In this document: positions 1 to 64,000 of the stretch, one piece after another | Position numbering within the stretch: position 1 is the first letter of the stretch | Layout: every line of letters begins with the position of its first letter | Made by a program: the position numbers and the translations under genes | Source of the DNA: Actinoallomurus soli | Lineage (GTDB): Bacteria; Actinomycetota; Actinomycetes; Streptosporangiales; Streptosporangiaceae | Assembly: GCF_024055715.1 (NCBI RefSeq) | Contig: NZ_JAMXMV010000004.1 | Location: 124,001 to 188,000, forward strand | Length of the DNA: 64,000 nucleotides | Reading direction: 5' to 3' | The notes under the pieces: generated by a model | Databases searched by the model: none | Told to the model about the DNA's origin: nothing | What the model saw: only the letters and a program-made list of their open reading frames with translations

Positions 1-493
1 CCCGCAGGTCCAGCGGGCCGGGCGCGGGCTCGCCGAACCGGCGCACCAGGTAGCGCCAGGCCCGCCACGCCTCCTTGCCGACCACCTTCTGCTCCAGGAC
101 CGCCGGCACGAGCGCCTCGAAGACGTTGCGGGTCCGGCCGATGCGGAAGTGCCGCAGGCGCAGCGCCGCGCGGCGCAGGACCTCGTGCTCCGGCCGGAAC
201 GACGCCGGGTCGTCCGCCGCGCCGAGCAGGTCGGGCACGCCGTCGAGGAGCCGGGCCGCGCCCGGTCCCCATGCCTCGGCCTCGATCGCGTCGCCGCGGG
301 CGAGGAGCCGGATCGTGCCCGGCCCGTCCGGGGTCGTGGACGCCCGCCACACCGCCCCGTCCGGCGTCACCGCGAAGGCGGGGTCACCGGTGCCCCGGCG
401 GTGCGGCGCCAGCGTCAGCCGTACGTCGACCGGCCAGGGCGGCCGCCACGTCCGGGTCTGGGAGACCTCGCGGGTGAGCATGCCGGGCCTCAC
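1..493 (-). CDS. DNA-3-methyladenine glycosylase 2 (AlkA-like) family protein, 3' end beyond window
   Basis: Partial gene; its C-terminal part lies left of the window. The visible 164 residues contain an AlkA-type N-terminal beta domain followed by the start of the HhH-GPD glycosylase domain, seen as EALVPAVLEQKVVGKEAW near residue 135. That stretch matches the conserved helix where DNA glycosylases of this family begin the catalytic fold. The family excises alkylated bases in base-excision repair; the catalytic Asp lies outside the window. The GTG start overlaps the TGA of the upstream nucleotidyltransferase gene (GTGA), so translation is probably coupled although the functions look unrelated. 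Family is fairly sure, exact substrate is not. Confidence 0.72.
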   Translation of the reverse strand, partial: MRPGMLTREVSQTRTWRPPWPVDVRLTLAPHRRGTGDPAFAVTPDGAVWRASTTPDGPGTIRLLARGDAIEAEAWGPGAARLLDGVPDLLGAADDPASFRPEHEVLRRAALRLRHFRIGRTRNVFEALVPAVLEQKVVGKEAWRAWRYLVRRFGEPAPGPLDLR

Positions 494-1557
494 ACGTCGG
501 AGGAGAACCGCACGGCCGTCTCCGGCAGCTGCACGCCCGGCCACAGGCGCAGCCCGTCCCGCAGCTCGTTGCCCGGCCCGACCATCGCGCCGTCGCCGAT
601 CACGGCGTCCGACACGACCGCGCCCGCGCAGATCCGCGCGCCCCGGCCGAGCACCGAACGCGACACCCGCGCCCCGCGCTCGACGACGGCGCCGTCGAAC
701 AGCACGCTGGACTCCACGGTCGCGCCCGACTCGACCACGGCCCCGGCGCCGACGGTCGTGCCGCCGGAGACCGCGGCCTCCGGGGCGACCACCGAGCCGT
801 TGAGGAAAAGCACGCCACCGCCCGGCCGCACGGCGGGCGACTCCATCCGGCCCAGCACCAGGTCGCACGAGCCCTGCACGAACGCGGCCGGCGTGCCGAC
901 GTCCAGCCAGTACGCGCCCTCGACGTACCCCATGATCGTCTCACCGGAGGCGAGCAGCTGCGGGAACGTCTCGTACTCCACCGACACCACGCGGCCGGTG
1001 GGGATCGCGTCGATCGCCGAGCGGCGGAAGACGTAGCAGCCGGCGTTCACCTGGTTGGTCGGCGGTTTCGGGGACTTCTCCACGAACTCGATGACCTTGC
1101 CCTCGGAGGTCGTCGGCACCGCGCCGTAGCGCCGGGCGTCGTCGACCAGGGTCAGGTGCATCGTGACGGCCGCGTCGGACTTCTCGTGCATGGCGACCTG
1201 GGACACCAGGTCGTGGCCGGAGAGGATGTCGCCGTTCAGCACGACGACCGGGCTGTCGTCCTCGCAGGTCAGCTCCGCGGCGGCGTTCCGGATCGCGCCG
1301 GCCGTGCCCAGCGGCTCGTCCTCGGTGACGTAGACCAGCTCCAGCCCGAACCGCGACCCGTCGCCGAACGCCTCGGTGAACATCGCGGCGCGGTACGACG
1401 TGGCGAACACGACGCGGCGGATGCCCGCCGCGCTCGCCTTGCGCAGCTGGTGCTCCAGCAGTGGCACCCCGGCCGTCGGCAGCAGTGGCTTCGGCGTCGA
1501 GATCGTCAGCGGCCGAAGCCGCGTGCCCTTACCTCCGACCAGCAGGATCGCTTCCAG
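490..1557 (-). CDS. Mannose-1-phosphate guanylyltransferase-like sugar nucleotidyltransferase with left-handed beta-helix domain; CTG start
   Basis: 355 residues. The N-terminal Rossmann-type nucleotidyltransferase domain opens with the signature GGKGTRLRPLT at residues 8-18, then PKPLLP. The C-terminal third has hexapeptide-like beta-helix repeats rich in GAVVE/GARV motifs, as in GDP-mannose pyrophosphorylases. Likely makes an NDP-sugar (GDP-mannose is the best guess) for the neighbouring glycosyltransferases. The only start that keeps the nucleotide-binding signature is CTG at 1557, with GGAGGGG just upstream; an in-frame TGA lies five codons before it with no ATG, GTG or TTG between. The next start, GTG at 1467, would delete the signature. 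Nucleotide and sugar specificity are inferred. Confidence 0.85.
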   Translation of the reverse strand: MEAILLVGGKGTRLRPLTISTPKPLLPTAGVPLLEHQLRKASAAGIRRVVFATSYRAAMFTEAFGDGSRFGLELVYVTEDEPLGTAGAIRNAAAELTCEDDSPVVVLNGDILSGHDLVSQVAMHEKSDAAVTMHLTLVDDARRYGAVPTTSEGKVIEFVEKSPKPPTNQVNAGCYVFRRSAIDAIPTGRVVSVEYETFPQLLASGETIMGYVEGAYWLDVGTPAAFVQGSCDLVLGRMESPAVRPGGGVLFLNGSVVAPEAAVSGGTTVGAGAVVESGATVESSVLFDGAVVERGARVSRSVLGRGARICAGAVVSDAVIGDGAMVGPGNELRDGLRLWPGVQLPETAVRFSSDV

Positions 1558-1591
1558 GGTGCCCCTCCCTCATCGGTACCGGCCGAACACC

Positions 1592-2719
1592 TTACTGTTC
1601 GACGGCGCGCTGGTACGCCGCCAGATGTGCCTCGGCGGATGCAGCCCAGGTGAATTCTCGGGAACGCGCGTGCGCCGCCTCGGCGAGCCGCCTCCGCCGC
1701 TCCGGGTCGTCGATCAGCGCGCGCAGCGCCGCCGCGATGTCCTCCACGCCGGGCTCGGTGTAGGCGACCGCGTCGCCGCCCACCTCCGGGAGCGAGGCGC
1801 GGTGGGTGGTCAGCACCGTGGCGCCGCAGGCCATCGCCTCCAGGACCGGCAGGCCGAACCCCTCGCCCCGGCTGGGCAGGGCCACGGCCAGCGACCCGGC
1901 GAAGAAACCAGGCAGCGACGGCCACGGCAGGTATCCCGGCCGGATGACCTTCAGGTGGGAGGGGACGTCGGCCAGCGCGGCGTCCAGCTCGTCGTCCCAG
2001 CCCCCGCTGCCGGCCAGGATCAGCGCGGGCGGGCTCTCCAGGCCCTCCGCCGCGCGGACCCAGCCGCGGATGAGGTTCGGGACGTTCTTGCGCGGCTCCA
2101 GCGCGCCGAGGAACGCGATGTAGGGCCGCCCGTGCAGGCCGAGCCGGTCGGAGACGCGCCGCCGCTCCTCCGCGGTGGGCGGATGAAAGATCGTGTGATC
2201 GACGCCGTGGTAGGCGACGTCGATCCGGGTCGGGTCGGCGCCGAGCAGCCGGACGAGCTCGTCGCGGGTCGCCTTCGACGGGACGATCACCCGGGTCGCG
2301 CGCCGCACGGCCGTGCGCGTCGCCGACCTGATGAAGGTCGTCCTGACCGGGTTGTGCGCCTCGGGATCGGTGAAGTACGCCATGTCATGGACCGTGGCGA
2401 CGGTCGGCAGGCCCGGGCGCAGCGGGATCGAGTAATACGGCGCGTGAATGAGATGCGCGCCGACCTGCTGGGCGACGAGCGGCAGGCCCGACTGCTCCCA
2501 GGCCAGGCGCGCCTGGCGGTGCGCGATGGAGGTCGGTCCGGCGACGACCCGCGCCTTCGGCGCGAGCTTGCCGTACCGCTCCTCGTCCGACCGCTGGCAG
2601 ACGACGGCCAGATCGGCGTCCGCGCGGTGCAGCGCGCCGATCAGCCCGTCGACATAGCGGCCGAGCGCGCCGCGATCGGCGGATATGGCGGTCGCGTCGA
2701 CAAGCACACGAGGCACCAC
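1592..2719 (-). CDS. GT4-type (GT-B fold) glycosyltransferase
   Basis: 375 residues, normal for a GT-B retaining glycosyltransferase of family 4. The acceptor-side N-terminal domain begins VLVDATAISADRGALGRYVD. The C-terminal nucleotide-sugar domain shows IAFLGALEPRKN near residue 205 and the E-x7-E region GEGFGLPVLEAMACG near residue 290. Probably a cytoplasmic mannosyl- or related sugar transferase using the product of the adjacent nucleotidyltransferase, 34 bp upstream in the same direction. Two tandem GTG codons (2719 and 2716) can serve as start. Donor and acceptor cannot be read from sequence. Confidence 0.85.
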   Translation of the reverse strand: MVPRVLVDATAISADRGALGRYVDGLIGALHRADADLAVVCQRSDEERYGKLAPKARVVAGPTSIAHRQARLAWEQSGLPLVAQQVGAHLIHAPYYSIPLRPGLPTVATVHDMAYFTDPEAHNPVRTTFIRSATRTAVRRATRVIVPSKATRDELVRLLGADPTRIDVAYHGVDHTIFHPPTAEERRRVSDRLGLHGRPYIAFLGALEPRKNVPNLIRGWVRAAEGLESPPALILAGSGGWDDELDAALADVPSHLKVIRPGYLPWPSLPGFFAGSLAVALPSRGEGFGLPVLEAMACGATVLTTHRASLPEVGGDAVAYTEPGVEDIAAALRALIDDPERRRRLAEAAHARSREFTWAASAEAHLAAYQRAVEQ

Positions 2720-2810
2720 GGTGTCTGTCGCCCCCTCCGTTCGGTGCCGATGTGGTCGGGATCACTCCCCGATCGGAAGCCTACGCCGATCGATCGCCGA
2801 CAGGGGGACG

Positions 2811-3518
2811 TCACCCTTTCTTGCGCGCCTTGATCAGGATGATGCTGCCGCGGTCGTTCGGGCTGCGCCGGTCGGCCAGCGCGACCAGCGGCGTGAGCGG
2901 CGCCGCGGCGTTGAACCCGACCCGGCCGCCGTACGCCGACAGGGAGAGGTAGAGACGCTCGGTCGTCTTGCTGCGGAACTGGTAGGAGTACTCGGCGAGC
3001 TCCATGCCGCGCTCGGCCAGCAGGCCGCCGAGGCTCTCATGCGTGTAGGTGTGCTGCACGTGGTACTTCTCGCAGTGCGCCGCGCGGAGCTTCGGCCACT
3101 GGCGCGACCGGCTCAGCACGTCGGCGGACATGAAGAGCTCGCCGCCCGGCTTGAGGATCCGCGCCATCTCGTCCAGCGCCGTGCCGCCGTCGTCGAAGTG
3201 CTCGATCGCGCACACCGACAGGACGGCGTCGAAGCTGTCGTCGGCGAACGGCAGCTTGAGCGCGTCGCACTCGATCAGGGCCGGCGGGTGCTTCAGCGTC
3301 CGGCCGTAGAGCATCTTGCCGCGCGCGAGGTCGATCGAGACGGCGTGCGCGCCGCGCTTGCGGGCCTGCCCGGCCCAGTAGCCGTCGCCGCCCGCCACGT
3401 CGAGCACCCGTTTGCCGCGCAGGTCATCGCCCATCCAGCGCAGGAGGGTCCCGGCCTCGCGGAAGCGGCACACGTGCACCTGATGGCCGACGAAGGCCTT
3501 CGCGTCATTGAGTTTCAT
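2811..3518 (-). CDS. Class I SAM-dependent methyltransferase
   Basis: 235 residues. Motif I of the SAM-binding Rossmann fold is VLDVAGGDGYW around residue 40; the acidic post-I position follows in SIDLARGKML; motif II region is FDAVLSVCAIEHFDDG and motif III ILKPGGELFM. This layout is a methyltransf_11-type enzyme. The position among glycosyltransferases suggests methylation of a sugar or glycolipid precursor, but nothing in the sequence fixes the acceptor. It ends 91 bp upstream of the GT4 gene and is divergent from the membrane protein gene at 3603. Confidence 0.85.
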   Translation of the reverse strand: MKLNDAKAFVGHQVHVCRFREAGTLLRWMGDDLRGKRVLDVAGGDGYWAGQARKRGAHAVSIDLARGKMLYGRTLKHPPALIECDALKLPFADDSFDAVLSVCAIEHFDDGGTALDEMARILKPGGELFMSADVLSRSRQWPKLRAAHCEKYHVQHTYTHESLGGLLAERGMELAEYSYQFRSKTTERLYLSLSAYGGRVGFNAAAPLTPLVALADRRSPNDRGSIILIKARKKG

Positions 3519-3590
3519 CGCGGTCCTACTGTACGGCCCCGGCGGAGCGCGTACCCGCTGATCACCGAGTGTTCACCGGCGCGTACCGAC

Positions 3591-3596
3591 TAGTCT
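3591..3596 (+). promoter_or_regulatory. Possible -10 element of a leaderless promoter
   Basis: TAGTCT ends six bases before the GTG start of the flippase-like gene, and there is no ribosome-binding site in between. This spacing is what leaderless actinobacterial transcripts show. A convincing -35 was not seen. Inference only. Confidence 0.3.
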
Positions 3597-3602
3597 GGCG
3601 GG

Positions 3603-4550
3603 GTGATCTCCCGCCTGCGAGCGAGCCGCCTGGCGCGCGTCGCCCTGGTCGCCGTCGCGCTCGTCTTCTGCGGCTATGGGCTGTTCGCCCGCTGGGACGA
3701 CACGCGCGACGCCCTGACCCGGCTGTCCTGGCCGTACGCCGGCGCCGCGCTGCTGGCGGGCCTGGTCGCCCTGGGCGCGTGGATGCTCGCCTGGCGCCGC
3801 CTGCTGGCCGGCCTGGGCTCTCCGCTGCCGCTGCGGGCCGCGGTGCGGGTCTACTTCGTCTCCCAGCTCGGCAAGTACATCCCGGGCTCGGTGTGGGCGC
3901 TGGTGGCCCAGATGGAGCTGGCCAAGGAGCACCGGGTGCCGCGCGATCGCGGCGCGAGCGCCGGCGTCCTGTCGATGGCGACCACGATCGCCACGGGCTG
4001 CGCGGTGGCCGCGGTGACGCTGCCGCTGACCTCGCCGGACGCCACGCGCCGCTACTGGTGGCTGCTCATCCTGGCGCCGATCTTCCTCGCGATGCTGCAT
4101 CCGCGGGTGCTGGCGTTCGCGCTGAACCGCGCGCTCCGGCTCGTCCGGCGCCCGCCGCTGGCCCGTACCGCCGGGCTCGGCACGATGGTCCAGGCGGTGG
4201 CCTGGACGGCGGTGGGGTGGCTGCTGTTCGGCGCGCACACCTGGCTGCTCGTGCGGGCATCCGGCGGGCACGGTTTCTTCCTGGCCACCGGGGCGTACGC
4301 CCTGGCCTTCACGGCCGGTTTCATCATCGTGATCGCGCCCGGCGGGGTGGGCGTGCGGGAGGCCGCGCTCACCGTGACGCTCGGGCCGGTGCTGCCGGCG
4401 GCGGGCGCGCCGCTGGTCGTCGCGCTCGCCTCCCGCGTCGTGCTGACCGTCGCCGACCTCGCGTGGGCGGGCGCCGCCGTGCTCCTCGGCACCCGGCACC
4501 CCGTCCTCGTCGAGGACGAGGCCGAACCGGTCGGCCGGCCCGTCGACTAG
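3603..4550 (+). CDS. Lysylphosphatidylglycerol synthase TM-region/UPF0104 family membrane protein (flippase-like)
   Basis: 315 residues with about eight hydrophobic segments, matching the size of stand-alone UPF0104 proteins. Family landmarks are the loop FVSQLGKYIPGSVWALV near residue 85 and the C-terminal IAPGGVGVREAALT near residue 245, both typical of the MprF/AglD-like transmembrane region. No soluble aminoacyl transfer domain is attached. Family members move or process lipid-linked intermediates, so a role in handling a lipid-linked glycan made by the neighbouring transferases is plausible. GTG start; its stop codon lies inside the first copy of a 25-bp tandem repeat. Confidence 0.85.
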   Translation: MISRLRASRLARVALVAVALVFCGYGLFARWDDTRDALTRLSWPYAGAALLAGLVALGAWMLAWRRLLAGLGSPLPLRAAVRVYFVSQLGKYIPGSVWALVAQMELAKEHRVPRDRGASAGVLSMATTIATGCAVAAVTLPLTSPDATRRYWWLLILAPIFLAMLHPRVLAFALNRALRLVRRPPLARTAGLGTMVQAVAWTAVGWLLFGAHTWLLVRASGGHGFFLATGAYALAFTAGFIIVIAPGGVGVREAALTVTLGPVLPAAGAPLVVALASRVVLTVADLAWAGAAVLLGTRHPVLVEDEAEPVGRPVD

Positions 4551-4587
4551 CCTCCCCAGGCTGCCCGTCGACTAGTCTCTCCGGGCT
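4538..4587. repeat. 25-bp tandem duplication at the 3' end of the flippase-like gene
   Basis: Two adjacent 25-bp copies (4538-4562 and 4563-4587) each begin GCCCGTCGACTAG and match at about 21 of 25 positions. The first copy supplies the last codons and TAG stop of the upstream gene; the second lies in the intergenic region ahead of the thioredoxin gene. Confidence 0.85.
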
Positions 4588-4665
4588 GGAATATCGCCGG
4601 GGCCGCCGGCCTTGAGATGCGTGTTGCCCGACGCCGCCTCCTGCGGCGCACCGGAAGGAGAGATA

Positions 4666-5004
4666 ATGGCTCCCGTGGCCGCCGAACCCATCACCGTGAC
4701 CGACGCGACGTTCGACCAGGAGGTCCTGGCCAGCGAGACGCCCGTGCTGGTGGACTTCTGGGCGTCGTGGTGCGGGCCGTGCCGCATGATCGCGCCGGTC
4801 CTGGACGAGATCGCCGCCGAGTACGCCGGCAAGCTCAAGATCGCCAAGCTCGACTACGACGCGAACCCGGCGACCCCGGGCAAGTACAACGTGCTCGGCC
4901 TGCCGACCCTCCTGCTCTTCAAGGGCGGCGAGGTCGTCGAGCAGATCACCGGCGCGAAGCCGAAGCGCGCGCTCCTCAAGTCGATCACGCCCCACATCGC
5001 CTGA
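4666..5004 (+). CDS. Thioredoxin family protein
   Basis: 112 residues, standard thioredoxin length. Active site WCGPC at residues 35-39 and the conserved cis-proline loop LPTLLLFKGGE near residue 82. The start ATG follows GGAAGGAG at good spacing; an upstream in-frame start at 4612 lacks a comparable site. A cytoplasmic dithiol-disulfide oxidoreductase with no obvious functional link to the polysaccharide genes on either side. No trxB is adjacent, so it is probably an accessory rather than the primary thioredoxin. Confidence 0.93.
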   Translation: MAPVAAEPITVTDATFDQEVLASETPVLVDFWASWCGPCRMIAPVLDEIAAEYAGKLKIAKLDYDANPATPGKYNVLGLPTLLLFKGGEVVEQITGAKPKRALLKSITPHIA

Positions 5005-5034
5005 TCACGTCGCACTTCGGCCGATCGGCCGGAT

Positions 5035-6180
5035 CTAGACCGTACGCGCCTCACCGTCGGCCCCCCTCGGCACGAGCGGGCCGGCCGTGAGGAGCTGCTC
5101 GAGGTAGGCGGTCCAGTGCGGCTCGGAGTCGACGGGCCGCACCCCCGCCCGCAGCCGCGCGGGCTCGCCCGGCGCGTAGAACCGGCGCAGCGCGTCGGTG
5201 AGCGAGTCGACGTCGTCGGGCTCGCACAGGACGCCGTCGACGCCCTCACGGACGTGGTCGGCGAGCGTCCCGGCGCGCGTGGCGATGACCGGGATGCCGT
5301 GCTCGTACGCCATGAAGACGTTCTGCGAGGCCGTCGCCGTCCGGTACGGCAGGACCAGCGCGTCCGCGCGGGCGAACAGCTCGGGCACCTCGGCGGCCGG
5401 CACGTACCCGGGCCGCACCTCCACCCGCTCCTCCAGCCCCAGCGAGGAGATCAGCGCGCGGGTCTCCTCCGCGCCGCCCCAGAACTCCCCCGCCACCGTC
5501 AGCGCGACGTCGTCCACCCGCGCCAGCGCGCGCAGCAGCACGTCCAGGCCCTTGTACGGCCGGACCATGCCGAAGAACAGCAGGCGGTTCCACGGGCCCT
5601 CCGGCGTGCCCGTGCGCGCTCCGCCGCCCCGGCCGGGCGTCGGCAGGTGCGCGGGCAGCACGGCCGTGCGGACCGTCGTCCCCGGCGCCAGGTCGCGGGC
5701 GAGCTGCGCCTGCTGGGCGGAGTGCACCAGGGCGCCGTCGGCGCCCTTCAGCAGCCGCCGCATCAGCGGCACGTCGTACGGCTTGCGCTCGTGCGGCAGA
5801 ACGTTGTGGCACAGCGCGACGACGCGCGGCCCCCGGCCGTTCCGGCCGCCCAGGCCGGCCAGCATGCCGAGGTAGGCCGGGACCTGCACGGGCGAGAGCA
5901 CGACGAGGACGACCAGGTCCTGGGCGCGCAGGCGGCGGCCCGTCCGCAGCCAGCCGTCCGGGCGGTACCAGGCCAGCGCGTGCCGGGTGCCGGGGAACGG
6001 CTCGCCCTCCGGAGTGGCGATCGTCTGCTCACCGGGGTACAGGAAGGACGGGTACTGCGCCTTCCACGACTCCAGGGTCACCTCGTGCCCGGCGGCGGCC
6101 AGCCGGTGCGCCAGCTCGGTCGTGTGGTGGGCGCCGCCGCCCTTGTAGGGGAACGCGGGCCCGACGATGGCGATTCTCAC
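5035..6180 (-). CDS. GT4-type (GT-B fold) glycosyltransferase
   Basis: 381 residues. The N-terminal domain begins IVGPAFPYKGGGAHHTTELA, typical of GT4 enzymes. The C-terminal domain has LFFGMVRPYKGLDVLL near residue 205 and a donor site around ASQNVFMAYEHGIPVIATRAG. The GTG start at 6180 overlaps the TGA of the upstream GT2 gene (GTGA), so the two are translationally coupled and probably act on the same glycolipid. Its 3' end faces the thioredoxin gene across 30 bp containing a short GC palindrome. Confidence 0.87.
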   Translation of the reverse strand: MRIAIVGPAFPYKGGGAHHTTELAHRLAAAGHEVTLESWKAQYPSFLYPGEQTIATPEGEPFPGTRHALAWYRPDGWLRTGRRLRAQDLVVLVVLSPVQVPAYLGMLAGLGGRNGRGPRVVALCHNVLPHERKPYDVPLMRRLLKGADGALVHSAQQAQLARDLAPGTTVRTAVLPAHLPTPGRGGGARTGTPEGPWNRLLFFGMVRPYKGLDVLLRALARVDDVALTVAGEFWGGAEETRALISSLGLEERVEVRPGYVPAAEVPELFARADALVLPYRTATASQNVFMAYEHGIPVIATRAGTLADHVREGVDGVLCEPDDVDSLTDALRRFYAPGEPARLRAGVRPVDSEPHWTAYLEQLLTAGPLVPRGADGEARTV

Positions 6181-7073
6181 GTGTCTCCCCGCGATCGCAC
6201 GATCAGGTCGGCCAGCAACGCCATCGACGCGATGATCAGCCCGGTCACGAAGATCAGCACCGTGTTGATCGCGAACCGCAGGGGGTGCAGGACCATGTCG
6301 AGGATGCCCTTGGCCACGCCGAGCCCCAGCAGCCACAGCGCGAGCGGCATCAGGACCTTCAGCGGGTTGAAGTACATCACCATCCGCAGCACCTGCAGGA
6401 TGTAGCGGTACGCGTCGTGCACGAAGTGGAACTTCGAGCTGCCGGCCCGCTTGAAATAGTCGATCGGCACGTAGCGGATGTCGTGCTGGTTCGACATGAA
6501 CGCCAAGGTGATCGTCGTGACGCAGGAGAAGCCGGGCGGCAGGAGCTTCAGGTAGGGCTCGGCGACGTCCTTGCGGAAGGCGCGCATCCCGGAGTTCAGG
6601 TCGGGGATCTTCTGCCCGGCGAGCCGCTCGGCCACCTTGCGGATGAACCACTTGGCCGGCACCCGCAGGACCTTGTGGGTGCCCTCCTCGCTGGTGCGGG
6701 CGCCCACCACCTGGTCGACGGTCGGGTCCTCGTCGAGGATGTCGACGAGTTCGGGGATCCGCTCGTTCGGGTAGGTCATGTCGGCGTCGGTCCAGACGAC
6801 GATGTCCCCGCGCGCCTGCTGCGAGCCGATCCGCCGGACGGTGCCCGAGCCGCCGTTGCGGTGGAACGGCACGATCTGCATGTTCGGGAACTGCGGGGCC
6901 GCCGCCTCGAGCCGGGCGAGTGTCTCATCGGTCGAGCAGTCGTCGACGGCCAGCAACTCGTAAGTGTGCCCGCTGGCGTCCATCGCCTTGCAGATCCGCT
7001 CGACCTCGTCGATGACGTGGTCCTGCTCGTTGTAGCACGGCAGGACGATCGTCACGTGGGGCGTGGTAGTCAC
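6177..7073 (-). CDS. GT2 glycosyltransferase with C-terminal membrane anchor (polyprenyl-phosphate-sugar synthase type)
   Basis: About 298 residues. GT-A fold: VTIVLPCYNEQDHV at the N-terminus, nucleotide-binding VDDCSTDET, the metal-binding TDADMTYP, then two C-terminal hydrophobic helices. This matches dolichyl/polyprenyl-phosphate mannose or glucose synthase-like proteins, which put a sugar on undecaprenyl or decaprenyl phosphate for extracytoplasmic GT-C enzymes; the gene just upstream (7128-9209) is such a GT-C-like protein. The GTG at 7073 is chosen because the GT-A fold starts there; a TTG at 7124 could add 17 residues. Confidence 0.85.
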   Translation of the reverse strand: MTTTPHVTIVLPCYNEQDHVIDEVERICKAMDASGHTYELLAVDDCSTDETLARLEAAAPQFPNMQIVPFHRNGGSGTVRRIGSQQARGDIVVWTDADMTYPNERIPELVDILDEDPTVDQVVGARTSEEGTHKVLRVPAKWFIRKVAERLAGQKIPDLNSGMRAFRKDVAEPYLKLLPPGFSCVTTITLAFMSNQHDIRYVPIDYFKRAGSSKFHFVHDAYRYILQVLRMVMYFNPLKVLMPLALWLLGLGVAKGILDMVLHPLRFAINTVLIFVTGLIIASMALLADLIVRSRGDT

Positions 7074-7127
7074 GCCCGGCGAGGATAGTCGCCCACTCCG
7101 GTGCACGGTTCCAAGCGTACGCAACGT

Positions 7128-9209
7128 TCACCGTCCGTACACGGGAACGCTCATCCAGACGTTGATCGTCAGCGACCACGTGGTCCGGGGCGCCGAGACC
7201 AGGGTGCTCGCGTCGCGGCGGGTGTGGATGTGGAAGACCCGCCGGGCCTGGCCGTACGGCGCCACGTCGACGGAGTCGGCGCCGAGCAGCACCGGACGGC
7301 GGCCGGCCGCGGCGACCTTCTGGACCACGCGCCGGACGTCGTTCTCCGTCGGGTTCTTGAACCCGGCGGCGATGCGCACACGCGCGGTGGGCGTGCCGCA
7401 CATCCCGCGGATGAGCTGGGCGAACCGGTCACCGGTGACGCGTTCGACGAAGAGCACCGAGGCGTTCGGGCCGATGGCCCGGCACATCGCCTGGGCCTGC
7501 GACACCTCGCGCTCCTCGGTCCGCATGACGGACATCGGCGCCGAGGCCCAGGCGGTCGGCGCCAGGATCAGCAGCGCGCCGGCGACGGCCACGACGGCCG
7601 CGACCCGCCGCCGGTCCGGGAGGAACCGCCGGGCCCGGCGCGCCAGCCAGGCGGCGGCCCAGAGTGCGAACAGCAGCAGGCCCGGGATCACCATGCCGAT
7701 GAGCCGCCGGCTCGCCCAGGGGTGGTCGGGCGTGATGCCGGGCCGCCACAGGGTCGCCACGGTCGTCCAGACGATCAGCGCGTACGGCAGGAGCCAGGCG
7801 GTGCGGCGCCGCAGCAGCAGGTCGCGCAGGACGAGCGCGGCGCCGACGGCGGCCAGCAGGACGGCCGGGATCCCGATGTACCACGCCACCCAGTGCAGGC
7901 TCAGCTCCGAGTACTGGCGGTTCGGGTCGAGCGGGAGGTTCTGGGACCGCTGCAGGGCGGCGATGAAGGAGGCGTTCACCCGGTCGTCGGGGTTGTTCGG
8001 CACCCGGCGCACGGTCTGGAACATCGGGCGCGCCGCGAAGAACGCCAGCATCGCGAAGGTCGCCGGGAGTGCCAGGTCCGGCAGCCGGAACCGGGTGAGG
8101 TCCGGCAGCCCCCAGCGGCGGACCGCGAGGCCGGCGACCGCGGTTGCGGCGACCACCGCGACCGCGATGTACAGGAGCGGGTGCAGCGACGCGCTGAGAT
8201 AGTGCAGGTACGGCCGGGACATCACGACGGCCTCGAGCAGTCCCGCGCCGACGCCGGCCGTGAGCCCCGCCGCCAGCGGGAGGCCGACGCGCCGCCGCAG
8301 CGCCAGCAGCAGCCCGGCGAACGCGACCACCGGCAGCACGTCGCGGATCCCGTCGATGCGCACGAGGATCGTCAGGCCCAGCGCCAGGCCGCCGAGCAGC
8401 GCCGGCAGGCGACGGCCCGAGCGGACCGCGTCGAGGATCAGGGCCACGCCGCCGAACATGAGGATCAGCGCGCCGGTCTCGCTGTAGATCGACCGGGAGA
8501 TCATCATCATCGGCCAGGTCAGCCCGAGCGCGAGCGCGGCGACGGGCGCCCAGCGCGGGCCGATCAGGCGTCCGGCGACGCCCGCGAACGAGATGAGGGC
8601 CAGCGCGCCGATCAGCGGCATCATGGCCAGCGTCGCGTACGGGCCGCCGATCCAGGCGCCCGGCGTGACGGTCAGCGGCATCCCGGCCATGAACTGCGGG
8701 ACCAGCACGCCGCCGCGCTGGTAGAACGCCGGGCTGCCGTACGTCAGCGCGCCGTCTCCGCCGCCGAACGCCCACCGCATCTGCGGGATCGGCAGCGAGC
8801 CGTGGTGCGCCAGCCAGGTCGCGAAGTTGAAGTACGACGCCGGGTCGCGGCGCACGACGATCTGCTGGGAGCACATCACGAGCTGGAACGCCGCGAACGC
8901 CGCCGCGATGACGAGGAGCCAGATCAGCGGCCGGTGGGAGGAGGACCCGCTCTCCCGCCGGTCCTCCGGCCGACCGCCCTCGGGCCGCCGGACGGAGGGC
9001 CGTACCGCCCGCAGGCCGAACCTCAGCGCGAGCGCCGCGACCGGCACGTACAGCGGGATCGCCGCCCAGGGGCGGAAGATCCCCGCCATCAGCAGCGGCA
9101 GCGCGACCACCAGCCAGGCGGCCAGGAGCAGGGCCGGGGCGACCGTCACGCGGGCGAGGAGGAGGTTCGCCCGAGATGCCCCGACTCCTCCGTCTATGTC
9201 GTTGTCCAT
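7128..9209 (-). CDS. Large polytopic membrane protein, probable GT-C-type glycosyltransferase
   Basis: 693 residues with roughly a dozen transmembrane segments and a C-terminal soluble tail of about 130 residues. After the second helix there is an extracytoplasmic loop with RRDPASYFN, resembling the acidic first-loop motif of GT-C transferases that use polyprenyl-phosphate sugars. The downstream GT2 gene would make such a donor. Start ATG at 9209 is preferred because the hydrophobic core follows soon after; further upstream the reading frame enters the promoter of the divergent TIGR03089 gene. Family assignment rests on topology and one motif. Confidence 0.7.
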   Translation of the reverse strand: MDNDIDGGVGASRANLLLARVTVAPALLLAAWLVVALPLLMAGIFRPWAAIPLYVPVAALALRFGLRAVRPSVRRPEGGRPEDRRESGSSSHRPLIWLLVIAAAFAAFQLVMCSQQIVVRRDPASYFNFATWLAHHGSLPIPQMRWAFGGGDGALTYGSPAFYQRGGVLVPQFMAGMPLTVTPGAWIGGPYATLAMMPLIGALALISFAGVAGRLIGPRWAPVAALALGLTWPMMMISRSIYSETGALILMFGGVALILDAVRSGRRLPALLGGLALGLTILVRIDGIRDVLPVVAFAGLLLALRRRVGLPLAAGLTAGVGAGLLEAVVMSRPYLHYLSASLHPLLYIAVAVVAATAVAGLAVRRWGLPDLTRFRLPDLALPATFAMLAFFAARPMFQTVRRVPNNPDDRVNASFIAALQRSQNLPLDPNRQYSELSLHWVAWYIGIPAVLLAAVGAALVLRDLLLRRRTAWLLPYALIVWTTVATLWRPGITPDHPWASRRLIGMVIPGLLLFALWAAAWLARRARRFLPDRRRVAAVVAVAGALLILAPTAWASAPMSVMRTEEREVSQAQAMCRAIGPNASVLFVERVTGDRFAQLIRGMCGTPTARVRIAAGFKNPTENDVRRVVQKVAAAGRRPVLLGADSVDVAPYGQARRVFHIHTRRDASTLVSAPRTTWSLTINVWMSVPVYGR

Positions 9210-9270
9210 CGAGTCCGGAGAGTAACGGCCGCGGGAGCCTGACGGCCCAGGGGCCGTAATCTTCATTTTC

Positions 9271-9993
9271 ATGTCACATCCCGTTGAGCTCCTGCGCGGG
9301 GCCCTGGCCGCCGACCCGTCCCGTCCGCTCGTCACCTTCTACGACGACGCCACCGGCGAGCGTGTCGAACTGTCGGTGAAGACGTTCGACAACTGGGTGG
9401 CCAAGACCGCGAACCTCCTGGTCGACGGGCTCGGTGCGGTACCGTCCGGACGGGTGGCCCTCGCCCTTCCGGGGCACTGGCAGACCGCCGTCTGGCTGTT
9501 CGCATGCTGGTCGGCCGGGCTGACGGCGGTGCCGGTGGGCGACGGCGCCATCCCGGGCGATGCCGACATCGTAGCGGCGGGGCCCGCTCGGCTGGCCGAA
9601 GCGACCGCGTCGGCCGCCGAGGTCGTCGGACTGTCCCTGCACGCGCTCGGCGCGCCGCTGACGGACTGCCCGCCGGGCGTGACGGACTACGCGGTGGAGG
9701 TGCGCGCGTACGGCGACCGGTTCTCCGGCGGCCCGCTCGACGCCGATGCCCCGGCGGTGGAGCTGGCCGGGCGGACCCTGACGGGGACGGAACTCCTCGC
9801 CGAGGCCCGCGCGTTGGGCACGCCGGAGGGTGCCCGGGTGCTCACTACTGTGGGCTTCGACACACCTGAGGGTCTCCTGAGAGGTCTGCTCGGACCCTTG
9901 ACCTCCGGCGGATCGGTAATAATCTGCCAAAACCTCGACAAGTCAGGTTTGGAGCGCAGAATCTCCGTAGAACATGTGACATCCGTGATCTGA
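9271..9993 (+). CDS. TIGR03089 family protein (truncated acyl-CoA-synthetase-like)
   Basis: 240 residues resembling the N-terminal part of AMP-dependent synthetases (KTFDNWVAKTANLLV, GRVALALPGHWQTAVWL) but far shorter and without the adenylate-forming P-loop and C-terminal subdomain. This is the actinobacterial TIGR03089 family, which commonly sits next to an LCP gene, as here (33 bp upstream of it). Function unknown. TAATCT eight bases before the ATG and no Shine-Dalgarno sequence suggest a leaderless transcript. Confidence 0.85.
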   Translation: MSHPVELLRGALAADPSRPLVTFYDDATGERVELSVKTFDNWVAKTANLLVDGLGAVPSGRVALALPGHWQTAVWLFACWSAGLTAVPVGDGAIPGDADIVAAGPARLAEATASAAEVVGLSLHALGAPLTDCPPGVTDYAVEVRAYGDRFSGGPLDADAPAVELAGRTLTGTELLAEARALGTPEGARVLTTVGFDTPEGLLRGLLGPLTSGGSVIICQNLDKSGLERRISVEHVTSVI

Positions 9994-10027
9994 CTGGATC
10001 AGCCGTTCCACACCTTATGCCTAGCCG

Positions 10028-11461
10028 ATGGGGCCGATGATCAGCGACTACGACTACCTGGACCAGGACTACCCGTCCGGCCCGCCGCCGAAGCGGGGGG
10101 TCTGGTGGCGCGTCATCGGCTGGGCGTCCATCGCCATGGCGGTGGTGCTCGTCGGAACGAGCCTCACCGCCTACGCGGCGTACCGCAAGCTCGAGGGCAA
10201 CATCAAGCACGAGGACGTCACCGCCCAGCTGGGGTCCAAGCGCCCGCCCAAGCTCAACAACGCGCTGAACGTCCTGCTCATCGGCTCGGACCAGCGGAAC
10301 GGCGCGAACGCCAAGTACGGCAAGGACGTCGGCGAGCGCTCCGACACCATGATCCTGCTGCATCTTTCCCCGGGCGGGAAGAAGGCCGTCGGCATCAGCT
10401 TCCCCCGCGACTCGATGGTGCCGATCCCCTCCTGCAAGACGGCCAGCGGCCACACCCTCCCGGCGCAGAGCGTCGCCATGATCAACTCCGCGTTCAACAC
10501 CGGCGGCGCCGCCTGCACGATCCGGACGATCGAGTCGCTGACGAAGATCCGCATCGACCACTTCGTCAAGGTCGACTTCTCCGGCTTCAAGCGGGTCGTG
10601 GACGCCCTCGGCGGCGTCGAGATCTGCCTCCCCCAGCGCGTCGCCGACAAGAGCAGCAAGCTGTACCTGTCCGCCGGGCGGCACATCGTCAAGGGCGAGC
10701 AGGCGCTGGCCTACGTCCGCATGCGCCACGGCCTCGGCGACGGCTCCGACCTCGGCCGCATCAAGCGCCAGCAGAAGTTCCTCGGCGCGGTCGTGAAGAA
10801 GGCGACGAGCAACGGCACGCTGACCAACCCGTCGAAGCTGCTCGGCTTCCTCGACGCCGCCACCAAGTCGGTCACCACCGACAACGACTTCACCATCGAC
10901 GAGATGAAGAAGGTCGCCGGCAGCGTGCAGGGCATGTCGGCCGGCAAGGTGCAGTTCATCACCGTGCCGTGGACGGCGTACGCGCCGGACCCCAACCGCA
11001 TCGCCTGGAAGGAGCCGGACGCGGACAACCTGTTCGCCGCGATCCGCAACGACAACCAGGTGCAGGCCCCCGCCAAGGTCAAGAAGGTGAACCTCCAGCC
11101 GGCCCAGGTGAAGGTCGAGGTCCTCAACGGCACGGCGACCCCGGGTCTCGCCGGACGGGCCGGGGACCAGCTCAAGGCACGCGGCTACCAGGTCGTCAAG
11201 GTCGGCACCCTGACCGGGCCCAAGCCGGCCAAGACCGAGGTGCGCTACGGCGCCGGCGCCGACCAGCAGGCCGCGGCCCTGGCCCAGGTCGTCCCGAACG
11301 CCCAGCCGGTCGCCGGGCAGGGCACCCCGGCCGGCACCGTCGACCTCGTCCTGGGCCCCGACTGGGAGGGTCTCAAGACCTCGCAGTCGACCTCGATCCC
11401 GACCTCGACCGCCGCCGGAGCGGTGAACGCCGCCGCAGACGTCTGCTCGGACAAGTCCTAG
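10028..11461 (+). CDS. LCP (LytR-CpsA-Psr) family cell wall glycopolymer ligase with LytR_C domain
   Basis: 477 residues: a short cytoplasmic N-terminus, one transmembrane helix near residues 28-48, an extracytoplasmic LCP domain with GERSDTMILL, SFPRDSMVPIP and GSDLGRIKRQQKFL, then a C-terminal LytR_C domain starting VEVLNGTATPGLAGRAG. The Arg and Asp residues that bind the polyprenyl pyrophosphate are present. Such enzymes transfer lipid-linked glycopolymers to peptidoglycan, which fits the surrounding polysaccharide genes. Start may be ATG 10028 or ATG 10037. A second LCP gene lies at 33694. Confidence 0.92.
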   Translation: MGPMISDYDYLDQDYPSGPPPKRGVWWRVIGWASIAMAVVLVGTSLTAYAAYRKLEGNIKHEDVTAQLGSKRPPKLNNALNVLLIGSDQRNGANAKYGKDVGERSDTMILLHLSPGGKKAVGISFPRDSMVPIPSCKTASGHTLPAQSVAMINSAFNTGGAACTIRTIESLTKIRIDHFVKVDFSGFKRVVDALGGVEICLPQRVADKSSKLYLSAGRHIVKGEQALAYVRMRHGLGDGSDLGRIKRQQKFLGAVVKKATSNGTLTNPSKLLGFLDAATKSVTTDNDFTIDEMKKVAGSVQGMSAGKVQFITVPWTAYAPDPNRIAWKEPDADNLFAAIRNDNQVQAPAKVKKVNLQPAQVKVEVLNGTATPGLAGRAGDQLKARGYQVVKVGTLTGPKPAKTEVRYGAGADQQAAALAQVVPNAQPVAGQGTPAGTVDLVLGPDWEGLKTSQSTSIPTSTAAGAVNAAADVCSDKS

Positions 11462-11590
11462 ACCCGTAGTAACTGAAAGGTTCCTCAGAGCACGGCCGTT
11501 GCCCTGCATGTGCCTCCGACTGTCGGTATGGTCGTTTCCCGACCCCTGGTTTCCGGGGCCCGGAACACCCGCCTCCAATCTCTGGAACCC

Positions 11591-12715
11591 ATGACCTGGC
11601 CGACCGCGCACCCCGCACAGCCTCCGCTGAACCCCGTAGCCACCACCATCCCCGACCTGTTCGCCGTCTCACCGGCCCTGCCCGCCGTGCCCGCGACCCG
11701 CGCGCGCCGCCGGCGTGACCCGTTCTTCGACAACGCCAAGTTCCTGGCGATCGTCCTGGTCGTGATGGGCCACTCGATCGTCAACCTGCGCGACGTCCGG
11801 TTCGCGCACGCCCTCTACCTGTTCGTCTACACGTTCCACATGCCGGTGTTCATCGTGATCACCGGCTACTTCTCCCGGAACTTCACGTTCTCCGGGGGCA
11901 AGGCCCGCAAGCTGATCACCAATCTGGGCGTGCCGTACGTCGTCTTCGAGACGGCCTACTCCACGTACCACTGGGCGGTCGGGCACTCCGCCTTCCAGAT
12001 CAGCCTGCTGGACCCGTACTACCTCACCTGGTTCCTGATGGCGCTGTTCCTGTGGCGCCTGTCCACGCCGGTCTGGCAGCAGATCCGCTGGCCGGTGCTG
12101 ATCGCCCTGGTGATCTCCCTGCTGTCGGGCATGAGCGACCTGCCGAGCGAGCTCGAGATGCACCGCGTGTTCGGCCTCGTGCCGTTCTACGTCCTGGGCC
12201 TCGTACTCAAGCAGGAGCACTTCGACCTGCTCAAGCAGACCAAGGCCCGCGTGCTGGGGGCGCTGACGCTCCTGGTCGGGTTCGTCTTCACCTATTTCGT
12301 CGCCGACCGGCACATGACCACCGAGTGGGTGTACTGGCGCAGCCCGAACTCCACGATGCACGTCGACAACCTGACGGGCACCGGCATGCGGCTGGGCCTC
12401 ATGATCGCGGCGACCGTCCTGGTCGCGGCGTTCCTGTCAGTCGTGCCGGCCAGGCAGACGTGGTTCACCAACCTCGGCGCCGCGACGCTGTACGCCTACC
12501 TGCTGCACGGCTTCCTCACGAAGCTGCTGGAGTACATGGGCTGGTGGGACGTGTCGTTCCTGCACACCATCCCCGGCGTGTTGCTGACCGCTGCGACCGG
12601 CGCGGTGGTGGCGACGCTGCTGTGCACCCCGCCGGTGCGCAAACTCATGCACTGGGCGCTTGAGCCGGATATGTCGTGGGCGTTCGTGCCGCTGCGGCGG
12701 CCGAAGAGGGCCTGA
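11591..12715 (+). CDS. Acyltransferase family 3 (OafA/WecH-like) membrane protein
   Basis: 374 residues with about ten transmembrane helices. The family opening RDPFFDNAKFLAIVLVVMGH carries the His of acyltransferase-3 proteins, and the helix that follows contains FHMPVFIVITGYF. These proteins O-acylate (usually O-acetylate) sugars of envelope polysaccharides. ATG 11591 is chosen; an in-frame GTG at 11510 would add a 27-residue tail with no homology signal. The last 71 bp overlap the 3' end of the convergent double glycosyltransferase gene. Confidence 0.87.
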   Translation: MTWPTAHPAQPPLNPVATTIPDLFAVSPALPAVPATRARRRRDPFFDNAKFLAIVLVVMGHSIVNLRDVRFAHALYLFVYTFHMPVFIVITGYFSRNFTFSGGKARKLITNLGVPYVVFETAYSTYHWAVGHSAFQISLLDPYYLTWFLMALFLWRLSTPVWQQIRWPVLIALVISLLSGMSDLPSELEMHRVFGLVPFYVLGLVLKQEHFDLLKQTKARVLGALTLLVGFVFTYFVADRHMTTEWVYWRSPNSTMHVDNLTGTGMRLGLMIAATVLVAAFLSVVPARQTWFTNLGAATLYAYLLHGFLTKLLEYMGWWDVSFLHTIPGVLLTAATGAVVATLLCTPPVRKLMHWALEPDMSWAFVPLRRPKRA

Positions 12716-14879
12716 GCAGCTCCACCCACGCCTCGCCGACGAGATCGAGGGCGTAGGACCGCGCGACCTCCGCGTGGGCCTGCGCCCTCTCGTCGTTCCA
12801 GCGGCCCTCGGCGACCATCGCGGCGAGGTCCCGCGCCATCGTGGACGGCGACTCGTGGATCCAGCGCCGGTCGTAGATGGTGTCCGCGCCCGGCCAGGGC
12901 AGCAGCGCGGGCACCGCGCCGGACGCCATGCCCTCGGCGGGCGCCAGGTGGAAGCTCTCGTCGTCGCTGGTGGACAGCACGAAGCCGATGCGGCGCAGCC
13001 AGGCGGCGACGTCCGGCCCGGCCGGGTCGAAGACGACCGAGCGCGCCAGCAGCGGCGACCGCCGGATCCGCCGGAACAGCGCCTCGAACGCCTCCCGCTC
13101 CTCCGTACGGTTCCAGATCCACGGCAGGTCCCAGGGCAGCTTCGACTTCACGAACAGCGTGAACCGCGGGTCGTGGCGGCGCAGCTCCTCCAGGACGTCC
13201 ACGGCCAGGTCGAGGCGTTTGCGCCAGGGCGCGATCCCGATCATGCCGAGATGGAACTGCGCGCCCGGGAGCTTGGCGCGGTGGAACTGCGCGACGTCCA
13301 CCCAGTTGGGGATCACGGTGATCTTCTCGGCGGGCCAGCCGGTCATCTTGCGGGTCAGCTCCGCGTACGACGGGCTGACGCAGACGACCTGGTCGATCAG
13401 GTCGATGTCCAGCCGCCCCGGCCACGCGCCGTACAGCTCGAAGCGGTGCAGCCGGACGATGAGCCGCTGGTCCGGGCGGCCGTGCTTCTTGCGCCACTCG
13501 CTGTACCAGACGGCGTTCGGCCCGCACCACTCACAGATGATCACGTCGGCCCACTCGGCCAGTTCGGCGCTGACCTGCGGGTCGTGGGTGCCGAGGGCGG
13601 GCCAACGATCGACGCGCACCTCGACGTCCGGCAGCGCGCCGATGTGGTCGAGCAGCCGGGTGAAGAACTTCAGGTCGTGCCCGGCGACGACGATCCGCGT
13701 CGTACGCCCGGCCCCGTCGGCGCGCAGAGGCGGCGGGAACGCCTGCCGCAGGTACGTGCGGAGCCTCCCGGCCGCCGCGTCGAGGGTGAACGACCGTGCC
13801 GCGTCCAGGCAGCGGCGGCGGGCGAGCGCGTAGACCTCCGGGTCGGTCACCTCGGCGAGCACGTCGACGACGTCCTCCTCGGTGGCGGCGAACAGCGGGT
13901 AGTCCGCGCCGAGGAGGTTCTCGTGCATCGGCGTGCGGTTGAGGACCACCGGCAGGCCGAGCGCCCCCATCTCCAGGACCTTCGTGGACAGCTCCAGGCT
14001 CGCGTCGAGCTCCGGATGACGCCAGGACAGCCCGACGTCGCAGCCGGCCGACACCCGCATGGCCTCGGCCCGCGGGTGGCCGCCGTGCCAGGTGAGGCCG
14101 GGCGTCGACTCCAGGGCCACCCGCATGCGGCGGGAGAAACCCGGGTCCTTCCGGTCGTGGTGGATCTTGTCACCGATCATGTGCAGCTCGGCGTCGATCC
14201 GGCGGGCGGCCAGGCGGCGCGGCAGCCCGGTCATCTCGTAGGTGTTCCAGCGCGGCGCGAACTTGCCGGTGTAGACGAGCCGCAGCGGCCGACCGGGTGT
14301 CTTGTCCGCCGCCGGTTCCAGGCCCTCCGGCAGCGCGACCACCGGCGGGAACAGCACGCACTTGCCCGCCGCCTTGTGCAGCACGCCCTCCAGGTGGCAG
14401 CGCAGCTCCTCGGTCTGGCAGAGCAGGAACCGCGACGCCTTGGCGACCGCCGCCAGCTCGCCGCGCGTCCTGCCGTCCAGCTCGGCCACGGTCTGCGGCA
14501 CATCGGTGAGGTACGTCCACAGCCGCCCGGCCAGGGGCGTCGCGGTCAGGCGTACGGCGAGGCGCTTCCCGCGCACGACGACCAGGTCGTACGGCCGCTC
14601 GGCGTCGAGCTCGGTGAGCAGCCCGGCCGCCTCCTCGACGGTCAGCGAGGTGGTCGCGTCCTCGGGCCGCCGCCGTACGGTCACCCCGGCCAGCCGTTCG
14701 AGCGGCTCGACGAGGCGCCCGGTCCGCACCGGGGCCTTGAGGACCAGCGTCACCTCGACGCCGGCGGCCTGGAGCGCCTGCACCATCCCCTGGGCCCAGA
14801 TCGCGGACCCGTCGATGAGGTTGAGGTCGACGTCGCCGTACACGAGCGCGCGCACGCGTTCTCCTTCTCGCAGGATCAT
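12645..14879 (-). CDS. Tandem two-domain glycosyltransferase (two GT-B modules in one protein)
   Basis: 744 residues, twice the usual length. Residues 1-370 form one GT4-like module (ALVYGDVDLNLIDGSAIW at the start; donor-site region LSTKVLEMGALGLPVVLNR). Residues 375-744 form a second module (RIVVAGHDLKFFTRLLDHIG; VSPSYAELTRKMTGWPAEKI; DDESFHLAPAEGMASGAVPA). Each half keeps its own E-x7-E-like donor site, so both may be active and could add two consecutive sugars. ATG overlaps the TGA of the coiled-coil gene upstream (ATGA). The 3' end overlaps the convergent acyltransferase gene by 71 bp. Confidence 0.85.
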   Translation of the reverse strand: MILREGERVRALVYGDVDLNLIDGSAIWAQGMVQALQAAGVEVTLVLKAPVRTGRLVEPLERLAGVTVRRRPEDATTSLTVEEAAGLLTELDAERPYDLVVVRGKRLAVRLTATPLAGRLWTYLTDVPQTVAELDGRTRGELAAVAKASRFLLCQTEELRCHLEGVLHKAAGKCVLFPPVVALPEGLEPAADKTPGRPLRLVYTGKFAPRWNTYEMTGLPRRLAARRIDAELHMIGDKIHHDRKDPGFSRRMRVALESTPGLTWHGGHPRAEAMRVSAGCDVGLSWRHPELDASLELSTKVLEMGALGLPVVLNRTPMHENLLGADYPLFAATEEDVVDVLAEVTDPEVYALARRRCLDAARSFTLDAAAGRLRTYLRQAFPPPLRADGAGRTTRIVVAGHDLKFFTRLLDHIGALPDVEVRVDRWPALGTHDPQVSAELAEWADVIICEWCGPNAVWYSEWRKKHGRPDQRLIVRLHRFELYGAWPGRLDIDLIDQVVCVSPSYAELTRKMTGWPAEKITVIPNWVDVAQFHRAKLPGAQFHLGMIGIAPWRKRLDLAVDVLEELRRHDPRFTLFVKSKLPWDLPWIWNRTEEREAFEALFRRIRRSPLLARSVVFDPAGPDVAAWLRRIGFVLSTSDDESFHLAPAEGMASGAVPALLPWPGADTIYDRRWIHESPSTMARDLAAMVAEGRWNDERAQAHAEVARSYALDLVGEAWVELLRPSSAAAAARTPTTYPAQAPSA

Positions 14880-15550
14880 CGGAGTTCTTCGATGCCGAAC
14901 CGGGCGCACAGGCCCGGCAGCGCCTCGCCGATCGGCGTACCGGGCGGGACCGTCGCGTCCCAGCCGAACCCGGCGATCGCCGGCGCGGAGCCGGCCAGCA
15001 CGACGGGACGGCCCCGGTCGCGGGCGACGCCCATCAGGGCGAGCAGCGCCCGGTCGCGGTCCGGGACGCCCGGGACGCCCAGGTAGGCCCACGGGCCGCC
15101 GGGCTCCCCGGCGGCGGCGTCCACGAGCACCAGGTCCACGTCGGTCGTGTCGAGGACGAGGGCGGCGTCGTGCGGCATCAGCGGCACCACATGCGCGACC
15201 TCGCCCAGGGCCGCGGCGGCGGCCGGGCCGAGCACGCCGGCGACGACCAGGCCGGCCGCGGGCGCCGCCGCGATGAGCCGGTCCTCGTCGCGCGCGGTGA
15301 ACATCGGGCGCTCGCGCGCGTCGACCGAGGTGACGACGTTCGGCGCGCCCCGGTGCCGCCACATCCGGTACAGCTCGCGCGGCAGCTGGACGACGCCCTT
15401 GCCGGGCCTGCGGGCCGCGTCGGTCACGGCGCGGCCCACCTTGAGGGACGTCGAGCCCTCCAGCGCGGCGACCCGCGCCTCCAGGATCTGGACCCGGGCC
15501 TCCCGGTCGGCCAGCGCCGCCTTGAGCCGGGCCACCTGCCGGTCAGCCAC
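14876..15550 (-). CDS. Coiled-coil protein of unknown function in the polysaccharide operon
   Basis: 224 residues. The first ~40 residues are a heptad-patterned coiled coil (LKAALADREARVQILEARV), followed by LEGSTSLKVGRAVTDAARR, a linker seen at the ends of many polysaccharide glycosyltransferases and methyltransferases, then an alpha/beta Rossmann-like remainder without recognisable catalytic motifs. It overlaps wecB by 8 bp and the double glycosyltransferase by 4 bp, so it is an operon member. It could be a scaffold or chain-length component of the glycosyltransferase complex; no function can be assigned. Confidence 0.75.
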   Translation of the reverse strand: MADRQVARLKAALADREARVQILEARVAALEGSTSLKVGRAVTDAARRPGKGVVQLPRELYRMWRHRGAPNVVTSVDARERPMFTARDEDRLIAAAPAAGLVVAGVLGPAAAAALGEVAHVVPLMPHDAALVLDTTDVDLVLVDAAAGEPGGPWAYLGVPGVPDRDRALLALMGVARDRGRPVVLAGSAPAIAGFGWDATVPPGTPIGEALPGLCARFGIEELR

Positions 15551-16613
15551 CGAGCCACCCCTCCACGACGCGGGCGATGCGCGGTCCGGCGTGGCCGTCC
15601 CACAGCGGCGGGTGCTCCCGCTCGCCGCGGCCGGCCGCCAGGGCCTCGGCGACGGCGGGGACGACGTCGTCGGCGGTGACGAGCCGGTTGGTGCCGTGCG
15701 TGATCGTGATCGGCCGCTCGGTGTTGGGCCGGAGCGTCAGGCACGGCACGCCGAGGATCGTCGTCTCCTCCTGCACGCCGCCGGAGTCGGTGACGACGGC
15801 CGCCGCGCCGCGCACGGCCGCGACGAACTCGACGTAGCCGAGCGGTTCGAGCAGGCGCACGCGCGGATGGGCGTCCAGCCCGGCCTCGGTGAGCACCTTA
15901 CGGCCGCGCGGGTGCACCGGCATGACGACGTCCACCAGCTCGGCGATCTCGTGCAGCCGCTTGACCAGGCCGGCCGCGACCTCCGGGTCGTCGACGTTCG
16001 CGGGCCGGTGCAGCGTCGCGACGACGTACCGCTCGGGCAGGTCGTACGCCCGCCGGACGGCGTCGGCGTCGAACCTGCCGAGGTTCGCGAGCAGCGTGTC
16101 GATCATCGGGTTGCCGACGAAGTGGATCCGGTCGACCGCGACTCCCTCGGCCGCGAGGTGGCCGACCGCCTCCGGGCTCGTGACGAGGCACAGGTCCGAC
16201 AGCTGGTCGACGAGCCGGCGGTTGACCTCCTCCGGCATGGTCATGTCGAAGCTGCGCAGCCCCGCCTCCACGTGGGCGACCGGGATGCGAAGCTTGGCCG
16301 CGACGAGGGCGGCGGCGATGGTGGAGTTCACGTCGCCGTACACCATGACGAGCTCGGGTGAACGCTCGATGAACTCCTTCTCCAGCGCCACCATGATCGC
16401 GGCGGTCTGGGCCGCGTGGCTGCCCGAGCCGACCTCCAGGTTCACGTCGGGTTCGGGCAGGCCCAGGTCACGGAAGAACACCTCCGACATGCGCTCGTCG
16501 TAGTGCTGGCCCGTGTGGATCACTCGCTGTCCGCGCCCCGTCTCGGACAGCGCGGCGATCACCGGCGCCGCCTTGACGAAGTTCGGACGGGCGCCGAGTA
16601 CATGCGCGATCAC
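15543..16613 (-). CDS. wecB: UDP-N-acetylglucosamine 2-epimerase (non-hydrolysing)
   Basis: 356 residues, the normal size. Family motifs are GARPNFVKAAPVI, HTGQHYDERMSEVFF, HVEAGLRSFDMTMPEE, and the UDP-binding TDSGGVQEET near residue 280. Converts UDP-GlcNAc to UDP-ManNAc in the cytoplasm. The UDP-ManNAc-type dehydrogenase is encoded divergently at 18131, so the pair would yield UDP-ManNAcA. GTG start at 16613 with AAAGGGA upstream. It heads a three-gene minus-strand operon with the coiled-coil and double-glycosyltransferase genes. Confidence 0.93.
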   Translation of the reverse strand: MIAHVLGARPNFVKAAPVIAALSETGRGQRVIHTGQHYDERMSEVFFRDLGLPEPDVNLEVGSGSHAAQTAAIMVALEKEFIERSPELVMVYGDVNSTIAAALVAAKLRIPVAHVEAGLRSFDMTMPEEVNRRLVDQLSDLCLVTSPEAVGHLAAEGVAVDRIHFVGNPMIDTLLANLGRFDADAVRRAYDLPERYVVATLHRPANVDDPEVAAGLVKRLHEIAELVDVVMPVHPRGRKVLTEAGLDAHPRVRLLEPLGYVEFVAAVRGAAAVVTDSGGVQEETTILGVPCLTLRPNTERPITITHGTNRLVTADDVVPAVAEALAAGRGEREHPPLWDGHAGPRIARVVEGWLGG

Positions 16614-16660
16614 AGTTGAGTTTCCCTTTCGTTCACGGACGATCCCTAACCTCGCCCGCC

Positions 16661-18118
16661 ATGCAGGTGGCCAAGATGATCTTTTTCTGGTCGGTGCTCG
16701 CGTGGCGGCACGCGCGCGCCGATCCCCGCCGGGCGGGCCGGCTGGCCGTACGGCTGGCGCTCCGCGTGGCGCCCGGCCCGGTACGCGCGCGGTTCCGCGC
16801 GCTCGCCGCGCCGGCCCCGCAGCGTCAGGACCGCGAGACCGGGGAGCTGCGCGAGCTGCTCGACGACGCCGCCGAGGCGAAGCCGCGAACCGGGCGCGCA
16901 GCGTCCCGCCCGTCCGGGGAGCGGATGGCGGTGCTGCACCTGGTGACGAACGCGCTGCCGCGCACGCAGGCCGGGTACACCGTGCGGACGCACCGCATCG
17001 TGTCCGCGCAGCGCGAGCTGGGCCTGGACCCGCACGTCGTGACGCGGCTCGGCCACCCGCTGGCCCAGGGCGTCCGTGACACGCGGCCGCGCGTCGAGGT
17101 GGACGGGATCCCCTACCACCGTCTGCTGCCGTGGACGCCGCCGAAGGGCCCGGTGCGCGAGGTGCGCAAGGCCGCCGACCTGGCCGGACGGCTCGTCGAG
17201 GAGCTGCGCCCCTCGGTGCTGCACGCGGCCAGCAACCACCTCAACGCGGCCGTGGCGCTGGAGCTGCGCCGCAGGTACGGCCTGCCGGTGGTGTACGAGG
17301 TCCGCGGCTTCCTGGAGGACTCCTGGCTGTCGCGGGACCCGGCGCGCTCGACGAGCGATGACTTCTACCGGCTCACCCGCGAGCTGGAGACCGCCCGGAT
17401 GCGCGACGCCGACCTGGTCGTGACGCTCGGCGAGGCGATGCGGGCGGAGATCCAGGGACGCGGCGGCGTCGGCGACGTGCTCGTCGTGCCGAACGCCGTG
17501 GACGACACCTTCCTGGAGCCGCTGCCGGACGGCGGGAAGCTCCGCGCCGACCTCGGCATCGCCGAGGGCGAGGTCGTCGTCGGGCTCACCTCGACCTTCT
17601 ACGGCTTCGAGGGCATCGACACGCTGATCGAGGCGGCGGCGCTGCGGCGCGACTTCACGCTCCTGCTCGTCGGCGACGGACCCGAGCGCCCGGCGCTCGA
17701 GCGCCGGGCCGCCGAGCTCAGGGTCCCGGCGATCTTCACCGGCCGGGTGCCGGTCGATCAGGTACGTCGGTATCACGCAGTCCTCGATGTGTTCGCGGTC
17801 CCGCGGAGGGCGGACCGGGTGTGCCAGCTGGTGACTCCGCTGAAACCGCTGGAGGCGATGGCAGGGGGGCTCCCAGTAATAGCAAGTGATGTCAAAGCGC
17901 TCCGCGAAATCATCGAACCGGGCGTGACCGGCACGTTAACTCTTCCAGAAGACCCGGAAGCATGGGCGAATTGCCTGGACCAGCTCATTTACAGTCCGGA
18001 GCTACGCGGCGAAATCGGTCAGGCGGCCCGGGAATGGGTCGCGGCCCACCGCACCTGGCGGGCCGTCACGGCACGCTGTCTCGGCGCCTACCGGGACCTC
18101 GCCTCCGCAGCATCCTGA
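16661..18118 (+). CDS. GT4-type glycosyltransferase with basic N-terminal extension
   Basis: 485 residues. The GT-B fold begins around residue 90 at VLHLVTNALPRTQAGYTVRT; before it are ~90 mostly Ala/Arg-rich residues with one hydrophobic patch. The donor domain includes LTSTFYGFEGIDTLIEAAAL and a C-terminal KPLEAMAGGLPVIASDVKAL with the E-x7-E-like spacing. Codon composition becomes less GC-rich near the 3' end (17870-17990). It is the first gene of a plus-strand set followed by the UDP-ManNAc dehydrogenase and another glycosyltransferase. TAACCT eight bases before ATG suggests leaderless transcription; an in-frame start also exists at 16616. Confidence 0.85.
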   Translation: MQVAKMIFFWSVLAWRHARADPRRAGRLAVRLALRVAPGPVRARFRALAAPAPQRQDRETGELRELLDDAAEAKPRTGRAASRPSGERMAVLHLVTNALPRTQAGYTVRTHRIVSAQRELGLDPHVVTRLGHPLAQGVRDTRPRVEVDGIPYHRLLPWTPPKGPVREVRKAADLAGRLVEELRPSVLHAASNHLNAAVALELRRRYGLPVVYEVRGFLEDSWLSRDPARSTSDDFYRLTRELETARMRDADLVVTLGEAMRAEIQGRGGVGDVLVVPNAVDDTFLEPLPDGGKLRADLGIAEGEVVVGLTSTFYGFEGIDTLIEAAALRRDFTLLLVGDGPERPALERRAAELRVPAIFTGRVPVDQVRRYHAVLDVFAVPRRADRVCQLVTPLKPLEAMAGGLPVIASDVKALREIIEPGVTGTLTLPEDPEAWANCLDQLIYSPELRGEIGQAAREWVAAHRTWRAVTARCLGAYRDLASAAS

Positions 18119-18130
18119 AGGGAGCCACTG

Positions 18131-19399
18131 GTGGATCTGGTGGTCATCGGACTTGGCTACGTCGGCCTCCCGCTCGTGCGGGAGGCCGGCCGCGCCGGCC
18201 TCCGGGTCGGCGGGCTGGACCGCGACGCCCGTGTCGTCGCCGGGCTCAAGGCCGGCCTGTCCCACGTCGACGACGTGAGCGCCGAGGACGTCGAGCGGAT
18301 GCTCGCCGCCGGCTTCACGCCCTCACGGGACGAGGACATCCTCGACGGTGCGCGCACCATCGTGATCTGCGTGCCGACGCCGCTGTCGAACGACGGCGGC
18401 CCCGACCTGACGGCCGTCCGGTCCGCCGCGCAGACGGTCGCGCGGCACCTGGACCCCGGCACGCTCGTGGTGCTGGAGTCGACGACCTACCCGGGCACCA
18501 CCGATGAGGTCGTCCGGCCGATCCTGGAGGAGTCCGGCCTGGTGGCGGGCGAGGACTTCCACCTGGCCTTCTCCCCCGAGCGGATCGACCCGGGCAACCC
18601 GGTGTACGGCGTCCACAACACGCCGAAGATCGTCGGCGGCCTGACGCCGTCCTGCGCGCACGCCGCGGCGGCCTTCTACGGCAAGTTCGTCGAGCACGTC
18701 GTGCAGGCCAAGGGCACCCGCGAGGCCGAGATGGCCAAGCTGCTCGAGAACACCTACCGGCACGTCAACATCGCGCTGGTCAACGAGATGGCGGTGTTCT
18801 GCAACGAGCTGGGCATCGACCTGTGGGACTCGATCGCCTGCGCCTCCACCAAGCCGTTCGGCTTCCAGGCGTTCTACCCGGGACCCGGCGTCGGCGGGCA
18901 CTGCATCCCGATCGACCCGAACTACCTGTCGTACAAGGTGCGGTCCCTCGGCTACCCGTTCCGGTTCGTCGAGCTGGCGCAGGAGATCAACGACCGGATG
19001 CCGCGGTACGTCGTCGAGCGCGCGCAGGCCCTGCTCAACCGCGATGGCCTGGCCATGAAGGGCGCCAAGGTGCTCATCCTCGGCGTCACCTACAAGCCGG
19101 ACATCGCGGACCAGCGCGAGTCGCCCGCCCGTCCGGTCGCCCGGCGGCTGCGGAAGATGGGCGCCGACCTGAGCTTCCACGACCCGCACGTCGAGAGCTG
19201 GGACGTCGACGGCGAGCCGGTGCCGCGCGCCCGCGTGCTCTACACGGCGCTCGCGGAGGCCGACCTCGCGATCGTCCTCACCGACCACCGGGAGTACGAC
19301 CCGGAGAGCCTCACCCGGCACGCGCGGCTGCTGTTCGACACCCGGGGCGCCACGCGCCGCCTCGAGGAAACGGCCGCCGAACGCGTCGAATTGCTGTGA
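18131..19399 (+). CDS. wecC: Nucleotide sugar dehydrogenase, UDP-N-acetyl-D-mannosamine dehydrogenase type
   Basis: 422 residues. NAD-binding GLGYVG at residues 7-12; the catalytic Cys sits in GVGGHCIPIDPNYL; the C-terminal UDP-binding domain contains ILGVTYKPDIADQRESPA. The HCIPIDP signature is typical of UDP-ManNAc/UDP-GalNAc dehydrogenases, while the UDP-glucose enzyme at 41031 has GGGCLPKD. Paired with wecB it would make UDP-ManNAcA, a precursor of teichuronic-type wall polymers. GTG start with GGGAG nine bases upstream. UDP-GalNAc cannot be excluded as substrate. Confidence 0.9.
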   Translation: MDLVVIGLGYVGLPLVREAGRAGLRVGGLDRDARVVAGLKAGLSHVDDVSAEDVERMLAAGFTPSRDEDILDGARTIVICVPTPLSNDGGPDLTAVRSAAQTVARHLDPGTLVVLESTTYPGTTDEVVRPILEESGLVAGEDFHLAFSPERIDPGNPVYGVHNTPKIVGGLTPSCAHAAAAFYGKFVEHVVQAKGTREAEMAKLLENTYRHVNIALVNEMAVFCNELGIDLWDSIACASTKPFGFQAFYPGPGVGGHCIPIDPNYLSYKVRSLGYPFRFVELAQEINDRMPRYVVERAQALLNRDGLAMKGAKVLILGVTYKPDIADQRESPARPVARRLRKMGADLSFHDPHVESWDVDGEPVPRARVLYTALAEADLAIVLTDHREYDPESLTRHARLLFDTRGATRRLEETAAERVELL

Positions 19400-19422
19400 C
19401 CTGGAATTCACCGGAAATTAAG

Positions 19423-20505
19423 ATGCGGATATTCGTGTGTACCGTCGTGCACCATCCGGAGGATGCGCGAATTCTGCATCGGCAGATTCGTGCGCTGCTG
19501 GACGCCGGGCATGACGTGACCTTTGTGGCGCCGTTCCGGAGCTGCAATGTGACGCCCTGGCCGGAGATCGATCCGCTCGACGTCCCGCGCGCGACCGGCC
19601 GGAACCGGCTGCACGCGCTGCGGAGGGCGCGGCGCGTCCTCGCCACGCACGCGAAGGACGCCGACATCCTCCTGCTGCACGACCCCGAACTGCTGCTCGC
19701 GGTGCCGCGCCGGCTCCGCTCGCGCACCGTCTGGGACGTGCACGAGGACACCGCGGCGGCGCTGGGCGCCAAGGGCTGGCTGCCCGCGCCGCTGCGCGTC
19801 CCGCTGCGGTTCGCGGTGCGCTTGATCGAGCGGCGCGCCGAACGGCGGCTGAAGCTGCTGCTGGCGGAGGAGGGGTACCGCGACCGGTTCCGCCGTCCGC
19901 ACCCGGTGGTGCCGAACACCACCAACGTTCCCGACCTGCCGCCGGCCCCGCCCGGCGACGACCGGATCATCTACGTCGGCCAGCTCTCGTTCGCCCGCGG
20001 CGTGCGGGACCTGGTCGCGCTGGCCCGGCTGGTGCACGCCGACGGGATCACGCTCGACCTGGTCGGCGGCGCCGACGCCGACGTACGGCCGCTGCTGCGC
20101 GACGCCCAGCGGGAGGGGATCCTCCGCTGGTACGGGTTCGTGCCGAACGACCGGGCGCTGCGCATGGCGGAGGGCGCCCTCGCGGGCCTCTCGCTCCTGC
20201 ACGACAGCCCGAACTACCGGCACTCGATGCCCACCAAGGTCGTCGAGTACATGGCGCGCGGCATCCCTGTGATCAGCACGCCGAACCCCATCGCCGCCCG
20301 CATCGTCGAGGAGGCGGGCTGCGGCATCGTCGTGCCGTTCGAGGATCCCGCGGCCACCGCGGCGGCGGTCCGGCGGCTGCGCGAGGACCCGGAGCTGCGG
20401 CGGGAGATGGGCAAGCGGGGTCACGAGGCCGCCCGCGCGCGGTTCCACTGGCCCGAGCAGGCCCGCCTGTTCGTGGCCAAGCTGGAGGAGTGGGCCGGAG
20501 TCTAG
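19423..20505 (+). CDS. GT4-type glycosyltransferase
   Basis: 360 residues. The N-terminal acceptor domain starts IFVCTVVHHPEDARILHRQI; the donor domain has IIYVGQLSFARGVRDLVALA and SMPTKVVEYMARGIPVISTP with the E-x7-E-like site. It resembles group-1 transferases next to nucleotide-sugar dehydrogenases in capsule or teichuronic loci and lies 23 bp after the dehydrogenase stop in the same direction. Its TAG stop shares the palindromic CTAG with the TAG stop of the convergent beta-propeller gene. Confidence 0.85.
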   Translation: MRIFVCTVVHHPEDARILHRQIRALLDAGHDVTFVAPFRSCNVTPWPEIDPLDVPRATGRNRLHALRRARRVLATHAKDADILLLHDPELLLAVPRRLRSRTVWDVHEDTAAALGAKGWLPAPLRVPLRFAVRLIERRAERRLKLLLAEEGYRDRFRRPHPVVPNTTNVPDLPPAPPGDDRIIYVGQLSFARGVRDLVALARLVHADGITLDLVGGADADVRPLLRDAQREGILRWYGFVPNDRALRMAEGALAGLSLLHDSPNYRHSMPTKVVEYMARGIPVISTPNPIAARIVEEAGCGIVVPFEDPAATAAAVRRLREDPELRREMGKRGHEAARARFHWPEQARLFVAKLEEWAGV

Positions 20506-22286
20506 GCGGCGGCGGGCAGGCGCGCGGCGATCACGGCGGCCAGCCGCGTCGCCGTGTCGGGCAGTCCGGAGCTCACGGTCACGATCGTGCGCCCGACCCG
20601 CATCACGACCGTGCCCGACGAGGTGCCGACCGCGTACGCCTCGTCGCCCGCGCGTACCCGGTCCCGCGCGCCGTTCTGCGTGTCGCGGGCCGCGGCGAAC
20701 AGCGCCTTGGCGGTCAGGGCGTCGGGAGCGACCCACTGCACGGTCACCGACAGCTCCCCGGCCTCCCGCTCCGGCCCGTCGGGGTCCCGGCTCTTCGCAC
20801 GACGCGGCCGGAAGGTGCAGCCCGCGGGCACGCGCAGCCCGTCGACGGCGGCCTGCGCCGGCTCACCGGAGTACCCTCGCGGCAGGTCGCGCTTCGGCAG
20901 CAGGGAGCAGGCGTTCGGCCACTGGCGCGCCGGCACGCCGGCCAGCTCCGGCGGGCCCTCACCGCGAAGACCGCCGCGCAGCGCCACCAGCCGTGCCGCG
21001 CCGAACGGACGGGGCCGCGCGGCCGGCGCGGCGACGTACAGGAGCCCGCCGCCCGCGGCGACCCAGGGCCGTACGCCGTCCAGGCCCGCCCGCAGCACGA
21101 CGGGGATCGGCACCGTCGTGCCGTTCCCGCTGACGGGATCGATGACGTCCACCCCGGCGGGCAGCAGCGGATCGGCGAGCCGCGACCGCAGCCCGTACAC
21201 GAGTCCGCCCGCGACCGTGAGCGCGTCGTAGCCGGGCATGTCCCGGTGCCAGGACGACAGCCCCGACGCGATGTCCACCGACTCCAGGCGACGGGTCGGC
21301 GTGGCGTCCTCGGGCCGGCGCCCCGTCTCGTACGCCACCAGCAGGTGCCCGGCGGTCACCGCGATCGGGCACATGTCCCGGCACAGGTCCTGACCGGAAC
21401 GGTCGAGGAAGGCGTGCCCCCTCCGGTCGAACGCCTGGAGCGACTCACCGTCGAAGACGACCGTGACGTCGCCGCCGACCGCGAGCGCCGACCGCGCGGT
21501 GTTCCGGGTGAGCACCGTGAAGTCCGTGCGGCCCTTCGACGGGTCGACCACCAGGACCCGGTCCGCGTCCCCGCAGTCGATGCTGAACGCGGCGAGGCTC
21601 TCGCTGCTGTCCGAGGCGTACGGCACCGCCTCCGGCAGCAGGCAGCCGTGCGGGAGCCGTTTGCTCCACAGCCGCCGGCCGTTCTGCGCCGACCGGCCGT
21701 ACAGCGTGTGCCGTCCGTCCTCGGTGACGAAGACCACTCCCCCGGCGGCCGGCCAGCGCAGCGTCGTACGGTCGATCGCGGCGGGCACGTCGCCGCGCTG
21801 CCGCCACAGCAGCGTGCCGCTCACCGCGTCCAGGCCGACCATGAGGCGGTTGCCGCGGTGCCCGGTCCGTTCGAGGTACGCGACGAGGACCTGTCCCGTG
21901 TGCGCCCAGCCGAGCATCGACCACTCGGCGCGGTAGTAGTGCCAGCGCTCCCGGCCGGTGCGCGCGTCCCGTACGTCGAGGCCGTGCCCGGACACGACGA
22001 CGAGCTGGCCGTCCACGATCGTGTACGCCACCCGGTCGTAGGCGGGCAGGTCGCTGTCGCCGACGGGCGTGCTGAGCTGCCAGCTCGTCGTCACCGGCGT
22101 CGCCGGCGGCCCCAGGTCGGCCAGCGGCGGCCGTGGCGCGTGCGTGACGGTGCGGTTCACCTGCCACCACTCCGCCTGGAGGACGAAATGGTCGGCCAGC
22201 ACCCCACCGACGATCACGGTCAGCAGGGCCGTCAGGGCGCTCAGAACGATGTGCCTACGGCTCCGCGCGGACTCGACCGTGATCAC
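20502..22286 (-). CDS. Membrane-anchored PQQ-like beta-propeller protein
   Basis: About 594 residues. One N-terminal transmembrane helix (HIVLSALTALLTVIVGGVLA) is followed by an extracytoplasmic domain of WD/PQQ-like blades, e.g. VVVSGHGLDVRDARTGRERW and VVDPSKGRTDFTVL. Without catalytic PQQ ligands it is more likely a binding or scaffold protein than a dehydrogenase. The start is uncertain: the best frame start is GTG 22286, but it lies inside an 11-nt perfect anti-16S sequence, so initiation may be at a non-standard codon a few bases downstream. Divergent from helR. Confidence 0.75.
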   Translation of the reverse strand: MITVESARSRRHIVLSALTALLTVIVGGVLADHFVLQAEWWQVNRTVTHAPRPPLADLGPPATPVTTSWQLSTPVGDSDLPAYDRVAYTIVDGQLVVVSGHGLDVRDARTGRERWHYYRAEWSMLGWAHTGQVLVAYLERTGHRGNRLMVGLDAVSGTLLWRQRGDVPAAIDRTTLRWPAAGGVVFVTEDGRHTLYGRSAQNGRRLWSKRLPHGCLLPEAVPYASDSSESLAAFSIDCGDADRVLVVDPSKGRTDFTVLTRNTARSALAVGGDVTVVFDGESLQAFDRRGHAFLDRSGQDLCRDMCPIAVTAGHLLVAYETGRRPEDATPTRRLESVDIASGLSSWHRDMPGYDALTVAGGLVYGLRSRLADPLLPAGVDVIDPVSGNGTTVPIPVVLRAGLDGVRPWVAAGGGLLYVAAPAARPRPFGAARLVALRGGLRGEGPPELAGVPARQWPNACSLLPKRDLPRGYSGEPAQAAVDGLRVPAGCTFRPRRAKSRDPDGPEREAGELSVTVQWVAPDALTAKALFAAARDTQNGARDRVRAGDEAYAVGTSSGTVVMRVGRTIVTVSSGLPDTATRLAAVIAARLPAAA

Positions 22287-22291
22287 CTCCT
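22281..22291 (-). promoter_or_regulatory. Extended Shine-Dalgarno sequence overlapping the annotated start
   Basis: Read on the minus strand, AGGAGGTGATC is fully complementary to the 3' tail of bacterial 16S rRNA. The only standard start codon in frame nearby, GTG at 22286-22284, is inside it. A ribosome docked here at ordinary spacing would meet ACG or GTC, not a standard start. Confidence 0.6.
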
Positions 22292-22351
22292 GTTGATGCC
22301 ACGCACCGCTGAGGGTACGGGGTTCCGGCGCTTCGCACCGATAATTGGCCC

Positions 22352-24703
22352 ATGGTGCCGACCGTGAAGGACGAGCAGATGGCCGCGGAACAGTCCCGCG
22401 TCGACGAAGCCTACGCACGTCTGGAGGAGATGCGCGCGGCCGCTCGCCGGATGCTGGAAGAGGGCTACCGCCAGGCCCAGGCCGGCACCAAGGGATCGCT
22501 CGTCGACCGCGACGCGATGGTCCACCAGGCGGCGGTCCGCAGCCACGCGCTCGACGTCGCCGAGGAGGGCCTGGTCTTCGGCCGGCTCGACCTGGTCGGC
22601 GGCGAGACGCTCTACGTCGGGCGGATCGGCGTCCGCACCGGCGAGCACGACTCGCTCGTCATCGACTGGCGCGCTCCGGCGGCCGAGGCGTTCTACCGCG
22701 CGACCCCCGAGGACCCGCGCGGCGTCGTACGCCGGCGGGTACTGCACTGCCGGGGCCGCACGGTCGTCGACCTGGAGGACGACCTGCTCATCCCCGGCGC
22801 GCGGACGGACCTGACGATCGTCGGCGACGGCGCGTTCCTGGCCTCGCTCGCCCGCAGCCGCGAAGGGACGATGCGCGACATCGTCGCCACCATCCAGCGC
22901 GAACAGGACGAGGTGATCCGCTCCCCGGCCGACGGCACCGTCATCGTCCAGGGCGGCCCCGGCACCGGCAAGACCGCCGTCGCCCTGCACCGGGTGGCGT
23001 ACCTGCTGTTCCGGCACCGGCGCAGGTTCGGCTCGCGCGGCGTGCTCATCCTCGGGCCCAACCCGCGCTTCACCGCGTACATCGAGCGCGTGCTGCCGTC
23101 CCTGGGCGAGGGCGGCGCCACGCTGCGCTCGCTCGGCGACCTCGTCCCCGGCGCGGAGGCGACCGCCCACGACGTCCCGGAGCTCGCGCGCGTCAAGGGC
23201 GCCACGATGATGACGCGGGTGCTGCGGCGGGCCGTGCAGGACGCTCCCCCGGGCAGTCCGGACACCCTCCGCACCGTCTACCGCGGGGTCGTGGTGTCGC
23301 TGGAGCGCGAGGCCCTGGACCGCATCCGCCGCGAGGTCCACCGCACCGCGCACGGCTCGGTCAACACCGCCTACCCCCGCGCCGCCGACCTGCTCCTCGG
23401 CGCGCTCTGGGACCGTTTCCTGGAGGTCGGTGGCCCGGACGACGCCCCTGGGACGTCCCGCGCCGCGTTCACCGCGCACGTCCGTGACGAGCGGCGCTTC
23501 GTCGAGTTCCTGCGCTCCTGGTGGCCGGTCCGCCGCCCGGCCGACGTGCTGCGCTCGCTCACGGACCCCGATCGGCTGCGCCGCGCCGCGGGCCGCTCGC
23601 TGAACGACCGGCAGCTCCGGCTGCTCGCCGAGTCTTGGGGCGGCCCCTGGTCCTACCTCGACATCGCGCTGCTCGACGAGGCCGGCGCGATCCTGGGGCC
23701 GCCTCCGCGGCCGCCGCGCGGCAGGAGGCGCAAGGCGGAGGACCCGTTCGTCATCGACGGCGTCAACGTCTTCACCGGCGAACGCGTCGAGACCGAGGAC
23801 GACGACGAGCCGACGCTGCGCGAGCTCACCACGTACGTCGAACGCCGCGAACAGGCGATGCGCCGCGACGACGAGGAGGACGAGGACCTTCCCGTGGAGT
23901 ACGCCCACATCGTCGTCGACGAGGCGCAGGACCTGTCGCCGATGCAGTGGCGCATGCTGGGCCGGCGGGGCCGGACGGCCACCTGGACGATCGTGGCCGA
24001 CCCCGCGCAGAGCGCCTGGGAGGACGCCGCCGCCGCGCGCAAGGCGATGGACACCGCGCTCGGCCGCCGGCCACGCCACGCGTTCGAGCTCACCACCAAC
24101 TACCGCAACTCCGTCGAGATCGCCGAGGTCGCCGCGAGAGTCCTGGCCCGGGCGGTCCCCGAGGCCCGGCCGGCCCGCGCCGTCCGCGCCTCCGGACACC
24201 GCCCGGTCATCCGCCACGTCCCCGCGCTCGACGGCAACGTGCGCGCCGAGGCGGCCGCCCTGGCCGACGCGGTCGAGGGCACCGTCGGCGTCATCCTGCC
24301 CGTGGGCCACCCGGCGCCCTGCCTGCCGGACCTGCCCGAGCGGGTCCAGGTGCTCGACGCCCTGGAGGCGAAGGGCCTGGAGTTCGACGCCGCGTTGATC
24401 GTCGAGCCGGGAGAGATCGCGGACTACGCTCAGACGGGACTGCGCACGCTCTACGTCGCCGTCTCCCGCGCCACCCAGCGCCTCACCGTCCTCACCACCG
24501 CCCCGGACTGGGAGGCCCTCCTGTCCGGCACCGCGCCCGATAACGGCATCACGGGTAGCGCCGCACGGGGCAGCACCCCAGGCGGCGGCACCAGGCCGGG
24601 CGGCACGGCAGGAGACGACGCCAGGCCGGGCGGCACGGCAGGAGGCGACGCCGGATCGGACAGCGCGATAGGGGGCGGCGCCGGGTCGGGCGGCGCCGGA
24701 TAA
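22352..24703 (+). CDS. helR: HelD/HelR-type RNA polymerase-associated motor ATPase (UvrD-like)
   Basis: 783 residues. The N-terminal coiled region (residues 10-60) is followed by the HelD signature IDWRAPAAEAFYRATPEDP, Walker A GGPGTGKT at 201-208, Walker B DEAQDLSPMQW near 525, TTNYRNS, and a C-terminal KGLEFDAALIVE plus LYVAVSRATQRLTVL. This is the actinobacterial HelD class, which recycles RNA polymerase; the HelR members protect it from rifamycins. The C-terminal ~48 residues are a Gly-rich low-complexity tail encoded by 30-bp repeats, not part of the conserved enzyme. Rifamycin protection is inferred from family; no rifamycin-associated element was recognised upstream. Confidence 0.85.
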   Translation: MVPTVKDEQMAAEQSRVDEAYARLEEMRAAARRMLEEGYRQAQAGTKGSLVDRDAMVHQAAVRSHALDVAEEGLVFGRLDLVGGETLYVGRIGVRTGEHDSLVIDWRAPAAEAFYRATPEDPRGVVRRRVLHCRGRTVVDLEDDLLIPGARTDLTIVGDGAFLASLARSREGTMRDIVATIQREQDEVIRSPADGTVIVQGGPGTGKTAVALHRVAYLLFRHRRRFGSRGVLILGPNPRFTAYIERVLPSLGEGGATLRSLGDLVPGAEATAHDVPELARVKGATMMTRVLRRAVQDAPPGSPDTLRTVYRGVVVSLEREALDRIRREVHRTAHGSVNTAYPRAADLLLGALWDRFLEVGGPDDAPGTSRAAFTAHVRDERRFVEFLRSWWPVRRPADVLRSLTDPDRLRRAAGRSLNDRQLRLLAESWGGPWSYLDIALLDEAGAILGPPPRPPRGRRRKAEDPFVIDGVNVFTGERVETEDDDEPTLRELTTYVERREQAMRRDDEEDEDLPVEYAHIVVDEAQDLSPMQWRMLGRRGRTATWTIVADPAQSAWEDAAAARKAMDTALGRRPRHAFELTTNYRNSVEIAEVAARVLARAVPEARPARAVRASGHRPVIRHVPALDGNVRAEAAALADAVEGTVGVILPVGHPAPCLPDLPERVQVLDALEAKGLEFDAALIVEPGEIADYAQTGLRTLYVAVSRATQRLTVLTTAPDWEALLSGTAPDNGITGSAARGSTPGGGTRPGGTAGDDARPGGTAGGDAGSDSAIGGGAGSGGAG
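24561..24700. repeat. 30-bp imperfect tandem repeat array in the 3' end of helR
   Basis: Units at 24591-24620, 24621-24650 and 24651-24680, a partial unit at 24681-24700, and a degenerate one at 24561-24590. The first two differ at a single base (each begins CCAGGCCGGGCGGCACGGCA). They encode ten-residue Gly-rich repeats at the C-terminus of HelR and, on the other strand, an open Ala/Arg/Pro-rich frame continuing the XRE regulator. Confidence 0.88.
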
Positions 24704-25543
24704 GAGCCGCGGACGGTTCATCCGGTCGAGGACCCGGCGCGCGTAGCCGTCGCTGGTCTGGATCTCGGCGAGCGGCACCACGGGGAGCCGCACCCGGGTC
24801 AGCATCGGAATCCTGCGCCGGAAGGAGGTCGCGCGCAGACACTTCTGCGGCAGGTCCTCGATCTCCGTCCACAGCACGGGGGCGAACTCCTCCACCAGCC
24901 GGATCCGGAACTCCCCGTGCGTGCACTTGTACGTAAAAGGGTCCCTCCCCGAGGCGCAGGGCGGCATGCGGCCGTCGGCGTCCGCCCCAGCGGTCCCGGA
25001 GAGGTCCTCCACATCCTCCTCGGCCGCGCGCGGGTCGAGGGACATCGGACCACCCCACTGGAGCCAGTAGGAGTTCCACCGGGAGGCGCGCATCTCGTCG
25101 AGCAGGTCCGTCAACCGCTCCAGTGAGTCGGGGTCGCGGGGAACCGCGAGCTCAAAGGCGGTGACGGGGACCGGCGCTCCCTGCAGCGCCGCCGCCATCA
25201 GACCGTCGGCGAGGTAGGGGGTCTCGGCGAACCAGGAGACGAAAGACGTCAACTCGATCTTCCAGCCGGCGATCCGCTCCTTCAGCGGCCGCCCGGCCGC
25301 GGCGGCGATGGCCGCGTCGATCGCCTCCCATCTCGGCCGCGCCTCCAAATGGAGCTCCAGCTCCATCGCCTCCAGGATCCGATCGGCCAGCGGAAGGCTG
25401 ATGTTGCGCGTGCCCCGCTCGATGGCGCTCAGCATCGCCACACTGGCGTCGCACAGGTCGGCGAGATCCCGCAGAGACAGCCGCCGCGTCCGCCTCGCCT
25501 GCCTGATCAGCGCCCCGATCCGCCGACTGCTCCCTCCGGACAT
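24704..25543 (-). CDS. XRE-family transcriptional regulator whose reading frame has no stop within the regulator
   Basis: Helix-turn-helix at residues 8-60: IGALIRQARRTRRLSLRDLA, then CDASVAMLSAIERGTRNISL. After it comes a ~200-residue domain (WEAIDAAIAAAAGRPLKERI; FVSWFAETPYLADGLMAAAL) of unknown function. ATG 25543 fits the HTH boundary. The coordinates given stop where helR ends; the frame stays open past that point, through the repeats and the whole of helR, to a TGA at 22283 (1,086 codons). The natural end may have been lost through repeat expansion or a frameshift: a TGA in the +1 frame lies at 24718-24720. It may regulate helR or itself; unproven. Confidence 0.7.
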
Positions 25544-25687
25544 GACAGCATCATGCGCCGTGATCACGGTCGCCATCCACCGCCGTCCACACCCTGTGGA
25601 AAACTCCCGTGCCCGGAGGAAGGGCCCCAGGGCCTGCGTGACATGAGACCGAAGCCGAGGCCCCAGGGGTGGGGGCACCTCTTCCGG

Positions 25688-25732
25688 GGCCGTCCACTGA
25701 CAGGAGAATTCGTCTACTGACAGTGGACGGCC
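25688..25732. promoter_or_regulatory. Perfect 12-bp inverted repeat containing internal direct repeats (operator or hairpin)
   Basis: Arms GGCCGTCCACTG (25688-25699) and CAGTGGACGGCC (25721-25732) enclose a 21-nt loop. Within it GTCCACTGACAG and GTCTACTGACAG form a 12-bp direct repeat 20 bp apart. About 145 bp upstream of the XRE start; could be its operator or a terminator of the CDP-alcohol operon. Confidence 0.6.
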
Positions 25733-25785
25733 CAGAACGAGGCACGGCAGCCTGCAGGCTGCTTTCGTCCCGATTCGTGGCGTCC

Positions 25786-25822
25786 TGACGTCCCGCCGTG
25801 CTGACGTCCCGCCGTGCTGACG
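25786..25822. repeat. 16-bp tandem repeat
   Basis: TGACGTCCCGCCGTGC occurs twice head to tail (25786-25801, 25802-25817) and a third copy starts with TGACG before diverging. Confidence 0.8.
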
Positions 25823-25920
25823 TGCGACCGCTTGGTCGCCAGGCCGCACGGCTGGCCGCTGGGTCGGCGGCTGGTCGCTGGGGTGGTGGCGGCCGGGACG
25901 GCGGCCGGTCGCGGAACCGC

Positions 25921-26781
25921 CTAAATGACCGGGGGGCGGCCGAGGCGGGTCATGCGCCAGACGGTGCGCCAGGAGATGGCGCGTCGCCTGCCGGCGGGCT
26001 TGCGCCAGCCCTCCAGGAAGCCGCTGAACCAGGGGCGGAGCGCGGCCGGCTTGCGTTCGCGCAGGACCGTCATCCCCGTCCACACGCCGAGGTAGACGAG
26101 GACGAGCGGCCAGGGCAGGTTGCGCCGGGCCAGCCAGACGCGGTTGCGGGCGTTGAGCCGGTAGAACATCTCGTGCCGGGTCGGCGCGACGGCCGGGTGG
26201 AACATCACCGACTCGGCGTCGTACACGATGCGGTATCCGGCGTTCAGCGCCTGCCAGGCGAGGTCGGTCTCCTCGTGGGCGTAAAAGAAGTCCTCGGGGA
26301 GCCCGCCCGCCGCGTCGAACGCGGCGCGGCGCATCGCGCAGGCGCCGCCGAGGAAGGTCGTGACCTCCGAGGAGCGGAGCGGGTCGCCGGCGCGGAGCCG
26401 GGGAACGTGACGCCGCTCCCCCGGGCCGCCCTCGGGGTCGCGCACGCGGAAGGACACGATGCCGAGCTTCGGGTCGCGGGTGAACATGTCCCGCAGCCGC
26501 GCGCCGAGCTCCATCGACTCGTACCAGCCGTCGTCGTCCAGGAAGAGGATGAGCTCGCCGGACGACGCCTCGACGCCCCGGTTGCGGCCGGCGGGGATGC
26601 CGACGTTCTCCGGGAGACGGAGGACTCTGACGTTGTCGGGCCAGGAGCCGGGGACGTCCGCGCCGTTGCCGACGAGCACGACCTCGATCTCGACGCCGAC
26701 CTGGCCCAGCGCGCTCTTGACCGCGCGTTCGAGCTCGACCGGCCGGTTCCCCATGGTCAGCACGACGACCGAGATCCTCAT
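25921..26781 (-). CDS. GT2 glycosyltransferase, last gene of the CDP-alcohol operon
   Basis: 286 residues. GT-A motifs: ISVVVLTMGNRPVELERAV at the N-terminus, LPENVGIPAGRNRGVEASSG, the metal-binding FLDDDGWYE near residue 85, and HEETDLAWQALNAGYRIVYD near residue 185, which carries the ED-type catalytic acid. Hydrophobic C-terminal segment. ATG overlaps the TGA of the upstream CDP-alcohol phosphotransferase (ATGA), so it is part of that operon. It may glycosylate the phospho-polyol product; donor unknown. Confidence 0.87.
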   Translation of the reverse strand: MRISVVVLTMGNRPVELERAVKSALGQVGVEIEVVLVGNGADVPGSWPDNVRVLRLPENVGIPAGRNRGVEASSGELILFLDDDGWYESMELGARLRDMFTRDPKLGIVSFRVRDPEGGPGERRHVPRLRAGDPLRSSEVTTFLGGACAMRRAAFDAAGGLPEDFFYAHEETDLAWQALNAGYRIVYDAESVMFHPAVAPTRHEMFYRLNARNRVWLARRNLPWPLVLVYLGVWTGMTVLRERKPAALRPWFSGFLEGWRKPAGRRRAISWRTVWRMTRLGRPPVI

Positions 26782-27569
26782 TTGAGCCTCCGGGACGCCA
26801 CGATGCTGACGAAGTGCAGGCCGGTCTGCAGGACGGCGACGACCGCGACGGCGACGGCGAGGACCCTTGTTGCGGTCAGGCCGTGCGTCAGGTGGTCGAT
26901 GACCGCCGTGGCCACGATGAGCAGCGACAGCTCCACCGCGCCGATGATCCGGTGGAACTTCAGCAGCGACGCGGCCTCGCGGGCCAGCGCCAGGCCCGTC
27001 GACTCCGGGCGCAGCGCGCGGTCCCCGGTCGCGGGGTCCGCGGGCAGGCCCGACTTGGCGCGGGCGACCACGACGTTGTCGGTCTCGGCCTTGATCAGCG
27101 CCGCGCCGAGCGCGGCGAGCAGGCCCAGCTCGACGTAGCCGCCGTTCTCCCACGCGCCCTGGGCCCGTACGCCGAGGCCGACCAGCAGCGCGACCTCGGA
27201 CATGTAGTGCCCGATCCGGTCGAGGAAGACGCCGGTGACGGACGTCCGCTTGCGGAACCGCGCGACCTCGCCGTCGGAGCAGTCCAGCAGGAGATACGCC
27301 TGGATGAGGAGGGCGCCGACGATGGCCCAGATCAGGCCCGCCGTTCCGCGGCCGTCGACCGCGACGGCCGCGCCGCCCAGCACGCCGCAGGCGATCATCA
27401 TGTAGGTGAGCTGGTTCGGGCTGAACCCGATCCGGATGAAGAGCCAGGTGAACAGGGGCGAGATGCTGCGCATGTACAGCCGTCCCGCCCAGTGCTCTTC
27501 GTTCCGGCGTTCCTTGAGGCCGGGTGGCTGTCCGCCCGCCCGAACCTCAGCCAGCGAAGGTGCCGACAT
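26778..27569 (-). CDS. CDP-alcohol phosphatidyltransferase family protein with altered last motif residue
   Basis: 263 residues, about six transmembrane helices. The CDP-OH motif runs from D96 (DCSDGEVAR) through G113 and D117 to residue 121, which is His instead of the final Asp (LDRIGHY); that Asp is taken to be the catalytic base in characterised members. The family transfers a phospho-alcohol from a CDP-linked donor to an acceptor lipid or polyol at the membrane. The start overlaps the dehydrogenase gene by 23 bp and the stop overlaps the GT2 gene by 4 bp. Substrates are unknown; the neighbours suggest a CDP-polyol made from glycerol-1-phosphate. Confidence 0.85.
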   Translation of the reverse strand: MSAPSLAEVRAGGQPPGLKERRNEEHWAGRLYMRSISPLFTWLFIRIGFSPNQLTYMMIACGVLGGAAVAVDGRGTAGLIWAIVGALLIQAYLLLDCSDGEVARFRKRTSVTGVFLDRIGHYMSEVALLVGLGVRAQGAWENGGYVELGLLAALGAALIKAETDNVVVARAKSGLPADPATGDRALRPESTGLALAREAASLLKFHRIIGAVELSLLIVATAVIDHLTHGLTATRVLAVAVAVVAVLQTGLHFVSIVASRRLK

Positions 27570-28620
27570 ATTCGCGTACCGCTTTCAGCACAGCGCCCTC
27601 GTCGAGTCCGAGGTGCTCCAGGATGGTGTACCGGCCAGGCCGTGTCTGGGGAGCGTAGAACACCGCCTCGGCGAACTGCTCCTCGGTCAGACCGATGTCA
27701 TGCGGTGTCTTGGGCAGTCCGTGACGGTCGAGGCACGTCACGATCTGCGTGAGGCGTTCCGCGCCCTCGCCGAGGTGGGTGGCGCGCAGGTGGTAGCAGA
27801 ACGCCGCGCCGATCCCCGCCAGCTCGCCGTGGTTCGCGGTGCCGGGGAACAGGTGGTCGATCGCGTGCAGGATCTCGTGGTCGCCGCCGCTCGCCGGACG
27901 TGAGGACCCGGCGAACGACATCGCCATCCCCGACAGCACGAGCCCCTCGGCCAGCACGGTGAGGAACTCGTCCGACTCGATCGACCTGGGCTGGTAGATG
28001 AGCGCCTCAGCGGCCGTACGGGCGAGGGTCAGCGCGAGCCGGTCGATCGGGTCGCCCTGCTCCCGGCCCGCCAGCAGCCAGTCGTCGACCGCCGAGAAGT
28101 TGCTCAGCACGTCGCCGATCCCGGCGCGGACGAGCCGCTCCGGCGCGGCGCGCACGTAGTCCAGGTCGACGACCATGGCCAGCGGCATCGCCACGCCGAA
28201 GGAGTTCTTGCCCTTCTCGTGCTCCAGGGAGGCCGTCGGCGAGCAGATGCCGTCGTGGGAGAGGTTCGTGGCGACCGAGACCATCGGCATGCCGGCGAGC
28301 GTCGCGGCGTACTTCGTCGCGTCGATGGTCCTGCCGCCGCCGATGCCGACGACCGCCTCGTACGAGCCGCTGCGCAGCCGGGACCCGAGCTCCATCGCCG
28401 CGTCGACCGTGCCGCCGTCGACGTGGAACACCTCGCACGCCTGCAGGCCCGGCCGTACGTGCTCGGCGATCTGGTCGCCCTGCCCCGGCCCGACCGCGAT
28501 GGCGACGCGGCCCTCCGTGGCGATCCGCCGGTCCGCGAGCAGCTCCCCGAGGTGGGCGATGGCCCCGCGCCGCACGTCGATGGACAGCGGCGCGGGGAGC
28601 ATCCGCGTGAGCAGCGGCAT
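27547..28620 (-). CDS. sn-glycerol-1-phosphate dehydrogenase-like protein (iron/zinc-dependent alcohol dehydrogenase superfamily)
   Basis: 357 residues, the length of AraM/EgsA-type enzymes. NAD(P)-binding GIGGGRTID at 92-100; metal ligands by family alignment D170 (GIGD), H248 (GGDHE) and H264 (NHGE); N119-D123 (NLSHD) supports the G1P-dehydrogenase group rather than GldA. The family reduces dihydroxyacetone phosphate to sn-glycerol-1-phosphate, best known for archaeal lipids and Bacillus AraM. One-base overlap with the cytidylyltransferase gene upstream (TGATG) and 23-bp overlap with the CDP-alcohol phosphotransferase downstream. Exact substrate is inferred. Confidence 0.83.
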   Translation of the reverse strand: MPLLTRMLPAPLSIDVRRGAIAHLGELLADRRIATEGRVAIAVGPGQGDQIAEHVRPGLQACEVFHVDGGTVDAAMELGSRLRSGSYEAVVGIGGGRTIDATKYAATLAGMPMVSVATNLSHDGICSPTASLEHEKGKNSFGVAMPLAMVVDLDYVRAAPERLVRAGIGDVLSNFSAVDDWLLAGREQGDPIDRLALTLARTAAEALIYQPRSIESDEFLTVLAEGLVLSGMAMSFAGSSRPASGGDHEILHAIDHLFPGTANHGELAGIGAAFCYHLRATHLGEGAERLTQIVTCLDRHGLPKTPHDIGLTEEQFAEAVFYAPQTRPGRYTILEHLGLDEGAVLKAVREYVGTFAG

Positions 28621-29351
28621 CAGTATTCCTTGGCGATCCGGCGGGCCTTCTCCAGGTCGTCGTGGTTGTCGACCTCGACCCAGTCGACCGCGCCGATCGG
28701 GGCCACCGAGATCCTGCCGCCGCGGTTCACCAGCTCCTGGTAGCCGTCCTCGTAGTACAGGTCGGGGTCGCGCTCCCAGGTGGCCTTCAGCGCGTCGGCG
28801 AGCGGCTCGGCCGCGGCGGGCTCCAGCAGCGTGGCGCCGATGTACTCGCCGTACGCCTCGGAGGGGTCCATCAGCTTCGTGATGCGCTGCAGATGCCCGT
28901 CGGCGTCGAGGATGACCTTCATCTCCTCTTCCGCGAGCTTCTTGACGTCGTCGACGGCGAGGAGGATGTCCGGGCCGCGGTTCTCCAGGAGGGTCTTCTC
29001 GACGCTCACCGGGTGCACCGTGTCGCCGTTGACCATGAGGACGCCCTCGCCGAAGTGCTCACGCGCCAGCCACATGGAGTAGGCGTTGTTCCACTCCTCG
29101 GCCTTGTCGTTGTGCACGAGCGTGATGGACACGCCGTACCGGCTCTCCAGCGCGGCCTTGCGCTGCTCGACCGCCTCGGCGCAGTAGCCGACGACGATGA
29201 CGACGTCGGTCAGCTCCACCTCGGCGAGGTTCCCGAGCGCGATGTCGAGAATCGTCGTGTCACCGTCGACCGGCACCAGGGCCTTGGGCAGCGTGTCCGT
29301 GTACGGACGGAGACGTCGCCCCGCGCCCGCGGCCAGAACCATGCCGATCAT
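28620..29351 (-). CDS. Sugar/polyol-phosphate nucleotidyltransferase (LicC/inositol-phosphate cytidylyltransferase-like)
   Basis: 243 residues. The nucleotide-binding signature is VLAAGAGRRLRPYTDTLPKA at residues 5-24, then MVNGDTVHP and a C-terminal DWVEVDNHDDLEKARRIAKE. This compact form without a beta-helix domain is typical of cytidylyltransferases that supply CDP-choline, CDP-glycerol or CDP-inositol. Between the dehydrogenase and two CDP-alcohol phosphotransferases it probably makes the CDP-alcohol they use, plausibly CDP-glycerol from glycerol-1-phosphate. ATGA overlap with the gene upstream. Confidence 0.83.
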   Translation of the reverse strand: MIGMVLAAGAGRRLRPYTDTLPKALVPVDGDTTILDIALGNLAEVELTDVVIVVGYCAEAVEQRKAALESRYGVSITLVHNDKAEEWNNAYSMWLAREHFGEGVLMVNGDTVHPVSVEKTLLENRGPDILLAVDDVKKLAEEEMKVILDADGHLQRITKLMDPSEAYGEYIGATLLEPAAAEPLADALKATWERDPDLYYEDGYQELVNRGGRISVAPIGAVDWVEVDNHDDLEKARRIAKEY

Positions 29352-30031
29352 GAGCCGGCTTCCTCCTCATCCTCGAGATTGACCATCACGCCCTTGCCGG
29401 TACCGGTCCGCACCCAGGTGTAGACGCTCTCGATACCGAACAGCAGGGCGAAGTAGACACCGAGCACGGCCAGGACGACGGGCAGCCTGCCCACGAGCGC
29501 GGCGATCGCCACGATCAGCAGGCGGCCGTCCCAGCCGAGGCCGGCGACGAACACCCATCGGGCCGGCCACAGCCGCTGACGCGTGCGGTAGACGGTGTCG
29601 TAGTGGTGGTAGGCCAGCACGCCCAGGAAGGCGTAGACCAGCGGCTTGGAGACGTCGTGCGCGAAGCCCAGCGTCGCGAGGTAACCGTACTCGATGGCCC
29701 GCATGAGCGGCGGCACGAGCCAGTCGAGGCGCCCGCTGTGCGGATGCGTCGAACCGGGACCCGCCAGCAGCAGCACCAGCACCGGAGCGAAGACCGCCGG
29801 GCTGGTCTGGCCGCTGACGCCGACCCCCAGCAGGATCGCGGTGACGATGCCGGCGACGAGCAGCGGCAGCAGCGGCGGAAGCTGGCCCTTGGTCAACCGG
29901 CCCAGCGCGTGGGCGATCGGGCCGTCGTCGCGGTAGGCGACCAGCCGGCTGCCGTGGTAGGCGAGCTCGGCGTCGGGGACCGGGGCGGCGGCGGGCTTGC
30001 CCGCCGCGGACATACCAGGGAGGACACTCAT
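29348..30031 (-). CDS. DUF5941-like integral membrane protein
   Basis: 227 residues with five or six hydrophobic helices starting around residue 45 (LLPLLVAGIVTAILLGVGV) and a charged C-terminus ending EDEEEAGS. No catalytic motif seen; in particular there is no DxxDGxxAR motif, although HYDTVYRTRQRLW is a conserved-looking loop. Recognised from its usual partnership with the CDP-alcohol phosphotransferase/nucleotidyltransferase fusion; other actinobacteria carry this region fused to the phosphotransferase. Both ends overlap neighbours by 4 bp (ATGA), so it is an obligate operon member, perhaps a membrane subunit. Confidence 0.7.
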   Translation of the reverse strand: MSVLPGMSAAGKPAAAPVPDAELAYHGSRLVAYRDDGPIAHALGRLTKGQLPPLLPLLVAGIVTAILLGVGVSGQTSPAVFAPVLVLLLAGPGSTHPHSGRLDWLVPPLMRAIEYGYLATLGFAHDVSKPLVYAFLGVLAYHHYDTVYRTRQRLWPARWVFVAGLGWDGRLLIVAIAALVGRLPVVLAVLGVYFALLFGIESVYTWVRTGTGKGVMVNLEDEEEAGS

Positions 30032-31683
30032 TTCGAAACCGCCACCGACCTCGGCTGGGTGAGGGACCGGAGGATACGGCCGGCGATCGTGTAGAACGCG
30101 GCGACGCCACCCCACGTGAGCAGGGCGATGAACGTCACGCGCGCGTTGAAGATCGCCGCCGTGAGGGCGATGAGCGCGAACCGCTCTCCGATCGGAAGCA
30201 CGATCATCTTCTTGAACCAGTGGAAGACCCGGACCTGCTCCGAGCGCGCGGACAGCCAAACCGCGAGGTGGCTGAGACCGCGGCCCTTGGGCCGGCTCTT
30301 CGGCGGCTCCGGCTCGTCCAGCATGCTGTCACTGGGCGTGCCGAGCGGAACGACCGGGATCGGCTCGGGCGGCATGCGCCGCTTCGAGGCGCCGAACGCG
30401 AAGTCCACCATGTGCCGGCAGGTCTGCGCCGTGATGGCGGTCGCGGCGAGGAACCACACGTCGCCGCCGTGCGCCGAGCTGCCGACCGCCGCCGCGGTGG
30501 AGCCCACCGCGAGGCCGGCGAACACGGTGTACTCCTTGGCACGGTCGAACGTCGCGTCGAGCCAGGCGCCGAGCGTGCTGAACTGCCGGGTGTAGCGGGC
30601 GAGCTGCCCGTCCACGCAGTCGAAGACGAACGCGAAGTACAGCGACAGGCCGCCGAGGATCATCCCCCACCGCTGGCCGGTGGCGAAGAACCCCGCGGCG
30701 ATGATCGAGATTCCCATCGAGATCGCGGTGACGGCGTTCGGCGTCCAGCCGCGCCTGCCGGCCCAGCGCGCGATGTAGCGGGAGTAGGTGCTGACCGCGT
30801 AGGTCGTGAAGAAGCCGTCGTTGTTCTTGACCGCCGCGGTGAGCCGGACCTTGTCCTCGTCGACGGAGTCGACGGCCCGCTGGGCCGCGTCCGCCTGCGT
30901 CTGATCCAGGACCCGCTCGCACACCAGCGTGCTGTTGCCGCGGCCGGTGACCTTCACCCCCGAGCGCACCAGGCCGACGACGAGCAGTGCCGGCGCGTCG
31001 TCTCCGGTGATCGGGGTGGTGGCCAGGGCCTCGAGGTGCACGCCGCCGGCCTGCTCGATCTCGACGTCCCCGGTGTCCTCCGGGTCGTCCCACAGCCGGC
31101 GGAGCGGGCTGATCTGCGTGAAGCCGTCCGGCTTGTCCGCGAGGTCGGCCAGTCTGTCGGCCACCGTGGCGAGCGTCCCGGTCTCCTCCTGGGAGACCCG
31201 CACGATGCCGCGGAAGACGGCGTTCGGGTCGGTCACCTGGTGGTACGCGGAGCCCGCGGACTGGATGCGGCCCTTGCGGATCCGGATGAGAGGGCGGGTC
31301 AGCCGGTCGTCGTTCACGGGCACGCGGGCGACGGCGGCGGAGGCGGGCGCCTTGGAGTTGTAGACGAGCCGCGCGAACACCTCGCGGTGGGCGACGACGT
31401 CGCCGTGCACGATGAGCATCGGCCGTTTCGCGGTGCGGGCGACCCGGGCGATCTCACGCAGGTCGTCGGCGAGCCCCTTGGACTCGACGACCTCGCAGCC
31501 GGCCTCACGCAGGGCGGCGGCGAACTCGGGGCGGGCGATCACGCGTCTGTCGGCGATGTCGAGGGACTGGAGCTGGGCGAGCAACCGGGTGACGACCGCG
31601 GCGCCGCCCGGGAGTGTGAGGCCGGCCGTCGGCGTGGAACCGGACGCGACCGCCTCGGTCGCGAGAACCACTGCCAACGTCAT
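30028..31683 (-). CDS. Fusion of a degenerate nucleotidyltransferase domain with a CDP-alcohol phosphotransferase
   Basis: 551 residues. Residues 1-270 have nucleotidyltransferase-like order (VVLATEA, PMLIVHGDVVAHREVFARLV, FRGIVRVSQEE) but lack the G-x-G-x-R nucleotide-binding loop. Residues 295-545 are a CDP-alcohol phosphotransferase with a complete motif: D355, D358, G359, R363, G372, D376 and D380 (FDCVDGQLARYTRQ then GAWLDATFD), with several transmembrane helices. The layout recalls the archaeal inositol-phosphate cytidylyltransferase/DIPP-synthase fusion, but the first domain looks catalytically dead. ATG 31683 has GGAGGG upstream. First gene of the six-gene operon. Confidence 0.83.
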   Translation of the reverse strand: MTLAVVLATEAVASGSTPTAGLTLPGGAAVVTRLLAQLQSLDIADRRVIARPEFAAALREAGCEVVESKGLADDLREIARVARTAKRPMLIVHGDVVAHREVFARLVYNSKAPASAAVARVPVNDDRLTRPLIRIRKGRIQSAGSAYHQVTDPNAVFRGIVRVSQEETGTLATVADRLADLADKPDGFTQISPLRRLWDDPEDTGDVEIEQAGGVHLEALATTPITGDDAPALLVVGLVRSGVKVTGRGNSTLVCERVLDQTQADAAQRAVDSVDEDKVRLTAAVKNNDGFFTTYAVSTYSRYIARWAGRRGWTPNAVTAISMGISIIAAGFFATGQRWGMILGGLSLYFAFVFDCVDGQLARYTRQFSTLGAWLDATFDRAKEYTVFAGLAVGSTAAAVGSSAHGGDVWFLAATAITAQTCRHMVDFAFGASKRRMPPEPIPVVPLGTPSDSMLDEPEPPKSRPKGRGLSHLAVWLSARSEQVRVFHWFKKMIVLPIGERFALIALTAAIFNARVTFIALLTWGGVAAFYTIAGRILRSLTQPRSVAVSK

Positions 31684-31913
31684 CGGCACCCTCCGAAGAT
31701 CATCTCTGTAGTCCTCAGGTCTGGGGTGGGGGTCTCTCTCCGGCCGGGGCCGTGAGATGCGAGCGCCGACCATACCGCGACTAGTAGCGCGCCGCCTCCT
31801 CGCCGTAAACATCCGTTCAGCCGGGTGACGCGGCGAGAGCCCCCATAGGTTACCGCTGCCACGGGCCTGTGGGCCCCCACGGCCGTACCCGCGCGGTCGG
31901 TAAAGTGCTGCGG

Positions 31914-32633
31914 ATGAGAACCGTTGCGGTCGTCCTCGCCGGCGGGACGGGACTGCGCCTCGGGCTGGGTGCGCCCAAGCAGTTGGCGGCGGTCGGCGGT
32001 CGCCCCATTCTGGCCCGTGCGATCGAGGCGTTCGAGTCGGCGCCGGACATCGACGAGGTCGTCGTCGTGATGGCGGCCGGTCACGTTCCCGAGGCCGAGG
32101 TCATCGCCAAGCCGTACGCCAAGGTGCGCCGGGTCGTCGAGGGCGGCCCCACCCGTACGGAGTCGACGCTGCGGGCGCTGGCCGCCCTGGAGCACGAGCC
32201 CGGCGACGCGCGCGTGCTGTTCCACGACGCCGCGCGCCCGTTCGTGGACGCGCGCATCATCGCCGAATGCGTCGCCGCGCTGGAGCACGAGGACGTCGTC
32301 GCGGTCGCGGTGCCCTCGTCGGACACCGTGGTGGTGGTCGAGGGCGACCGGGTGGTCGAGATGCCGCGCCGGGACTCACTGCGGCGCTTCCAGACGCCGC
32401 AGGGGTTCCGCCTCGCCGTCATCCGCGCGGCGTACGAGCGGGCGCTGGCCGACCCGGGGTTCACCGAACGGCCGCCGACGGACGACTGCGGCGTCGTGCA
32501 CCGCTACCTGCCCGAGACGCCCATCCTGGTCGTCCCGGGCAGCGAGCAGAACATCAAGATCACGCATCCGGTCGATCTGCTGATCGCCGAGCAGATCACC
32601 GCTGGGGAGAGCGCCCAAGGCTCGGCGGGCTGA
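31914..32633 (+). CDS. IspD/TarI-family cytidylyltransferase
   Basis: 239 residues. Family motifs: VVLAGGTGLRLGLGAPKQLA at residues 6-25, HDAARPFVDARII near 104, LRRFQTPQGFR near 155 and the C-terminal NIKITHPVDLLIAE. It fits 2-C-methyl-D-erythritol 4-phosphate cytidylyltransferase (IspD), but ispF, the usual actinobacterial neighbour, is absent, and the location beside CDP-alcohol enzymes and an LCP gene also fits a CDP-ribitol/CDP-polyol synthase (TarI type). TAAAGT seven bases before ATG suggests a leaderless transcript. The last 38 bp overlap the convergent GT2 gene. Confidence 0.85.
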   Translation: MRTVAVVLAGGTGLRLGLGAPKQLAAVGGRPILARAIEAFESAPDIDEVVVVMAAGHVPEAEVIAKPYAKVRRVVEGGPTRTESTLRALAALEHEPGDARVLFHDAARPFVDARIIAECVAALEHEDVVAVAVPSSDTVVVVEGDRVVEMPRRDSLRRFQTPQGFRLAVIRAAYERALADPGFTERPPTDDCGVVHRYLPETPILVVPGSEQNIKITHPVDLLIAEQITAGESAQGSAG

Positions 32634-33612
32634 GCAGGAAGCCCGCGCCCCACGCGAGGTGCATGGTCGCGTAGACGAGCGGCAGCCGCGCCCAGGCCGA
32701 GAACGGCAGCCCGCGCCCGGTCGCGACCGAGCCGGCGAGGATCGCGGCGGCGTACCCGCCGGGGATGATCCAGCCGGGCCAGAACCCGAACACGCCCGCG
32801 ACCGCGCCGGCCGCGATCGCGACCACGGCGACCGGCGGCGCGAGGTAGCGCAGGTTGAGCGTGCCCTGATGCTCCCGGCCGACGACGCGCCGCCACTTCC
32901 CGGTGTGGAAGAACTGCTTGGCCAGTGCCCGGAGGTTCGGCCTGGGCCGGTACGTCACGCGCATCCGCGGGGTGAACCAGATCCTGCCGCCGGTCTGGCG
33001 GATGCGGTGGTTCATCTCCCAGTCCTGCGCGCGCACGAACGTCTCGTCGTACCCGCCGACCCGGTCCAGGGCGCTGCGCCGGAAGCTGCCGAGATAGACG
33101 GTCTCGACCTCACCGGGCTGCCCGCCGATGTGGAACGTCGCGTTGCCGATGCCGATCTTCGTCGTCATCGCGCGGGCGACGGCCTTCTCGAACGGCGTGA
33201 CGCCCTCGGCGGCCATGATGCCGCCGACATTGTCCGCGCCCGTCTCCTCGAGGGTCTCGACGGCGGCGAGGACGTAGTCGGACGGCAGCAGCGAATGGCC
33301 GTCGACGCGGACGATGATGGAGTGCCGGGAGGCCTGGATGCAGGCATTCAGGCCGTTGGGGGTGCGGCCCGTCGGATTGGCGACGACGACGATCCGCGGG
33401 TCGTCGGCCGCGAGCTTCTCCGCGATCTCCTGCGTACGGTCGCGGGAGGGCCCGACCGCGATGACGAGCTCCAGCTCACCGGGGTAGTCCTGGGTGAGGA
33501 TGGACCCGACCGCCTCCGCGAGATGCCGCTCCTCGTTGAGCACGGGCATGATCACTGACACGGCCGGCCAAACGCGGTTTCGGGCGACCTGTGTGTTGGG
33601 CGAGGGATTCAT
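32596..33612 (-). CDS. GT2 glycosyltransferase with C-terminal membrane helices
   Basis: 338 residues. GT-A domain: VSVIMPVLNEERHLAEAVGS, VVVANPTGRTPNGLNACIQ, metal-binding RVDGHSLLPSDY, FVRAQDWEMNHRIRQTGG with the catalytic acidic pair, then three or four C-terminal hydrophobic helices after residue 255. This ExoA/succinoglycan-transferase-like architecture is typical of membrane-associated polysaccharide synthesis. Divergent from the second LCP gene (81 bp apart), it probably acts on the same glycan. The 3' end overlaps the IspD/TarI-like gene. Confidence 0.86.
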   Translation of the reverse strand: MNPSPNTQVARNRVWPAVSVIMPVLNEERHLAEAVGSILTQDYPGELELVIAVGPSRDRTQEIAEKLAADDPRIVVVANPTGRTPNGLNACIQASRHSIIVRVDGHSLLPSDYVLAAVETLEETGADNVGGIMAAEGVTPFEKAVARAMTTKIGIGNATFHIGGQPGEVETVYLGSFRRSALDRVGGYDETFVRAQDWEMNHRIRQTGGRIWFTPRMRVTYRPRPNLRALAKQFFHTGKWRRVVGREHQGTLNLRYLAPPVAVVAIAAGAVAGVFGFWPGWIIPGGYAAAILAGSVATGRGLPFSAWARLPLVYATMHLAWGAGFLLSPPSLGRSPQR

Positions 33613-33693
33613 GACGGCGCCACGCTACTGTACGAACGCGAGGAACGCCGCAATGAAGGCAAGACTTCGCACCCCCCGGAGAGGCGAGCCGGC

Positions 33694-35331
33694 ATGGCAC
33701 ACGACGAGGAGTCCGACCCGCAGGAGCGCTACTTCCGTCCCCGTCCCGGCGCCCCGGGTGACGACGAGGCGGCGGAGGTGGAGGGTGTCGCGTTCGGCGA
33801 CACCGAGTCCTCCCACGTGCGCGTCGAACGCCGCTCGCGCGCGGCCCCGGCGGCGGCGGTGGCTCCGGACGGCGCGCGGCGGCAGCGCCGGTACCTCGTC
33901 ACGACGGGCCTGATGTCGACGGCCGTGCTGCTGTTCTCCGGCGGCGGCTGGGCCGTCCAGGACTACGTGCTGGGCAGCGTGCGGCGCGTCAACGCCTTCG
34001 ACGGGCTGAAGAACCGCCCCGACGCCGGGCCCCAGGGCTCGATGAACATCCTGCTGGCCGGTGTCGACCGGCGTGAGGGCCTGACCGACCAGCAGATCCG
34101 GGACCTGCACCTCGGCAAGGCCGACGGCGAGCGCTCCGACACGATGATGCTGGTGCACATCTCCTCGAAGCACGACAAGGTCACCGTGGTCAGCATGCCG
34201 CGTGACTCCCTGGTCACCATCCCGGCGCACCGGTCCAACGGCAGCGAGGGCGCGAAGGGCACGGAGATCGGCGAGCGGCAGGGCAAGCTCAACTGGGCGT
34301 ACATGTACGGCGGGCCGACACTCGCCGTGCAGACGGTGGAGCGGGTCACCGGCGTCCACGTCGACCACTACGTCGAGGTGAACTTCCTGGGCTTCATCAA
34401 GGTCGTCGACGCGCTGGGCGGCGTGACGATCTGCACGAACCAGCCGATCGACGACCCGAAGAGCGGCCTGCGACTGCCCGCCGGCAAGAGCACCGTGGAC
34501 GGCAAGACCGGGCTCGCCTACTCACGCGCCCGCTACACCCTGACCGGCGGCAGCGACCTCGGCCGGATCCAGCGGCAGCAGCAGTTCATGTCGGCGGTGG
34601 CGCACAAGGCGCTGAGCGATCCGACGAAGTATCCCGCGGTGCTCGGCGCGGCGCTGAGCACGATCCGGGCCGACAAGGAGCTGTCGAAGGGCACGCTGAC
34701 GTCCCTGGCCACGCAGATGAGGGGGATGAGCACGGACAGCATCGCCTTCACGACGGTGCCGCTGTCCAACCCCGACTACCTGACGACGATCGGGGGGCTG
34801 CGGCAGTCGACCGTGCTGTGGGACGAGCAGGCCGCCGGCCGGCTCTTCGACGAGATCCAGCGGGACAAGCCGATCGTCGAGCCGCCGAAGCCCGCCCAGA
34901 GCGCCTCGTCGAGCGCGTCCCCGGCCGCGTCGCACACGCCGGATCCCAATGCCCTGACCGTGGCCCCGCGGAACATCACGGTGCGGGTCGTCAACGGCGT
35001 CGGGACTCCCGGGCTGGCCGCCCGGGCGGCGGGCGATCTGCGTGACGCCGGGTTCGGCGCGGTCGTCGTGCCGGGCGCCCGGCCCGGGGCCACGGCGACC
35101 GTCATCCAGTACGGCCCGGGCCGCGAGGATTCGGCGCGCACCCTGAAGGCCGCCATTCCGGGGGCACGGCTGAAGCAGGTCCCCGCCCTCGGCTCGCGGC
35201 TGCAGGTCGTGGTGGGTCCGTCCTGGTCCGGGGCCAAGAAGGTCACCGTCAGCCCGCCGGCCAAGGCGCCGGCCGGCGACTCCCAGCAGCAGGTGACCGC
35301 GCGGACGGCGACGCAGAACCTCTGCAAGTGA
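33694..35331 (+). CDS. LCP (LytR-CpsA-Psr) family glycopolymer ligase with LytR_C domain
   Basis: 545 residues. A ~65-residue acidic, disordered cytoplasmic N-terminus, one transmembrane helix near residue 75 (GLMSTAVLLFSGGGWAV), an LCP domain with GERSDTMMLVHISS, VSMPRDSLVTIP and GSDLGRIQRQQQFM, a Ser/Ala/Pro linker near residue 405, and a C-terminal LytR_C domain beginning TVRVVNGVGTPGLAARAAG. Same architecture as the LCP protein at 10028 but with a longer cytoplasmic tail. GGAGAGG lies 9 bases before ATG. Likely transfers a lipid-linked polymer to peptidoglycan. Confidence 0.92.
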   Translation: MAHDEESDPQERYFRPRPGAPGDDEAAEVEGVAFGDTESSHVRVERRSRAAPAAAVAPDGARRQRRYLVTTGLMSTAVLLFSGGGWAVQDYVLGSVRRVNAFDGLKNRPDAGPQGSMNILLAGVDRREGLTDQQIRDLHLGKADGERSDTMMLVHISSKHDKVTVVSMPRDSLVTIPAHRSNGSEGAKGTEIGERQGKLNWAYMYGGPTLAVQTVERVTGVHVDHYVEVNFLGFIKVVDALGGVTICTNQPIDDPKSGLRLPAGKSTVDGKTGLAYSRARYTLTGGSDLGRIQRQQQFMSAVAHKALSDPTKYPAVLGAALSTIRADKELSKGTLTSLATQMRGMSTDSIAFTTVPLSNPDYLTTIGGLRQSTVLWDEQAAGRLFDEIQRDKPIVEPPKPAQSASSSASPAASHTPDPNALTVAPRNITVRVVNGVGTPGLAARAAGDLRDAGFGAVVVPGARPGATATVIQYGPGREDSARTLKAAIPGARLKQVPALGSRLQVVVGPSWSGAKKVTVSPPAKAPAGDSQQQVTARTATQNLCK

Positions 35332-35368
35332 TTCCGGGCGTAAGCCGACGAGTGACTTCAATGTGCCT

Positions 35369-35396
35369 TTTGACGCGTTCGCCGGGCCACTAGCCT
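35369..35396 (+). promoter_or_regulatory. Possible sigma-70-type promoter
   Basis: TTTGAC (35369-35374) and TAGCCT (35391-35396) are 16 bp apart, about 50 bp upstream of the membrane protein gene. Sequence match only. Confidence 0.35.
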
Positions 35397-35446
35397 TCTG
35401 CTGTACCGGCGGCCACGCCGGGTCGCCGGCCACTGGGAGGACAGCG

Positions 35447-36154
35447 ATGTCGAACGGCGCCCGCCATGCCTGGGGGCTTCTCCTGGGCGTGGTCCTCACC
35501 GCCGCGCTCGCGGGGCTTCTGATCTTCGGCACCTACCGCCTGCAGCACGGCTTCGTGATGCAGGGTCACAAGACCGACAAGTGGCTCGGCGGGGGCCTGC
35601 TGGCCGGCGCCGCGGTCGTCTTCGCCCTCCTCGTCGCCTCGCGCCTGTCGCCGCTGGGCTCACTCGCCGGCGGCCTGATCCTCACCGGCGCCGGCGTCCT
35701 GTTCTTCGTCTCCCAGAAGACGACCGCCGACCTCATCAACCGGTTCCCCTTCAAGGGCCAGCGCGTCACGCTCGCCGGCCTCGAAGAGGAGGGGTTCATC
35801 CTGTTCGCGGGCGTCGGCCTGCTGTTCGCGTCCTTCTTCCCCTCGCGGTGGCGCCGCCGTCCGGGCGCCGACGACGACCCGGCGTACGAGTACGGCCTGC
35901 CCGAGCCCGAGGAGACGTACGGGCGGCGTTCGACGTCCGGCGGCGGCCGGGGCCGGCACGCCGCGCGCGACGACGGCAACACTCCCGCCTACGGCACGTC
36001 CCGGTACGCCGAGGAGGAGCCGGCCGCCACCGCGTACGGTCAGACGGAGTTCGACGTGCCGCTGTACGAGCCGGAACGCTCCTACGGCGACCGCTCACCG
36101 TTCAGCCCGCGCGACGAGGACGGCGGTACCCGGGAGATGCGCCGCCCGCGGTAG
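35447..36154 (+). CDS. Membrane protein with four predicted helices and disordered charged C-terminus, unknown function
   Basis: 235 residues. Four hydrophobic segments between residues 8 and 125 (LLLGVVLTAALAGLLIFGTY; LLAGAAVVFALLVASRL; LAGGLILTGAGVLFFVSQ; FILFAGVGLLFASFF), then a basic stop (SRWRRRPG) and a ~105-residue tail rich in Tyr, Glu, Gly and Arg with repeated Y-G and P-E-x-x-Y words. Such tails are common in actinobacterial division- or envelope-associated membrane proteins. GGGAGGA lies 7 bases before ATG. No family recognised. Confidence 0.8.
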   Translation: MSNGARHAWGLLLGVVLTAALAGLLIFGTYRLQHGFVMQGHKTDKWLGGGLLAGAAVVFALLVASRLSPLGSLAGGLILTGAGVLFFVSQKTTADLINRFPFKGQRVTLAGLEEEGFILFAGVGLLFASFFPSRWRRRPGADDDPAYEYGLPEPEETYGRRSTSGGGRGRHAARDDGNTPAYGTSRYAEEEPAATAYGQTEFDVPLYEPERSYGDRSPFSPRDEDGGTREMRRPR

Positions 36155-36273
36155 GCGGGCCGATGCAGCGCTGACCAGCCGGTGTAGCGCTGGACGGACA
36201 AACACCGTAAGATCCGGCATACCGGTCAAGAAGTGGCTCGGGACAGTCTCCTCTCGTGAGAAGGACTTCCGTC

Positions 36274-36570
36274 ATGGCCATTTCCGTCTGGGAACCCTCC
36301 ATCGTCTGCGACATCGCCACGCGGCGGCTCATCGAGCGGTTCGACCGGATCCCCGCCGAGACGATCGAGCGATGCGTCCGCAACGTCTGGGTCTGCGCAC
36401 TGCACACCGGTGCCCGAGCCGACGCCCGGCTGCTGGAGACGCTCGCCCAGGGCCTCCTCGAAGCACTGCCCGGCTACGCCGAGACGGCCGAGCCCCTCAC
36501 CGGAGTTCTCATCGAGCCGCCCGCCGAGGAACCCGCGCGACCGCGGGGTGACGGCTGGGCGTTCGCCTGA
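36274..36570 (+). CDS. Small protein with three-helix-bundle dimerization-like domain
   Basis: 98 residues. The core RRLIERFDRIPAETIERCVR followed by a second helix and LLETLAQGLLEAL resembles the three-helix-bundle dimerization domain of many small actinobacterial proteins. The C-terminus is Pro/Glu-rich. ATG 36274 has AAGGA nine bases upstream; an in-frame GTG at 36256 is the alternative. It sits 75 bp ahead of a STAS-domain gene in the same direction, so both may belong to a stress or sigma-factor-related switch. Function unknown. Confidence 0.7.
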   Translation: MAISVWEPSIVCDIATRRLIERFDRIPAETIERCVRNVWVCALHTGARADARLLETLAQGLLEALPGYAETAEPLTGVLIEPPAEEPARPRGDGWAFA

Positions 36571-36645
36571 CTGCGGCCGGCCGGAACCCGGCCCGCCGAC
36601 CGACGTGATTCTCCTGCCCACGACCCGGATACACGGAGAAGCCCC

Positions 36646-37011
36646 ATGGAAGAGCTGACGCTCACGCACCGACGCCTGCCCGGCACCACCGTCGTCACGG
36701 TCGGCGGCGAACTCGACGCCGCCACCGCCCGCGACCTGGAGGCGTTCCTCTCCGAGGTCCTGCACGAGGGCGACGACCTGGTCTTCGACCTCACCGCGCT
36801 GGCCTTCATGGACACCAGCGGCCTGGGGGTCATCCTGGCCGCCGGCGAGCGGACGCGCCGGCTCGGCGGCCGGCCGTGCCTGGCGGGACTGCGGGGCGGC
36901 CCCGCCCGGGTCGTCGCCCTGACCGGCATCGCCTCCGCGGTCCCCGTGTACGACACGGTCGACGACGCCCTCGTCACCGCCACCGGTGTCGCCGCCATGG
37001 CGGCGTCCTGA
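36646..37011 (+). CDS. STAS-domain anti-sigma factor antagonist
   Basis: 121 residues, the usual size. STAS fold landmarks: VVTVGGELDAATARDLEAFL near residues 16-35 and the phosphorylation site LAFMDTSGLGVILAAG around residue 55 with Ser conserved. Members bind an anti-sigma kinase, are phosphorylated on that Ser, and release a SigB/SigF-type factor when dephosphorylated. No kinase gene is adjacent, so its partner must be elsewhere. GGAGAAG lies 5 bases before ATG. Confidence 0.9.
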   Translation: MEELTLTHRRLPGTTVVTVGGELDAATARDLEAFLSEVLHEGDDLVFDLTALAFMDTSGLGVILAAGERTRRLGGRPCLAGLRGGPARVVALTGIASAVPVYDTVDDALVTATGVAAMAAS

Positions 37012-37017
37012 CGCGCC

Positions 37018-37467
37018 TCAGCGGGGCAGGCCCAGGCGGGCCCACTCGATGGCCGGGCAGCGGTCCATGACGACGTCGAGCCCGGCGTCACGGACCCGCC
37101 GGGCGGCCTCCTCGTCGACCACGTCGAGCGGGAACCAGACCGCCCGAACCTCGCCCTCCCGGCGCGGGCCGTACGTCGCGAAGAGCTTGATCGCCTCGTC
37201 GGCGACCTCGCCGGCGTGCTCGGCGCGGCGGTAGACGCCGACGACGTCCACCCGGCCCGGAACCTCGACCAGCGCGGGGATGCCCGGCTCTCCCAGGACG
37301 GTCTCGGCGCCGGGGTGGACGGGAATGATCGTCTTGCCGCGAGACTGCAGCAGCCGCGCCATGTCGTACGCGGTACGGCCCGGATTGTCGCGCAGCCCGA
37401 CGAACGCCCACGTCCGCGAGTCGAGCAGGACGCGGCGGATGACGGCCTCATCGGCGTAGTCGCTCAT
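37018..37467 (-). CDS. CoA-binding domain protein
   Basis: 149 residues, a single CoA-binding Rossmann domain: TWAFVGLRDNPGRTAYDMAR near residue 20, then GKTIIPVHPGAETVLGEPG. This stand-alone YccU-type family binds coenzyme A; its physiological role is not settled. The first codons and upstream region of this gene are part of a ~60-bp direct repeat whose second copy lies at 39349-39410, across the dehydrogenase cassette. Ends 6 bp from the stop of the convergent STAS gene. Confidence 0.88.
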   Translation of the reverse strand: MSDYADEAVIRRVLLDSRTWAFVGLRDNPGRTAYDMARLLQSRGKTIIPVHPGAETVLGEPGIPALVEVPGRVDVVGVYRRAEHAGEVADEAIKLFATYGPRREGEVRAVWFPLDVVDEEAARRVRDAGLDVVMDRCPAIEWARLGLPR

Positions 37468-37505
37468 GACTCTGCCAACCGCCGGGCGTCCCGGACGCTT
37501 CCCGG
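37448..37505. repeat. Direct repeat, copy A (start of the CoA-binding gene and its upstream region)
   Basis: Matches 39349-39410: TCATCGGCGTAG identical, a 3-bp gap, TCGCTCATGACTCTGCC identical, then CCGCCGGGCGTCCC and CTTCCCGG with a few changes. Copy A carries the intact first codons of the CoA-binding gene on the minus strand. Confidence 0.85.
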
Positions 37506-37708
37506 GGGCCGCCGAGCGTTCGGCATGTCCCGTCTCCCCGATCCATTTCTTGAACCAGCGTCAGATAAGCGCGCTTTCTCGCCGGCTAAATCGTCAGCAT
37601 GCGGCAAAGGTTTGCCATCATCCCCGGACCGAGGGTGAGGTCCCGGTCGGCACGGGTAAGGGTGATTTCACGCATTCGACCCAAATAGCCGACAAACGGC
37701 GAGGAGAC

Positions 37709-38182
37709 ATGAGACGTAGCGTAGGACTCACGTTGCCGGCCGGAGCGGGGGTCGTCGCCGCGTGGCTGCTCGCGCGTGCCGCCCGGAGGAGAAGAGAACC
37801 CGAGCCCCTGAACCGCTGGCAGATGGTGACGATCAACTATCCGCCCCAGCGCCTGTCCGAACCGGGCGAACTCCCCGAGCCGATCGCCCGGTTCGGGGAA
37901 GCGCTCGAAATCATGATCCGACCGGCCCCCGGCGGCCGTGGGACCGAGCTCGGTGCACGGCTGCGCGAATCGCCCGCGCGGGGACGGATCGCCAAGGCGG
38001 CCGGCCGAACGGCGGAAGGCGATGCCCGCCAGGTGGTGCAGTCGGCACTGCGTGCGGCCAAGTCCCTGATCGAGACGGGGGAAGTTCTGCAGCCGCCCGC
38101 GCCGCCGACCACGCGACGCAGGACGGCCGCAAGGCTGTCGGAGCTCGCCACCCTGCGTGCCGGCGGAGAGGGGGGACGGTGA
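37709..38182 (+). CDS. Single-pass membrane protein with SRPBCC-like C-terminal part
   Basis: 157 residues. One N-terminal transmembrane helix (LTLPAGAGVVAAWLLARA) is followed by VTINYPPQRL, PIARFGEALEIMIRPAPGG, RGTELGARLRES and ALRAAKSLIETGEVLQP. These match the C-terminal part of SRPBCC-type membrane proteins that lie beside zinc-dependent dehydrogenases in actinomycetes. GGAGA lies just before ATG. Its TGA overlaps the GTG start of the dehydrogenase (GTGA), so the pair is coupled. Function not known; perhaps a membrane partner of the dehydrogenase. Confidence 0.75.
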   Translation: MRRSVGLTLPAGAGVVAAWLLARAARRRREPEPLNRWQMVTINYPPQRLSEPGELPEPIARFGEALEIMIRPAPGGRGTELGARLRESPARGRIAKAAGRTAEGDARQVVQSALRAAKSLIETGEVLQPPAPPTTRRRTAARLSELATLRAGGEGGR

Positions 38183-39360
38183 AGGCGCTGTGCTGGGAAG
38201 GGATCGACGACCTGTCGGTGAAGGATGTGCCCGATCCGGGGATGGAGAACAGGCAGGATGCGATCGTCAAGGTGACGCTGACCACGACCTGTGGCTCGGA
38301 CCTGCATCTGCTCGGCGGTTACATCCCCCAGATGAGGCCGGGTGACGTGATCGGGCACGAGTTCATCGGAGAGATCGTCGAGATGGGTTCGCAGGTCCGG
38401 CGCCACCGGGTGGGTGACCGGGTCGTGGTGTGCTCCTTCATCGGCTGCGGCCGTTGCTGGAACTGCGAGCACGGCCTGTGGTCGCTGTGCGACAACAGCA
38501 ACCCCGATCCCACGCCCGGCCAGAAGGCATGGGGCTTCGAGACCGGCGGCGTCTACGGCTATTCGCACGTCATGGGCGGCTTCCCGGGCAGTCACGCCGA
38601 GTACATCCGTGTGCCGTACGCCGACTATGACGCGTTTCCCATTCCCGACGGTGTCGAAGACGAGAACGCGTTGTTCGCCTCCGACGCGGCTCCGACCGGT
38701 TGGATGGGGGCCGACCTGGGAGGTGTGAAACCCGGCGACATCGTCGCCGTCTGGGGTGCCGGCGGCGTCGGCCAGATGGCGGCCCGTGCCGCGATGCTCC
38801 TCGGCGCGGAACGTGTGATCGTCATCGACCGGCTCCCCGAACGTCTGGCCATGACCGAACGCCACGTGGGTGCGGAGACGATCGATTACACCGCCGTCGA
38901 CGTCCTCGCCGAGCTGCGGGAACGCTCCGGCGGGCGAGGACCGGACGTCTGCATCGAGGCGGTCGGGATGGAGGCCCACAGCCCGAGCCCGGAGTTCGTC
39001 TACGACCAGGCCAAGAAGCGATTTCATGTGGAGACGGAACGCCCGTTCGCCGTCCGGGAGGCGATCCTCGCCTGCCGTAAGGGCGGAACGGTCTTCATCC
39101 TCGGCGTCTTCGCCGGAACGGTCGCCAAGTTCCCCCTCGGCGCGGTGATGAACAAGGGGCTGACCGTCCGCAGCGCGCAGCAGCACGGACACCGGTACAT
39201 TCCCATGCTCCTCCAGCGGATCGCCAAGGGTGAACTGGTCACCCGCCATCTCGCCACTCACGAGATGTCGCTCGACGACGCGCCGAGGGGATACGAGATG
39301 TTCAAGAAAAAGGAGGACGGCTGCGTCCGCGCGGTATTCCGGCCCGATTCATCGGCGTAG
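38179..39360 (+). CDS. Zinc-dependent alcohol dehydrogenase (formaldehyde-dehydrogenase-like MDR family)
   Basis: 393 residues. Catalytic zinc ligands C38 (TTTCGSDLH) and the GHEFIG histidine near 63; structural zinc site IGCGRCWNCEHGLWSLC near 95-111; NAD-binding GAGGVGQMAARAAMLLGAE near 190. Length and the RFHVETERPFAVREAILACR segment place it with glutathione-independent formaldehyde-dehydrogenase-like MDR enzymes. Coupled by GTGA overlap to the membrane protein. Its last six codons lie in copy B of a direct repeat derived from the start of the CoA-binding gene, so the native C-terminus may have been replaced. Confidence 0.88.
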   Translation: MKALCWEGIDDLSVKDVPDPGMENRQDAIVKVTLTTTCGSDLHLLGGYIPQMRPGDVIGHEFIGEIVEMGSQVRRHRVGDRVVVCSFIGCGRCWNCEHGLWSLCDNSNPDPTPGQKAWGFETGGVYGYSHVMGGFPGSHAEYIRVPYADYDAFPIPDGVEDENALFASDAAPTGWMGADLGGVKPGDIVAVWGAGGVGQMAARAAMLLGAERVIVIDRLPERLAMTERHVGAETIDYTAVDVLAELRERSGGRGPDVCIEAVGMEAHSPSPEFVYDQAKKRFHVETERPFAVREAILACRKGGTVFILGVFAGTVAKFPLGAVMNKGLTVRSAQQHGHRYIPMLLQRIAKGELVTRHLATHEMSLDDAPRGYEMFKKKEDGCVRAVFRPDSSA

Positions 39361-39410
39361 GAGTCGCTCATGACTCTGCCAGCCGCCGGGCGTCCCCGTG
39401 GGCTTCCCGG
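39349..39410. repeat. Direct repeat, copy B (3' end of the dehydrogenase gene)
   Basis: Second copy of 37448-37505. Read on the minus strand it still encodes M-S-D-S-Y-A-D-E, a version of the CoA-binding protein start M-S-D-Y-A-D-E with one added codon. It bounds the two-gene dehydrogenase cassette on the right. Confidence 0.85.
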
Positions 39411-39412
39411 CG

Positions 39413-40312
39413 CTAGGAAGCGACGACCACGACCCGCCGCCCGCGCGTGTGACCGGCCTGGCTGTCGATGTGCGCCGCCGCGGCCTCGGCGAGCGTGTAC
39501 GACTTCTCGACCGGGATGTGGAGCCTCCCCCGCGCGATGAGGCCGGCGGCCTCGGCGAGGGCATCCGGCACGCTCCCGGCCACGCCGGAGAAGCGCACGC
39601 CGAGCTCCGGCGCGCCGAGATCGGCGATGGAGATCACCTTCCGCGGATCCCCGGTCAGCTCGACGAGCTCGCCGATCACGCCCGAGCCGGCCAGGTCGAG
39701 AGCCGCGTCGACACGGCCGAGCCGCCGCACCCGCTCGACCCAGCCCTCGCCGTACGTCGTGGCGCGGGCGCCCAGGCTGCGCAGATAGTCCTGGTTCGCG
39801 GCCCCGGCCGTGCCGATCACCGCAATGCCGCGGTCGCGGGCGATCTGCAGCACCGCCGATCCGACTCCCCCGGACGCGCCGCTGACCAGCAGCGTCTGCC
39901 CGGGCCGCACCCCGACCTCGCGGATGATGCGCAGCGCGGTCTCCACCACGGAGGGGTACCCGGCCGCCTCTTCGAACGTCAGGCCCTCGGGCATGCGGGC
40001 CCAGGCCGACAGTACGGCGAACTCGGCGTAGGTGCTCGACCCTTCGCCGAACACGTGGTCGCCGACCTCGACCCCTTCGACGCCCTCGCCGACCTCGTCC
40101 ACCACCCCGGCGGCGTCCAGGCCGACTCCGGAGGGCAGCTCCACCGGGTGGGCCCCGAGGACCTGGCCTTCGCGGATCCTCCAGTCGACGGGATTCACGC
40201 CCGCCGCCCGCACGGCGATGCGCACCTGGCCGGGCCCCGCGTGGGGCTCCTCGGCGTCGATGAGTTGCAGAACGTCCGGACCGCCGAACTCGGCGAAGCT
40301 CACTTTCCTCAT
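39413..40312 (-). CDS. NADP-dependent quinone oxidoreductase-type MDR protein
   Basis: 299 residues. The QOR-like fold without zinc ligands: FAEFGGPDVLQLIDAEEP at the N-terminus, VRAAGVNPVDWRIREG, the nucleotide-binding LLVSGASGGVGSAVLQIARD near residue 145, and a C-terminal HIPVEKSYTLAEAAAAH. Probably an NADPH:quinone or enone reductase. Divergent from a TetR regulator with an 8-bp inverted repeat between the starts, so it is the likely target of that repressor and may answer an electrophile or quinone signal. Confidence 0.88.
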   Translation of the reverse strand: MRKVSFAEFGGPDVLQLIDAEEPHAGPGQVRIAVRAAGVNPVDWRIREGQVLGAHPVELPSGVGLDAAGVVDEVGEGVEGVEVGDHVFGEGSSTYAEFAVLSAWARMPEGLTFEEAAGYPSVVETALRIIREVGVRPGQTLLVSGASGGVGSAVLQIARDRGIAVIGTAGAANQDYLRSLGARATTYGEGWVERVRRLGRVDAALDLAGSGVIGELVELTGDPRKVISIADLGAPELGVRFSGVAGSVPDALAEAAGLIARGRLHIPVEKSYTLAEAAAAHIDSQAGHTRGRRVVVVAS

Positions 40313-40329
40313 GCGGACGACCGTAGCAC

Positions 40330-40355
40330 TAACCGTTAGTTCTTCGAAACGGTTA
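40330..40355. promoter_or_regulatory. Probable TetR operator
   Basis: Perfect inverted repeat TAACCGTT (40330-40337) / AACGGTTA (40348-40355) with a 10-bp spacer, in the 70-bp gap between the divergent oxidoreductase and TetR genes. Size and position are typical for TetR-family autoregulation. Confidence 0.7.
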
Positions 40356-40382
40356 TGACTTTGGACCTGATAGCATCAGGGG

Positions 40383-40991
40383 ATGACCGTGCCGCCCGGC
40401 CGCCGTGAGCGAAAGAAGGCCGCGACCCGCCAGAAGATCGCCGACACCGCCCTGCGGCTCTTCCTGGAGCACGGATACGAGGCGGTGGGCATCCGGGACG
40501 TGGCCGCCGAGGCCGACGTGGCCGTCACCACGGTCTTCTCCCACTTCGCCGCGAAAGAGGCCCTGGTCTTCGAGCAGGATGCGGACTTCGAGCAACGCCT
40601 GACCCAGGCGGTCACCGGCCGTGCGCCGGACGAGCCGCTCATCCCCGCGCTGCGCCACGAGATCCAGGCCCTGGTGCGCCATTGCACGGGGGACGGCGCC
40701 GCCCCCATCTGGCGCATGATCGACGAATCTCCCGCCCTGCGGGAGTACGAGGGGGCGATGAGGCTGCGCCACGCGGAGTCGCTGGCGACGGCCATCGCCG
40801 CCGATCTCGGCCTGCCACCGGCCACGACGGCCTGCCGGACGATCGCGATGTTCGTGATCGACGCTTTTTCGCTGGCCCGCGAGGCGGCCGATCCGGAGGC
40901 CGCGGTGGACGAGATCTTCTCGATGATCGAGGCGGCCTGGGAGGTCACCCGCGCCGAGGCCTCCGGCGCACGGGGTTCTTCCGGTCGTTGA
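40383..40991 (+). CDS. TetR/AcrR family transcriptional regulator
   Basis: 202 residues. N-terminal HTH: RQKIADTALRLFLEHGYEAV, then AAEADVAVTTVFSHFAAKEA with the conserved Y/F-x-x-F pattern. The C-terminal ligand-binding domain is divergent. Divergent from the quinone-oxidoreductase gene, with an inverted repeat between them, so it is most simply a local repressor of that gene and itself. Ligand unknown. Confidence 0.92.
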   Translation: MTVPPGRRERKKAATRQKIADTALRLFLEHGYEAVGIRDVAAEADVAVTTVFSHFAAKEALVFEQDADFEQRLTQAVTGRAPDEPLIPALRHEIQALVRHCTGDGAAPIWRMIDESPALREYEGAMRLRHAESLATAIAADLGLPPATTACRTIAMFVIDAFSLAREAADPEAAVDEIFSMIEAAWEVTRAEASGARGSSGR

Positions 40992-41030
40992 ACCGCCTAC
41001 CGGAGGCCTCTTCATTTACGGGAACGAGTT

Positions 41031-42350
41031 CTAGGGGCGTCCCAGCGCGCGGTACTGCCAGCCCGCCGCGCGCCACCGCTCGGGGTCGAGCGCGTTGCGG
41101 CCGTCGACGATGTTCCGCTCGGCGACCGCGGTACCGAGGACCTCCGGGTCGAGGTCCCGGAACTCCTTCCACTCCGTGAGCAGCAGCACGACGTGCGCGC
41201 CGCCGGCGGCGTCCATCGCGGACGAGCCGTAGCTCAGGTCCGGGTGCGCCCGGCGGGCGTTCTCCAGCGCCTGCGGGTCATAGACCGTCACCTGGCCGCC
41301 CTGCGCACGGATGGACGTCGCGACGTCGAGGGCCGGAGAGTCACGGATGTCGTCGGAGTTCGGCTTGAACGCCGCGCCGAGGACGCCGACCGTACGGCCG
41401 ATGAACGACCCGCCGAGGAGCTCGCGCGCCAGGTCGACCATGCGGATGCGGCGCCGGATGTTGATGGCGTCCACCTCGCGCAGGAACGACAGCGCCTGGT
41501 CGACGCCCAGCTCGCCGGCGCGGGCCATGAACGCCCGGATGTCCTTGGGCAGGCAGCCTCCTCCGAAGCCGAGCCCCGGGCCGAGGAACTTGCCGCCGAT
41601 CCGGTCGTCGTAGGAGAGGGCCTCGGAGAGCTTCGTCACATCGGCGTGCGCGGCCTCGCAGACCTCGGCCATCGCGTTGATGAAAGAGATCTTCGTGGCG
41701 AGGAAGGCGTTCGCCGACACCTTGACCAGCTCGGCGGTGGGGAAGTCGCTGACGATGAAGGGGACGCCGTCGGCGATCATCGAGGCGTACACCTCGCGCA
41801 GGACCTTCTCCGCGCGGTCCGACCCGACGCCGACGACGATGCGGTCCGGGTGCAGGGTGTCCTCGACGGCGTAGCCCTCGCGCAGGAACTCGGGGTTCCA
41901 GGCGAGCTCGACGACGTCTCCGGCCGGGGCGAGCTCCGTCAGCCGCCGGGCGAGCCGCTCGGCCGTGCCGACCGGGACGGTGGACTTGCCGGCGACGACG
42001 CAGGCGCGGGTGAGCAGCGGCGCGAGGGAGTCGATCGCGTCGTCGACGTAGCGCATGTCGGCGGCGTACTCCCCGGGCTTCTGCGGCGTGCCGACGCAGA
42101 TGAAGTGCACGTCGCCGAACTCGGCGGCCTCCTCGTACGAGGTCGTGAACCGCAGCCGGCCGTTCTCCAGGTTGCGGCGCAGGATCGGCTCCAGGCCCGG
42201 CTCGTAGACCGGAAGGTCGCCCCGGGTCAGTCGGGCGATCTTCTCGGCGTCCACGTCCACGCCCAGCACCTCGAACCCCAGGTCGGCCATGCATGCCGCG
42301 TGGGTGGCGCCCAGGTAGCCGGTACCGATCACGGTCAAACGCTGTGCCAA
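41031..42350 (-). CDS. UDP-glucose/GDP-mannose-type dehydrogenase (UDP-glucose 6-dehydrogenase)
   Basis: 439 residues. NAD-binding TVIGTGYLGATHAACMADLG at the N-terminus; STVPVGTAERLARR; catalytic Cys in GFGGGCLPKDIRAF near residue 260; C-terminal GVLGAAFKPNSDDIRDSPA. This is the UDP-glucose dehydrogenase pattern, yielding UDP-glucuronate for envelope polysaccharide. The TTG start at 42350 is preceded by AAAGGAGG at good spacing, so it is preferred over an ATG 18 codons upstream that lies before that site. Divergent from the acyl-CoA dehydrogenase. Confidence 0.9.
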   Translation of the reverse strand: MAQRLTVIGTGYLGATHAACMADLGFEVLGVDVDAEKIARLTRGDLPVYEPGLEPILRRNLENGRLRFTTSYEEAAEFGDVHFICVGTPQKPGEYAADMRYVDDAIDSLAPLLTRACVVAGKSTVPVGTAERLARRLTELAPAGDVVELAWNPEFLREGYAVEDTLHPDRIVVGVGSDRAEKVLREVYASMIADGVPFIVSDFPTAELVKVSANAFLATKISFINAMAEVCEAAHADVTKLSEALSYDDRIGGKFLGPGLGFGGGCLPKDIRAFMARAGELGVDQALSFLREVDAINIRRRIRMVDLARELLGGSFIGRTVGVLGAAFKPNSDDIRDSPALDVATSIRAQGGQVTVYDPQALENARRAHPDLSYGSSAMDAAGGAHVVLLLTEWKEFRDLDPEVLGTAVAERNIVDGRNALDPERWRAAGWQYRALGRP

Positions 42351-42464
42351 GGTCCCGCCTCCTTTCCTCAGAGTTTCGTGCCCGACCCCGTCTGCATCCC
42401 CCACGGGCCGCTCGGCATGTTATCGGCCCTACTGGCGAGTAGGTTGACCGCGTACCATCGGCAC

Positions 42465-43634
42465 ATGACCGCAGACTTTCCTCTGTACGAACTCTCCGAA
42501 GAGCACCGGATGCTCCGCGAGACGGTTCGCTCGCTGGCCGATGACAAGATCGCTCCGCGGGCCGCGGAGACCGACGAGACCGGGGAGTTCCCCCAGGCCG
42601 TCTATGACGCGCTCGTGCAGGCGGACCTGCACGCCGTCCACGTCCCCGAGGCGTACGAGGGAGTCGGCGCCGACGCCCTCGCCACGGTGATCGTCATCGA
42701 AGAGGTCGCCCGAGCCTGTGCCGCCTCCTCCTTGATCCCGGCGGTGAACAAGCTCGGAACCGTGCCCATTCTCCTCTCCGGCTCTGAAGACCTGAAAAAA
42801 CGCTACCTGAGCCCGGTGGCCCGCGGCGAGGCCATGTTCTCCTACGCCCTGTCGGAGCCGGAGGCGGGCAGCGACGCGGCCTCGATGAAGACCAGGGCCG
42901 TGCGCGACGGCGACCACTGGGTCCTCAACGGCACCAAGCGGTGGATCACCAACGCGGGCGTCTCGGAGTACTACACCGTGATGGCCGTCACCGACCCGGA
43001 GAAGGGGGCCCGCGGCATCTCCGCCTTCGTCGTCGAGAAGAGCGACCCCGGTGTGAGCTTCGGCGCCCCGGAGAAGAAGCTCGGCATCAAGGGCTCGCCG
43101 ACGCGCGAGGTCATCATGGACGACGTGCGGATCCCGGCCGACCGGATCATCGGCGAGGAGGGCACCGGCTTCAAGACCGCGCTCGCCACCCTGGACCACA
43201 CGCGGGTCACCATCGCGGCCCAGGCCCTCGGCATCGCCCAGGGCGCGCTCGACTACGCCATCGGGTACGTCAAGGAGCGCAAGCAGTTCGGCAAGGCGAT
43301 CGGCGACTTCCAGGGCGTGCAGTTCATGCTCGCGGACATGGCCATGAAGCTGGAGGCGGCCCGCCAGCTCACCTACGCCGCCGCCGCGAAGTCCGAACGG
43401 GCGATGGAGGGCGAGAAGGCCGCCGACCTGACCTTCATCTCCTCGGCGGCCAAGTGCTTCGCCTCCGACGCGGCGATGGAGATCACCACCGACGCGGTCC
43501 AGCTCCTCGGCGGCTACGGCTACGTGAAGGACTACCCGGTCGAGCGCATGATGCGCGACGCCAAGATCACCCAGATCTACGAGGGCACCAACCAGATCCA
43601 GCGCGTCGTCATGGCCCGCCAGCTCCTCAAGTAG
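42465..43634 (+). CDS. Acyl-CoA dehydrogenase
   Basis: 389 residues, the normal length. FAD-binding ALSEPEAGSDAASMKTRA and RWITNAGVSEYY; substrate loop GIKGSPTREVIMDDVRIP; the C-terminal catalytic Glu in QIYEGTNQIQRVVMARQLLK. Short- or medium-chain acyl-CoA oxidation is likely. It stands alone, followed by a strong hairpin terminator; the region up to the two-component system looks like conserved actinobacterial core. Substrate chain length cannot be read from sequence. Confidence 0.93.
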   Translation: MTADFPLYELSEEHRMLRETVRSLADDKIAPRAAETDETGEFPQAVYDALVQADLHAVHVPEAYEGVGADALATVIVIEEVARACAASSLIPAVNKLGTVPILLSGSEDLKKRYLSPVARGEAMFSYALSEPEAGSDAASMKTRAVRDGDHWVLNGTKRWITNAGVSEYYTVMAVTDPEKGARGISAFVVEKSDPGVSFGAPEKKLGIKGSPTREVIMDDVRIPADRIIGEEGTGFKTALATLDHTRVTIAAQALGIAQGALDYAIGYVKERKQFGKAIGDFQGVQFMLADMAMKLEAARQLTYAAAAKSERAMEGEKAADLTFISSAAKCFASDAAMEITTDAVQLLGGYGYVKDYPVERMMRDAKITQIYEGTNQIQRVVMARQLLK

Positions 43635-43652
43635 ACCCCCTGGACGGCGAGA

Positions 43653-43685
43653 ACTCCCCCCTGCCCCGATCGGGCCGGGGGGAGT
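43653..43685 (+). terminator. Hairpin terminator after acyl-CoA dehydrogenase
   Basis: ACTCCCCCC (43653-43661) pairs perfectly with GGGGGGAGT (43677-43685), and the inner CCCGATCGGG extends the stem. It lies 19 bp after the stop and before the convergent VOC gene. There is no long T-tract, as usual in actinomycetes. Confidence 0.75.
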
Positions 43686-43715
43686 CGCGCTTTCAGGGCA
43701 GGGAGCGGATGAGGC

Positions 43716-43904
43716 TCATGCGCTTTCGATGTAGGCGGCGGTGTCGCCGCTGAGCAGGAGGAAGGGGCCGACCCGGGCCAGCTCCACATCACGGAACCGG
43801 AAGCGCTGGGGCTCTTGCCCGCCGGCCAGGTCCCGGTAGAGCGGGAGCGCGGACTCGAGGTCGTCGACGATGACGCGGGCGAGAACGCCGGTGAGGTTGG
43901 ACAT
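43716..43904 (-). CDS. Half-length VOC (glyoxalase/bleomycin-resistance) protein
   Basis: 62 residues covering one babbb module: VLARVIVDDLESALPLYRDL and FRFRDVELARVGPFLLLSGD. VOC monomers normally have about 120 residues in two modules; here the second is missing and a TGA follows ESA. It could be a truncated remnant or a genuine single-module protein that dimerises. ATG 43904. Its upstream neighbour, a small membrane-anchored protein, is 49 bp away in the same direction. Confidence 0.6.
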   Translation of the reverse strand: MSNLTGVLARVIVDDLESALPLYRDLAGGQEPQRFRFRDVELARVGPFLLLSGDTAAYIESA

Positions 43905-43953
43905 GACGACGACAACCGGCGGTGCGCGCGGTCCATGCCGCGTGGTCGGCGGC

Positions 43954-44352
43954 TCAGTTGTCGTCGTCCATCTCCAGGTACCGGTCCGCGCCGATCTTGA
44001 CGTACAGCGTGTGACCGTCGCCGTTGCGCCCATCGGGCTCCGGGCACGACCAGACAGAGGTGCGATAGACCTGCCATCGCGCGAGCCCGACGGAGGTCGC
44101 CCGCAGCCACCGCGTGGCCCGGTCGGCGCGCATCGCCCCCGCGCGGGACGTGGTCACCTCCTCGCCCGGAGCGCCTGCCCGGTAGTAGCGCACGCCGCAG
44201 AACCGCAAACGGTCCGGCGGCGTGAACGGCGACCACTCGCCGTACGAGACGCGCGTGTACAGGCCGGCTCCGACCGGCCCGCACACGGCCAGCGCACCCA
44301 GCCCGACGGCGACACGCTTCCACGTCCTGATCCCTGTCACGCCCTGAAGCAT
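43954..44352 (-). CDS. Small membrane-anchored or secreted protein, unknown function
   Basis: 132 residues. One N-terminal hydrophobic segment (VAVGLGALAVCGPVGAGLYT) and then an extracytoplasmic part with two Cys residues (FCGVRYYRAG and SVWSCPEPDG) that could form a disulfide. It ends in an acidic cluster, EMDDDN. No family recognised. Stands 42 bp upstream-side of purE on the same strand but probably is not part of the purine operon. Confidence 0.65.
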   Translation of the reverse strand: MLQGVTGIRTWKRVAVGLGALAVCGPVGAGLYTRVSYGEWSPFTPPDRLRFCGVRYYRAGAPGEEVTTSRAGAMRADRATRWLRATSVGLARWQVYRTSVWSCPEPDGRNGDGHTLYVKIGADRYLEMDDDN

Positions 44353-44394
44353 GACCCGCGCCGAGCGAAATGTCTCGGCGCGGCCGCCGGCCGA

Positions 44395-44877
44395 CTAGCC
44401 GCGGCGGAGGCGTTCGCCCTTGCGCTTGGCCTGGGCGTGCAGGTCGCGCTGGAACTCCTCCATGCGCTCGCGCAGCTCCGGGTCGCTCGCGGCGAGGATC
44501 CGGACGGCCAGGAGGCCGGCGTTGCGGGCGTTGCCGATCGCGACGGTCGCCACCGGCACGCCGGCCGGCATCTGCGCGATCGACAGCAGCGAGTCCATGC
44601 CGTCGAGGTACTTGAGCGGCACCGGCACGCCGATCACCGGGAGCGGCGTCACGGCGGCGAGCATGCCCGGCAGGTGGGCGGCGCCGCCCGCGCCGGCGAT
44701 GATCACCCGGAGCCCGCGGGAGGCGGCCTCCGAACCGTAGGTGATCATGTCGTTCGGCATCCGGTGCGCCGAGACCACGTCCGCCTCGTACGGGACGTCG
44801 AACTCATCCAGCGCCTCGGCGGCCGCCTTCATCACGGGCCAGTCCGAGTCGCTGCCCATCACGACGCCGACGGTCAT
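44395..44877 (-). CDS. purE: 5-(carboxyamino)imidazole ribonucleotide mutase
   Basis: 160 residues. PurE motifs: [20 protein letters not shown] with the substrate-binding [19 protein letters not shown] with the catalytic His, and [20 protein letters not shown]. Converts N5-CAIR to CAIR in de novo purine synthesis. ATGA overlap with purK, which supplies its substrate. The C-terminal ~20 residues are basic ([14 protein letters not shown]), a common extension. Confidence 0.96.
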
Positions 44878-46040
44878 CCGGTAGGGCCCTTCCTCAGATA
44901 GTCGGCGGCGTGGCGGGCCCGCTCGCGGGTCTCCTCCAGGTCGTCGCCGAGCGCGGTGACGTGGCCGATCTTACGGCCGGGCCGGACCTCCTTGCCGTAG
45001 AAGTGCACCTTCACGGCGGGGTCGTGGGCCATGACGTGGATGTAGCGCTGGTAGATCTCCGGGTCGTCACCGCCCAGGACGTTCGCCATCACGGTGTACG
45101 GCGCGGTGGGCGTCGTGTCGCCGAGCGGCAGGTCGAGCACGGCGCGCAGGTGCTGCTCGAACTGCGACGTGCGCGAGCCCTCGATCGTCCAGTGCCCGGA
45201 GTTGTGCGGCCGCATCGCCAGCTCGTTGACGAGGACGCCGTCCTCGGTCTCGAACAGCTCGACGGCCAGCAGCCCGGTCACGCCCAGCGAATCGGCGAGG
45301 CCGAGCGCCAGCCGCTGCGCCTCCTCGGCGCGGTCGGAGTCCAGACCCGGCGCCGGGGCGATCACCTCGGTGCAGATCCCGTCGGTCTGGACGGTCTCCA
45401 CGATCGGGTACGCGGCGCCCTGCCCGTACGGCGAGCGGGCGACGAGGGCGGCCAGCTCCCGGCGGAACGGCACGTGCCGCTCGGCCATCAGGGCCACGCC
45501 CTCCCCCGTGGCACGCTCGACGACGGCGCGGCCCTCCTCCAGGGACGCGCAGACCCACACGCCCTTGCCGTCGTAGCCGCCGCGCGTCGCCTTCAGCACG
45601 ACCGGCCAGCCCGTCTCCGCGGCGAAACTTTCAAGGGTCGCGAGGGGCTCCTCGGGGTCGAGGACGACGAACTCCGGGCACGGCGCGCCGAGGGCGGTGA
45701 GCCGTTCGCGCATGACGCGCTTGTCCTGGGCGTGCAGCAGCGCCCCGGATCCGGGGCGGCAGACGACGCCGGCGGCCTCCAGCGCCTGGATGTGCTCGCC
45801 GGGGACGTGCTCATGGTCCCAGGTCACCACGTCGGCGCCCTTGGCGAAGGCGCGCAGGTCGTCGAGGGAGCGGTGGTCGCCGATGCGCACGTCGGAGATC
45901 ACCTTCGCCGCCGACGCGTGGGCGCTGTCGCTGAGCACCCGCAGCGGCACACCGAGCGCGATCGCCGCCTGCTGCGTCATCCGGGCCAGCTGCCCGCCGC
46001 CGACCATTCCGACGACTGGTATGTCTTGCCTGTCCGTCAC
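44874..46040 (-). CDS. purK: 5-(carboxyamino)imidazole ribonucleotide synthase
   Basis: 388 residues. ATP-grasp enzyme: [20 protein letters not shown] at the N-terminus, [20 protein letters not shown] around residue 150, [20 protein letters not shown] and [20 protein letters not shown] near 270. Makes N5-CAIR from AIR, bicarbonate and ATP; purE follows directly. GTG start at 46040. Divergent from the GtrA gene across 169 bp. Confidence 0.96.
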
Positions 46041-46209
46041 GGTGCGAAGCCTATCCGTCGTGCTCAGCGGGTGGGTTCGCCGGGCGACGAGCGTGGGAAC
46101 AACAGGCGCGGGAAGGCCGTCTAACCTCGTAGGCCAGGGGTATCGACAATCCGGGCTTCGTCGAGCGACGTGCGATCGGCCGCCACACCGGAATGAGGAG
46201 TCCCGCTTC

Positions 46210-46764
46210 GTGAGCTTCGTCAGCCGTTCCTATGAGAGATTCGCGCATCTGATCCACGAGCTCGCGGCGTTCGGGACGATCGGCGTGCTGAATTTCGTCA
46301 TCACCATCGGCATCTCCGACACCCTGCACCTCGGACTGCACGTCGGCCCGCTGACGTCGTTCGGCGTCGGCACGATCGTGGCGACGACGTTCTCCTACTT
46401 CGCCAACCGGTTCTGGACCTTCCGGCACCGCGACAGGTCGGGCCTGGGCCGGGAGTACGTCCTGTTCTTCGTGTTCAACGGCGTCGGCCTGGTGATCACG
46501 TGGATCTTCATCGGCTTCACCCACTATGTCCTGGGCATCCGCAGCGGCCTGGCGTTCAACACGTCGCAGATCATCGGCACCGGCGTGGCGACGCTGTTCC
46601 GCTACTGGGCGTACAAGAGGTGGGTGTTCCTGCCGCCGGCCGCACCGCCGGTCGACCCGCACACCGGGCTGCCCGAGGCCCCGGACGAGGAGACCGTACG
46701 CGGCGACGCCACACCGCCCCCGCCCCGGATGCCCGCCGGGCAGGTCGTCAAGCGGGGCCGCTGA
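46210..46764 (+). CDS. GtrA family membrane protein
   Basis: 184 residues with four transmembrane helices: FGTIGVLNFVITIGISDTLH, FGVGTIVATTFSYFANRFW, EYVLFFVFNGVGLVITWIFI and IGTGVATLFRYWAYKRWVF. The FANRFWTF and YWAYKRWVF sequences at helix ends are GtrA hallmarks. The family is thought to help flip polyprenyl-phosphate sugars for cell-surface glycosylation, which fits the glycosyltransferase-rich region to the left. GTG start with GAGGAG upstream. The last 17 bp overlap the convergent histidine kinase gene. Confidence 0.9.
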   Translation: MSFVSRSYERFAHLIHELAAFGTIGVLNFVITIGISDTLHLGLHVGPLTSFGVGTIVATTFSYFANRFWTFRHRDRSGLGREYVLFFVFNGVGLVITWIFIGFTHYVLGIRSGLAFNTSQIIGTGVATLFRYWAYKRWVFLPPAAPPVDPHTGLPEAPDEETVRGDATPPPPRMPAGQVVKRGR

Positions 46765-48028
46765 CGACGCGCTCGCGCGCCCGCAGCACCTCGTCGGCCT
46801 TCCGCAGGAAGATCGCGAAGGTGGCGGGCCGGGCGCGGATCAGCTCCAGCCGTCCGCCGTCCGCGGTCGCCAGCGAACGCGCGAGGTAGAGCCCGAGCCC
46901 GGTGCCCTGCCACCGCCCGCTGACATTGCGGTCGAAGACGCGGCGCTCCAGCTCCGGCGGCACGCCGACCCCCTCGTCGCCGACCTCGACGACGATCGAC
47001 GTGGCGGTCTCCTTCGTGTGGATCGTGACCGTGCCGTCTCCGTGCACGAGCGAGTTGTCCAGCAGGGTGGCGACGATCTGCGACAGACCGCCGGGGCTGG
47101 CCACGGCCGTGAGCTCCGGAACGCCGGAGACCTCCAGCCGGCGTCCCTTCCGCCGGAAGACCGGATCCCACTCCTCCACCTGCTGCGCGACGATGTCGTC
47201 GACGTCGACGGGCACCGCGTCGCCGGTCGGGTCGTGCTTGGCGCGGGCGAGGAGCTGTTCGACCACCGCGGCGAGCCGTTCGACCTGGGCCGCCGCCGCG
47301 GCGCCCTCCTCCCGCACGACGTCGGGGTACTCCGCGGCCTCGATCATCTCCTCCAGCCGCATCGACAGCGCCGTCAGCGGCGTACGCAGCTGGTGGCTGG
47401 CGTCGGAGGCGAACTCCCGGCTCGCGGCCAGCAGGTCGGCGATCCGCACGGCACTGCGGTCGAGCACCTCCGCGACCCGGTCGACCTCGGGCACGCCGTA
47501 CCGGCGGCGGCGCGGCCGCGCGTTGCCGGAGCCGAGGCGGTCGGCCGTCTCGGCCAGGTCGATCAGCGGCAGGGTCAGCTTGCGCGCCTGGACCATCGCC
47601 AGCCCGACCGCCACGCCGACGCCGAGCACGACGAGGCTGCCGATCAGCACCAGCGTGCGCAGCGCCTCGGCCTCGATGTCGGCGGCGTCGCGGGACACCT
47701 GGACCCGTACGCCGTGGTCGTTGGCGGTCTTCCTGATGACGTGCGTGCCCTTGGGCGGCGCGGCCCCGGCCGTGATCACCTCGTCATTGGCCAGCGTGAT
47801 GACGATGTAGCGGCTGGGGAACTCCTTGGCGATCTGGTCGCCGATGACGGACTGCTTGCCTTCCTGTTTCAGGTTCACGCCGGCCACCACGGTCGCCGCC
47901 TCCCGCTCGACCTGCTGTTCGGCCTCGTCGTACAGGAGCCGATGCGTCGAGTACGCCAGGGGGATGCCGAGCAGGAGCACGGCGACGACCGCGACGGCCA
48001 GCGTCGACAGCAGGAGCCGTCGCCTCAT
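46748..48028 (-). CDS. Sensor histidine kinase
   Basis: 426 residues. Helix 1 at residues 4-26 (LLLSTLAVAVVAVLLLGIPL), an extracellular sensor of ~120 residues, helix 2 near 145-165, a HAMP-like linker, the H-box FASDASHQLRTPLTALSMRL, N-box QIVATLLDNSLVHGDGTV and G-boxes VGDEGVGVPPEL and GTGLGLYLARSLA. Classic HisKA/HATPase_c kinase; the adjacent upstream OmpR-type regulator (60 bp gap) is its partner. ATG 48028 is chosen because the first helix begins there. Signal unknown. Confidence 0.93.
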   Translation of the reverse strand: MRRRLLLSTLAVAVVAVLLLGIPLAYSTHRLLYDEAEQQVEREAATVVAGVNLKQEGKQSVIGDQIAKEFPSRYIVITLANDEVITAGAAPPKGTHVIRKTANDHGVRVQVSRDAADIEAEALRTLVLIGSLVVLGVGVAVGLAMVQARKLTLPLIDLAETADRLGSGNARPRRRRYGVPEVDRVAEVLDRSAVRIADLLAASREFASDASHQLRTPLTALSMRLEEMIEAAEYPDVVREEGAAAAAQVERLAAVVEQLLARAKHDPTGDAVPVDVDDIVAQQVEEWDPVFRRKGRRLEVSGVPELTAVASPGGLSQIVATLLDNSLVHGDGTVTIHTKETATSIVVEVGDEGVGVPPELERRVFDRNVSGRWQGTGLGLYLARSLATADGGRLELIRARPATFAIFLRKADEVLRARERVVSGPA

Positions 48029-48088
48029 GGGGGTCCCTCTCTTTCGCCCGGGACGTGACCAGGGGGTGGTCACGCCGGGTTCACACGA

Positions 48089-48760
48089 CTAGTCACCGCG
48101 CTCGAAGCGGAAACCCACTCCTCGTACGGTCGTGATGTAACGCGGGCTGCCCGCGTCATCTCCCAGCTTGCGCCGAAGCCAGGAGATGTGCATGTCGAGG
48201 GTCTTGGTGGAGCCCCACCAGTTGGTGTCCCACACCTCCCGCATGATCTGTTCCCGGGTGACGACCTTGCCCGCGTCGCGGACCAGCACGCGCAGCAGGT
48301 CGAACTCCTTGGTCGTCAGCTGGAGCTCCTGGTCGCCCATCCAGGCGCGCCGGGACTCGGCGTCTATTCGGACGCCCTGGACGATGGGCGTCTCGGTGCT
48401 GCCCCGGCGCAACAGCGCGCGGACGCGCGCCAGGAGCTCGGCGAGCCGGAACGGCTTGGTCACGTAGTCGTCGGCGCCGGCGTCGAGGCCGACGACGGTG
48501 TCCACCTCGTCGGCGCGGGCGGTGAGAATGAGGATCGGCACGCCGTGGCCCTCGGCGCGGACGCGCCGGGCCACTTCGAGCCCGTCGAGCTCGGGCAGCC
48601 CGAGGTCCAGGACGATGAGGTCCACCCCGCCCCCGAGCGCCCGCTCGAGAGCCTGCGGACCGTCGGGACTGACTTCGACGTTGTATCCCTCCCGCCGCAG
48701 CGCTCTGGCGAGAGGCTCGGATATGGACGTGTCGTCCTCGGCGAGCAGAACTGAGGTCAT
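48089..48760 (-). CDS. OmpR/PhoB-type response regulator
   Basis: 223 residues. Receiver domain with acidic pocket E8-D9-D10, phospho-acceptor D52 in LIVLDLGLPELDG, conserved Thr in ILTARADE and Lys in YVTKPFRLAELLAR; C-terminal winged helix with LTTKEFDLLRVLVRDAGKVV and the recognition region MHISWLRRKLGDD. Forms a two-component system with the kinase gene downstream. Upstream, TACGAT six bases before ATG with no Shine-Dalgarno sequence suggests a leaderless transcript. Confidence 0.95.
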   Translation of the reverse strand: MTSVLLAEDDTSISEPLARALRREGYNVEVSPDGPQALERALGGGVDLIVLDLGLPELDGLEVARRVRAEGHGVPILILTARADEVDTVVGLDAGADDYVTKPFRLAELLARVRALLRRGSTETPIVQGVRIDAESRRAWMGDQELQLTTKEFDLLRVLVRDAGKVVTREQIMREVWDTNWWGSTKTLDMHISWLRRKLGDDAGSPRYITTVRGVGFRFERGD

Positions 48761-48955
48761 GAACCGATCGTAGAGCTATTCAAGAACGTTTCCTCGGCAG
48801 TAGCGGGGCCTTGACCTGCGATCTTCCAGTCGTAGGGCTAGACCAGACATACCGATAACCGCGCTAATGCAAAGTAAATACGCTCCACTCCGGGTCGACC
48901 TTCCCAGCTCAGGGTACGCGCGGGACCACAAGGGGTGACCGCCTCACCCGCCGCC

Positions 48956-49783
48956 TCACCCCGCGGCGAGCCGGGCGAAGGCCCAGGGGTCGTGTGCCGA
49001 GAAGACGTCGACCTCGTCGCCGTGGTCGCGCAGGAGCTCGCGCAGGCGAGCCTGGTTGGCCATGCGCAGCGGCCGGTCGATCTCGGTGATCTCCTCCAGC
49101 GCCTCCCACAGGGGCATCGACCAGCGGCCCTCGGGCTCGATCTGGCCGTGGTGGTAGAAGGCGTCACCGGCGTGCAGGAGCCAGCGATCGCCGTCGCGTA
49201 CCGCCACGGCGCAGTGTCCCTCGGTGTGCCCGGCCAGCGGGACGAGGAGGATCTCCGGCGGCAGGCCGTCGAGCTCGATGGCGTCGAACCCGAACCACGA
49301 CGCGCCCTTCCTCGACGCGTAGGTCCGCCAGTGCGGGCGGTGCGCCCAGTGCGCCGGCCGGTAGCGCAGCGCGTGCTCGGGATGCCCGCTCGCGGCGGCC
49401 ATGGCGGCCCGGTGCTCCGCGTCGTGCAGATGAACGGTGGCGTCCGGGAAGTCCGGCAGCCCGCCGCTGTGGTCGAGGTCGAGGTGGGTCAACACGATGT
49501 GGCGGACGTCGGCGGGCGAGTGACCGAGGCGCTCGATCCGCCGTACGGCGGTCTCTCCCGGGTCGAGGAGCGCCTGGGTGCGATCGAGGAAGGTACGGCC
49601 GAGGGTCTCCTCCGGGCGGGCGACGTCGGCCGTTCCGAAGCCGGTCTCGATCAGGACGAGGCCGGACGTGTCGGTCTCGACCAGTAGGCAGTGGTTCAGG
49701 GCGCGGGCGGGCTCCGGAGCGTTCTTCGCGCCGCCGGGGTCGATCTCGCGCATCGAGCCGCAGTTCAGGTGGTGGATCCTCAT
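48956..49783 (-). CDS. MBL-fold metallo-hydrolase (lactonase-like)
   Basis: 275 residues. Metal site THLDLDHSGGL near residue 120 has the H-x-D-x-D-H form typical of N-acyl-homoserine-lactone lactonases; further ligands HDAEHRAAM near 140, LAGHTEGHCAV near 195 and HAGDAFYH near 215. A divergent TetR gene lies 70 bp upstream with two operator-like sites between. Could degrade lactones or other esters; substrate unknown. ATG 49783. Confidence 0.88.
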   Translation of the reverse strand: MRIHHLNCGSMREIDPGGAKNAPEPARALNHCLLVETDTSGLVLIETGFGTADVARPEETLGRTFLDRTQALLDPGETAVRRIERLGHSPADVRHIVLTHLDLDHSGGLPDFPDATVHLHDAEHRAAMAAASGHPEHALRYRPAHWAHRPHWRTYASRKGASWFGFDAIELDGLPPEILLVPLAGHTEGHCAVAVRDGDRWLLHAGDAFYHHGQIEPEGRWSMPLWEALEEITEIDRPLRMANQARLRELLRDHGDEVDVFSAHDPWAFARLAAG

Positions 49784-49800
49784 GGCGGCACCTCTTTTAG

Positions 49801-49840
49801 CTACCGAACGGTCGTACGCACTTAGCGAACGGTCGGTAGG
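49801..49840. promoter_or_regulatory. Two operator-like sites between MBL hydrolase and TetR genes
   Basis: CGAACGGTCG occurs twice (49805-49814 and 49826-49835), 21 bp apart or two helical turns, each embedded in a T/C-ACCG-like half-palindrome (CTACCGAACGGTCG; GCGAACGGTCGGTAG). Spacing and position suit cooperative TetR dimers controlling both genes. Confidence 0.65.
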
Positions 49841-49853
49841 TTAAGCTGCTGCC

Positions 49854-50453
49854 ATGAGCCCCCGCAAGTCCGCCGTCGAGACCGCCGCCACCCGGACCCG
49901 GATCATCGAGGCCGCCCTGACGCTCGCCTCGGCCGAGGGGCTGGAAGGCGTCACCATCGGGCGGCTCGCCACCGAACTCGGCATGAGCAAGGCCGGTGTC
50001 ATCGGCCATTTCGGCACCAAGGAGGCCCTGCAGCTCGCCACCCTCGACGCGGCGATCGAGCGGTTCCGCGCCCGCGTTCCGGCGCGGGTAGCGGGCGCCG
50101 ACCCGGGGGCCGCCCGCCTGGCGCGGGCCTTCGGGGAGTGGATCGCCTCCATGACGGACGCGGAGGGGAACGCCGGCTGCTTCATCACCTCGGTCGCCAC
50201 CGAGTTCGACGGCCGGCCCGGCCCGGTCCGCGACGCGGTGCTCGCCGCCTTGACGAGCTGGGCGGACTACGTCGCCGCGGAGCTCCGCGCGGCCGTCCAG
50301 GCCGGTGACCTGCCGGAGGACACCGACGTCGACCAGCTCGTCTTCGAGCTGAACGGTGTCGTGCTCGCCGCCGAGCAGGCGATCCAGCTGCACCGCGACC
50401 CGACGGCCCCCGCACGCGCCCGCCGCGCCATCGACCGCCTGCTCGGCCGCTGA
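49854..50453 (+). CDS. TetR/AcrR family transcriptional regulator
   Basis: 199 residues. HTH region TRTRIIEAALTLASAEGLEG, then LATELGMSKAGVIGHFGTKE with the conserved H-F. The C-terminal domain (GCFITSVATEFDGRPGPVRD) is like the TetR_C group that includes lipid- and lactone-responsive repressors. Likely represses the divergent MBL hydrolase and itself through the CGAACGGTCG sites. Convergent with the oxidoreductase gene, stops 6 bp apart. Confidence 0.92.
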   Translation: MSPRKSAVETAATRTRIIEAALTLASAEGLEGVTIGRLATELGMSKAGVIGHFGTKEALQLATLDAAIERFRARVPARVAGADPGAARLARAFGEWIASMTDAEGNAGCFITSVATEFDGRPGPVRDAVLAALTSWADYVAAELRAAVQAGDLPEDTDVDQLVFELNGVVLAAEQAIQLHRDPTAPARARRAIDRLLGR

Positions 50454-50459
50454 CCGGCC

Positions 50460-51404
50460 TCAGCCGGCGACCGTCAGGACGATCTTGCCGGTCGTCCGGT
50501 TCGTCTCGCCGCGCTCGTGGGCCTTGGCCGCCTCCTCCAGCGGGAATACCGAGTCGATCTCGGGACGCAGCCGACCGTCCTCGACGAGCGCCGCGATCTC
50601 CTTCATCCCCGCGTGGTCCGGCTCGACCAGCGTCCAGCCGGCCCTGATCCCCCGCTTCCCGGCCTCCGCCAGCACGTCGTCACCGACCAACAGGAAGGAG
50701 ACGAGGACGCCGCCGTCGCGGAGCGTCCGCAGGGACCTGAGGCCGTAGTCACCGCCGACGGCGTCGAGCACGATGTCGACGTCCCGGACGACGTCCGTGA
50801 AATCGGTCTTCGTGTAGTCGACGACCTCGTCGGCGCCCAGCCCGCGGACGAACTCATGTTTCGCCCCGCTCGCGGTCCCGATCACGTACGCGCCCTTGGC
50901 CTTGGCGATCTGCACCGCGAGGTGACCGACGCCTCCGGCGGCCGCGTGCACGAGGACCCGCCGGCCGGTCCGGACTCGCGCCGTGTCGACCAGGCCCTGC
51001 CAGGCGGTCAGCGCGGCCAGCGGAAGCGCGGCCGCCTGGACGTGATCGATACCGGCGGGCTTGCGGGCGAAGTGCCGTGCCGGTGCGGTGACGTACTCGG
51101 CGTACGCCCCCGCCGGGTGGGGGAAGCGCGGCATCCCGAACACCTCGTCACCGGGCTCGTACAGCGTCACGCCCCGCCCGACCGCCTCGACCACCCCGGA
51201 CACGTCGAAGCCAGGTCTCGGCAGCGGTACCCCGGTCATCGAAGTGCCCCGAGCCCGAGTCTTCCAGTCCGTGGGGTTCACCCCGGCGGCGTGCACCCGG
51301 ACCAGGATCTCCAGCAGGCCCGGCTCGGGCCGCTCGACCTCGGCGATCCTGAGGACCTCAGGGCCGCCCGGTGCCTCCTGAACGATCGCGCGCATGGTGT
51401 TCAT
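50460..51404 (-). CDS. NADP-dependent quinone oxidoreductase-type MDR protein
   Basis: 314 residues. MDR fold without zinc ligands: AIVQEAPGGPEVLRIAEVER, VHAAGVNPTDWKTRARG, GFDVSGVVEAVGRGVTLYEP, nucleotide-binding VLVHAAAGGVGHLAVQIAKA near residue 150, C-terminal FPLEEAAKAHERGETNRTTG. Similar in kind to the gene at 39413 but not a recent duplicate. ATG 51404 has GGGAGA upstream. Divergent from a GlxA-type regulator, its probable activator. Confidence 0.9.
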   Translation of the reverse strand: MNTMRAIVQEAPGGPEVLRIAEVERPEPGLLEILVRVHAAGVNPTDWKTRARGTSMTGVPLPRPGFDVSGVVEAVGRGVTLYEPGDEVFGMPRFPHPAGAYAEYVTAPARHFARKPAGIDHVQAAALPLAALTAWQGLVDTARVRTGRRVLVHAAAGGVGHLAVQIAKAKGAYVIGTASGAKHEFVRGLGADEVVDYTKTDFTDVVRDVDIVLDAVGGDYGLRSLRTLRDGGVLVSFLLVGDDVLAEAGKRGIRAGWTLVEPDHAGMKEIAALVEDGRLRPEIDSVFPLEEAAKAHERGETNRTTGKIVLTVAG

Positions 51405-51501
51405 CGACTCTCCCGTGTCGTCGGTTGCGATGGGCCCAGCCTCGGGCAGTCGCACGCCGATCGGGAGTGGCACGATGGTCATCCTGTGAAAGGATCTGGC
51501 C

Positions 51502-52506
51502 ATGGCCGGATCCCCGCATGGCGTCGTCGTCCTGGCACTGGAGGGTGTCGTCCCGTTCGAGCTGGGCATCCCCGCGCGGATCTTCGGGGGTGCGCGCGGC
51601 CCGAAGGACGAGCCGCTGTACCAGGTGTTGGTCTGCACGCTGGACGGCGGGCCCGTCCGCACGCACGCCGGCTTCTCGATCTCCGTGGACCATGACGCCT
51701 CGGTTCTGGCGACCGCGGACACCGTGGTCGTCCCGCCCTTCGGCGGCTGCCGACCGATCGACCGGCTTCCCGGCGAACTCGCGGCGGCGCTGGCGCTGAT
51801 CCGGCCGGGCACCCGCGTCATGTCGATCTGCACGGGCTCGTTCGTCCTGGCGGCGGCCGGCCTGCTCGACGGGCGGCCGGCGACGACCCACTGGAACGAA
51901 GCGGCGGAGCTGCAGCGGCTCCACCCCCGCGTCCGGGTCGATCCGGACGTCCTGTTCGTCGACGACGGCGACGTCCTGACGTCGGCCGGGGCGGCCTCGG
52001 GCATCGACCTGTGCCTCCACCTGGTGCGCCGCGACCACGGCAGCGAGGTGGCGAACCGCGTGGCCCGCCAGGTCGTCGTCCCGCCGTGGCGTGACGGCGG
52101 CCAGGCGCAGTACATCGAGCGCCCGGTCCCCGAGCCGCACGACGCGGGCACCGCACCGGCCCGCTCCTGGGCGCTGGAGCACCTCGACCGGCCGATCTCC
52201 CTGTCCGAGCTCGCCGCGCGGGCCGGGATGAGCGTCCGCACGCTGACCCGCCGGTTCCACGAGGAGGTCGGGATGAGTCCCGGCCGCTGGCTCGCCCGCC
52301 AGCGCGTCGACCTCGCCCGGCACCTGCTGGAGACCACCGACCTGCCGGTGGACCAGATCGCCCGGCGGGCCGGCTTCGGAACCGCCGTCTCACTGCGCCA
52401 GCACCTGCACGCGGCGATCGGCGTCTCCCCAATGGCCTACCGCCGCACCTTCCACCCCCAGGCCACCGCCACCACAGCGTCGGTGGGTTCCCCCGGAGGC
52501 GCATAG
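51502..52506 (+). CDS. GlxA family AraC-type transcriptional regulator (DJ-1/PfpI plus AraC DNA-binding domain)
   Basis: 334 residues. Residues 8-190 are a DJ-1/PfpI-like domain (VVVLALEGVVPFELGIPARI; MSICTGSFVLAAAGLLDGR with the nucleophile-elbow Cys; TSAGAASGIDLCLHLVRRD). Residues 215-320 carry the AraC double HTH: SLSELAARAGMSVRTLTRRF and QIARRAGFGTAVSLRQHLHA. AAAGGA lies before ATG. Divergent from the quinone oxidoreductase gene (97 bp gap), which it likely controls. Confidence 0.93.
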   Translation: MAGSPHGVVVLALEGVVPFELGIPARIFGGARGPKDEPLYQVLVCTLDGGPVRTHAGFSISVDHDASVLATADTVVVPPFGGCRPIDRLPGELAAALALIRPGTRVMSICTGSFVLAAAGLLDGRPATTHWNEAAELQRLHPRVRVDPDVLFVDDGDVLTSAGAASGIDLCLHLVRRDHGSEVANRVARQVVVPPWRDGGQAQYIERPVPEPHDAGTAPARSWALEHLDRPISLSELAARAGMSVRTLTRRFHEEVGMSPGRWLARQRVDLARHLLETTDLPVDQIARRAGFGTAVSLRQHLHAAIGVSPMAYRRTFHPQATATTASVGSPGGA

Positions 52507-52525
52507 CGTCCCCGCGGGCATGCGA

Positions 52526-53087
52526 TCAGCGAACATCGCTCCTGCGAAGTCGGTCCCGCGATGAGGTCAGCGGACGGCCATCCTGGGAGTACACGGCCTG
52601 TCCGGTCCTGAGCGCATCCAACGCATTGATCACCCGGCTCCAAACGTAGGGCCGCAGACGAGTGGCCGCCTCCGCTTCGGTGCAGAATTCGAACGATCGC
52701 AACTCTCCGTCCGTGATTTTCACGGCGGAGATCTCGTCACGCCCCAAGCGACCGCCCGAGAAAACGAACATCAGCGATGTCATCCCACGGGCCGTGCGGC
52801 GAAACCCAGTCGACGCACAGCAGGTCACCGACCACCACCTCCAGACCGAGTTCTTCCTTCAGCTCGCGTCTCACTGTCTCGGCGGGTGGCTCGTTGGCTT
52901 CGCTCATCCCTCCGGGCAGATCCCAATCAGGCTTGTACGCAGGATCCACCAGTAGTAGTCGGTCATGCTCATCGCGCAGCAGGATGTCTGCACCCACCCT
53001 CTTACGTGGCTGCGTAGCGTTGCCTTCGGCAAGGTGCGCGTGCCAGGCATCAAGATCTCGCTCATACAGTGGCTTGTCGTCGGCCAA
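52526..53087 (-). pseudogene. NUDIX hydrolase gene broken by a single-base insertion
   Basis: Frame 1 (53087 down to about 52779) encodes a normal start and the complete NUDIX box GGMSEANEPPAETVRRELKE then ELGLEV. After W-D-D at codon 103 it loses homology and ends at 52737. Frame 2 continues from 52777 as SLMFVFSGGRLGRDEISAVK down to a stop at 52526. Removing one base at 52778 joins them into a ~186-residue protein (PWDDSLMFVFSGG), a normal NUDIX length. Either a true frameshift or a sequencing error. Neighbour to a regulator remnant. Confidence 0.75.
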
Positions 53088-53180
53088 GCTGCTTCTCCTC
53101 TCAGATGACCTTGTCCGAATCCGGTCGGTCGGCGATCGGACCCCTCAGCGCTCCACGTAGGTACGGCAAGGATTCAGCGA

Positions 53181-53633
53181 CTACCTTGTCATCACGATAA
53201 GAACCAACAATCCCGTAACATCTTTGAGCTGATCCATGACGAGGGAGGAAGTGAGCGCCTGAGCCGCACTGATCACCTCCCCGGCGATCACGCAGGCCTC
53301 ATCCGGACGTCCCTGCCTTACCAAGGCGGCCACAAGAAGTAGCTGAGCGAAAGCACGGCTTCGCACGTGGCAGTGCGGGCGCAATTCGATGACCCGGCGA
53401 GCGTGCGACTCGACCTCGGCGAAGCGTCCGAGTTCATACATGCAGCGAGCGACCTCGCCGGACAGAGCCGCTTCGCCGAAGGGGTTCACCCATGGCGATC
53501 GCACCGGTGTGGGTATTCCATTCAACGCCGCCTCAGCACGGAGGATCGCCTTCTCGCAGTCCTGCACGCGACGCAACACGGCCAGCGCGCGGGCCTCCAT
53601 GGCGAACAGCCTGGCGCCGAACTCTTGGGCCAC
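53181..53633 (-). pseudogene. C-terminal (TPR) remnant of an actinobacterial XRE-type regulator
   Basis: 150 residues that match only the TPR-like C-terminus of the large XRE regulators common in actinomycetes: ARLFAMEARALAVLRRVQD, LSGEVARCMYELGRFAEVES, HVRSRAFAQLLLVAALVRQG. No HTH is encoded upstream; an in-frame TGA lies three codons before the GTG. The ~400-residue parent gene seems to have lost its 5' two thirds. Less GC-rich than neighbours, as is the NUDIX gene beside it. Confidence 0.65.
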
Positions 53634-53723
53634 GCCTCGAACTCAGTGTGGACGCTTCCGCACAAAGGAAGTTACGCCCGCCCGCCTGAGGACTGGCTGG
53701 ATCCCAGGATCTCGGGGTCGTGA

Positions 53724-53987
53724 ATGGACGACGAAACGATCGCCTGTGCCCTGGCGAGCCTGCGAAGGCGCTTCCCTCGCGTCGACTTCCTGTTCAATCC
53801 GTTCGACGGTCGCTGGTACGCCCTGTACGGGCGAGAAGGTCTCATGGTGGCGAGCGGCGCCCTGGAGTTGAGGGAGCGCCTGTCCGGGCTGGTCTGGTCG
53901 CCACCACGGACCAGATCGATCAGCCACTGTGACGCCGGCAGTGACCTACCAGCCCCGGCAAACCGGTCATCCACGCGTCACTCCTGA
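53724..53987 (+). CDS. Small protein of the type found next to XRE regulators, unknown function
   Basis: 87 residues. LASLRRRFPRVDFLFNPFDG then RWYALYGREGLMVASGALEL resembles short actinobacterial proteins (L-R-x-R-x-P-x-W-x-I ... W-x-A ... ) encoded beside XRE/DUF397-type regulators. The last ~30 residues (SISHCDAGSDLPAPANRSST) look non-homologous, so the native end may be earlier or altered. Fits a decayed regulator module with the remnant at 53181. Confidence 0.5.
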   Translation: MDDETIACALASLRRRFPRVDFLFNPFDGRWYALYGREGLMVASGALELRERLSGLVWSPPRTRSISHCDAGSDLPAPANRSSTRHS

Positions 53988-54178
53988 CGGCGATGAGGCC
54001 GCGACGGTGGCACCGCGACCAACACGGCGGCGAGGTCACCGCGGAACCCTCCCGGGGCATCCGCCTCAATCCGCTCTTCTCGGTCAAATAGCACGTGGGG
54101 TCGACGGGAGCTCCACTACGGTGGCAGGCGTCTTGACCGAAGATCGGCCTGCCGCCCGCCAGCGAATGAGCGGAAAAG

Positions 54179-54661
54179 ATGACAGAGCAATATCCAGGGG
54201 CCGTGCCGCCCCCGCCGAACTACCCGCAGGCTCCGCCCGCCGCTCCCTACCAGGACGCTCCGCAGCAGGGTGGCGGCTACCAGGCGCCGTACCAGGCTCC
54301 GCCGGGCCAAGGCCCATACCAGCAGAATCCGCCCTACCAGAACGGGCCGTACTCCAACGCGCCCTATCCGAACGGGCCGCAGCCGTACCAGGGGCCGCCC
54401 GAGAACGGGCCGTACCAGAACGGGCCGTATCCGAACGCGCCGTTCCAGGGCGCGCCCGTGAACGACGCGGAGCGGCGCCGGGCCACGCGCGCCATCGGTT
54501 TCGGCGCGGTGTTGTTCGTGGTCGGGTTGCTGATCACCGTGCTCACGTACTCGCACGCGTCCGGGAGCGGCGGGGTCTACGTCGTCGCCTGGGGGCCGAT
54601 GCTGTTCGGGGCCATCCGGATGATCATCGGCCTCGTCCTGCTGGGCAAGAGCAGGCGGTGA
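54179..54661 (+). CDS. Pro/Tyr/Asn-rich membrane protein
   Basis: 160 residues. Residues 1-95 are low-complexity Pro/Tyr/Gln/Asn repeats, with P-Y-Q-N-G and N-A-P-Y/F words recurring (NGPYSNAPYPNGPQPYQGPP). Then AERRRATRAIGF and two transmembrane helices (GAVLFVVGLLITVLTYSHAS; GPMLFGAIRMIIGLVLLGKS). Such disordered N-termini before small membrane domains are frequent in actinobacteria. Function unknown. Convergent with treZ, 7 bp apart. Confidence 0.78.
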   Translation: MTEQYPGAVPPPPNYPQAPPAAPYQDAPQQGGGYQAPYQAPPGQGPYQQNPPYQNGPYSNAPYPNGPQPYQGPPENGPYQNGPYPNAPFQGAPVNDAERRRATRAIGFGAVLFVVGLLITVLTYSHASGSGGVYVVAWGPMLFGAIRMIIGLVLLGKSRR

Positions 54662-54668
54662 CCGCCGG

Positions 54669-56393
54669 TCACGTGCGGGCCTGACCGGGCGTTCGCAGGA
54701 TCGCGATGGACTCGCCCGGGAGCCTGCCCTCGGCCGCCTCGGTGGAGGAGGCGAGGAGCACGTCGCCCTCCGGCAGCGGCAGCGAGTCCGGGCCCAGGTT
54801 GGCGGCGATCCGGAGCGGGCCGCGGTGGATGACGAGCCAGGTCTCGCCGTACTCGACCGCGACCTCGGTGAGCCGCGGGTCGGTCAGCTCGGGCTCGGCC
54901 CGCCGGAGCGCGATCAGGTCGCGGTACCACGCGTACAGGTCCCGATGGTCCGGCTCGTCGAGCTCGCTCCAGTTCAGGATCGAGGCGCGGTAGGTCTCGG
55001 GGTCCTGCGGGTCGGGGACGTCCTCCGAGGCCCACCCGTGGTCGGCGAACTCCCGGCGGCGGCCCTCGCTGACGGCGCGGGCCAGGTCGGGCTCCTGGTG
55101 GTCGCTGAAGTATCGCCACGGGCTGCCGGCGCCCCACTCCTCGCCCATGAAGAGCATCGGCGTGAACGGCGCGGTCAGCAGGAGGGCCGCGCCGACCTTG
55201 CGCAGGCCCGGGGACAGGCTCGCGGAGATCCGGTCGCCGGTGGCGCGGTTGCCGACCTGGTCGTGGTTCTGCAGGAAGCCGAGGAAGCGGTGGCCCGGCG
55301 TACGGTGCGTGTCGACCGGCCGCCCGTGCGTGCGGCCGCGGAACGACGACCACGTCCCGTCGTGCAGGAACACCCGGGTCAGCGTCTTGGCCAGCACCTC
55401 GGGGGTGCCGAAGTCGGCGTAGTAGCCCTGCCGCTCGCCGGTGAGCAGGGTGTGCAGGGCGTGGTGGAAGTCGTCGCTCCACTGCGCGTCCAGGCCGTAT
55501 CCGCCCGCCTCCCGCGAGGTGACCAGGCGGGGATCGTTCAGGTCGGACTCGGCGATGAGGAACATCTCCCGGCCCGTCGCCGCGCTCAGCCGGGACACGG
55601 CCCCGGCCAGCTCCTCCAGGAGGTGCAGGGCGCGCTGGTCCCGGATGGCGTGGACGGCGTCGAGCCGCAGCCCGTCGATGTGGTGGTCGCGCAGCCACAT
55701 CAGCGCGTTGCCGACGATGTACGCGCGGACCTCGTCGGAGCCGGCCTGGTCGACGTTGACCGCCGGGCCCCAGGGCGTCTGGTGGGCGTCGGTGAAGTAC
55801 GGGCCGAAACGGCCGAGGTAGTTGCCGCTCGGGCCCAGGTGGTTGTAGACGACGTCGAGGACGACCGCGAGGCCGCGCCGGTGGGCCGCGTCCACGAACC
55901 GCTTCAGTCCGTCCGGGCCGCCGTACGGGTCGTGCACCGCCCACAGGTGGACGCCGTCGTACCCCCAGCCGTGCCGCCCGGGGAAGGCCGCCACCGGCAG
56001 CAGCTCGACGGCGTCGACGCCGAGGTCGACGAGGTGGTCGAGGCGCTCGATGGCGGCGTCGAACGTGCCCTCGGGGGTGAAGGTTCCGACGTGCAGCTCG
56101 TACAGGACCGACCCCCGCAGGGGCCGTCCCCGCCAGCCCTCGTCGGACCACGGGAAACGCCCGTGGTCGTATGTGCGGCTCAGCCCGTGCACGCCGTGCG
56201 GCTGCCAGGGCGAACGCGGGTCCGGGAACGGTCCATCGCCGTCCAGCACGAAGCCGTAGTCCTGCTCACCGCCCTCGGCCCCGACGTCCGCCGTCCACCA
56301 GCCGGGGCGGTCGGCGCGCGTCATCGCGTGCCGGGACCCGCCGGTCTCCACCTCGACGGTCTCGGCGGCCGGCGCCCACACCTCGTACCTCAT
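54669..56393 (-). CDS. treZ: Malto-oligosyltrehalose trehalohydrolase
   Basis: 574 residues. N-terminal CBM48-like domain (YEVWAPAAETVEVETGG), then the GH13 barrel with VVLDVVYNHLGPSGNYLGRF, nucleophile Asp in GLRLDAVHAI, acid Glu in MFLIAESDLNDPR and GFLQNHDQVGNRATGDR with the third catalytic Asp; TreZ-typical FTPMLFMGEEWGAGSPW follows. Cleaves trehalose from maltooligosyl-trehalose made by TreY. ATG overlaps the treY stop (ATGA); last gene of treX-treY-treZ. Confidence 0.95.
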   Translation of the reverse strand: MRYEVWAPAAETVEVETGGSRHAMTRADRPGWWTADVGAEGGEQDYGFVLDGDGPFPDPRSPWQPHGVHGLSRTYDHGRFPWSDEGWRGRPLRGSVLYELHVGTFTPEGTFDAAIERLDHLVDLGVDAVELLPVAAFPGRHGWGYDGVHLWAVHDPYGGPDGLKRFVDAAHRRGLAVVLDVVYNHLGPSGNYLGRFGPYFTDAHQTPWGPAVNVDQAGSDEVRAYIVGNALMWLRDHHIDGLRLDAVHAIRDQRALHLLEELAGAVSRLSAATGREMFLIAESDLNDPRLVTSREAGGYGLDAQWSDDFHHALHTLLTGERQGYYADFGTPEVLAKTLTRVFLHDGTWSSFRGRTHGRPVDTHRTPGHRFLGFLQNHDQVGNRATGDRISASLSPGLRKVGAALLLTAPFTPMLFMGEEWGAGSPWRYFSDHQEPDLARAVSEGRRREFADHGWASEDVPDPQDPETYRASILNWSELDEPDHRDLYAWYRDLIALRRAEPELTDPRLTEVAVEYGETWLVIHRGPLRIAANLGPDSLPLPEGDVLLASSTEAAEGRLPGESIAILRTPGQART

Positions 56394-58663
56394 TCGGCCT
56401 CGATCAGGACGGCGACCGGGAGGAGGCGGAGGACCCCGCTGAGCTCCAGGCCGGAGGGGTAGGACTGGTCGGTGAGGACGTCGTGCCAGGGACCGCCGGG
56501 CAGGTCGAGGTGGGTGTCGGCCCAGCCGCCGCGGCGCTCCAGCCCGGCGGCCAGCCTCGTCACGACGATCACGGCGCCACCGCGCCGGAACGCGACGGCG
56601 TGCCCGGCGGCGGAGCCGGTCGCGGGCACCGGCTCGTACCGGCCGTCGAACCAGTCGGGGTGCCGCTCCCGCAGCCGGAGCAGGCGGGACGTCAGGAGGA
56701 GCTTCTCGCCGTCGAGGTCGGCCGGGGTGGTTCCGGCGTCCAGGTCGGCGAGCAGTTCGCGGCGGTGGGCGTAGTCGACCGGGCGCCGGTTGTCCGGGTC
56801 GACGAGGGACAGGCCGGTCAGCTCGCAGCCCTGGTACACGTCCGGCACGCCCGGCATGGCGAGCTGCACCAGCTTCTGGCCGAGCGAGTTCACGCGGGCG
56901 TACGGGGCGATCCGCCGGACGAACCGCTCGACGTCCGCGGTCAGCGTCGGGTCGGACAGCACCGCGTCGGCGTGGGCCAGCACCGCCTCCTCGTACGCCG
57001 GGTCGCCGTCGGTCCAGGACGTGCGGGTCTTCGCCTCGCGCATCGCCTTGGTGAGGTACTCCCGGAGCCGGTCGGGCGGCAGCGGCCACGCCCCGACGAT
57101 CGTCTGCCACATCAGGTAGTCCAGGTCGGCCTCCAACGGGCTCTCCGGCGCCCGTGACCGCCAGCGGCCGACGGCGGCGACCCACTCGTCCGGCAGCTCG
57201 GACAGGACGGCCAGCCGGGCCCGTACGTCCTCCTGCCGCTTGGTGTCGTGCGTCGACAGCGTGGTCATGGTCCGCGGCCAGTCGGCGGCGATCCGCGCGC
57301 AGTAGGCGTGGAAGTCCTCCGGCGAGACCGCGAACCGCGCCGGGTCGCCGCCGACCTCGTTCAGGGCGGCCAGCCGCGACCAGCGGTAGAAGGCGGTGTC
57401 CTCGACCCCCTTGGCGGTCATCGGCGCGGACGTCTGCTGGAACCGTACGACGAACTCGTCCCGCGTCTCGTCCCGGCCGCCCAGCCCCAGGACGAGCGGG
57501 ATGACCTTGTCGAGCAGCCCACCGTCCGGGAGGACGGCGCGGGCCTCGGCGGCCGCCTGGGCGACGATCTCCAGGGCCTGGGCCGGCGGCTCCTCGCCGG
57601 GCACCATGTAGGCCCGGTAGACCGGCATCGCGACCAGCAGCTCGACCAGGACCTCCCGCAGCGCGCCGGGGTCCTCGTCCGGCAGGATCCGGGTCAGCAG
57701 CGCGGTCAGGCGGCGCACCTCCGGGACGAGGATCCGGTCGGCGGCGAATCGCCGCGCCGCGCGCTCGACCTCGGTGAAGTCGGCGGGGCCGCCGGTCAGC
57801 GCGCTGTACGCCTCGGTCAGCGGCTTCTCCCCCGCCGGGTCGACGAACAGGCCGCCGACCATGCCGAGCGCGTCGTACCCGGTCGTGCCCGCGCAGGGCC
57901 AGTCGGCGGGCAGCGGCTCGTCGCCGGTGAGGATCTTCTCGACGAGCACCCAGCCGCGCGGCCGCTCCAGCCGCCGCAGGTACCCGCGCGGGTCCGCCAG
58001 TCCGTCCGGGTGGTCGATGCGCAGGCCCTCGATAAGGCCCTCGTCCACCAGCCGCAGGAGCACGGCGTGCGTCGCGTCGAAGACCTCCGGGTCCTCGACG
58101 CGCAGCCCGATCAGGGAGGAGATGTCGAAGAAGCGGCGGTAGTTCAGGTCGGGTTCGCGCCAGTACGCCGGGCGGTAGCGGCCCTCGCGCGGGAAGACGT
58201 GGTCGTGGTAGCGCAGCACGTCGCCGTCCGGCTGCGGCTCGTCGTCGGGCGAGCCCAGCACCGGCACCACGACGGCGCCCTCCGACCAGTCGATGTCGAA
58301 CCACCGGGCGTACGGGGAGTCCGGCCCCTGCCGCATGACGTCCCAGAACTGCCGGTTCAGCGTCTCCGGCGCGGGAACGGCCATGTGGTTCGGCACGACG
58401 TCCACGATGATCGACAGACCGTGCGCGCGCATCCGGGCCGCCATCGCGCGGAAGCCCTCCTCGCCGCCGAGGTCGTCGGAGATCCGCGCGTGGTCGACGA
58501 CGTCGTAGCCGTGCGCGGAGCCGGGGGTCGCCTGCAGGATCGGCGACAGGTACACGTGCGAGACGCCGAGCGCCGCGAGGTAGCCGGCCAGCTCCCCGGC
58601 CTCGGCGAACCCGAAGCCCCTGCGCAGCTGCAACCGGTACGTTCCGGTCGGCCGCCTAGACAC
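56390..58663 (-). CDS. treY: Malto-oligosyltrehalose synthase
   Basis: 757 residues. RPTGTYRLQLRRGFGFAEAG at the start is the family opening; SHVYLSPILQATPGSAHGYD; catalytic Asp in GLRIDHPDGLADPRGYLR; Glu in WVLVEKILTGDEPLPADW; third Asp in TLSTHDTKRQEDVRARLA. Rearranges the terminal alpha-1,4 link of malto-oligosaccharides to alpha-1,1. GTG start at 58663 lies inside the last codons of treX (8-bp overlap), and the stop overlaps treZ by 4 bp, so the three are coupled. Confidence 0.95.
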   Translation of the reverse strand: MSRRPTGTYRLQLRRGFGFAEAGELAGYLAALGVSHVYLSPILQATPGSAHGYDVVDHARISDDLGGEEGFRAMAARMRAHGLSIIVDVVPNHMAVPAPETLNRQFWDVMRQGPDSPYARWFDIDWSEGAVVVPVLGSPDDEPQPDGDVLRYHDHVFPREGRYRPAYWREPDLNYRRFFDISSLIGLRVEDPEVFDATHAVLLRLVDEGLIEGLRIDHPDGLADPRGYLRRLERPRGWVLVEKILTGDEPLPADWPCAGTTGYDALGMVGGLFVDPAGEKPLTEAYSALTGGPADFTEVERAARRFAADRILVPEVRRLTALLTRILPDEDPGALREVLVELLVAMPVYRAYMVPGEEPPAQALEIVAQAAAEARAVLPDGGLLDKVIPLVLGLGGRDETRDEFVVRFQQTSAPMTAKGVEDTAFYRWSRLAALNEVGGDPARFAVSPEDFHAYCARIAADWPRTMTTLSTHDTKRQEDVRARLAVLSELPDEWVAAVGRWRSRAPESPLEADLDYLMWQTIVGAWPLPPDRLREYLTKAMREAKTRTSWTDGDPAYEEAVLAHADAVLSDPTLTADVERFVRRIAPYARVNSLGQKLVQLAMPGVPDVYQGCELTGLSLVDPDNRRPVDYAHRRELLADLDAGTTPADLDGEKLLLTSRLLRLRERHPDWFDGRYEPVPATGSAAGHAVAFRRGGAVIVVTRLAAGLERRGGWADTHLDLPGGPWHDVLTDQSYPSGLELSGVLRLLPVAVLIEAE

Positions 58664-60749
58664 GACGCAGCACCTGCATGGAGCGGGCCTCGACCGCGAC
58701 CTTGTCGCCGGAGCGGTGCACCGGCCGCTCGTGGTCCTCGTACACCTCGATCGGGGTCGCCGTGTCGAGCACGCCGGTCCACATCCCTCCGCCGGTATCG
58801 GGCAACACGAAGTCCAGGTCGGAATCCGCCGCGTTGAACAACAGGAGGAACGAGTCGTCGTGGATCTGCTCGCCGCGCGGGTCCGGCTCGGTGATGCGGT
58901 CGCCGTCGAGGAAGACCGTGACCGCCTTGGCGTACGGGGTCTGCCAGTCGGCGTCGGACATCGGCCGGCCGGAGGTGGAGTACCAGGCGACGTCCCCGTC
59001 GCCGGTCGGGAAGCGGCGCCGCCGGAACACCGGGTGTTCCCGGCGCAGCCCGGTGACCCGCCGTACGAACTCCCGCAGGACCTCGTTGGCCGCAGAGTCG
59101 GACCAGTCCACCCAGGACAGCTCGTTGTCCTGGCAGTAGACGTTGTTGTTGCCCCGCTGGGTGCGGCCCGCCTCATCGCCGTGGGAGATCATCGGCACGC
59201 CCTGGGACAGCAGGAGCGTGGTCAGCATGTTCCGCTTCTGGCGCTCCCGGAGCGCGATGATCTCCGGGTCGTCGGTCTCGCCCTCCACGCCGTGGTTCCA
59301 GGAGCGGTTGTCGTCGGCGCCGTCGCGGTTGTCCTCGCCGTTCGCCTCGTTGTGCTTGCCGTTGTAGGAGACGAGGTCGTGCAGCGTGAACCCGTCGTGG
59401 CACGTGACGAAGTTGACCGAGGCGATCGGGTGCCGCCCGTCGTCGGCGTACAGGTCGCTGGAGCCGGTGAAGCGGCTGCCGAACTCCGGCAGCCGGCCCT
59501 CCACGCCCCGCCAGTAGTCGCGCATGGTGTCGCGGTACTTGCCGTTCCACTCCGTCCACAGGGCGGGGAAGTTGCCGACCTGGTAGCCGCCCTCGCCGAC
59601 GTCCCAGGGTTCGGCGATCAGCTTGACCCGGGACACGATCGGGTCCTGCTGGACGAGGTCGAAGAACGCCGACAGCCGATCCACGGAGTGGAACTCCCGT
59701 GCCAGCGCCGAGGCGAGGTCGAACCGGAAACCGTCCACGTGCATCTCGGTCACCCAGTACCGCAGCGAGTCCATGATCAGCTGGAGTGCGTGCGGCTGGC
59801 GGACGTTGAGGCTGTTGCCGGTGCCGGTCGTGTCCATGTAGTACTCCGGCGCGCCGTCGACGAGCCGGTAGTAGTGGGCGTTGTCGATGCCCCGGAAGCT
59901 CAGGGTGGGACCCAGGTGGTTGCCCTCGGCGGTGTGGTTGTAGACGACGTCGAGGATCACCTCGATGCCCGCCTCGTGCAGGGTCCGCACCATCAGCTTG
60001 AACTCCTGCACCTGCTCGCCGAGCTGCCCGGTCGAGGAGTACCCGTTGTGCGGGGCGAAGAAGCCGATCGTGTTGTAGCCCCAGTAGTTCGACAGGCCCC
60101 GCCGCAGCAGGACGTCGTCGTGGACGAACTGGTGCACCGGCATCAGCTCGACCGCGGTCACGCCGAGGTCCCTGAAGTAGTCGATCATCGACGGGTGGGC
60201 CAGCCCGGCGTACGTGCCGCGCTGCTCCTCCGGGATGTCGGGGTTCAGCTTGGTCAGGCCCTTGACGTGGGCCTCGTAGATGATCGTCTCGTGGTACGGC
60301 GTCCGGGGATGGCGGTCGGACATCCAGTCGAAGTACGGATTGATCACCACGGACTTCGGCATGTGCCGGGCGCTGTCGTCGTCGTTGCGGGCGGTGGGAT
60401 CGCCGAACCGGTAGGAGAACAGCGACTCGTCCCAGTCGACCGCCCCCTCGACCGCCTTGGCGTACGGGTCGAGCAGCAGCTTGCCGGGGTTGCAGCGCCG
60501 GCCGCTCCCCGGGTCGTACGTGCCGTGGACCCGGTAGCCGTAGCGCTGCCCGGGCCCGACCGTCGGAAGGTAGCCGTGCCAGACGAAACCGGAGCTCTCG
60601 GGGAGGTCGAGTCGCGTCTCCCCGCCGTCGTCGTCGAACAGGCACAGCTCGACGCGGGTGGCCGCTTCGGAGAACAGTGCGAAATTGGTGCCGGCGCCGT
60701 CATAGTGGGCGCCGAGGGGGTAGGGGTCGCCCGGCCATACGCGTGTCAC
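58656..60749 (-). CDS. treX: Glycogen debranching enzyme
   Basis: 697 residues, GlgX/TreX family. CBM48 (GAHYDGAGTNFALFSEAATR), then VILDVVYNHTAEGNHLGPT, nucleophile Asp in GFRFDLASALAREF, Glu in KLIAEPWDVGEGGYQVGNFP and third Asp in VNFVTCHDGFTLHDLVSY. Hydrolyses alpha-1,6 branches to release linear maltodextrin for treY. GTG 60749 is chosen because the domain starts immediately after; an ATG 20 codons upstream would add a basic tail. First gene of the trehalose operon; divergent from bfd. Confidence 0.94.
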   Translation of the reverse strand: MTRVWPGDPYPLGAHYDGAGTNFALFSEAATRVELCLFDDDGGETRLDLPESSGFVWHGYLPTVGPGQRYGYRVHGTYDPGSGRRCNPGKLLLDPYAKAVEGAVDWDESLFSYRFGDPTARNDDDSARHMPKSVVINPYFDWMSDRHPRTPYHETIIYEAHVKGLTKLNPDIPEEQRGTYAGLAHPSMIDYFRDLGVTAVELMPVHQFVHDDVLLRRGLSNYWGYNTIGFFAPHNGYSSTGQLGEQVQEFKLMVRTLHEAGIEVILDVVYNHTAEGNHLGPTLSFRGIDNAHYYRLVDGAPEYYMDTTGTGNSLNVRQPHALQLIMDSLRYWVTEMHVDGFRFDLASALAREFHSVDRLSAFFDLVQQDPIVSRVKLIAEPWDVGEGGYQVGNFPALWTEWNGKYRDTMRDYWRGVEGRLPEFGSRFTGSSDLYADDGRHPIASVNFVTCHDGFTLHDLVSYNGKHNEANGEDNRDGADDNRSWNHGVEGETDDPEIIALRERQKRNMLTTLLLSQGVPMISHGDEAGRTQRGNNNVYCQDNELSWVDWSDSAANEVLREFVRRVTGLRREHPVFRRRRFPTGDGDVAWYSTSGRPMSDADWQTPYAKAVTVFLDGDRITEPDPRGEQIHDDSFLLLFNAADSDLDFVLPDTGGGMWTGVLDTATPIEVYEDHERPVHRSGDKVAVEARSMQVLRRV

Positions 60750-60864
60750 ATGGGTTGAGCTTCCCTGCCGTGATCGCCTCACACGCGGAACTTCATGGCG
60801 GTTTGTCACGGGACAGGCACGGAGCCACCACCCCGTATTGCCTGGTCACGCACCCTGCGTTACC

Positions 60865-60883
60865 TTAGGAGAGCCTTACCTAA
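60865..60883 (+). promoter_or_regulatory. IdeR/DmdR-type iron box
   Basis: TTAGGAGAGCCTTACCTAA matches 16 of 19 positions of the actinobacterial iron-box consensus TTAGGTTAGSCTAACCTAA. It ends 26 bp before the bfd start, where an iron-loaded DtxR-family protein could repress or activate the bfd-bfr transcript. Confidence 0.8.
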
Positions 60884-60909
60884 TGGATCGACCGAGAGGT
60901 TCTCCCCGG

Positions 60910-61110
60910 ATGTACGCATGTGTCTGCCACGCCGTCACCGACGAGGACGTGCGCGATCATGTCGAGGCGGGGGCCTGCTCGGCCAAGGAGGTCCGCGCGG
61001 CGTGCGGCATGCGCCCCGGCTGCGGCTCCTGCGTCAACCGGATCCGCGCCCTGATCGAGCAGCACGCCGCCGCCGAGCCCGGCGAGGCGATCGCCACCGC
61101 GGCGGCCTGA
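60910..61110 (+). CDS. bfd: Bacterioferritin-associated ferredoxin
   Basis: 66 residues. [2Fe-2S] ligands C4 and C6 (CVCHAVTD) and C38 and C41 (GCGSC), the Bfd pattern. In other bacteria Bfd delivers electrons to bacterioferritin to release stored iron when iron is scarce. bfr follows 52 bp downstream in the same direction and an iron box precedes the pair. ATG 60910; the alanine-rich tail is short. Confidence 0.93.
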   Translation: MYACVCHAVTDEDVRDHVEAGACSAKEVRAACGMRPGCGSCVNRIRALIEQHAAAEPGEAIATAAA

Positions 61111-61162
61111 CCGGCGGGTCGGTCGGCTTCCTCCGCGCACCGCCATGCCACGATGGGTGAGT

Positions 61163-61642
61163 ATGGAAGGTGACAGGGAGATCATCGGGCTGCTGAACGA
61201 GCAGCTCACCGCCGAGCTCACCGCGATCAACCAGTACTTCCTGCACGCCAAGATGCAGGAGAACTGGGGGTTCACGAAGCTCGCGAGCCACACTCGCGAC
61301 GAGTCGTTCGACGAGATGCGGCACGCCGAACGCCTCACCGACCGCATCCTGTTCCTCGAGGGCCTGCCGAACTACCAGCGCCTGAACCCGCTGCGCATCG
61401 GCCAGAGCGTGCCCGAGCAGCTCCGCGCGGACCTCGCCGTCGAGATCGAGGCGGTCGAGCGCCTGCGCCCCGGCATCGAGCTGATGCGCTCGCGCGGCGA
61501 CGTCACGTCCGCCCGGATCTTCGAGGAGATCCTCGCGGACGAGGAGGAGCACATCGACTACCTGGAGACGGAGCTGGAGCTCCTGGAGAAGCTCGGCGAG
61601 CCGCTGTACCTCCAGCGTTACGCCGAGCCTCCGGACGAGTGA
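61163..61642 (+). CDS. bfr: Bacterioferritin
   Basis: 159 residues. From ATG 61163 the ferroxidase ligands fall on the classic numbers: E18, E51, H54, E94, E127, H130, with Y25 and the haem ligand M52, which also settles the start against an ATG six codons upstream. Forms a 24-subunit iron-storage shell with haem at the dimer interface. Probably co-transcribed with bfd under the iron box. Its stop overlaps the next GTG start (GTGA). Confidence 0.96.
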   Translation: MEGDREIIGLLNEQLTAELTAINQYFLHAKMQENWGFTKLASHTRDESFDEMRHAERLTDRILFLEGLPNYQRLNPLRIGQSVPEQLRADLAVEIEAVERLRPGIELMRSRGDVTSARIFEEILADEEEHIDYLETELELLEKLGEPLYLQRYAEPPDE

Positions 61643-62784
61643 GCCGGCCGCCCCGGGAGGCACCCGGAGCGGACCGCGCGCTGCCGGACGCCGTGACCGG
61701 CGCGGTAACGGCGGCATGGCGGCTGGGCTGGCAGCCGGCCGACCTCGTGCGCCACGCGGCCCGTACGCACGGGAAGCGGGCCGGCCGGATGATGACCGAC
61801 GCGATCGCGGCCGAGATGCGCGCGTACGCGGCGGCGACCGTGGACGAGCGGTGGCGCGACCAGCTGACGGCGCTCGGGGCCGTCGCCTGGTGGCGGCGGG
61901 ACGACACGTACCTGACCGAGTGGGCGGCCCGCAACGGCACCGACCACGCCACGGCCGCCGACTGCGTCTCCCGCCTGACCGCCCTCCTGCGGGCGCTGCC
62001 CCGCCTCGAGATCCTCTGCCCGCCGCCCGGCCACACCCGGCCCTCCGCCGGTGACACCCGCCCGTCCTCCGGTGACACTCGCCCCTCCCCCAGCGGCGCC
62101 CGCGCCGACCGGCGCGTCCTCGCCAAGGTCCAGGCGCTGCTGGCCAAGGCCGAGTCGACCGAGTTCCCCGAGGAGGCGGAGGCGCTGACCGCACGGGCCC
62201 AGGAGCTGATGGCCCGGCACAGCCTCGACCACGCGCTCCTCGCCGCGCGGACCGGCCGGACCGGTGACGGCCCCGTCGGCCGCCGGGTGCCGATCGACGA
62301 CCCGTACGCCTCGGCGAAGGCCCTGCTGCTGGGCGCCGTCGCCGACGCCAACCGGTGCCGCGCCGCCTGGACCAGGGCGCTCGGCTTCTGCACCGTGCTG
62401 GGCTTCCCGGCCGACCTGGACGCGGTCGAACTGCTCTTCGCGTCCCTGCTGGTCCAGGCCACGTCGGCGCTCGCCCACGAGACGGGCGACCGCGCCCGTA
62501 CCCGCGCCTTCCGCCGGGCGTTCCTGGCGTCCTACGGCGTCCGGATCGGCGAACGCCTCGCCGAGGCCGCCGGCGCGGCCGAGCACCGGGTCGCCGCCGA
62601 GACGCCCGGCACGGACCTCCTCCCGGTCCTCGCCGCGCGCGACCGGGCCGTCGAGGACGCGATGACCGCGATGTTCCCCCAGATCACCGGCCGCCGGATG
62701 AGCGTCTCCGACCGGGCGGGCTGGCTGTCCGGCCAGGCCGCCGCCGACCGCGCCGACCTCACCGCCCGCAGACCGGTCCGCTGA
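61639..62784 (+). CDS. DUF2786 domain protein
   Basis: 381 residues. DUF2786 core near residue 155: RVLAKVQALLAKAESTEFPE then EAEALTARAQELMARHSLDH; the downstream domain (RVPIDDPYASAKALLLGAVA; FLASYGVRIGERLAEAAGAA) is the usual DUF2786 partner. A Pro/Ser/Arg linker at 131-151 contains three 7-residue repeats (G-[HD]-T-R-P-S-x) encoded by 21-bp tandem repeats at 62023-62085. GTG start is coupled to bfr by GTGA. Function unknown; the iron-gene context may be coincidental. Confidence 0.85.
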   Translation: MSRPPREAPGADRALPDAVTGAVTAAWRLGWQPADLVRHAARTHGKRAGRMMTDAIAAEMRAYAAATVDERWRDQLTALGAVAWWRRDDTYLTEWAARNGTDHATAADCVSRLTALLRALPRLEILCPPPGHTRPSAGDTRPSSGDTRPSPSGARADRRVLAKVQALLAKAESTEFPEEAEALTARAQELMARHSLDHALLAARTGRTGDGPVGRRVPIDDPYASAKALLLGAVADANRCRAAWTRALGFCTVLGFPADLDAVELLFASLLVQATSALAHETGDRARTRAFRRAFLASYGVRIGERLAEAAGAAEHRVAAETPGTDLLPVLAARDRAVEDAMTAMFPQITGRRMSVSDRAGWLSGQAAADRADLTARRPVR

Positions 62785-62833
62785 CCGTGTCATTTATCGG
62801 CACACCTGGTCACAATGTGCGACGATCAGCGGT

Positions 62834-63262
62834 ATGGGACTCGATGTCTATGCGGTCCGCCCGGGAGACCCGGCGGTGAAGGGCCACGACACACTGCGGA
62901 CACCCGTGACCTGGGAGTGGGAGGGGCCCGCGGACCTCGATCCGTTCGAGGACGTCCCCCGGGGCTTCCCCGAGGGCCTCTTCTGGCCCTCCGACGGCGA
63001 CTTCACCGGGTTCCGCGGCCAGGTGTACCGGGAGTGGGTCAACGGCACGCTCGGGTTCAACCTGTACGAGCTGCTCGACCCGGCGCAGGTCCGCGACCTG
63101 GCCGGTCGCCTCGACCAGTGGCTGACCGACGCCCGCGGCTCCGGCACGGACGAGGTGGCGCTCGACGAGGGCACGACCGTCCCGTTGAAGGGCATCGAGG
63201 CGCTGGCCGAGTTCGTCCGCGCCGCCGCCGCCCAGGATCTCTGGCTCTTCCCCGACTCCTGA
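62834..63262 (+). CDS. Conserved hypothetical protein
   Basis: 142 residues, soluble, acidic. Aromatic-rich: GLDVYAVRPGD at the start, FWPSDGDFTGFRGQVYREWV in the middle, and AQDLWLFPDS at the end. It resembles small cytosolic actinobacterial proteins of unknown function that start MGLDVYA. Ends before a strong bidirectional hairpin. Confidence 0.75.
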   Translation: MGLDVYAVRPGDPAVKGHDTLRTPVTWEWEGPADLDPFEDVPRGFPEGLFWPSDGDFTGFRGQVYREWVNGTLGFNLYELLDPAQVRDLAGRLDQWLTDARGSGTDEVALDEGTTVPLKGIEALAEFVRAAAAQDLWLFPDS

Positions 63263-63281
63263 GCCGAGAAGTCGCACGCGG

Positions 63282-63308
63282 GGACGGCGCCGAACGAAGG
63301 CGCCGTCC
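63282..63308. terminator. Bidirectional hairpin terminator
   Basis: Perfect 10-bp stem GGACGGCGCC (63282-63291) / GGCGCCGTCC (63299-63308) with loop GAACGAA, between the convergent stops at 63262 and 63322. Confidence 0.8.
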
Positions 63309-63321
63309 ACGAGAACGGCCG

Positions 63322-63741
63322 TCAGCGCCGAGGATCGTCGTCGCCGACGGCACCGACACCCTCGGCGCCGGGCGCTCGCCCGTCGTAAGCCGCGCGTGCC
63401 CTCAGCACGCGGGGGGCGTTGGCCTTTGACCAGTCGGCGATCGCGCCGGTGAGGGCGCCGGCCTCGACGCCGAGGTCGGTGAGGGCGTACTCCACGCGCG
63501 GCGGGACGGTCGGGTAGACGGTGCGGCTGATCAGGCCGTCGCGTTCGAGGTTGCGCAGCGCCTGGGTCAGGGACTTCTGGGTCACTCCCTCGATGTGGCG
63601 GCGCAACTCGGTGAAGCGCAGCGGCCGCTCATACTGGCGCAGCAGGCCGAGCACGTAGAGCACCCACTTGTTGGCCAGCACGTCGACCACGGTGCGGGAT
63701 GGGCAATCCTTCGCGTAGGCGTGCTGCCGCTTGGTATCCAT
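63322..63741 (-). CDS. HxlR-type transcriptional regulator
   Basis: 139 residues. HxlR signature with a single Cys at residue 15 (KDCPSRTVVDVLANKWVLYV), winged helix RPLRFTELRRHIEGVTQKSL and LRNLERDGLISRTVYPTVPP. Divergent from an NAD(P)-binding oxidoreductase gene, the usual arrangement for quinone/aldehyde-responsive HxlR-QorR regulators. The C-terminal 25 residues are Gly/Ala/Asp-rich. ATG 63741; an AT-rich stretch (ACCTATATATCC, 63747-63758) just upstream may hold both promoters. Confidence 0.9.
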   Translation of the reverse strand: MDTKRQHAYAKDCPSRTVVDVLANKWVLYVLGLLRQYERPLRFTELRRHIEGVTQKSLTQALRNLERDGLISRTVYPTVPPRVEYALTDLGVEAGALTGAIADWSKANAPRVLRARAAYDGRAPGAEGVGAVGDDDPRR

Positions 63742-63837
63742 CAGGTACCTATATATCCGAACGGTGCCTTCTTCACAGCGGAAACCAAAGCCTGGAGGAT
63801 CGGACTCGCTCGCAGACACCGCCCGAAGGAACACGTC

Positions 63838-64000
63838 ATGATCTTGGTCACCGGAGCGACCGGCAAGGTCGGATCCGAAGCGGTCCGGCTGCTCGCCGCG
63901 CAGCACCGCCCCACACGGGCACTGGTCCGCGATCCGGCCCGCGCGCCATACGGCGGCGCGGCGGGCGTCGAGATCGCCGTGGGGGATCTCGACCGTCCCG
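63838..64000 (+). CDS. NmrA/SDR-type NAD(P)-binding oxidoreductase, 5' part only
   Basis: First 54 codons visible; runs off the right edge. ILVTGATGKVGSEAVRLLAA at residues 2-21 is the dinucleotide-binding G-x-x-G-x-x-G loop of atypical SDRs; RALVRDPARAPY follows. GAAGGA lies before ATG. Divergent from the HxlR gene, which probably regulates it. Likely an NAD(P)H:quinone or NmrA-like redox sensor. Confidence 0.85.
   Translation, partial: MILVTGATGKVGSEAVRLLAAQHRPTRALVRDPARAPYGGAAGVEIAVGDLDRP

Follow-up and report, generated by a model that had tools for sequence, protein, structure and literature searches.

The question raised by this locus is what an actinobacterium makes with a relative of the archaeal glycerol-1-phosphate dehydrogenase (G1PDH) whose gene is joined to those of a cytidylyltransferase-like protein, two CDP-alcohol phosphotransferase homologues and a glycosyltransferase. 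The cluster occupies positions 25921-31683 of the analysed window, a 64,000-nucleotide stretch of Actinoallomurus soli DNA, and consists of six minus-strand genes, here called A to F, all of whose open reading frames are present. Gene families, operon structure, conservation, co-occurrence with TagF, the lack of strong TagD matches, and linkage to TagGH and TagF in some relatives lead us to regard the operon, at a probability of about 0.58, as a module that supplies and transfers the precursor of a teichoic-acid-type wall polymer made of glycerol phosphate; in many soil actinobacteria the six-gene set probably supplies, and starts using, a teichoic-acid building block. According to this reading, D would reduce dihydroxyacetone phosphate (DHAP) to sn-glycerol-1-phosphate, which C, using CTP, would activate to CDP-glycerol in place of the missing TagD; A/B and E would place glycerol phosphate from CDP-glycerol on a lipid-linked acceptor or primer at the membrane, and F would glycosylate it. 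TagF-type polymerases, whose genes lie outside this locus (in some relatives beside the pair), would extend the chain, which a TagGH-type exporter would move and LCP proteins attach. The individual reactions are inferred, and so are the sn-1 stereochemistry, what A and E use as acceptors, what F does and which exporter serves this genome.

On the minus strand, where each gene starts at its higher coordinate and stops at its lower one, the order is A (30028..31683; ATG with GGAGG upstream), a CDP-alcohol phosphotransferase (Pfam CDP-OH_P_transf, 43.5 bits); B (29348..30031), a DUF5941 protein (PF19365, 115.3 bits); C (28620..29351), a nucleotidyltransferase of the LicC/PntC/IPCT type (NTP_transferase, 49.3 bits); D (27547..28620), the G1PDH-like enzyme (Fe-ADH_2, 115.3 bits); E (26778..27569), a CDP-alcohol phosphotransferase homologue (CDP-OH_P_transf, 29.7 bits); and F (25921..26781), a GT2 glycosyltransferase (Glycos_transf_2, PF00535, 57.8 bits). 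For F we place the start at 26781, at an ATG with a GGAGG-like site, while the list of open reading frames has 27153. From these starts and stops, the junctions along A-F overlap by 4, 4, 1, 23 and 4 bp, in agreement with the 1-23 bp first noted, and the family order given with them (phosphotransferase fusion, DUF5941, cytidylyltransferase, dehydrogenase, phosphotransferase, GT2) is reproduced by the Pfam and NCBIfam matches. The divergent neighbour is ispD of the MEP pathway (31869..32633, plus strand; TIGR00453, 182.1 bits, cutoff 181.3), which is not counted in the proposed route; it was considered as a polyol cytidylyltransferase and rejected, because it passes the ispD cutoff and the MEP pathway needs the only IspD of the genome. 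Beyond it lie a second GT2 gene (32596..33612, minus strand), with a homologue near the operon in 11/11 same-family loci read, and a gene for a LytR-CpsA-Psr (LCP) glycopolymer ligase (33694..35331, plus strand; TIGR00350, 165 bits), which may be the enzyme that joins the polymer to peptidoglycan. Together with a second LCP gene at 10028-11461, it would represent the ligase step of the wall teichoic acid pathway in the window; of TagO and the linkage-unit enzymes, the window showed a UDP-GlcNAc 2-epimerase alone.

Conservation of the gene order, which had been named beforehand as a check, bears out the grouping: C-D-E-F is kept in all 11 same-family loci read. Since the order is found again in other families and is annotated in the RefSeq record of Streptomyces fungicidicus, where A and B form one gene (as they form one open reading frame in another locus, L049), the cluster is more than a chance arrangement. 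In a phylum sample of 296 actinobacterial genomes, D is found at E<1e-30 in 32, each of which matches C as well (E<=1e-10); in 29 of them (29/296) C lies within 300 bp of D. The genes SCO6752-SCO6757 may be the S. coelicolor copy of the operon. A syntenic region published for Streptomyces, in which crtB-tagH-tagG-araM is accompanied by CDP-OH and GT2 clusters, has been associated with teichoic acid biosynthesis (PMC13118837) and is, judged by gene names, the same locus; the passage concerned gives synteny only, with no mechanism, TagD/TagF comparison or stereochemistry. That synteny and an actinobacterial G1PDH clan (PMC6431249) are thus already in print, while the open-licence literature yielded no paper on DUF5941, none describing a bacterial route through CDP-1-glycerol and none that couples a G1PDH with a cytidylyltransferase and with teichoic acid.

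The link to wall polymers comes first from co-occurrence. In a class-level sample of 168 genomes (40 with D, 128 without), which the phylum sample overlaps, a TagF-type (PF04464) gene is present in 38/40 genomes with D versus 25/128 without (Fisher 2e-18, a P value that, like those below, takes genomes as independent and carries no phylogenetic correction). TagD behaves in the opposite way: matches to TIGR01518 at E<=1e-20 occur in 0/40 genomes with D versus 11/128 without (P 0.07) and, within the 63 PF04464 genomes, in 0/38 versus 7/25 (P 9e-4). In the phylum sample, TIGR01518 is above its cutoff of 165.4 bits in 8/296 genomes and in 0/32 with D, 10 of these 32 having weak matches of 34-66 bits. 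The A. soli genome itself reaches 42.6 bits at best and carries a PF04464 gene, and hence a TagF candidate, on another contig than the operon (G000:C11:529221-530291, 374.8 bits). Complementarity between TagD and D is incomplete, since 18 of the 25 PF04464 genomes without D also have no TagD match at E<=1e-20.

Physical linkage points the same way. One locus (L162) runs C-D-ABC-2 permease (TagG)-TagH-like ATPase-GT2/TagF-glycosyltransferase, and another (L110) C-D-TagF; PF04464 genes adjoin C in L052 (83.4 bits and a weak 24.5 bits) and C-D in L063 (313.8 bits); L163 combines C, D, TagGH, A, E and F with a convergent TagF, and L158, from a Micromonosporaceae-like genome, reads TagG-TagH-(A+B fusion)-TagF. 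TagGH genes lie near the module in 4/11 same-family loci and beside F in Streptomyces, with none inside the present operon; the two ATPases scanned score below the NCBIfam TagH cutoffs. Within 7 kb between gene centres, a limit set after seeing the data, there are 4 TagF-D pairs, picked out by eye, versus 0.26 expected; one of them (G403, L165) has no C, its D gene being flanked by those for OBG and RNase E, and with the other 3 pairs P is 0.002. As a separate observation, an alphaproteobacterial locus (L088) has a TagD-type (CTP_transf_like) gene beside D, the motif scan finding none beside any other D.

TagF cannot be the sole user of the precursor, as D occurs without PF04464 in G086, G045, G003 and G269 of the phylum sample and G376 and G430 of the class sample, and 15 genomes of the f10 group have C and D (adjacent in 14) and no PF04464 gene genome-wide. 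The f10 genomes speak for the strongest alternative, which we consider unlikely, namely that the same precursor route leads to a small molecule or a lipid and not to a wall polymer: in the manner of archaeal glycerophosphoinositol or DIPPS chemistry, A and E would use CDP-glycerol to add glycerol phosphate to inositol phosphate or to a lipid alcohol, and F would glycosylate the product. CDP-1-glycerol is mentioned for archaeal glycerophosphoinositol in PMC8262930; in Thermoactinomycetaceae and Kerfeldbacteria, C-D stands with CDP-OH genes and, by a small local profile, with no PF04464-like gene within 10 kb; and the closest counterparts of A and E are AF2299, IPCT-DIPPS and PIPS. In IPCT-DIPPS/AF2299 of Archaeoglobus, a nucleotidyltransferase-like domain is fused to the CDP-OH transferase, and the di-myo-inositol phosphate system uses a small CDP-alcohol. 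The N-terminal part of A, with no Pfam or NCBIfam match, may likewise be nucleotidyltransferase-like, as suggested by a weak model (mean pLDDT only 66) of a fused Streptomyces A+B homologue, nearest to AF2299 and IPCT-DIPPS over ~420 columns. It differs, however, in being without the motifs of C (by eye), and the operon adds a dehydrogenase and has no inositol phosphate synthase. Against a small or lipid product, relatives link the module to an ABC-2 polysaccharide-type exporter, LCP and TagF, in addition to the 38/40 co-occurrence.

Two CDP-alcohol phosphotransferases had been predicted, and this held in part. A carries the full DxxDGxxAR(x8)GxxxDxxxD motif (DCVDGQLARYTRQFSTLGAWLDATFD). In E the fourth Asp is His (DCSDGEVARFRKRTSVTGVFLDRIGH), which had not been foreseen, and His or Ala stands there in all 38 motif-matched E-type copies; as this Asp is the presumed catalytic base (PMC6506517), we file E as a homologue and not as a canonical enzyme.

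For the dehydrogenase and the cytidylyltransferase, the families originally predicted are borne out by comparison. Against NF002022 (NAD(P)-dependent G1P dehydrogenase), D scores 252.4 bits over residues 10-349, below the 413-bit cutoff, and is therefore filed not as the equivalog but as a relative with possibly the same activity. It matches the archaeal G1PDH structures 4RGQ/4RFL at E 4e-42 and keeps 44/50 positions invariant in 35 archaeal rows, including GGG (columns 93-95), SRPxSG (239-244), and D169, H247 and H263, which we take to be the metal-binding Asp/His/His triad; R326, R329 and T331 do not vary in either the archaeal rows or the D rows paired with C. In the tree, D falls in a deep-branching bacterial clan separate from the archaeal sequences, the placement of long rows being unsure, with a frame-damaged row (L057) of branch ~10 included. 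It is very likely of the same family as the Actinobacteria/Firmicutes clan discussed for lipids in PMC6431249, likewise a deep bacterial clan; the main text of that paper is without the words 'cytidylyltransferase' and 'operon', and a G1PDH set that takes in a Streptomyces sequence appears in PMC5059525. The predicted model of C (pLDDT 96) has the fold of the LicC/PntC/IPCT cytidylyltransferases (VIA-align Z 29.6 for PntC, 26.7 for LicC and 26.5 for IPCT); UDP-glucose pyrophosphorylases reach 26.9, nearly as high, so the fold does not name the substrate. With D of the G1PDH family, C of cytidylyltransferase-type fold and the two genes neighbours in 29/32 genomes, the best reading of the predicted route is DHAP to G1P to CDP-glycerol, with C as a proposed CTP:glycerol-1-phosphate cytidylyltransferase.

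A second alternative, a little less probable than a small or lipid product, is that a polymer of this kind is made from a different CDP-alcohol (CDP-arabinitol, CDP-ribitol and CDP-2-glycerol are examples), with D acting on a ketose phosphate other than DHAP and C producing that CDP-alcohol. Another substrate of D is conceivable because the residues next to an invariant His are not those of archaeal G1PDH (D/C in place of E246, E in place of L248) and D falls under the NF002022 cutoff; PF04464 enzymes also include ribitol-phosphate polymerases. On the other hand, the archaeal invariants are largely retained, the D of the L063 pair, adjoining a TagF, has the archaeal EHL motif, and a PF01128 search of the genome found no second IspD-like cytidylyltransferase (TarI, of the CDP-ribitol pathway), its two matches being ispD and GlmU (740 bits, cutoff 611). 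A phosphonate or choline route, as for LicC and PntC, which resemble C in fold and level of similarity and differ in operon partners, was set aside: on a Sulfitobacter plasmid, a relative of C has an aminotransferase gene and a CDP-OH gene as neighbours, but the scanned genes of the window showed none for choline uptake or phosphonates.

Very improbable, and mostly rejected since this genome has no PcrB, is an archaeal-type ether lipid or heterochiral phospholipid route, whether like AraM-PcrB or with G1P taken up by PlsY/PlsC, which reportedly accept both glycerol-phosphate forms (PMC13400652, seen in part): D is a G1PDH homologue, yet it is coupled to a nucleotidyltransferase and not a prenyltransferase, and PF01884 (PcrB/GGGPS) has no match at E<=0.001 in this genome, in G204 or in the 8 Streptomyces-type (f3) genomes sampled, although PMC6431249 reports G1PDH, GGGPS and DGGGPS orthologues in some Streptomyces, where an ether lipid would fit. 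PF01884 is just above cutoff in 9/296 genomes (best 24.7 bits, 43-59 profile positions), and short weak matches occur in 4/32 D genomes (G058 over the cutoff; G108, G157 and G221 under it). With the AraM-PcrB route of Bacillales the operon shares a bacterial G1PDH-family dehydrogenase, D matching the annotated sn-G1P dehydrogenase of Priestia at 26% identity (E 6e-20, in a search separate from that of the archaeal structures and not on one tree with them). Of the "phospholipid or phosphoglycan" first envisaged, phosphoglycan is thus favoured over phospholipid, some of the genomes having TagF, TagGH and LCP genes that travel with the module.

The wall-polymer reading is best compared with the Bacillus wall teichoic acid pathway (TagD, TagB/F, TagGH, LCP), with CDP-glycerol as the proposed common donor. 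Bacillus uses TagD, whereas D genomes, having no strong TagD match, have the G1PDH-like and LicC/PntC-like enzymes instead, and the module adds two CDP-OH homologues. Bacillus wall teichoic acid is built of sn-glycerol-3-phosphate (PMC7086022). We therefore entertain, with rather less confidence than the module itself, the idea that in many actinobacteria teichoic acids derive from sn-glycerol-1-phosphate via CDP-1-glycerol, through an archaeal-like dehydrogenase and a new cytidylyltransferase, giving a backbone that is the mirror image of the Bacillus wall polymer (perhaps in lipoteichoic acid too), and that E represents a new kind of CDP-alcohol phosphotransferase, able to do without the usual base, e.g., because it has a phosphate acceptor. 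If so, actinobacteria with TagF and no strong TagD match would have a source of CDP-glycerol, and the known actinobacterial G1PDH clan (PMC6431249) would gain a role outside lipids. According to the available part of PMC3196553, the poly(glycerolphosphate) lipoteichoic and wall teichoic acids of Streptomyces hygroscopicus are very similar in structure, with glycerol chirality not settled there, actinobacteria are said to be without LtaS orthologues, and how actinomycetes make both polymers without LtaS is stated as open; the module would offer a genetic handle on this synthesis.

Genes A to F constitute a real, widely conserved operon. In the window, they lie head to tail on the minus strand, running from 31683 to 25921, and their five junctions overlap by 4, 4, 1, 23, and 4 bp, in agreement with the original prediction of a coupled six-gene operon: A (30028..31683) encodes a CDP-OH transferase with an apparently nucleotidyltransferase-like N-terminal part, B (29348..30031) a DUF5941 protein, C (28620..29351) a nucleotidyltransferase, D (27547..28620) an iron-ADH/G1PDH-like protein, E (26778..27569) a CDP-OH transferase homologue, and F (25921..26781) a GT2 protein. 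The neighbors are a divergent ispD, a further GT2 gene, and an LCP ligase gene. Since a wecB UDP-GlcNAc 2-epimerase (15543-16613, minus strand; 304.7 bits), two nucleotide-sugar dehydrogenases (18131-19399, plus strand, and 41031-42404, minus strand), and a second LCP (10028-11461, plus strand) are encoded farther from the operon, envelope-polysaccharide genes abound in the surroundings, and the window as a whole looks like a region of this kind. It also carries, about 1.2 kb from the end of the operon and on the opposite strand, a gene for a HelR/HelD-like RNA polymerase recycling ATPase (22352-24703, plus strand; NF041258, 461 bits against a cutoff of 1100).

Conservation of gene order in relatives, named beforehand as a check on the prediction, was borne out. 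Every one of the 12 further genomes sampled from the family of the window has D, and in each of the 11 of these loci that were read, C, D, E, and F follow in order with ispD adjoining; tblastn recognized B in 10 of the 11 and A in 8. Four of these loci (L168, L170, L175, and L177) carry TagGH-type genes between ispD and A, and their A is short, with the four motif aspartates all out of place in an ungapped comparison by eye; the copy scanned, that of L170, gave no Pfam match. The A-F order recurs in four Streptomyces-type loci (L046-L049) and in L050 and L051, is interrupted by approximately 15 kb in L052/L053, and takes the form of TagGH followed by C-D-E-F in L054. The RefSeq entry of Streptomyces fungicidicus shows a divergent galE, a gene joining A and B, C, D, E, a glycosyltransferase, an ABC permease, an ABC ATPase, and hopanoid genes. 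In the plasmid collection, Nonomuraea gerenzanensis matched best (75% for C and 66% for D). A passage of a 2026 synteny paper names what is apparently the same region and gives no mechanism there (PMC13118837).

The core of the module is the C-D pair. In a phylum sample of 296 actinobacterial genomes, D was found at an E value of <1e-30 in 32, all of which have a C match, within 300 bp of D in 29; in the other three, the two genes are apart on the same contig (G108 and G003) or on two contig ends (G058). In a scan of named genomes with the D alignment, local profile searches of the best 80 loci found C and D as neighbors in actinobacteria, Thermoactinomycetaceae, Fictibacillus, Kerfeldbacteria, and Chloroflexi, as well as in a Clostridia MAG; the 35 archaeal loci among the matches listed, several of which are short contigs, all lack a C beside D. 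D of the window keeps 44 of the 50 positions that are invariant across 35 archaeal rows, departing at 16, 116, 189, 246, 248, and 289. Among 43 C-paired rows, GGG, D99, K102, T117, D179, W180, H247, R326, R329, and T331 are conserved in 100%, and D169, S239, S243, H251, and H263 in 98%. Positions 246 and 248 flank the invariant His, and D rows adjacent to TagF vary around it (EHL in L063, CHE in L110, and DHE in L162). In a tree of 93 proteins that includes the frame-damaged row L057, 56 bacterial D rows stand behind a 100/100 branch, outside which are the archaeal rows, L057, and one bacterial-labelled MAG row inside Thermoplasmata; a deep Firmicutes/Actinobacteria G1PDH clan is already in print, in a passage of PMC6431249. 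Because D scores below the NCBIfam cutoff, we do not claim the G1PDH equivalog label, and we infer from its family that D would share the substrate and stereochemistry of G1PDHs. The confident structure model of C (pLDDT 96) matches PntC best (Z 29.6), followed by LicC and IPCT (26.5-26.7), with UDP-glucose pyrophosphorylases level with the latter (up to 26.9); the model supports a nucleotidyltransferase fold and names no substrate.

The most probable reading of the operon is a module for teichoic-acid precursor supply and transfer that reaches CDP-glycerol by a non-TagD route. In a class sample of 168 genomes, D was found in 40 (E ≤ 1e-40), the TagF-type domain PF04464 in 63 (E ≤ 1e-20), and TagD (TIGR01518) in 11 (E ≤ 1e-20; 0 over cutoff). 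PF04464 occurs in 38 of the 40 D genomes (exceptions, G376 and G430), versus 25 of the 128 without D, whereas TIGR01518 occurs in 0/40 and 11/128, respectively (P of 0.07 by Fisher's test, which for all such co-occurrence values ignores the shared descent of genomes), and, among PF04464 genomes, in 0/38 with D and 7/25 without. In the phylum sample, which overlaps the class sample, PF04464 is over cutoff in 36/296 genomes, including 13 of the 32 with D, and TIGR01518 in 8/296, none of them with D; 10 of the 32 show weak TIGR01518 matches (34-66 bits), and 15, all of a single family (f10), lack PF04464. The genome of the window itself (9.4 Mb, 60 contigs) carries its single PF04464 gene on contig C11, and its TIGR01518 matches do not exceed 42.6 bits.

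Physical linkage points the same way. L162 combines in one run C, D, an ABC-2 permease, a TagH-like ATPase, a GT2/TagF protein that matches PF04464 at 336.7 bits, and lastly a glycosyltransferase; L110 has C-D-TagF; in L052, C precedes two genes matching PF04464, one of them weakly; in L063, TagF is divergent from C-D; and in L163, C, D, TagGH, A, E, and F are met by a convergent TagF. L158 has TagG-TagH-(A+B)-TagF, with A+B 34% identical to A and 39% to B of the window and the C-D pair elsewhere in that genome, and a Solidesulfovibrio plasmid has TagF-C, with D absent from the 16 kb shown. The module may work like the TagD pathway, but the feature defining the latter, TagD, is not found in it.

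Two other routes were weighed. An ether-lipid route via PcrB/GGGPS (PF01884) is mostly rejected: a passage of PMC6431249 places GGGPS in some Streptomyces, but the genome of the window has no match. A ribitol route would use a second IspD-type cytidylyltransferase, but the second IspD match there is GlmU. For the teichoic-acid reading, the aspect that most deserves testing is stereochemistry. In the portions of the sources consulted, (i) WTA is sn-3 and LTA is sn-1 in Bacillus, and the stereospecific enzyme GlpQ breaks down sn-glycerol-3-phosphate WTA starting at its free end (PMC7086022), (ii) pure CDP-1-Gro is built into polymer by one TagF-like enzyme (PMC8262930), and (iii) the poly(glycerolphosphate) LTA of S. 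hygroscopicus closely resembles its own WTA, with tagB/tagF orthologues reported and a clear LtaS orthologue absent in actinobacteria (PMC3196553). Within the openly licensed literature, as far as it was seen, we found neither a bacterial CDP-1-glycerol route nor the function of the A-F operon described.

The two CDP-OH homologues differ in their motifs. The four aspartates are kept in 31/31 A-type copies with a readable motif, including L158 and L052, the four short copies excepted, and in the four remaining CDP-OH genes of the genome. E keeps the first three, and the fourth is His (22) or Ala (16) in 38/38 matched copies, many of them closely related and all found with a pattern demanding the third Asp; in Thermoactinomycetaceae, the first CDP-OH gene of the pair has Arg there (3/3). 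In PgsA1, this fourth Asp is presumed to act as the catalytic base, according to a passage of PMC6506517. We can only guess that (i) E depends on A, (ii) His is the base, or (iii) the acceptor, e.g., a lipid phosphate, needs no base. Because L168, L170, L175, and L177 pair a motif-less A with a kept, His-type E alongside TagGH, E appears able to act alone in these lineages.

Further arrangements of C and D were observed. Three f10 loci (L057, L059, and L060) have a C-D pair without PF04464 and with an adjoining DUF4012 gene, followed in L057 by sugar transferase and phosphodiesterase genes; perhaps another phosphoglycan is built from CDP-glycerol there. L165, from a Streptomyces-type genome, holds a second D copy (13379-14506, minus strand) that has no C partner and is flanked by OBG and RNase E/G genes, with two TagF genes at distances of about 6 and 8 kb. 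In L088 (9323-11510), from a gut alphaproteobacterium, D lies between HAD phosphatase-like and CTP_transf_like (TagD-type) genes, a different kind of cytidylyltransferase adjoining a G1PDH-like enzyme. In Bacillota, Thermoactinomycetaceae (L076, L080, and L084) have a similar module with the run CDPOH-C-D-CDPOH; in L076, the one scanned, genes for an ABC permease and an ATPase separate D from the second CDPOH.
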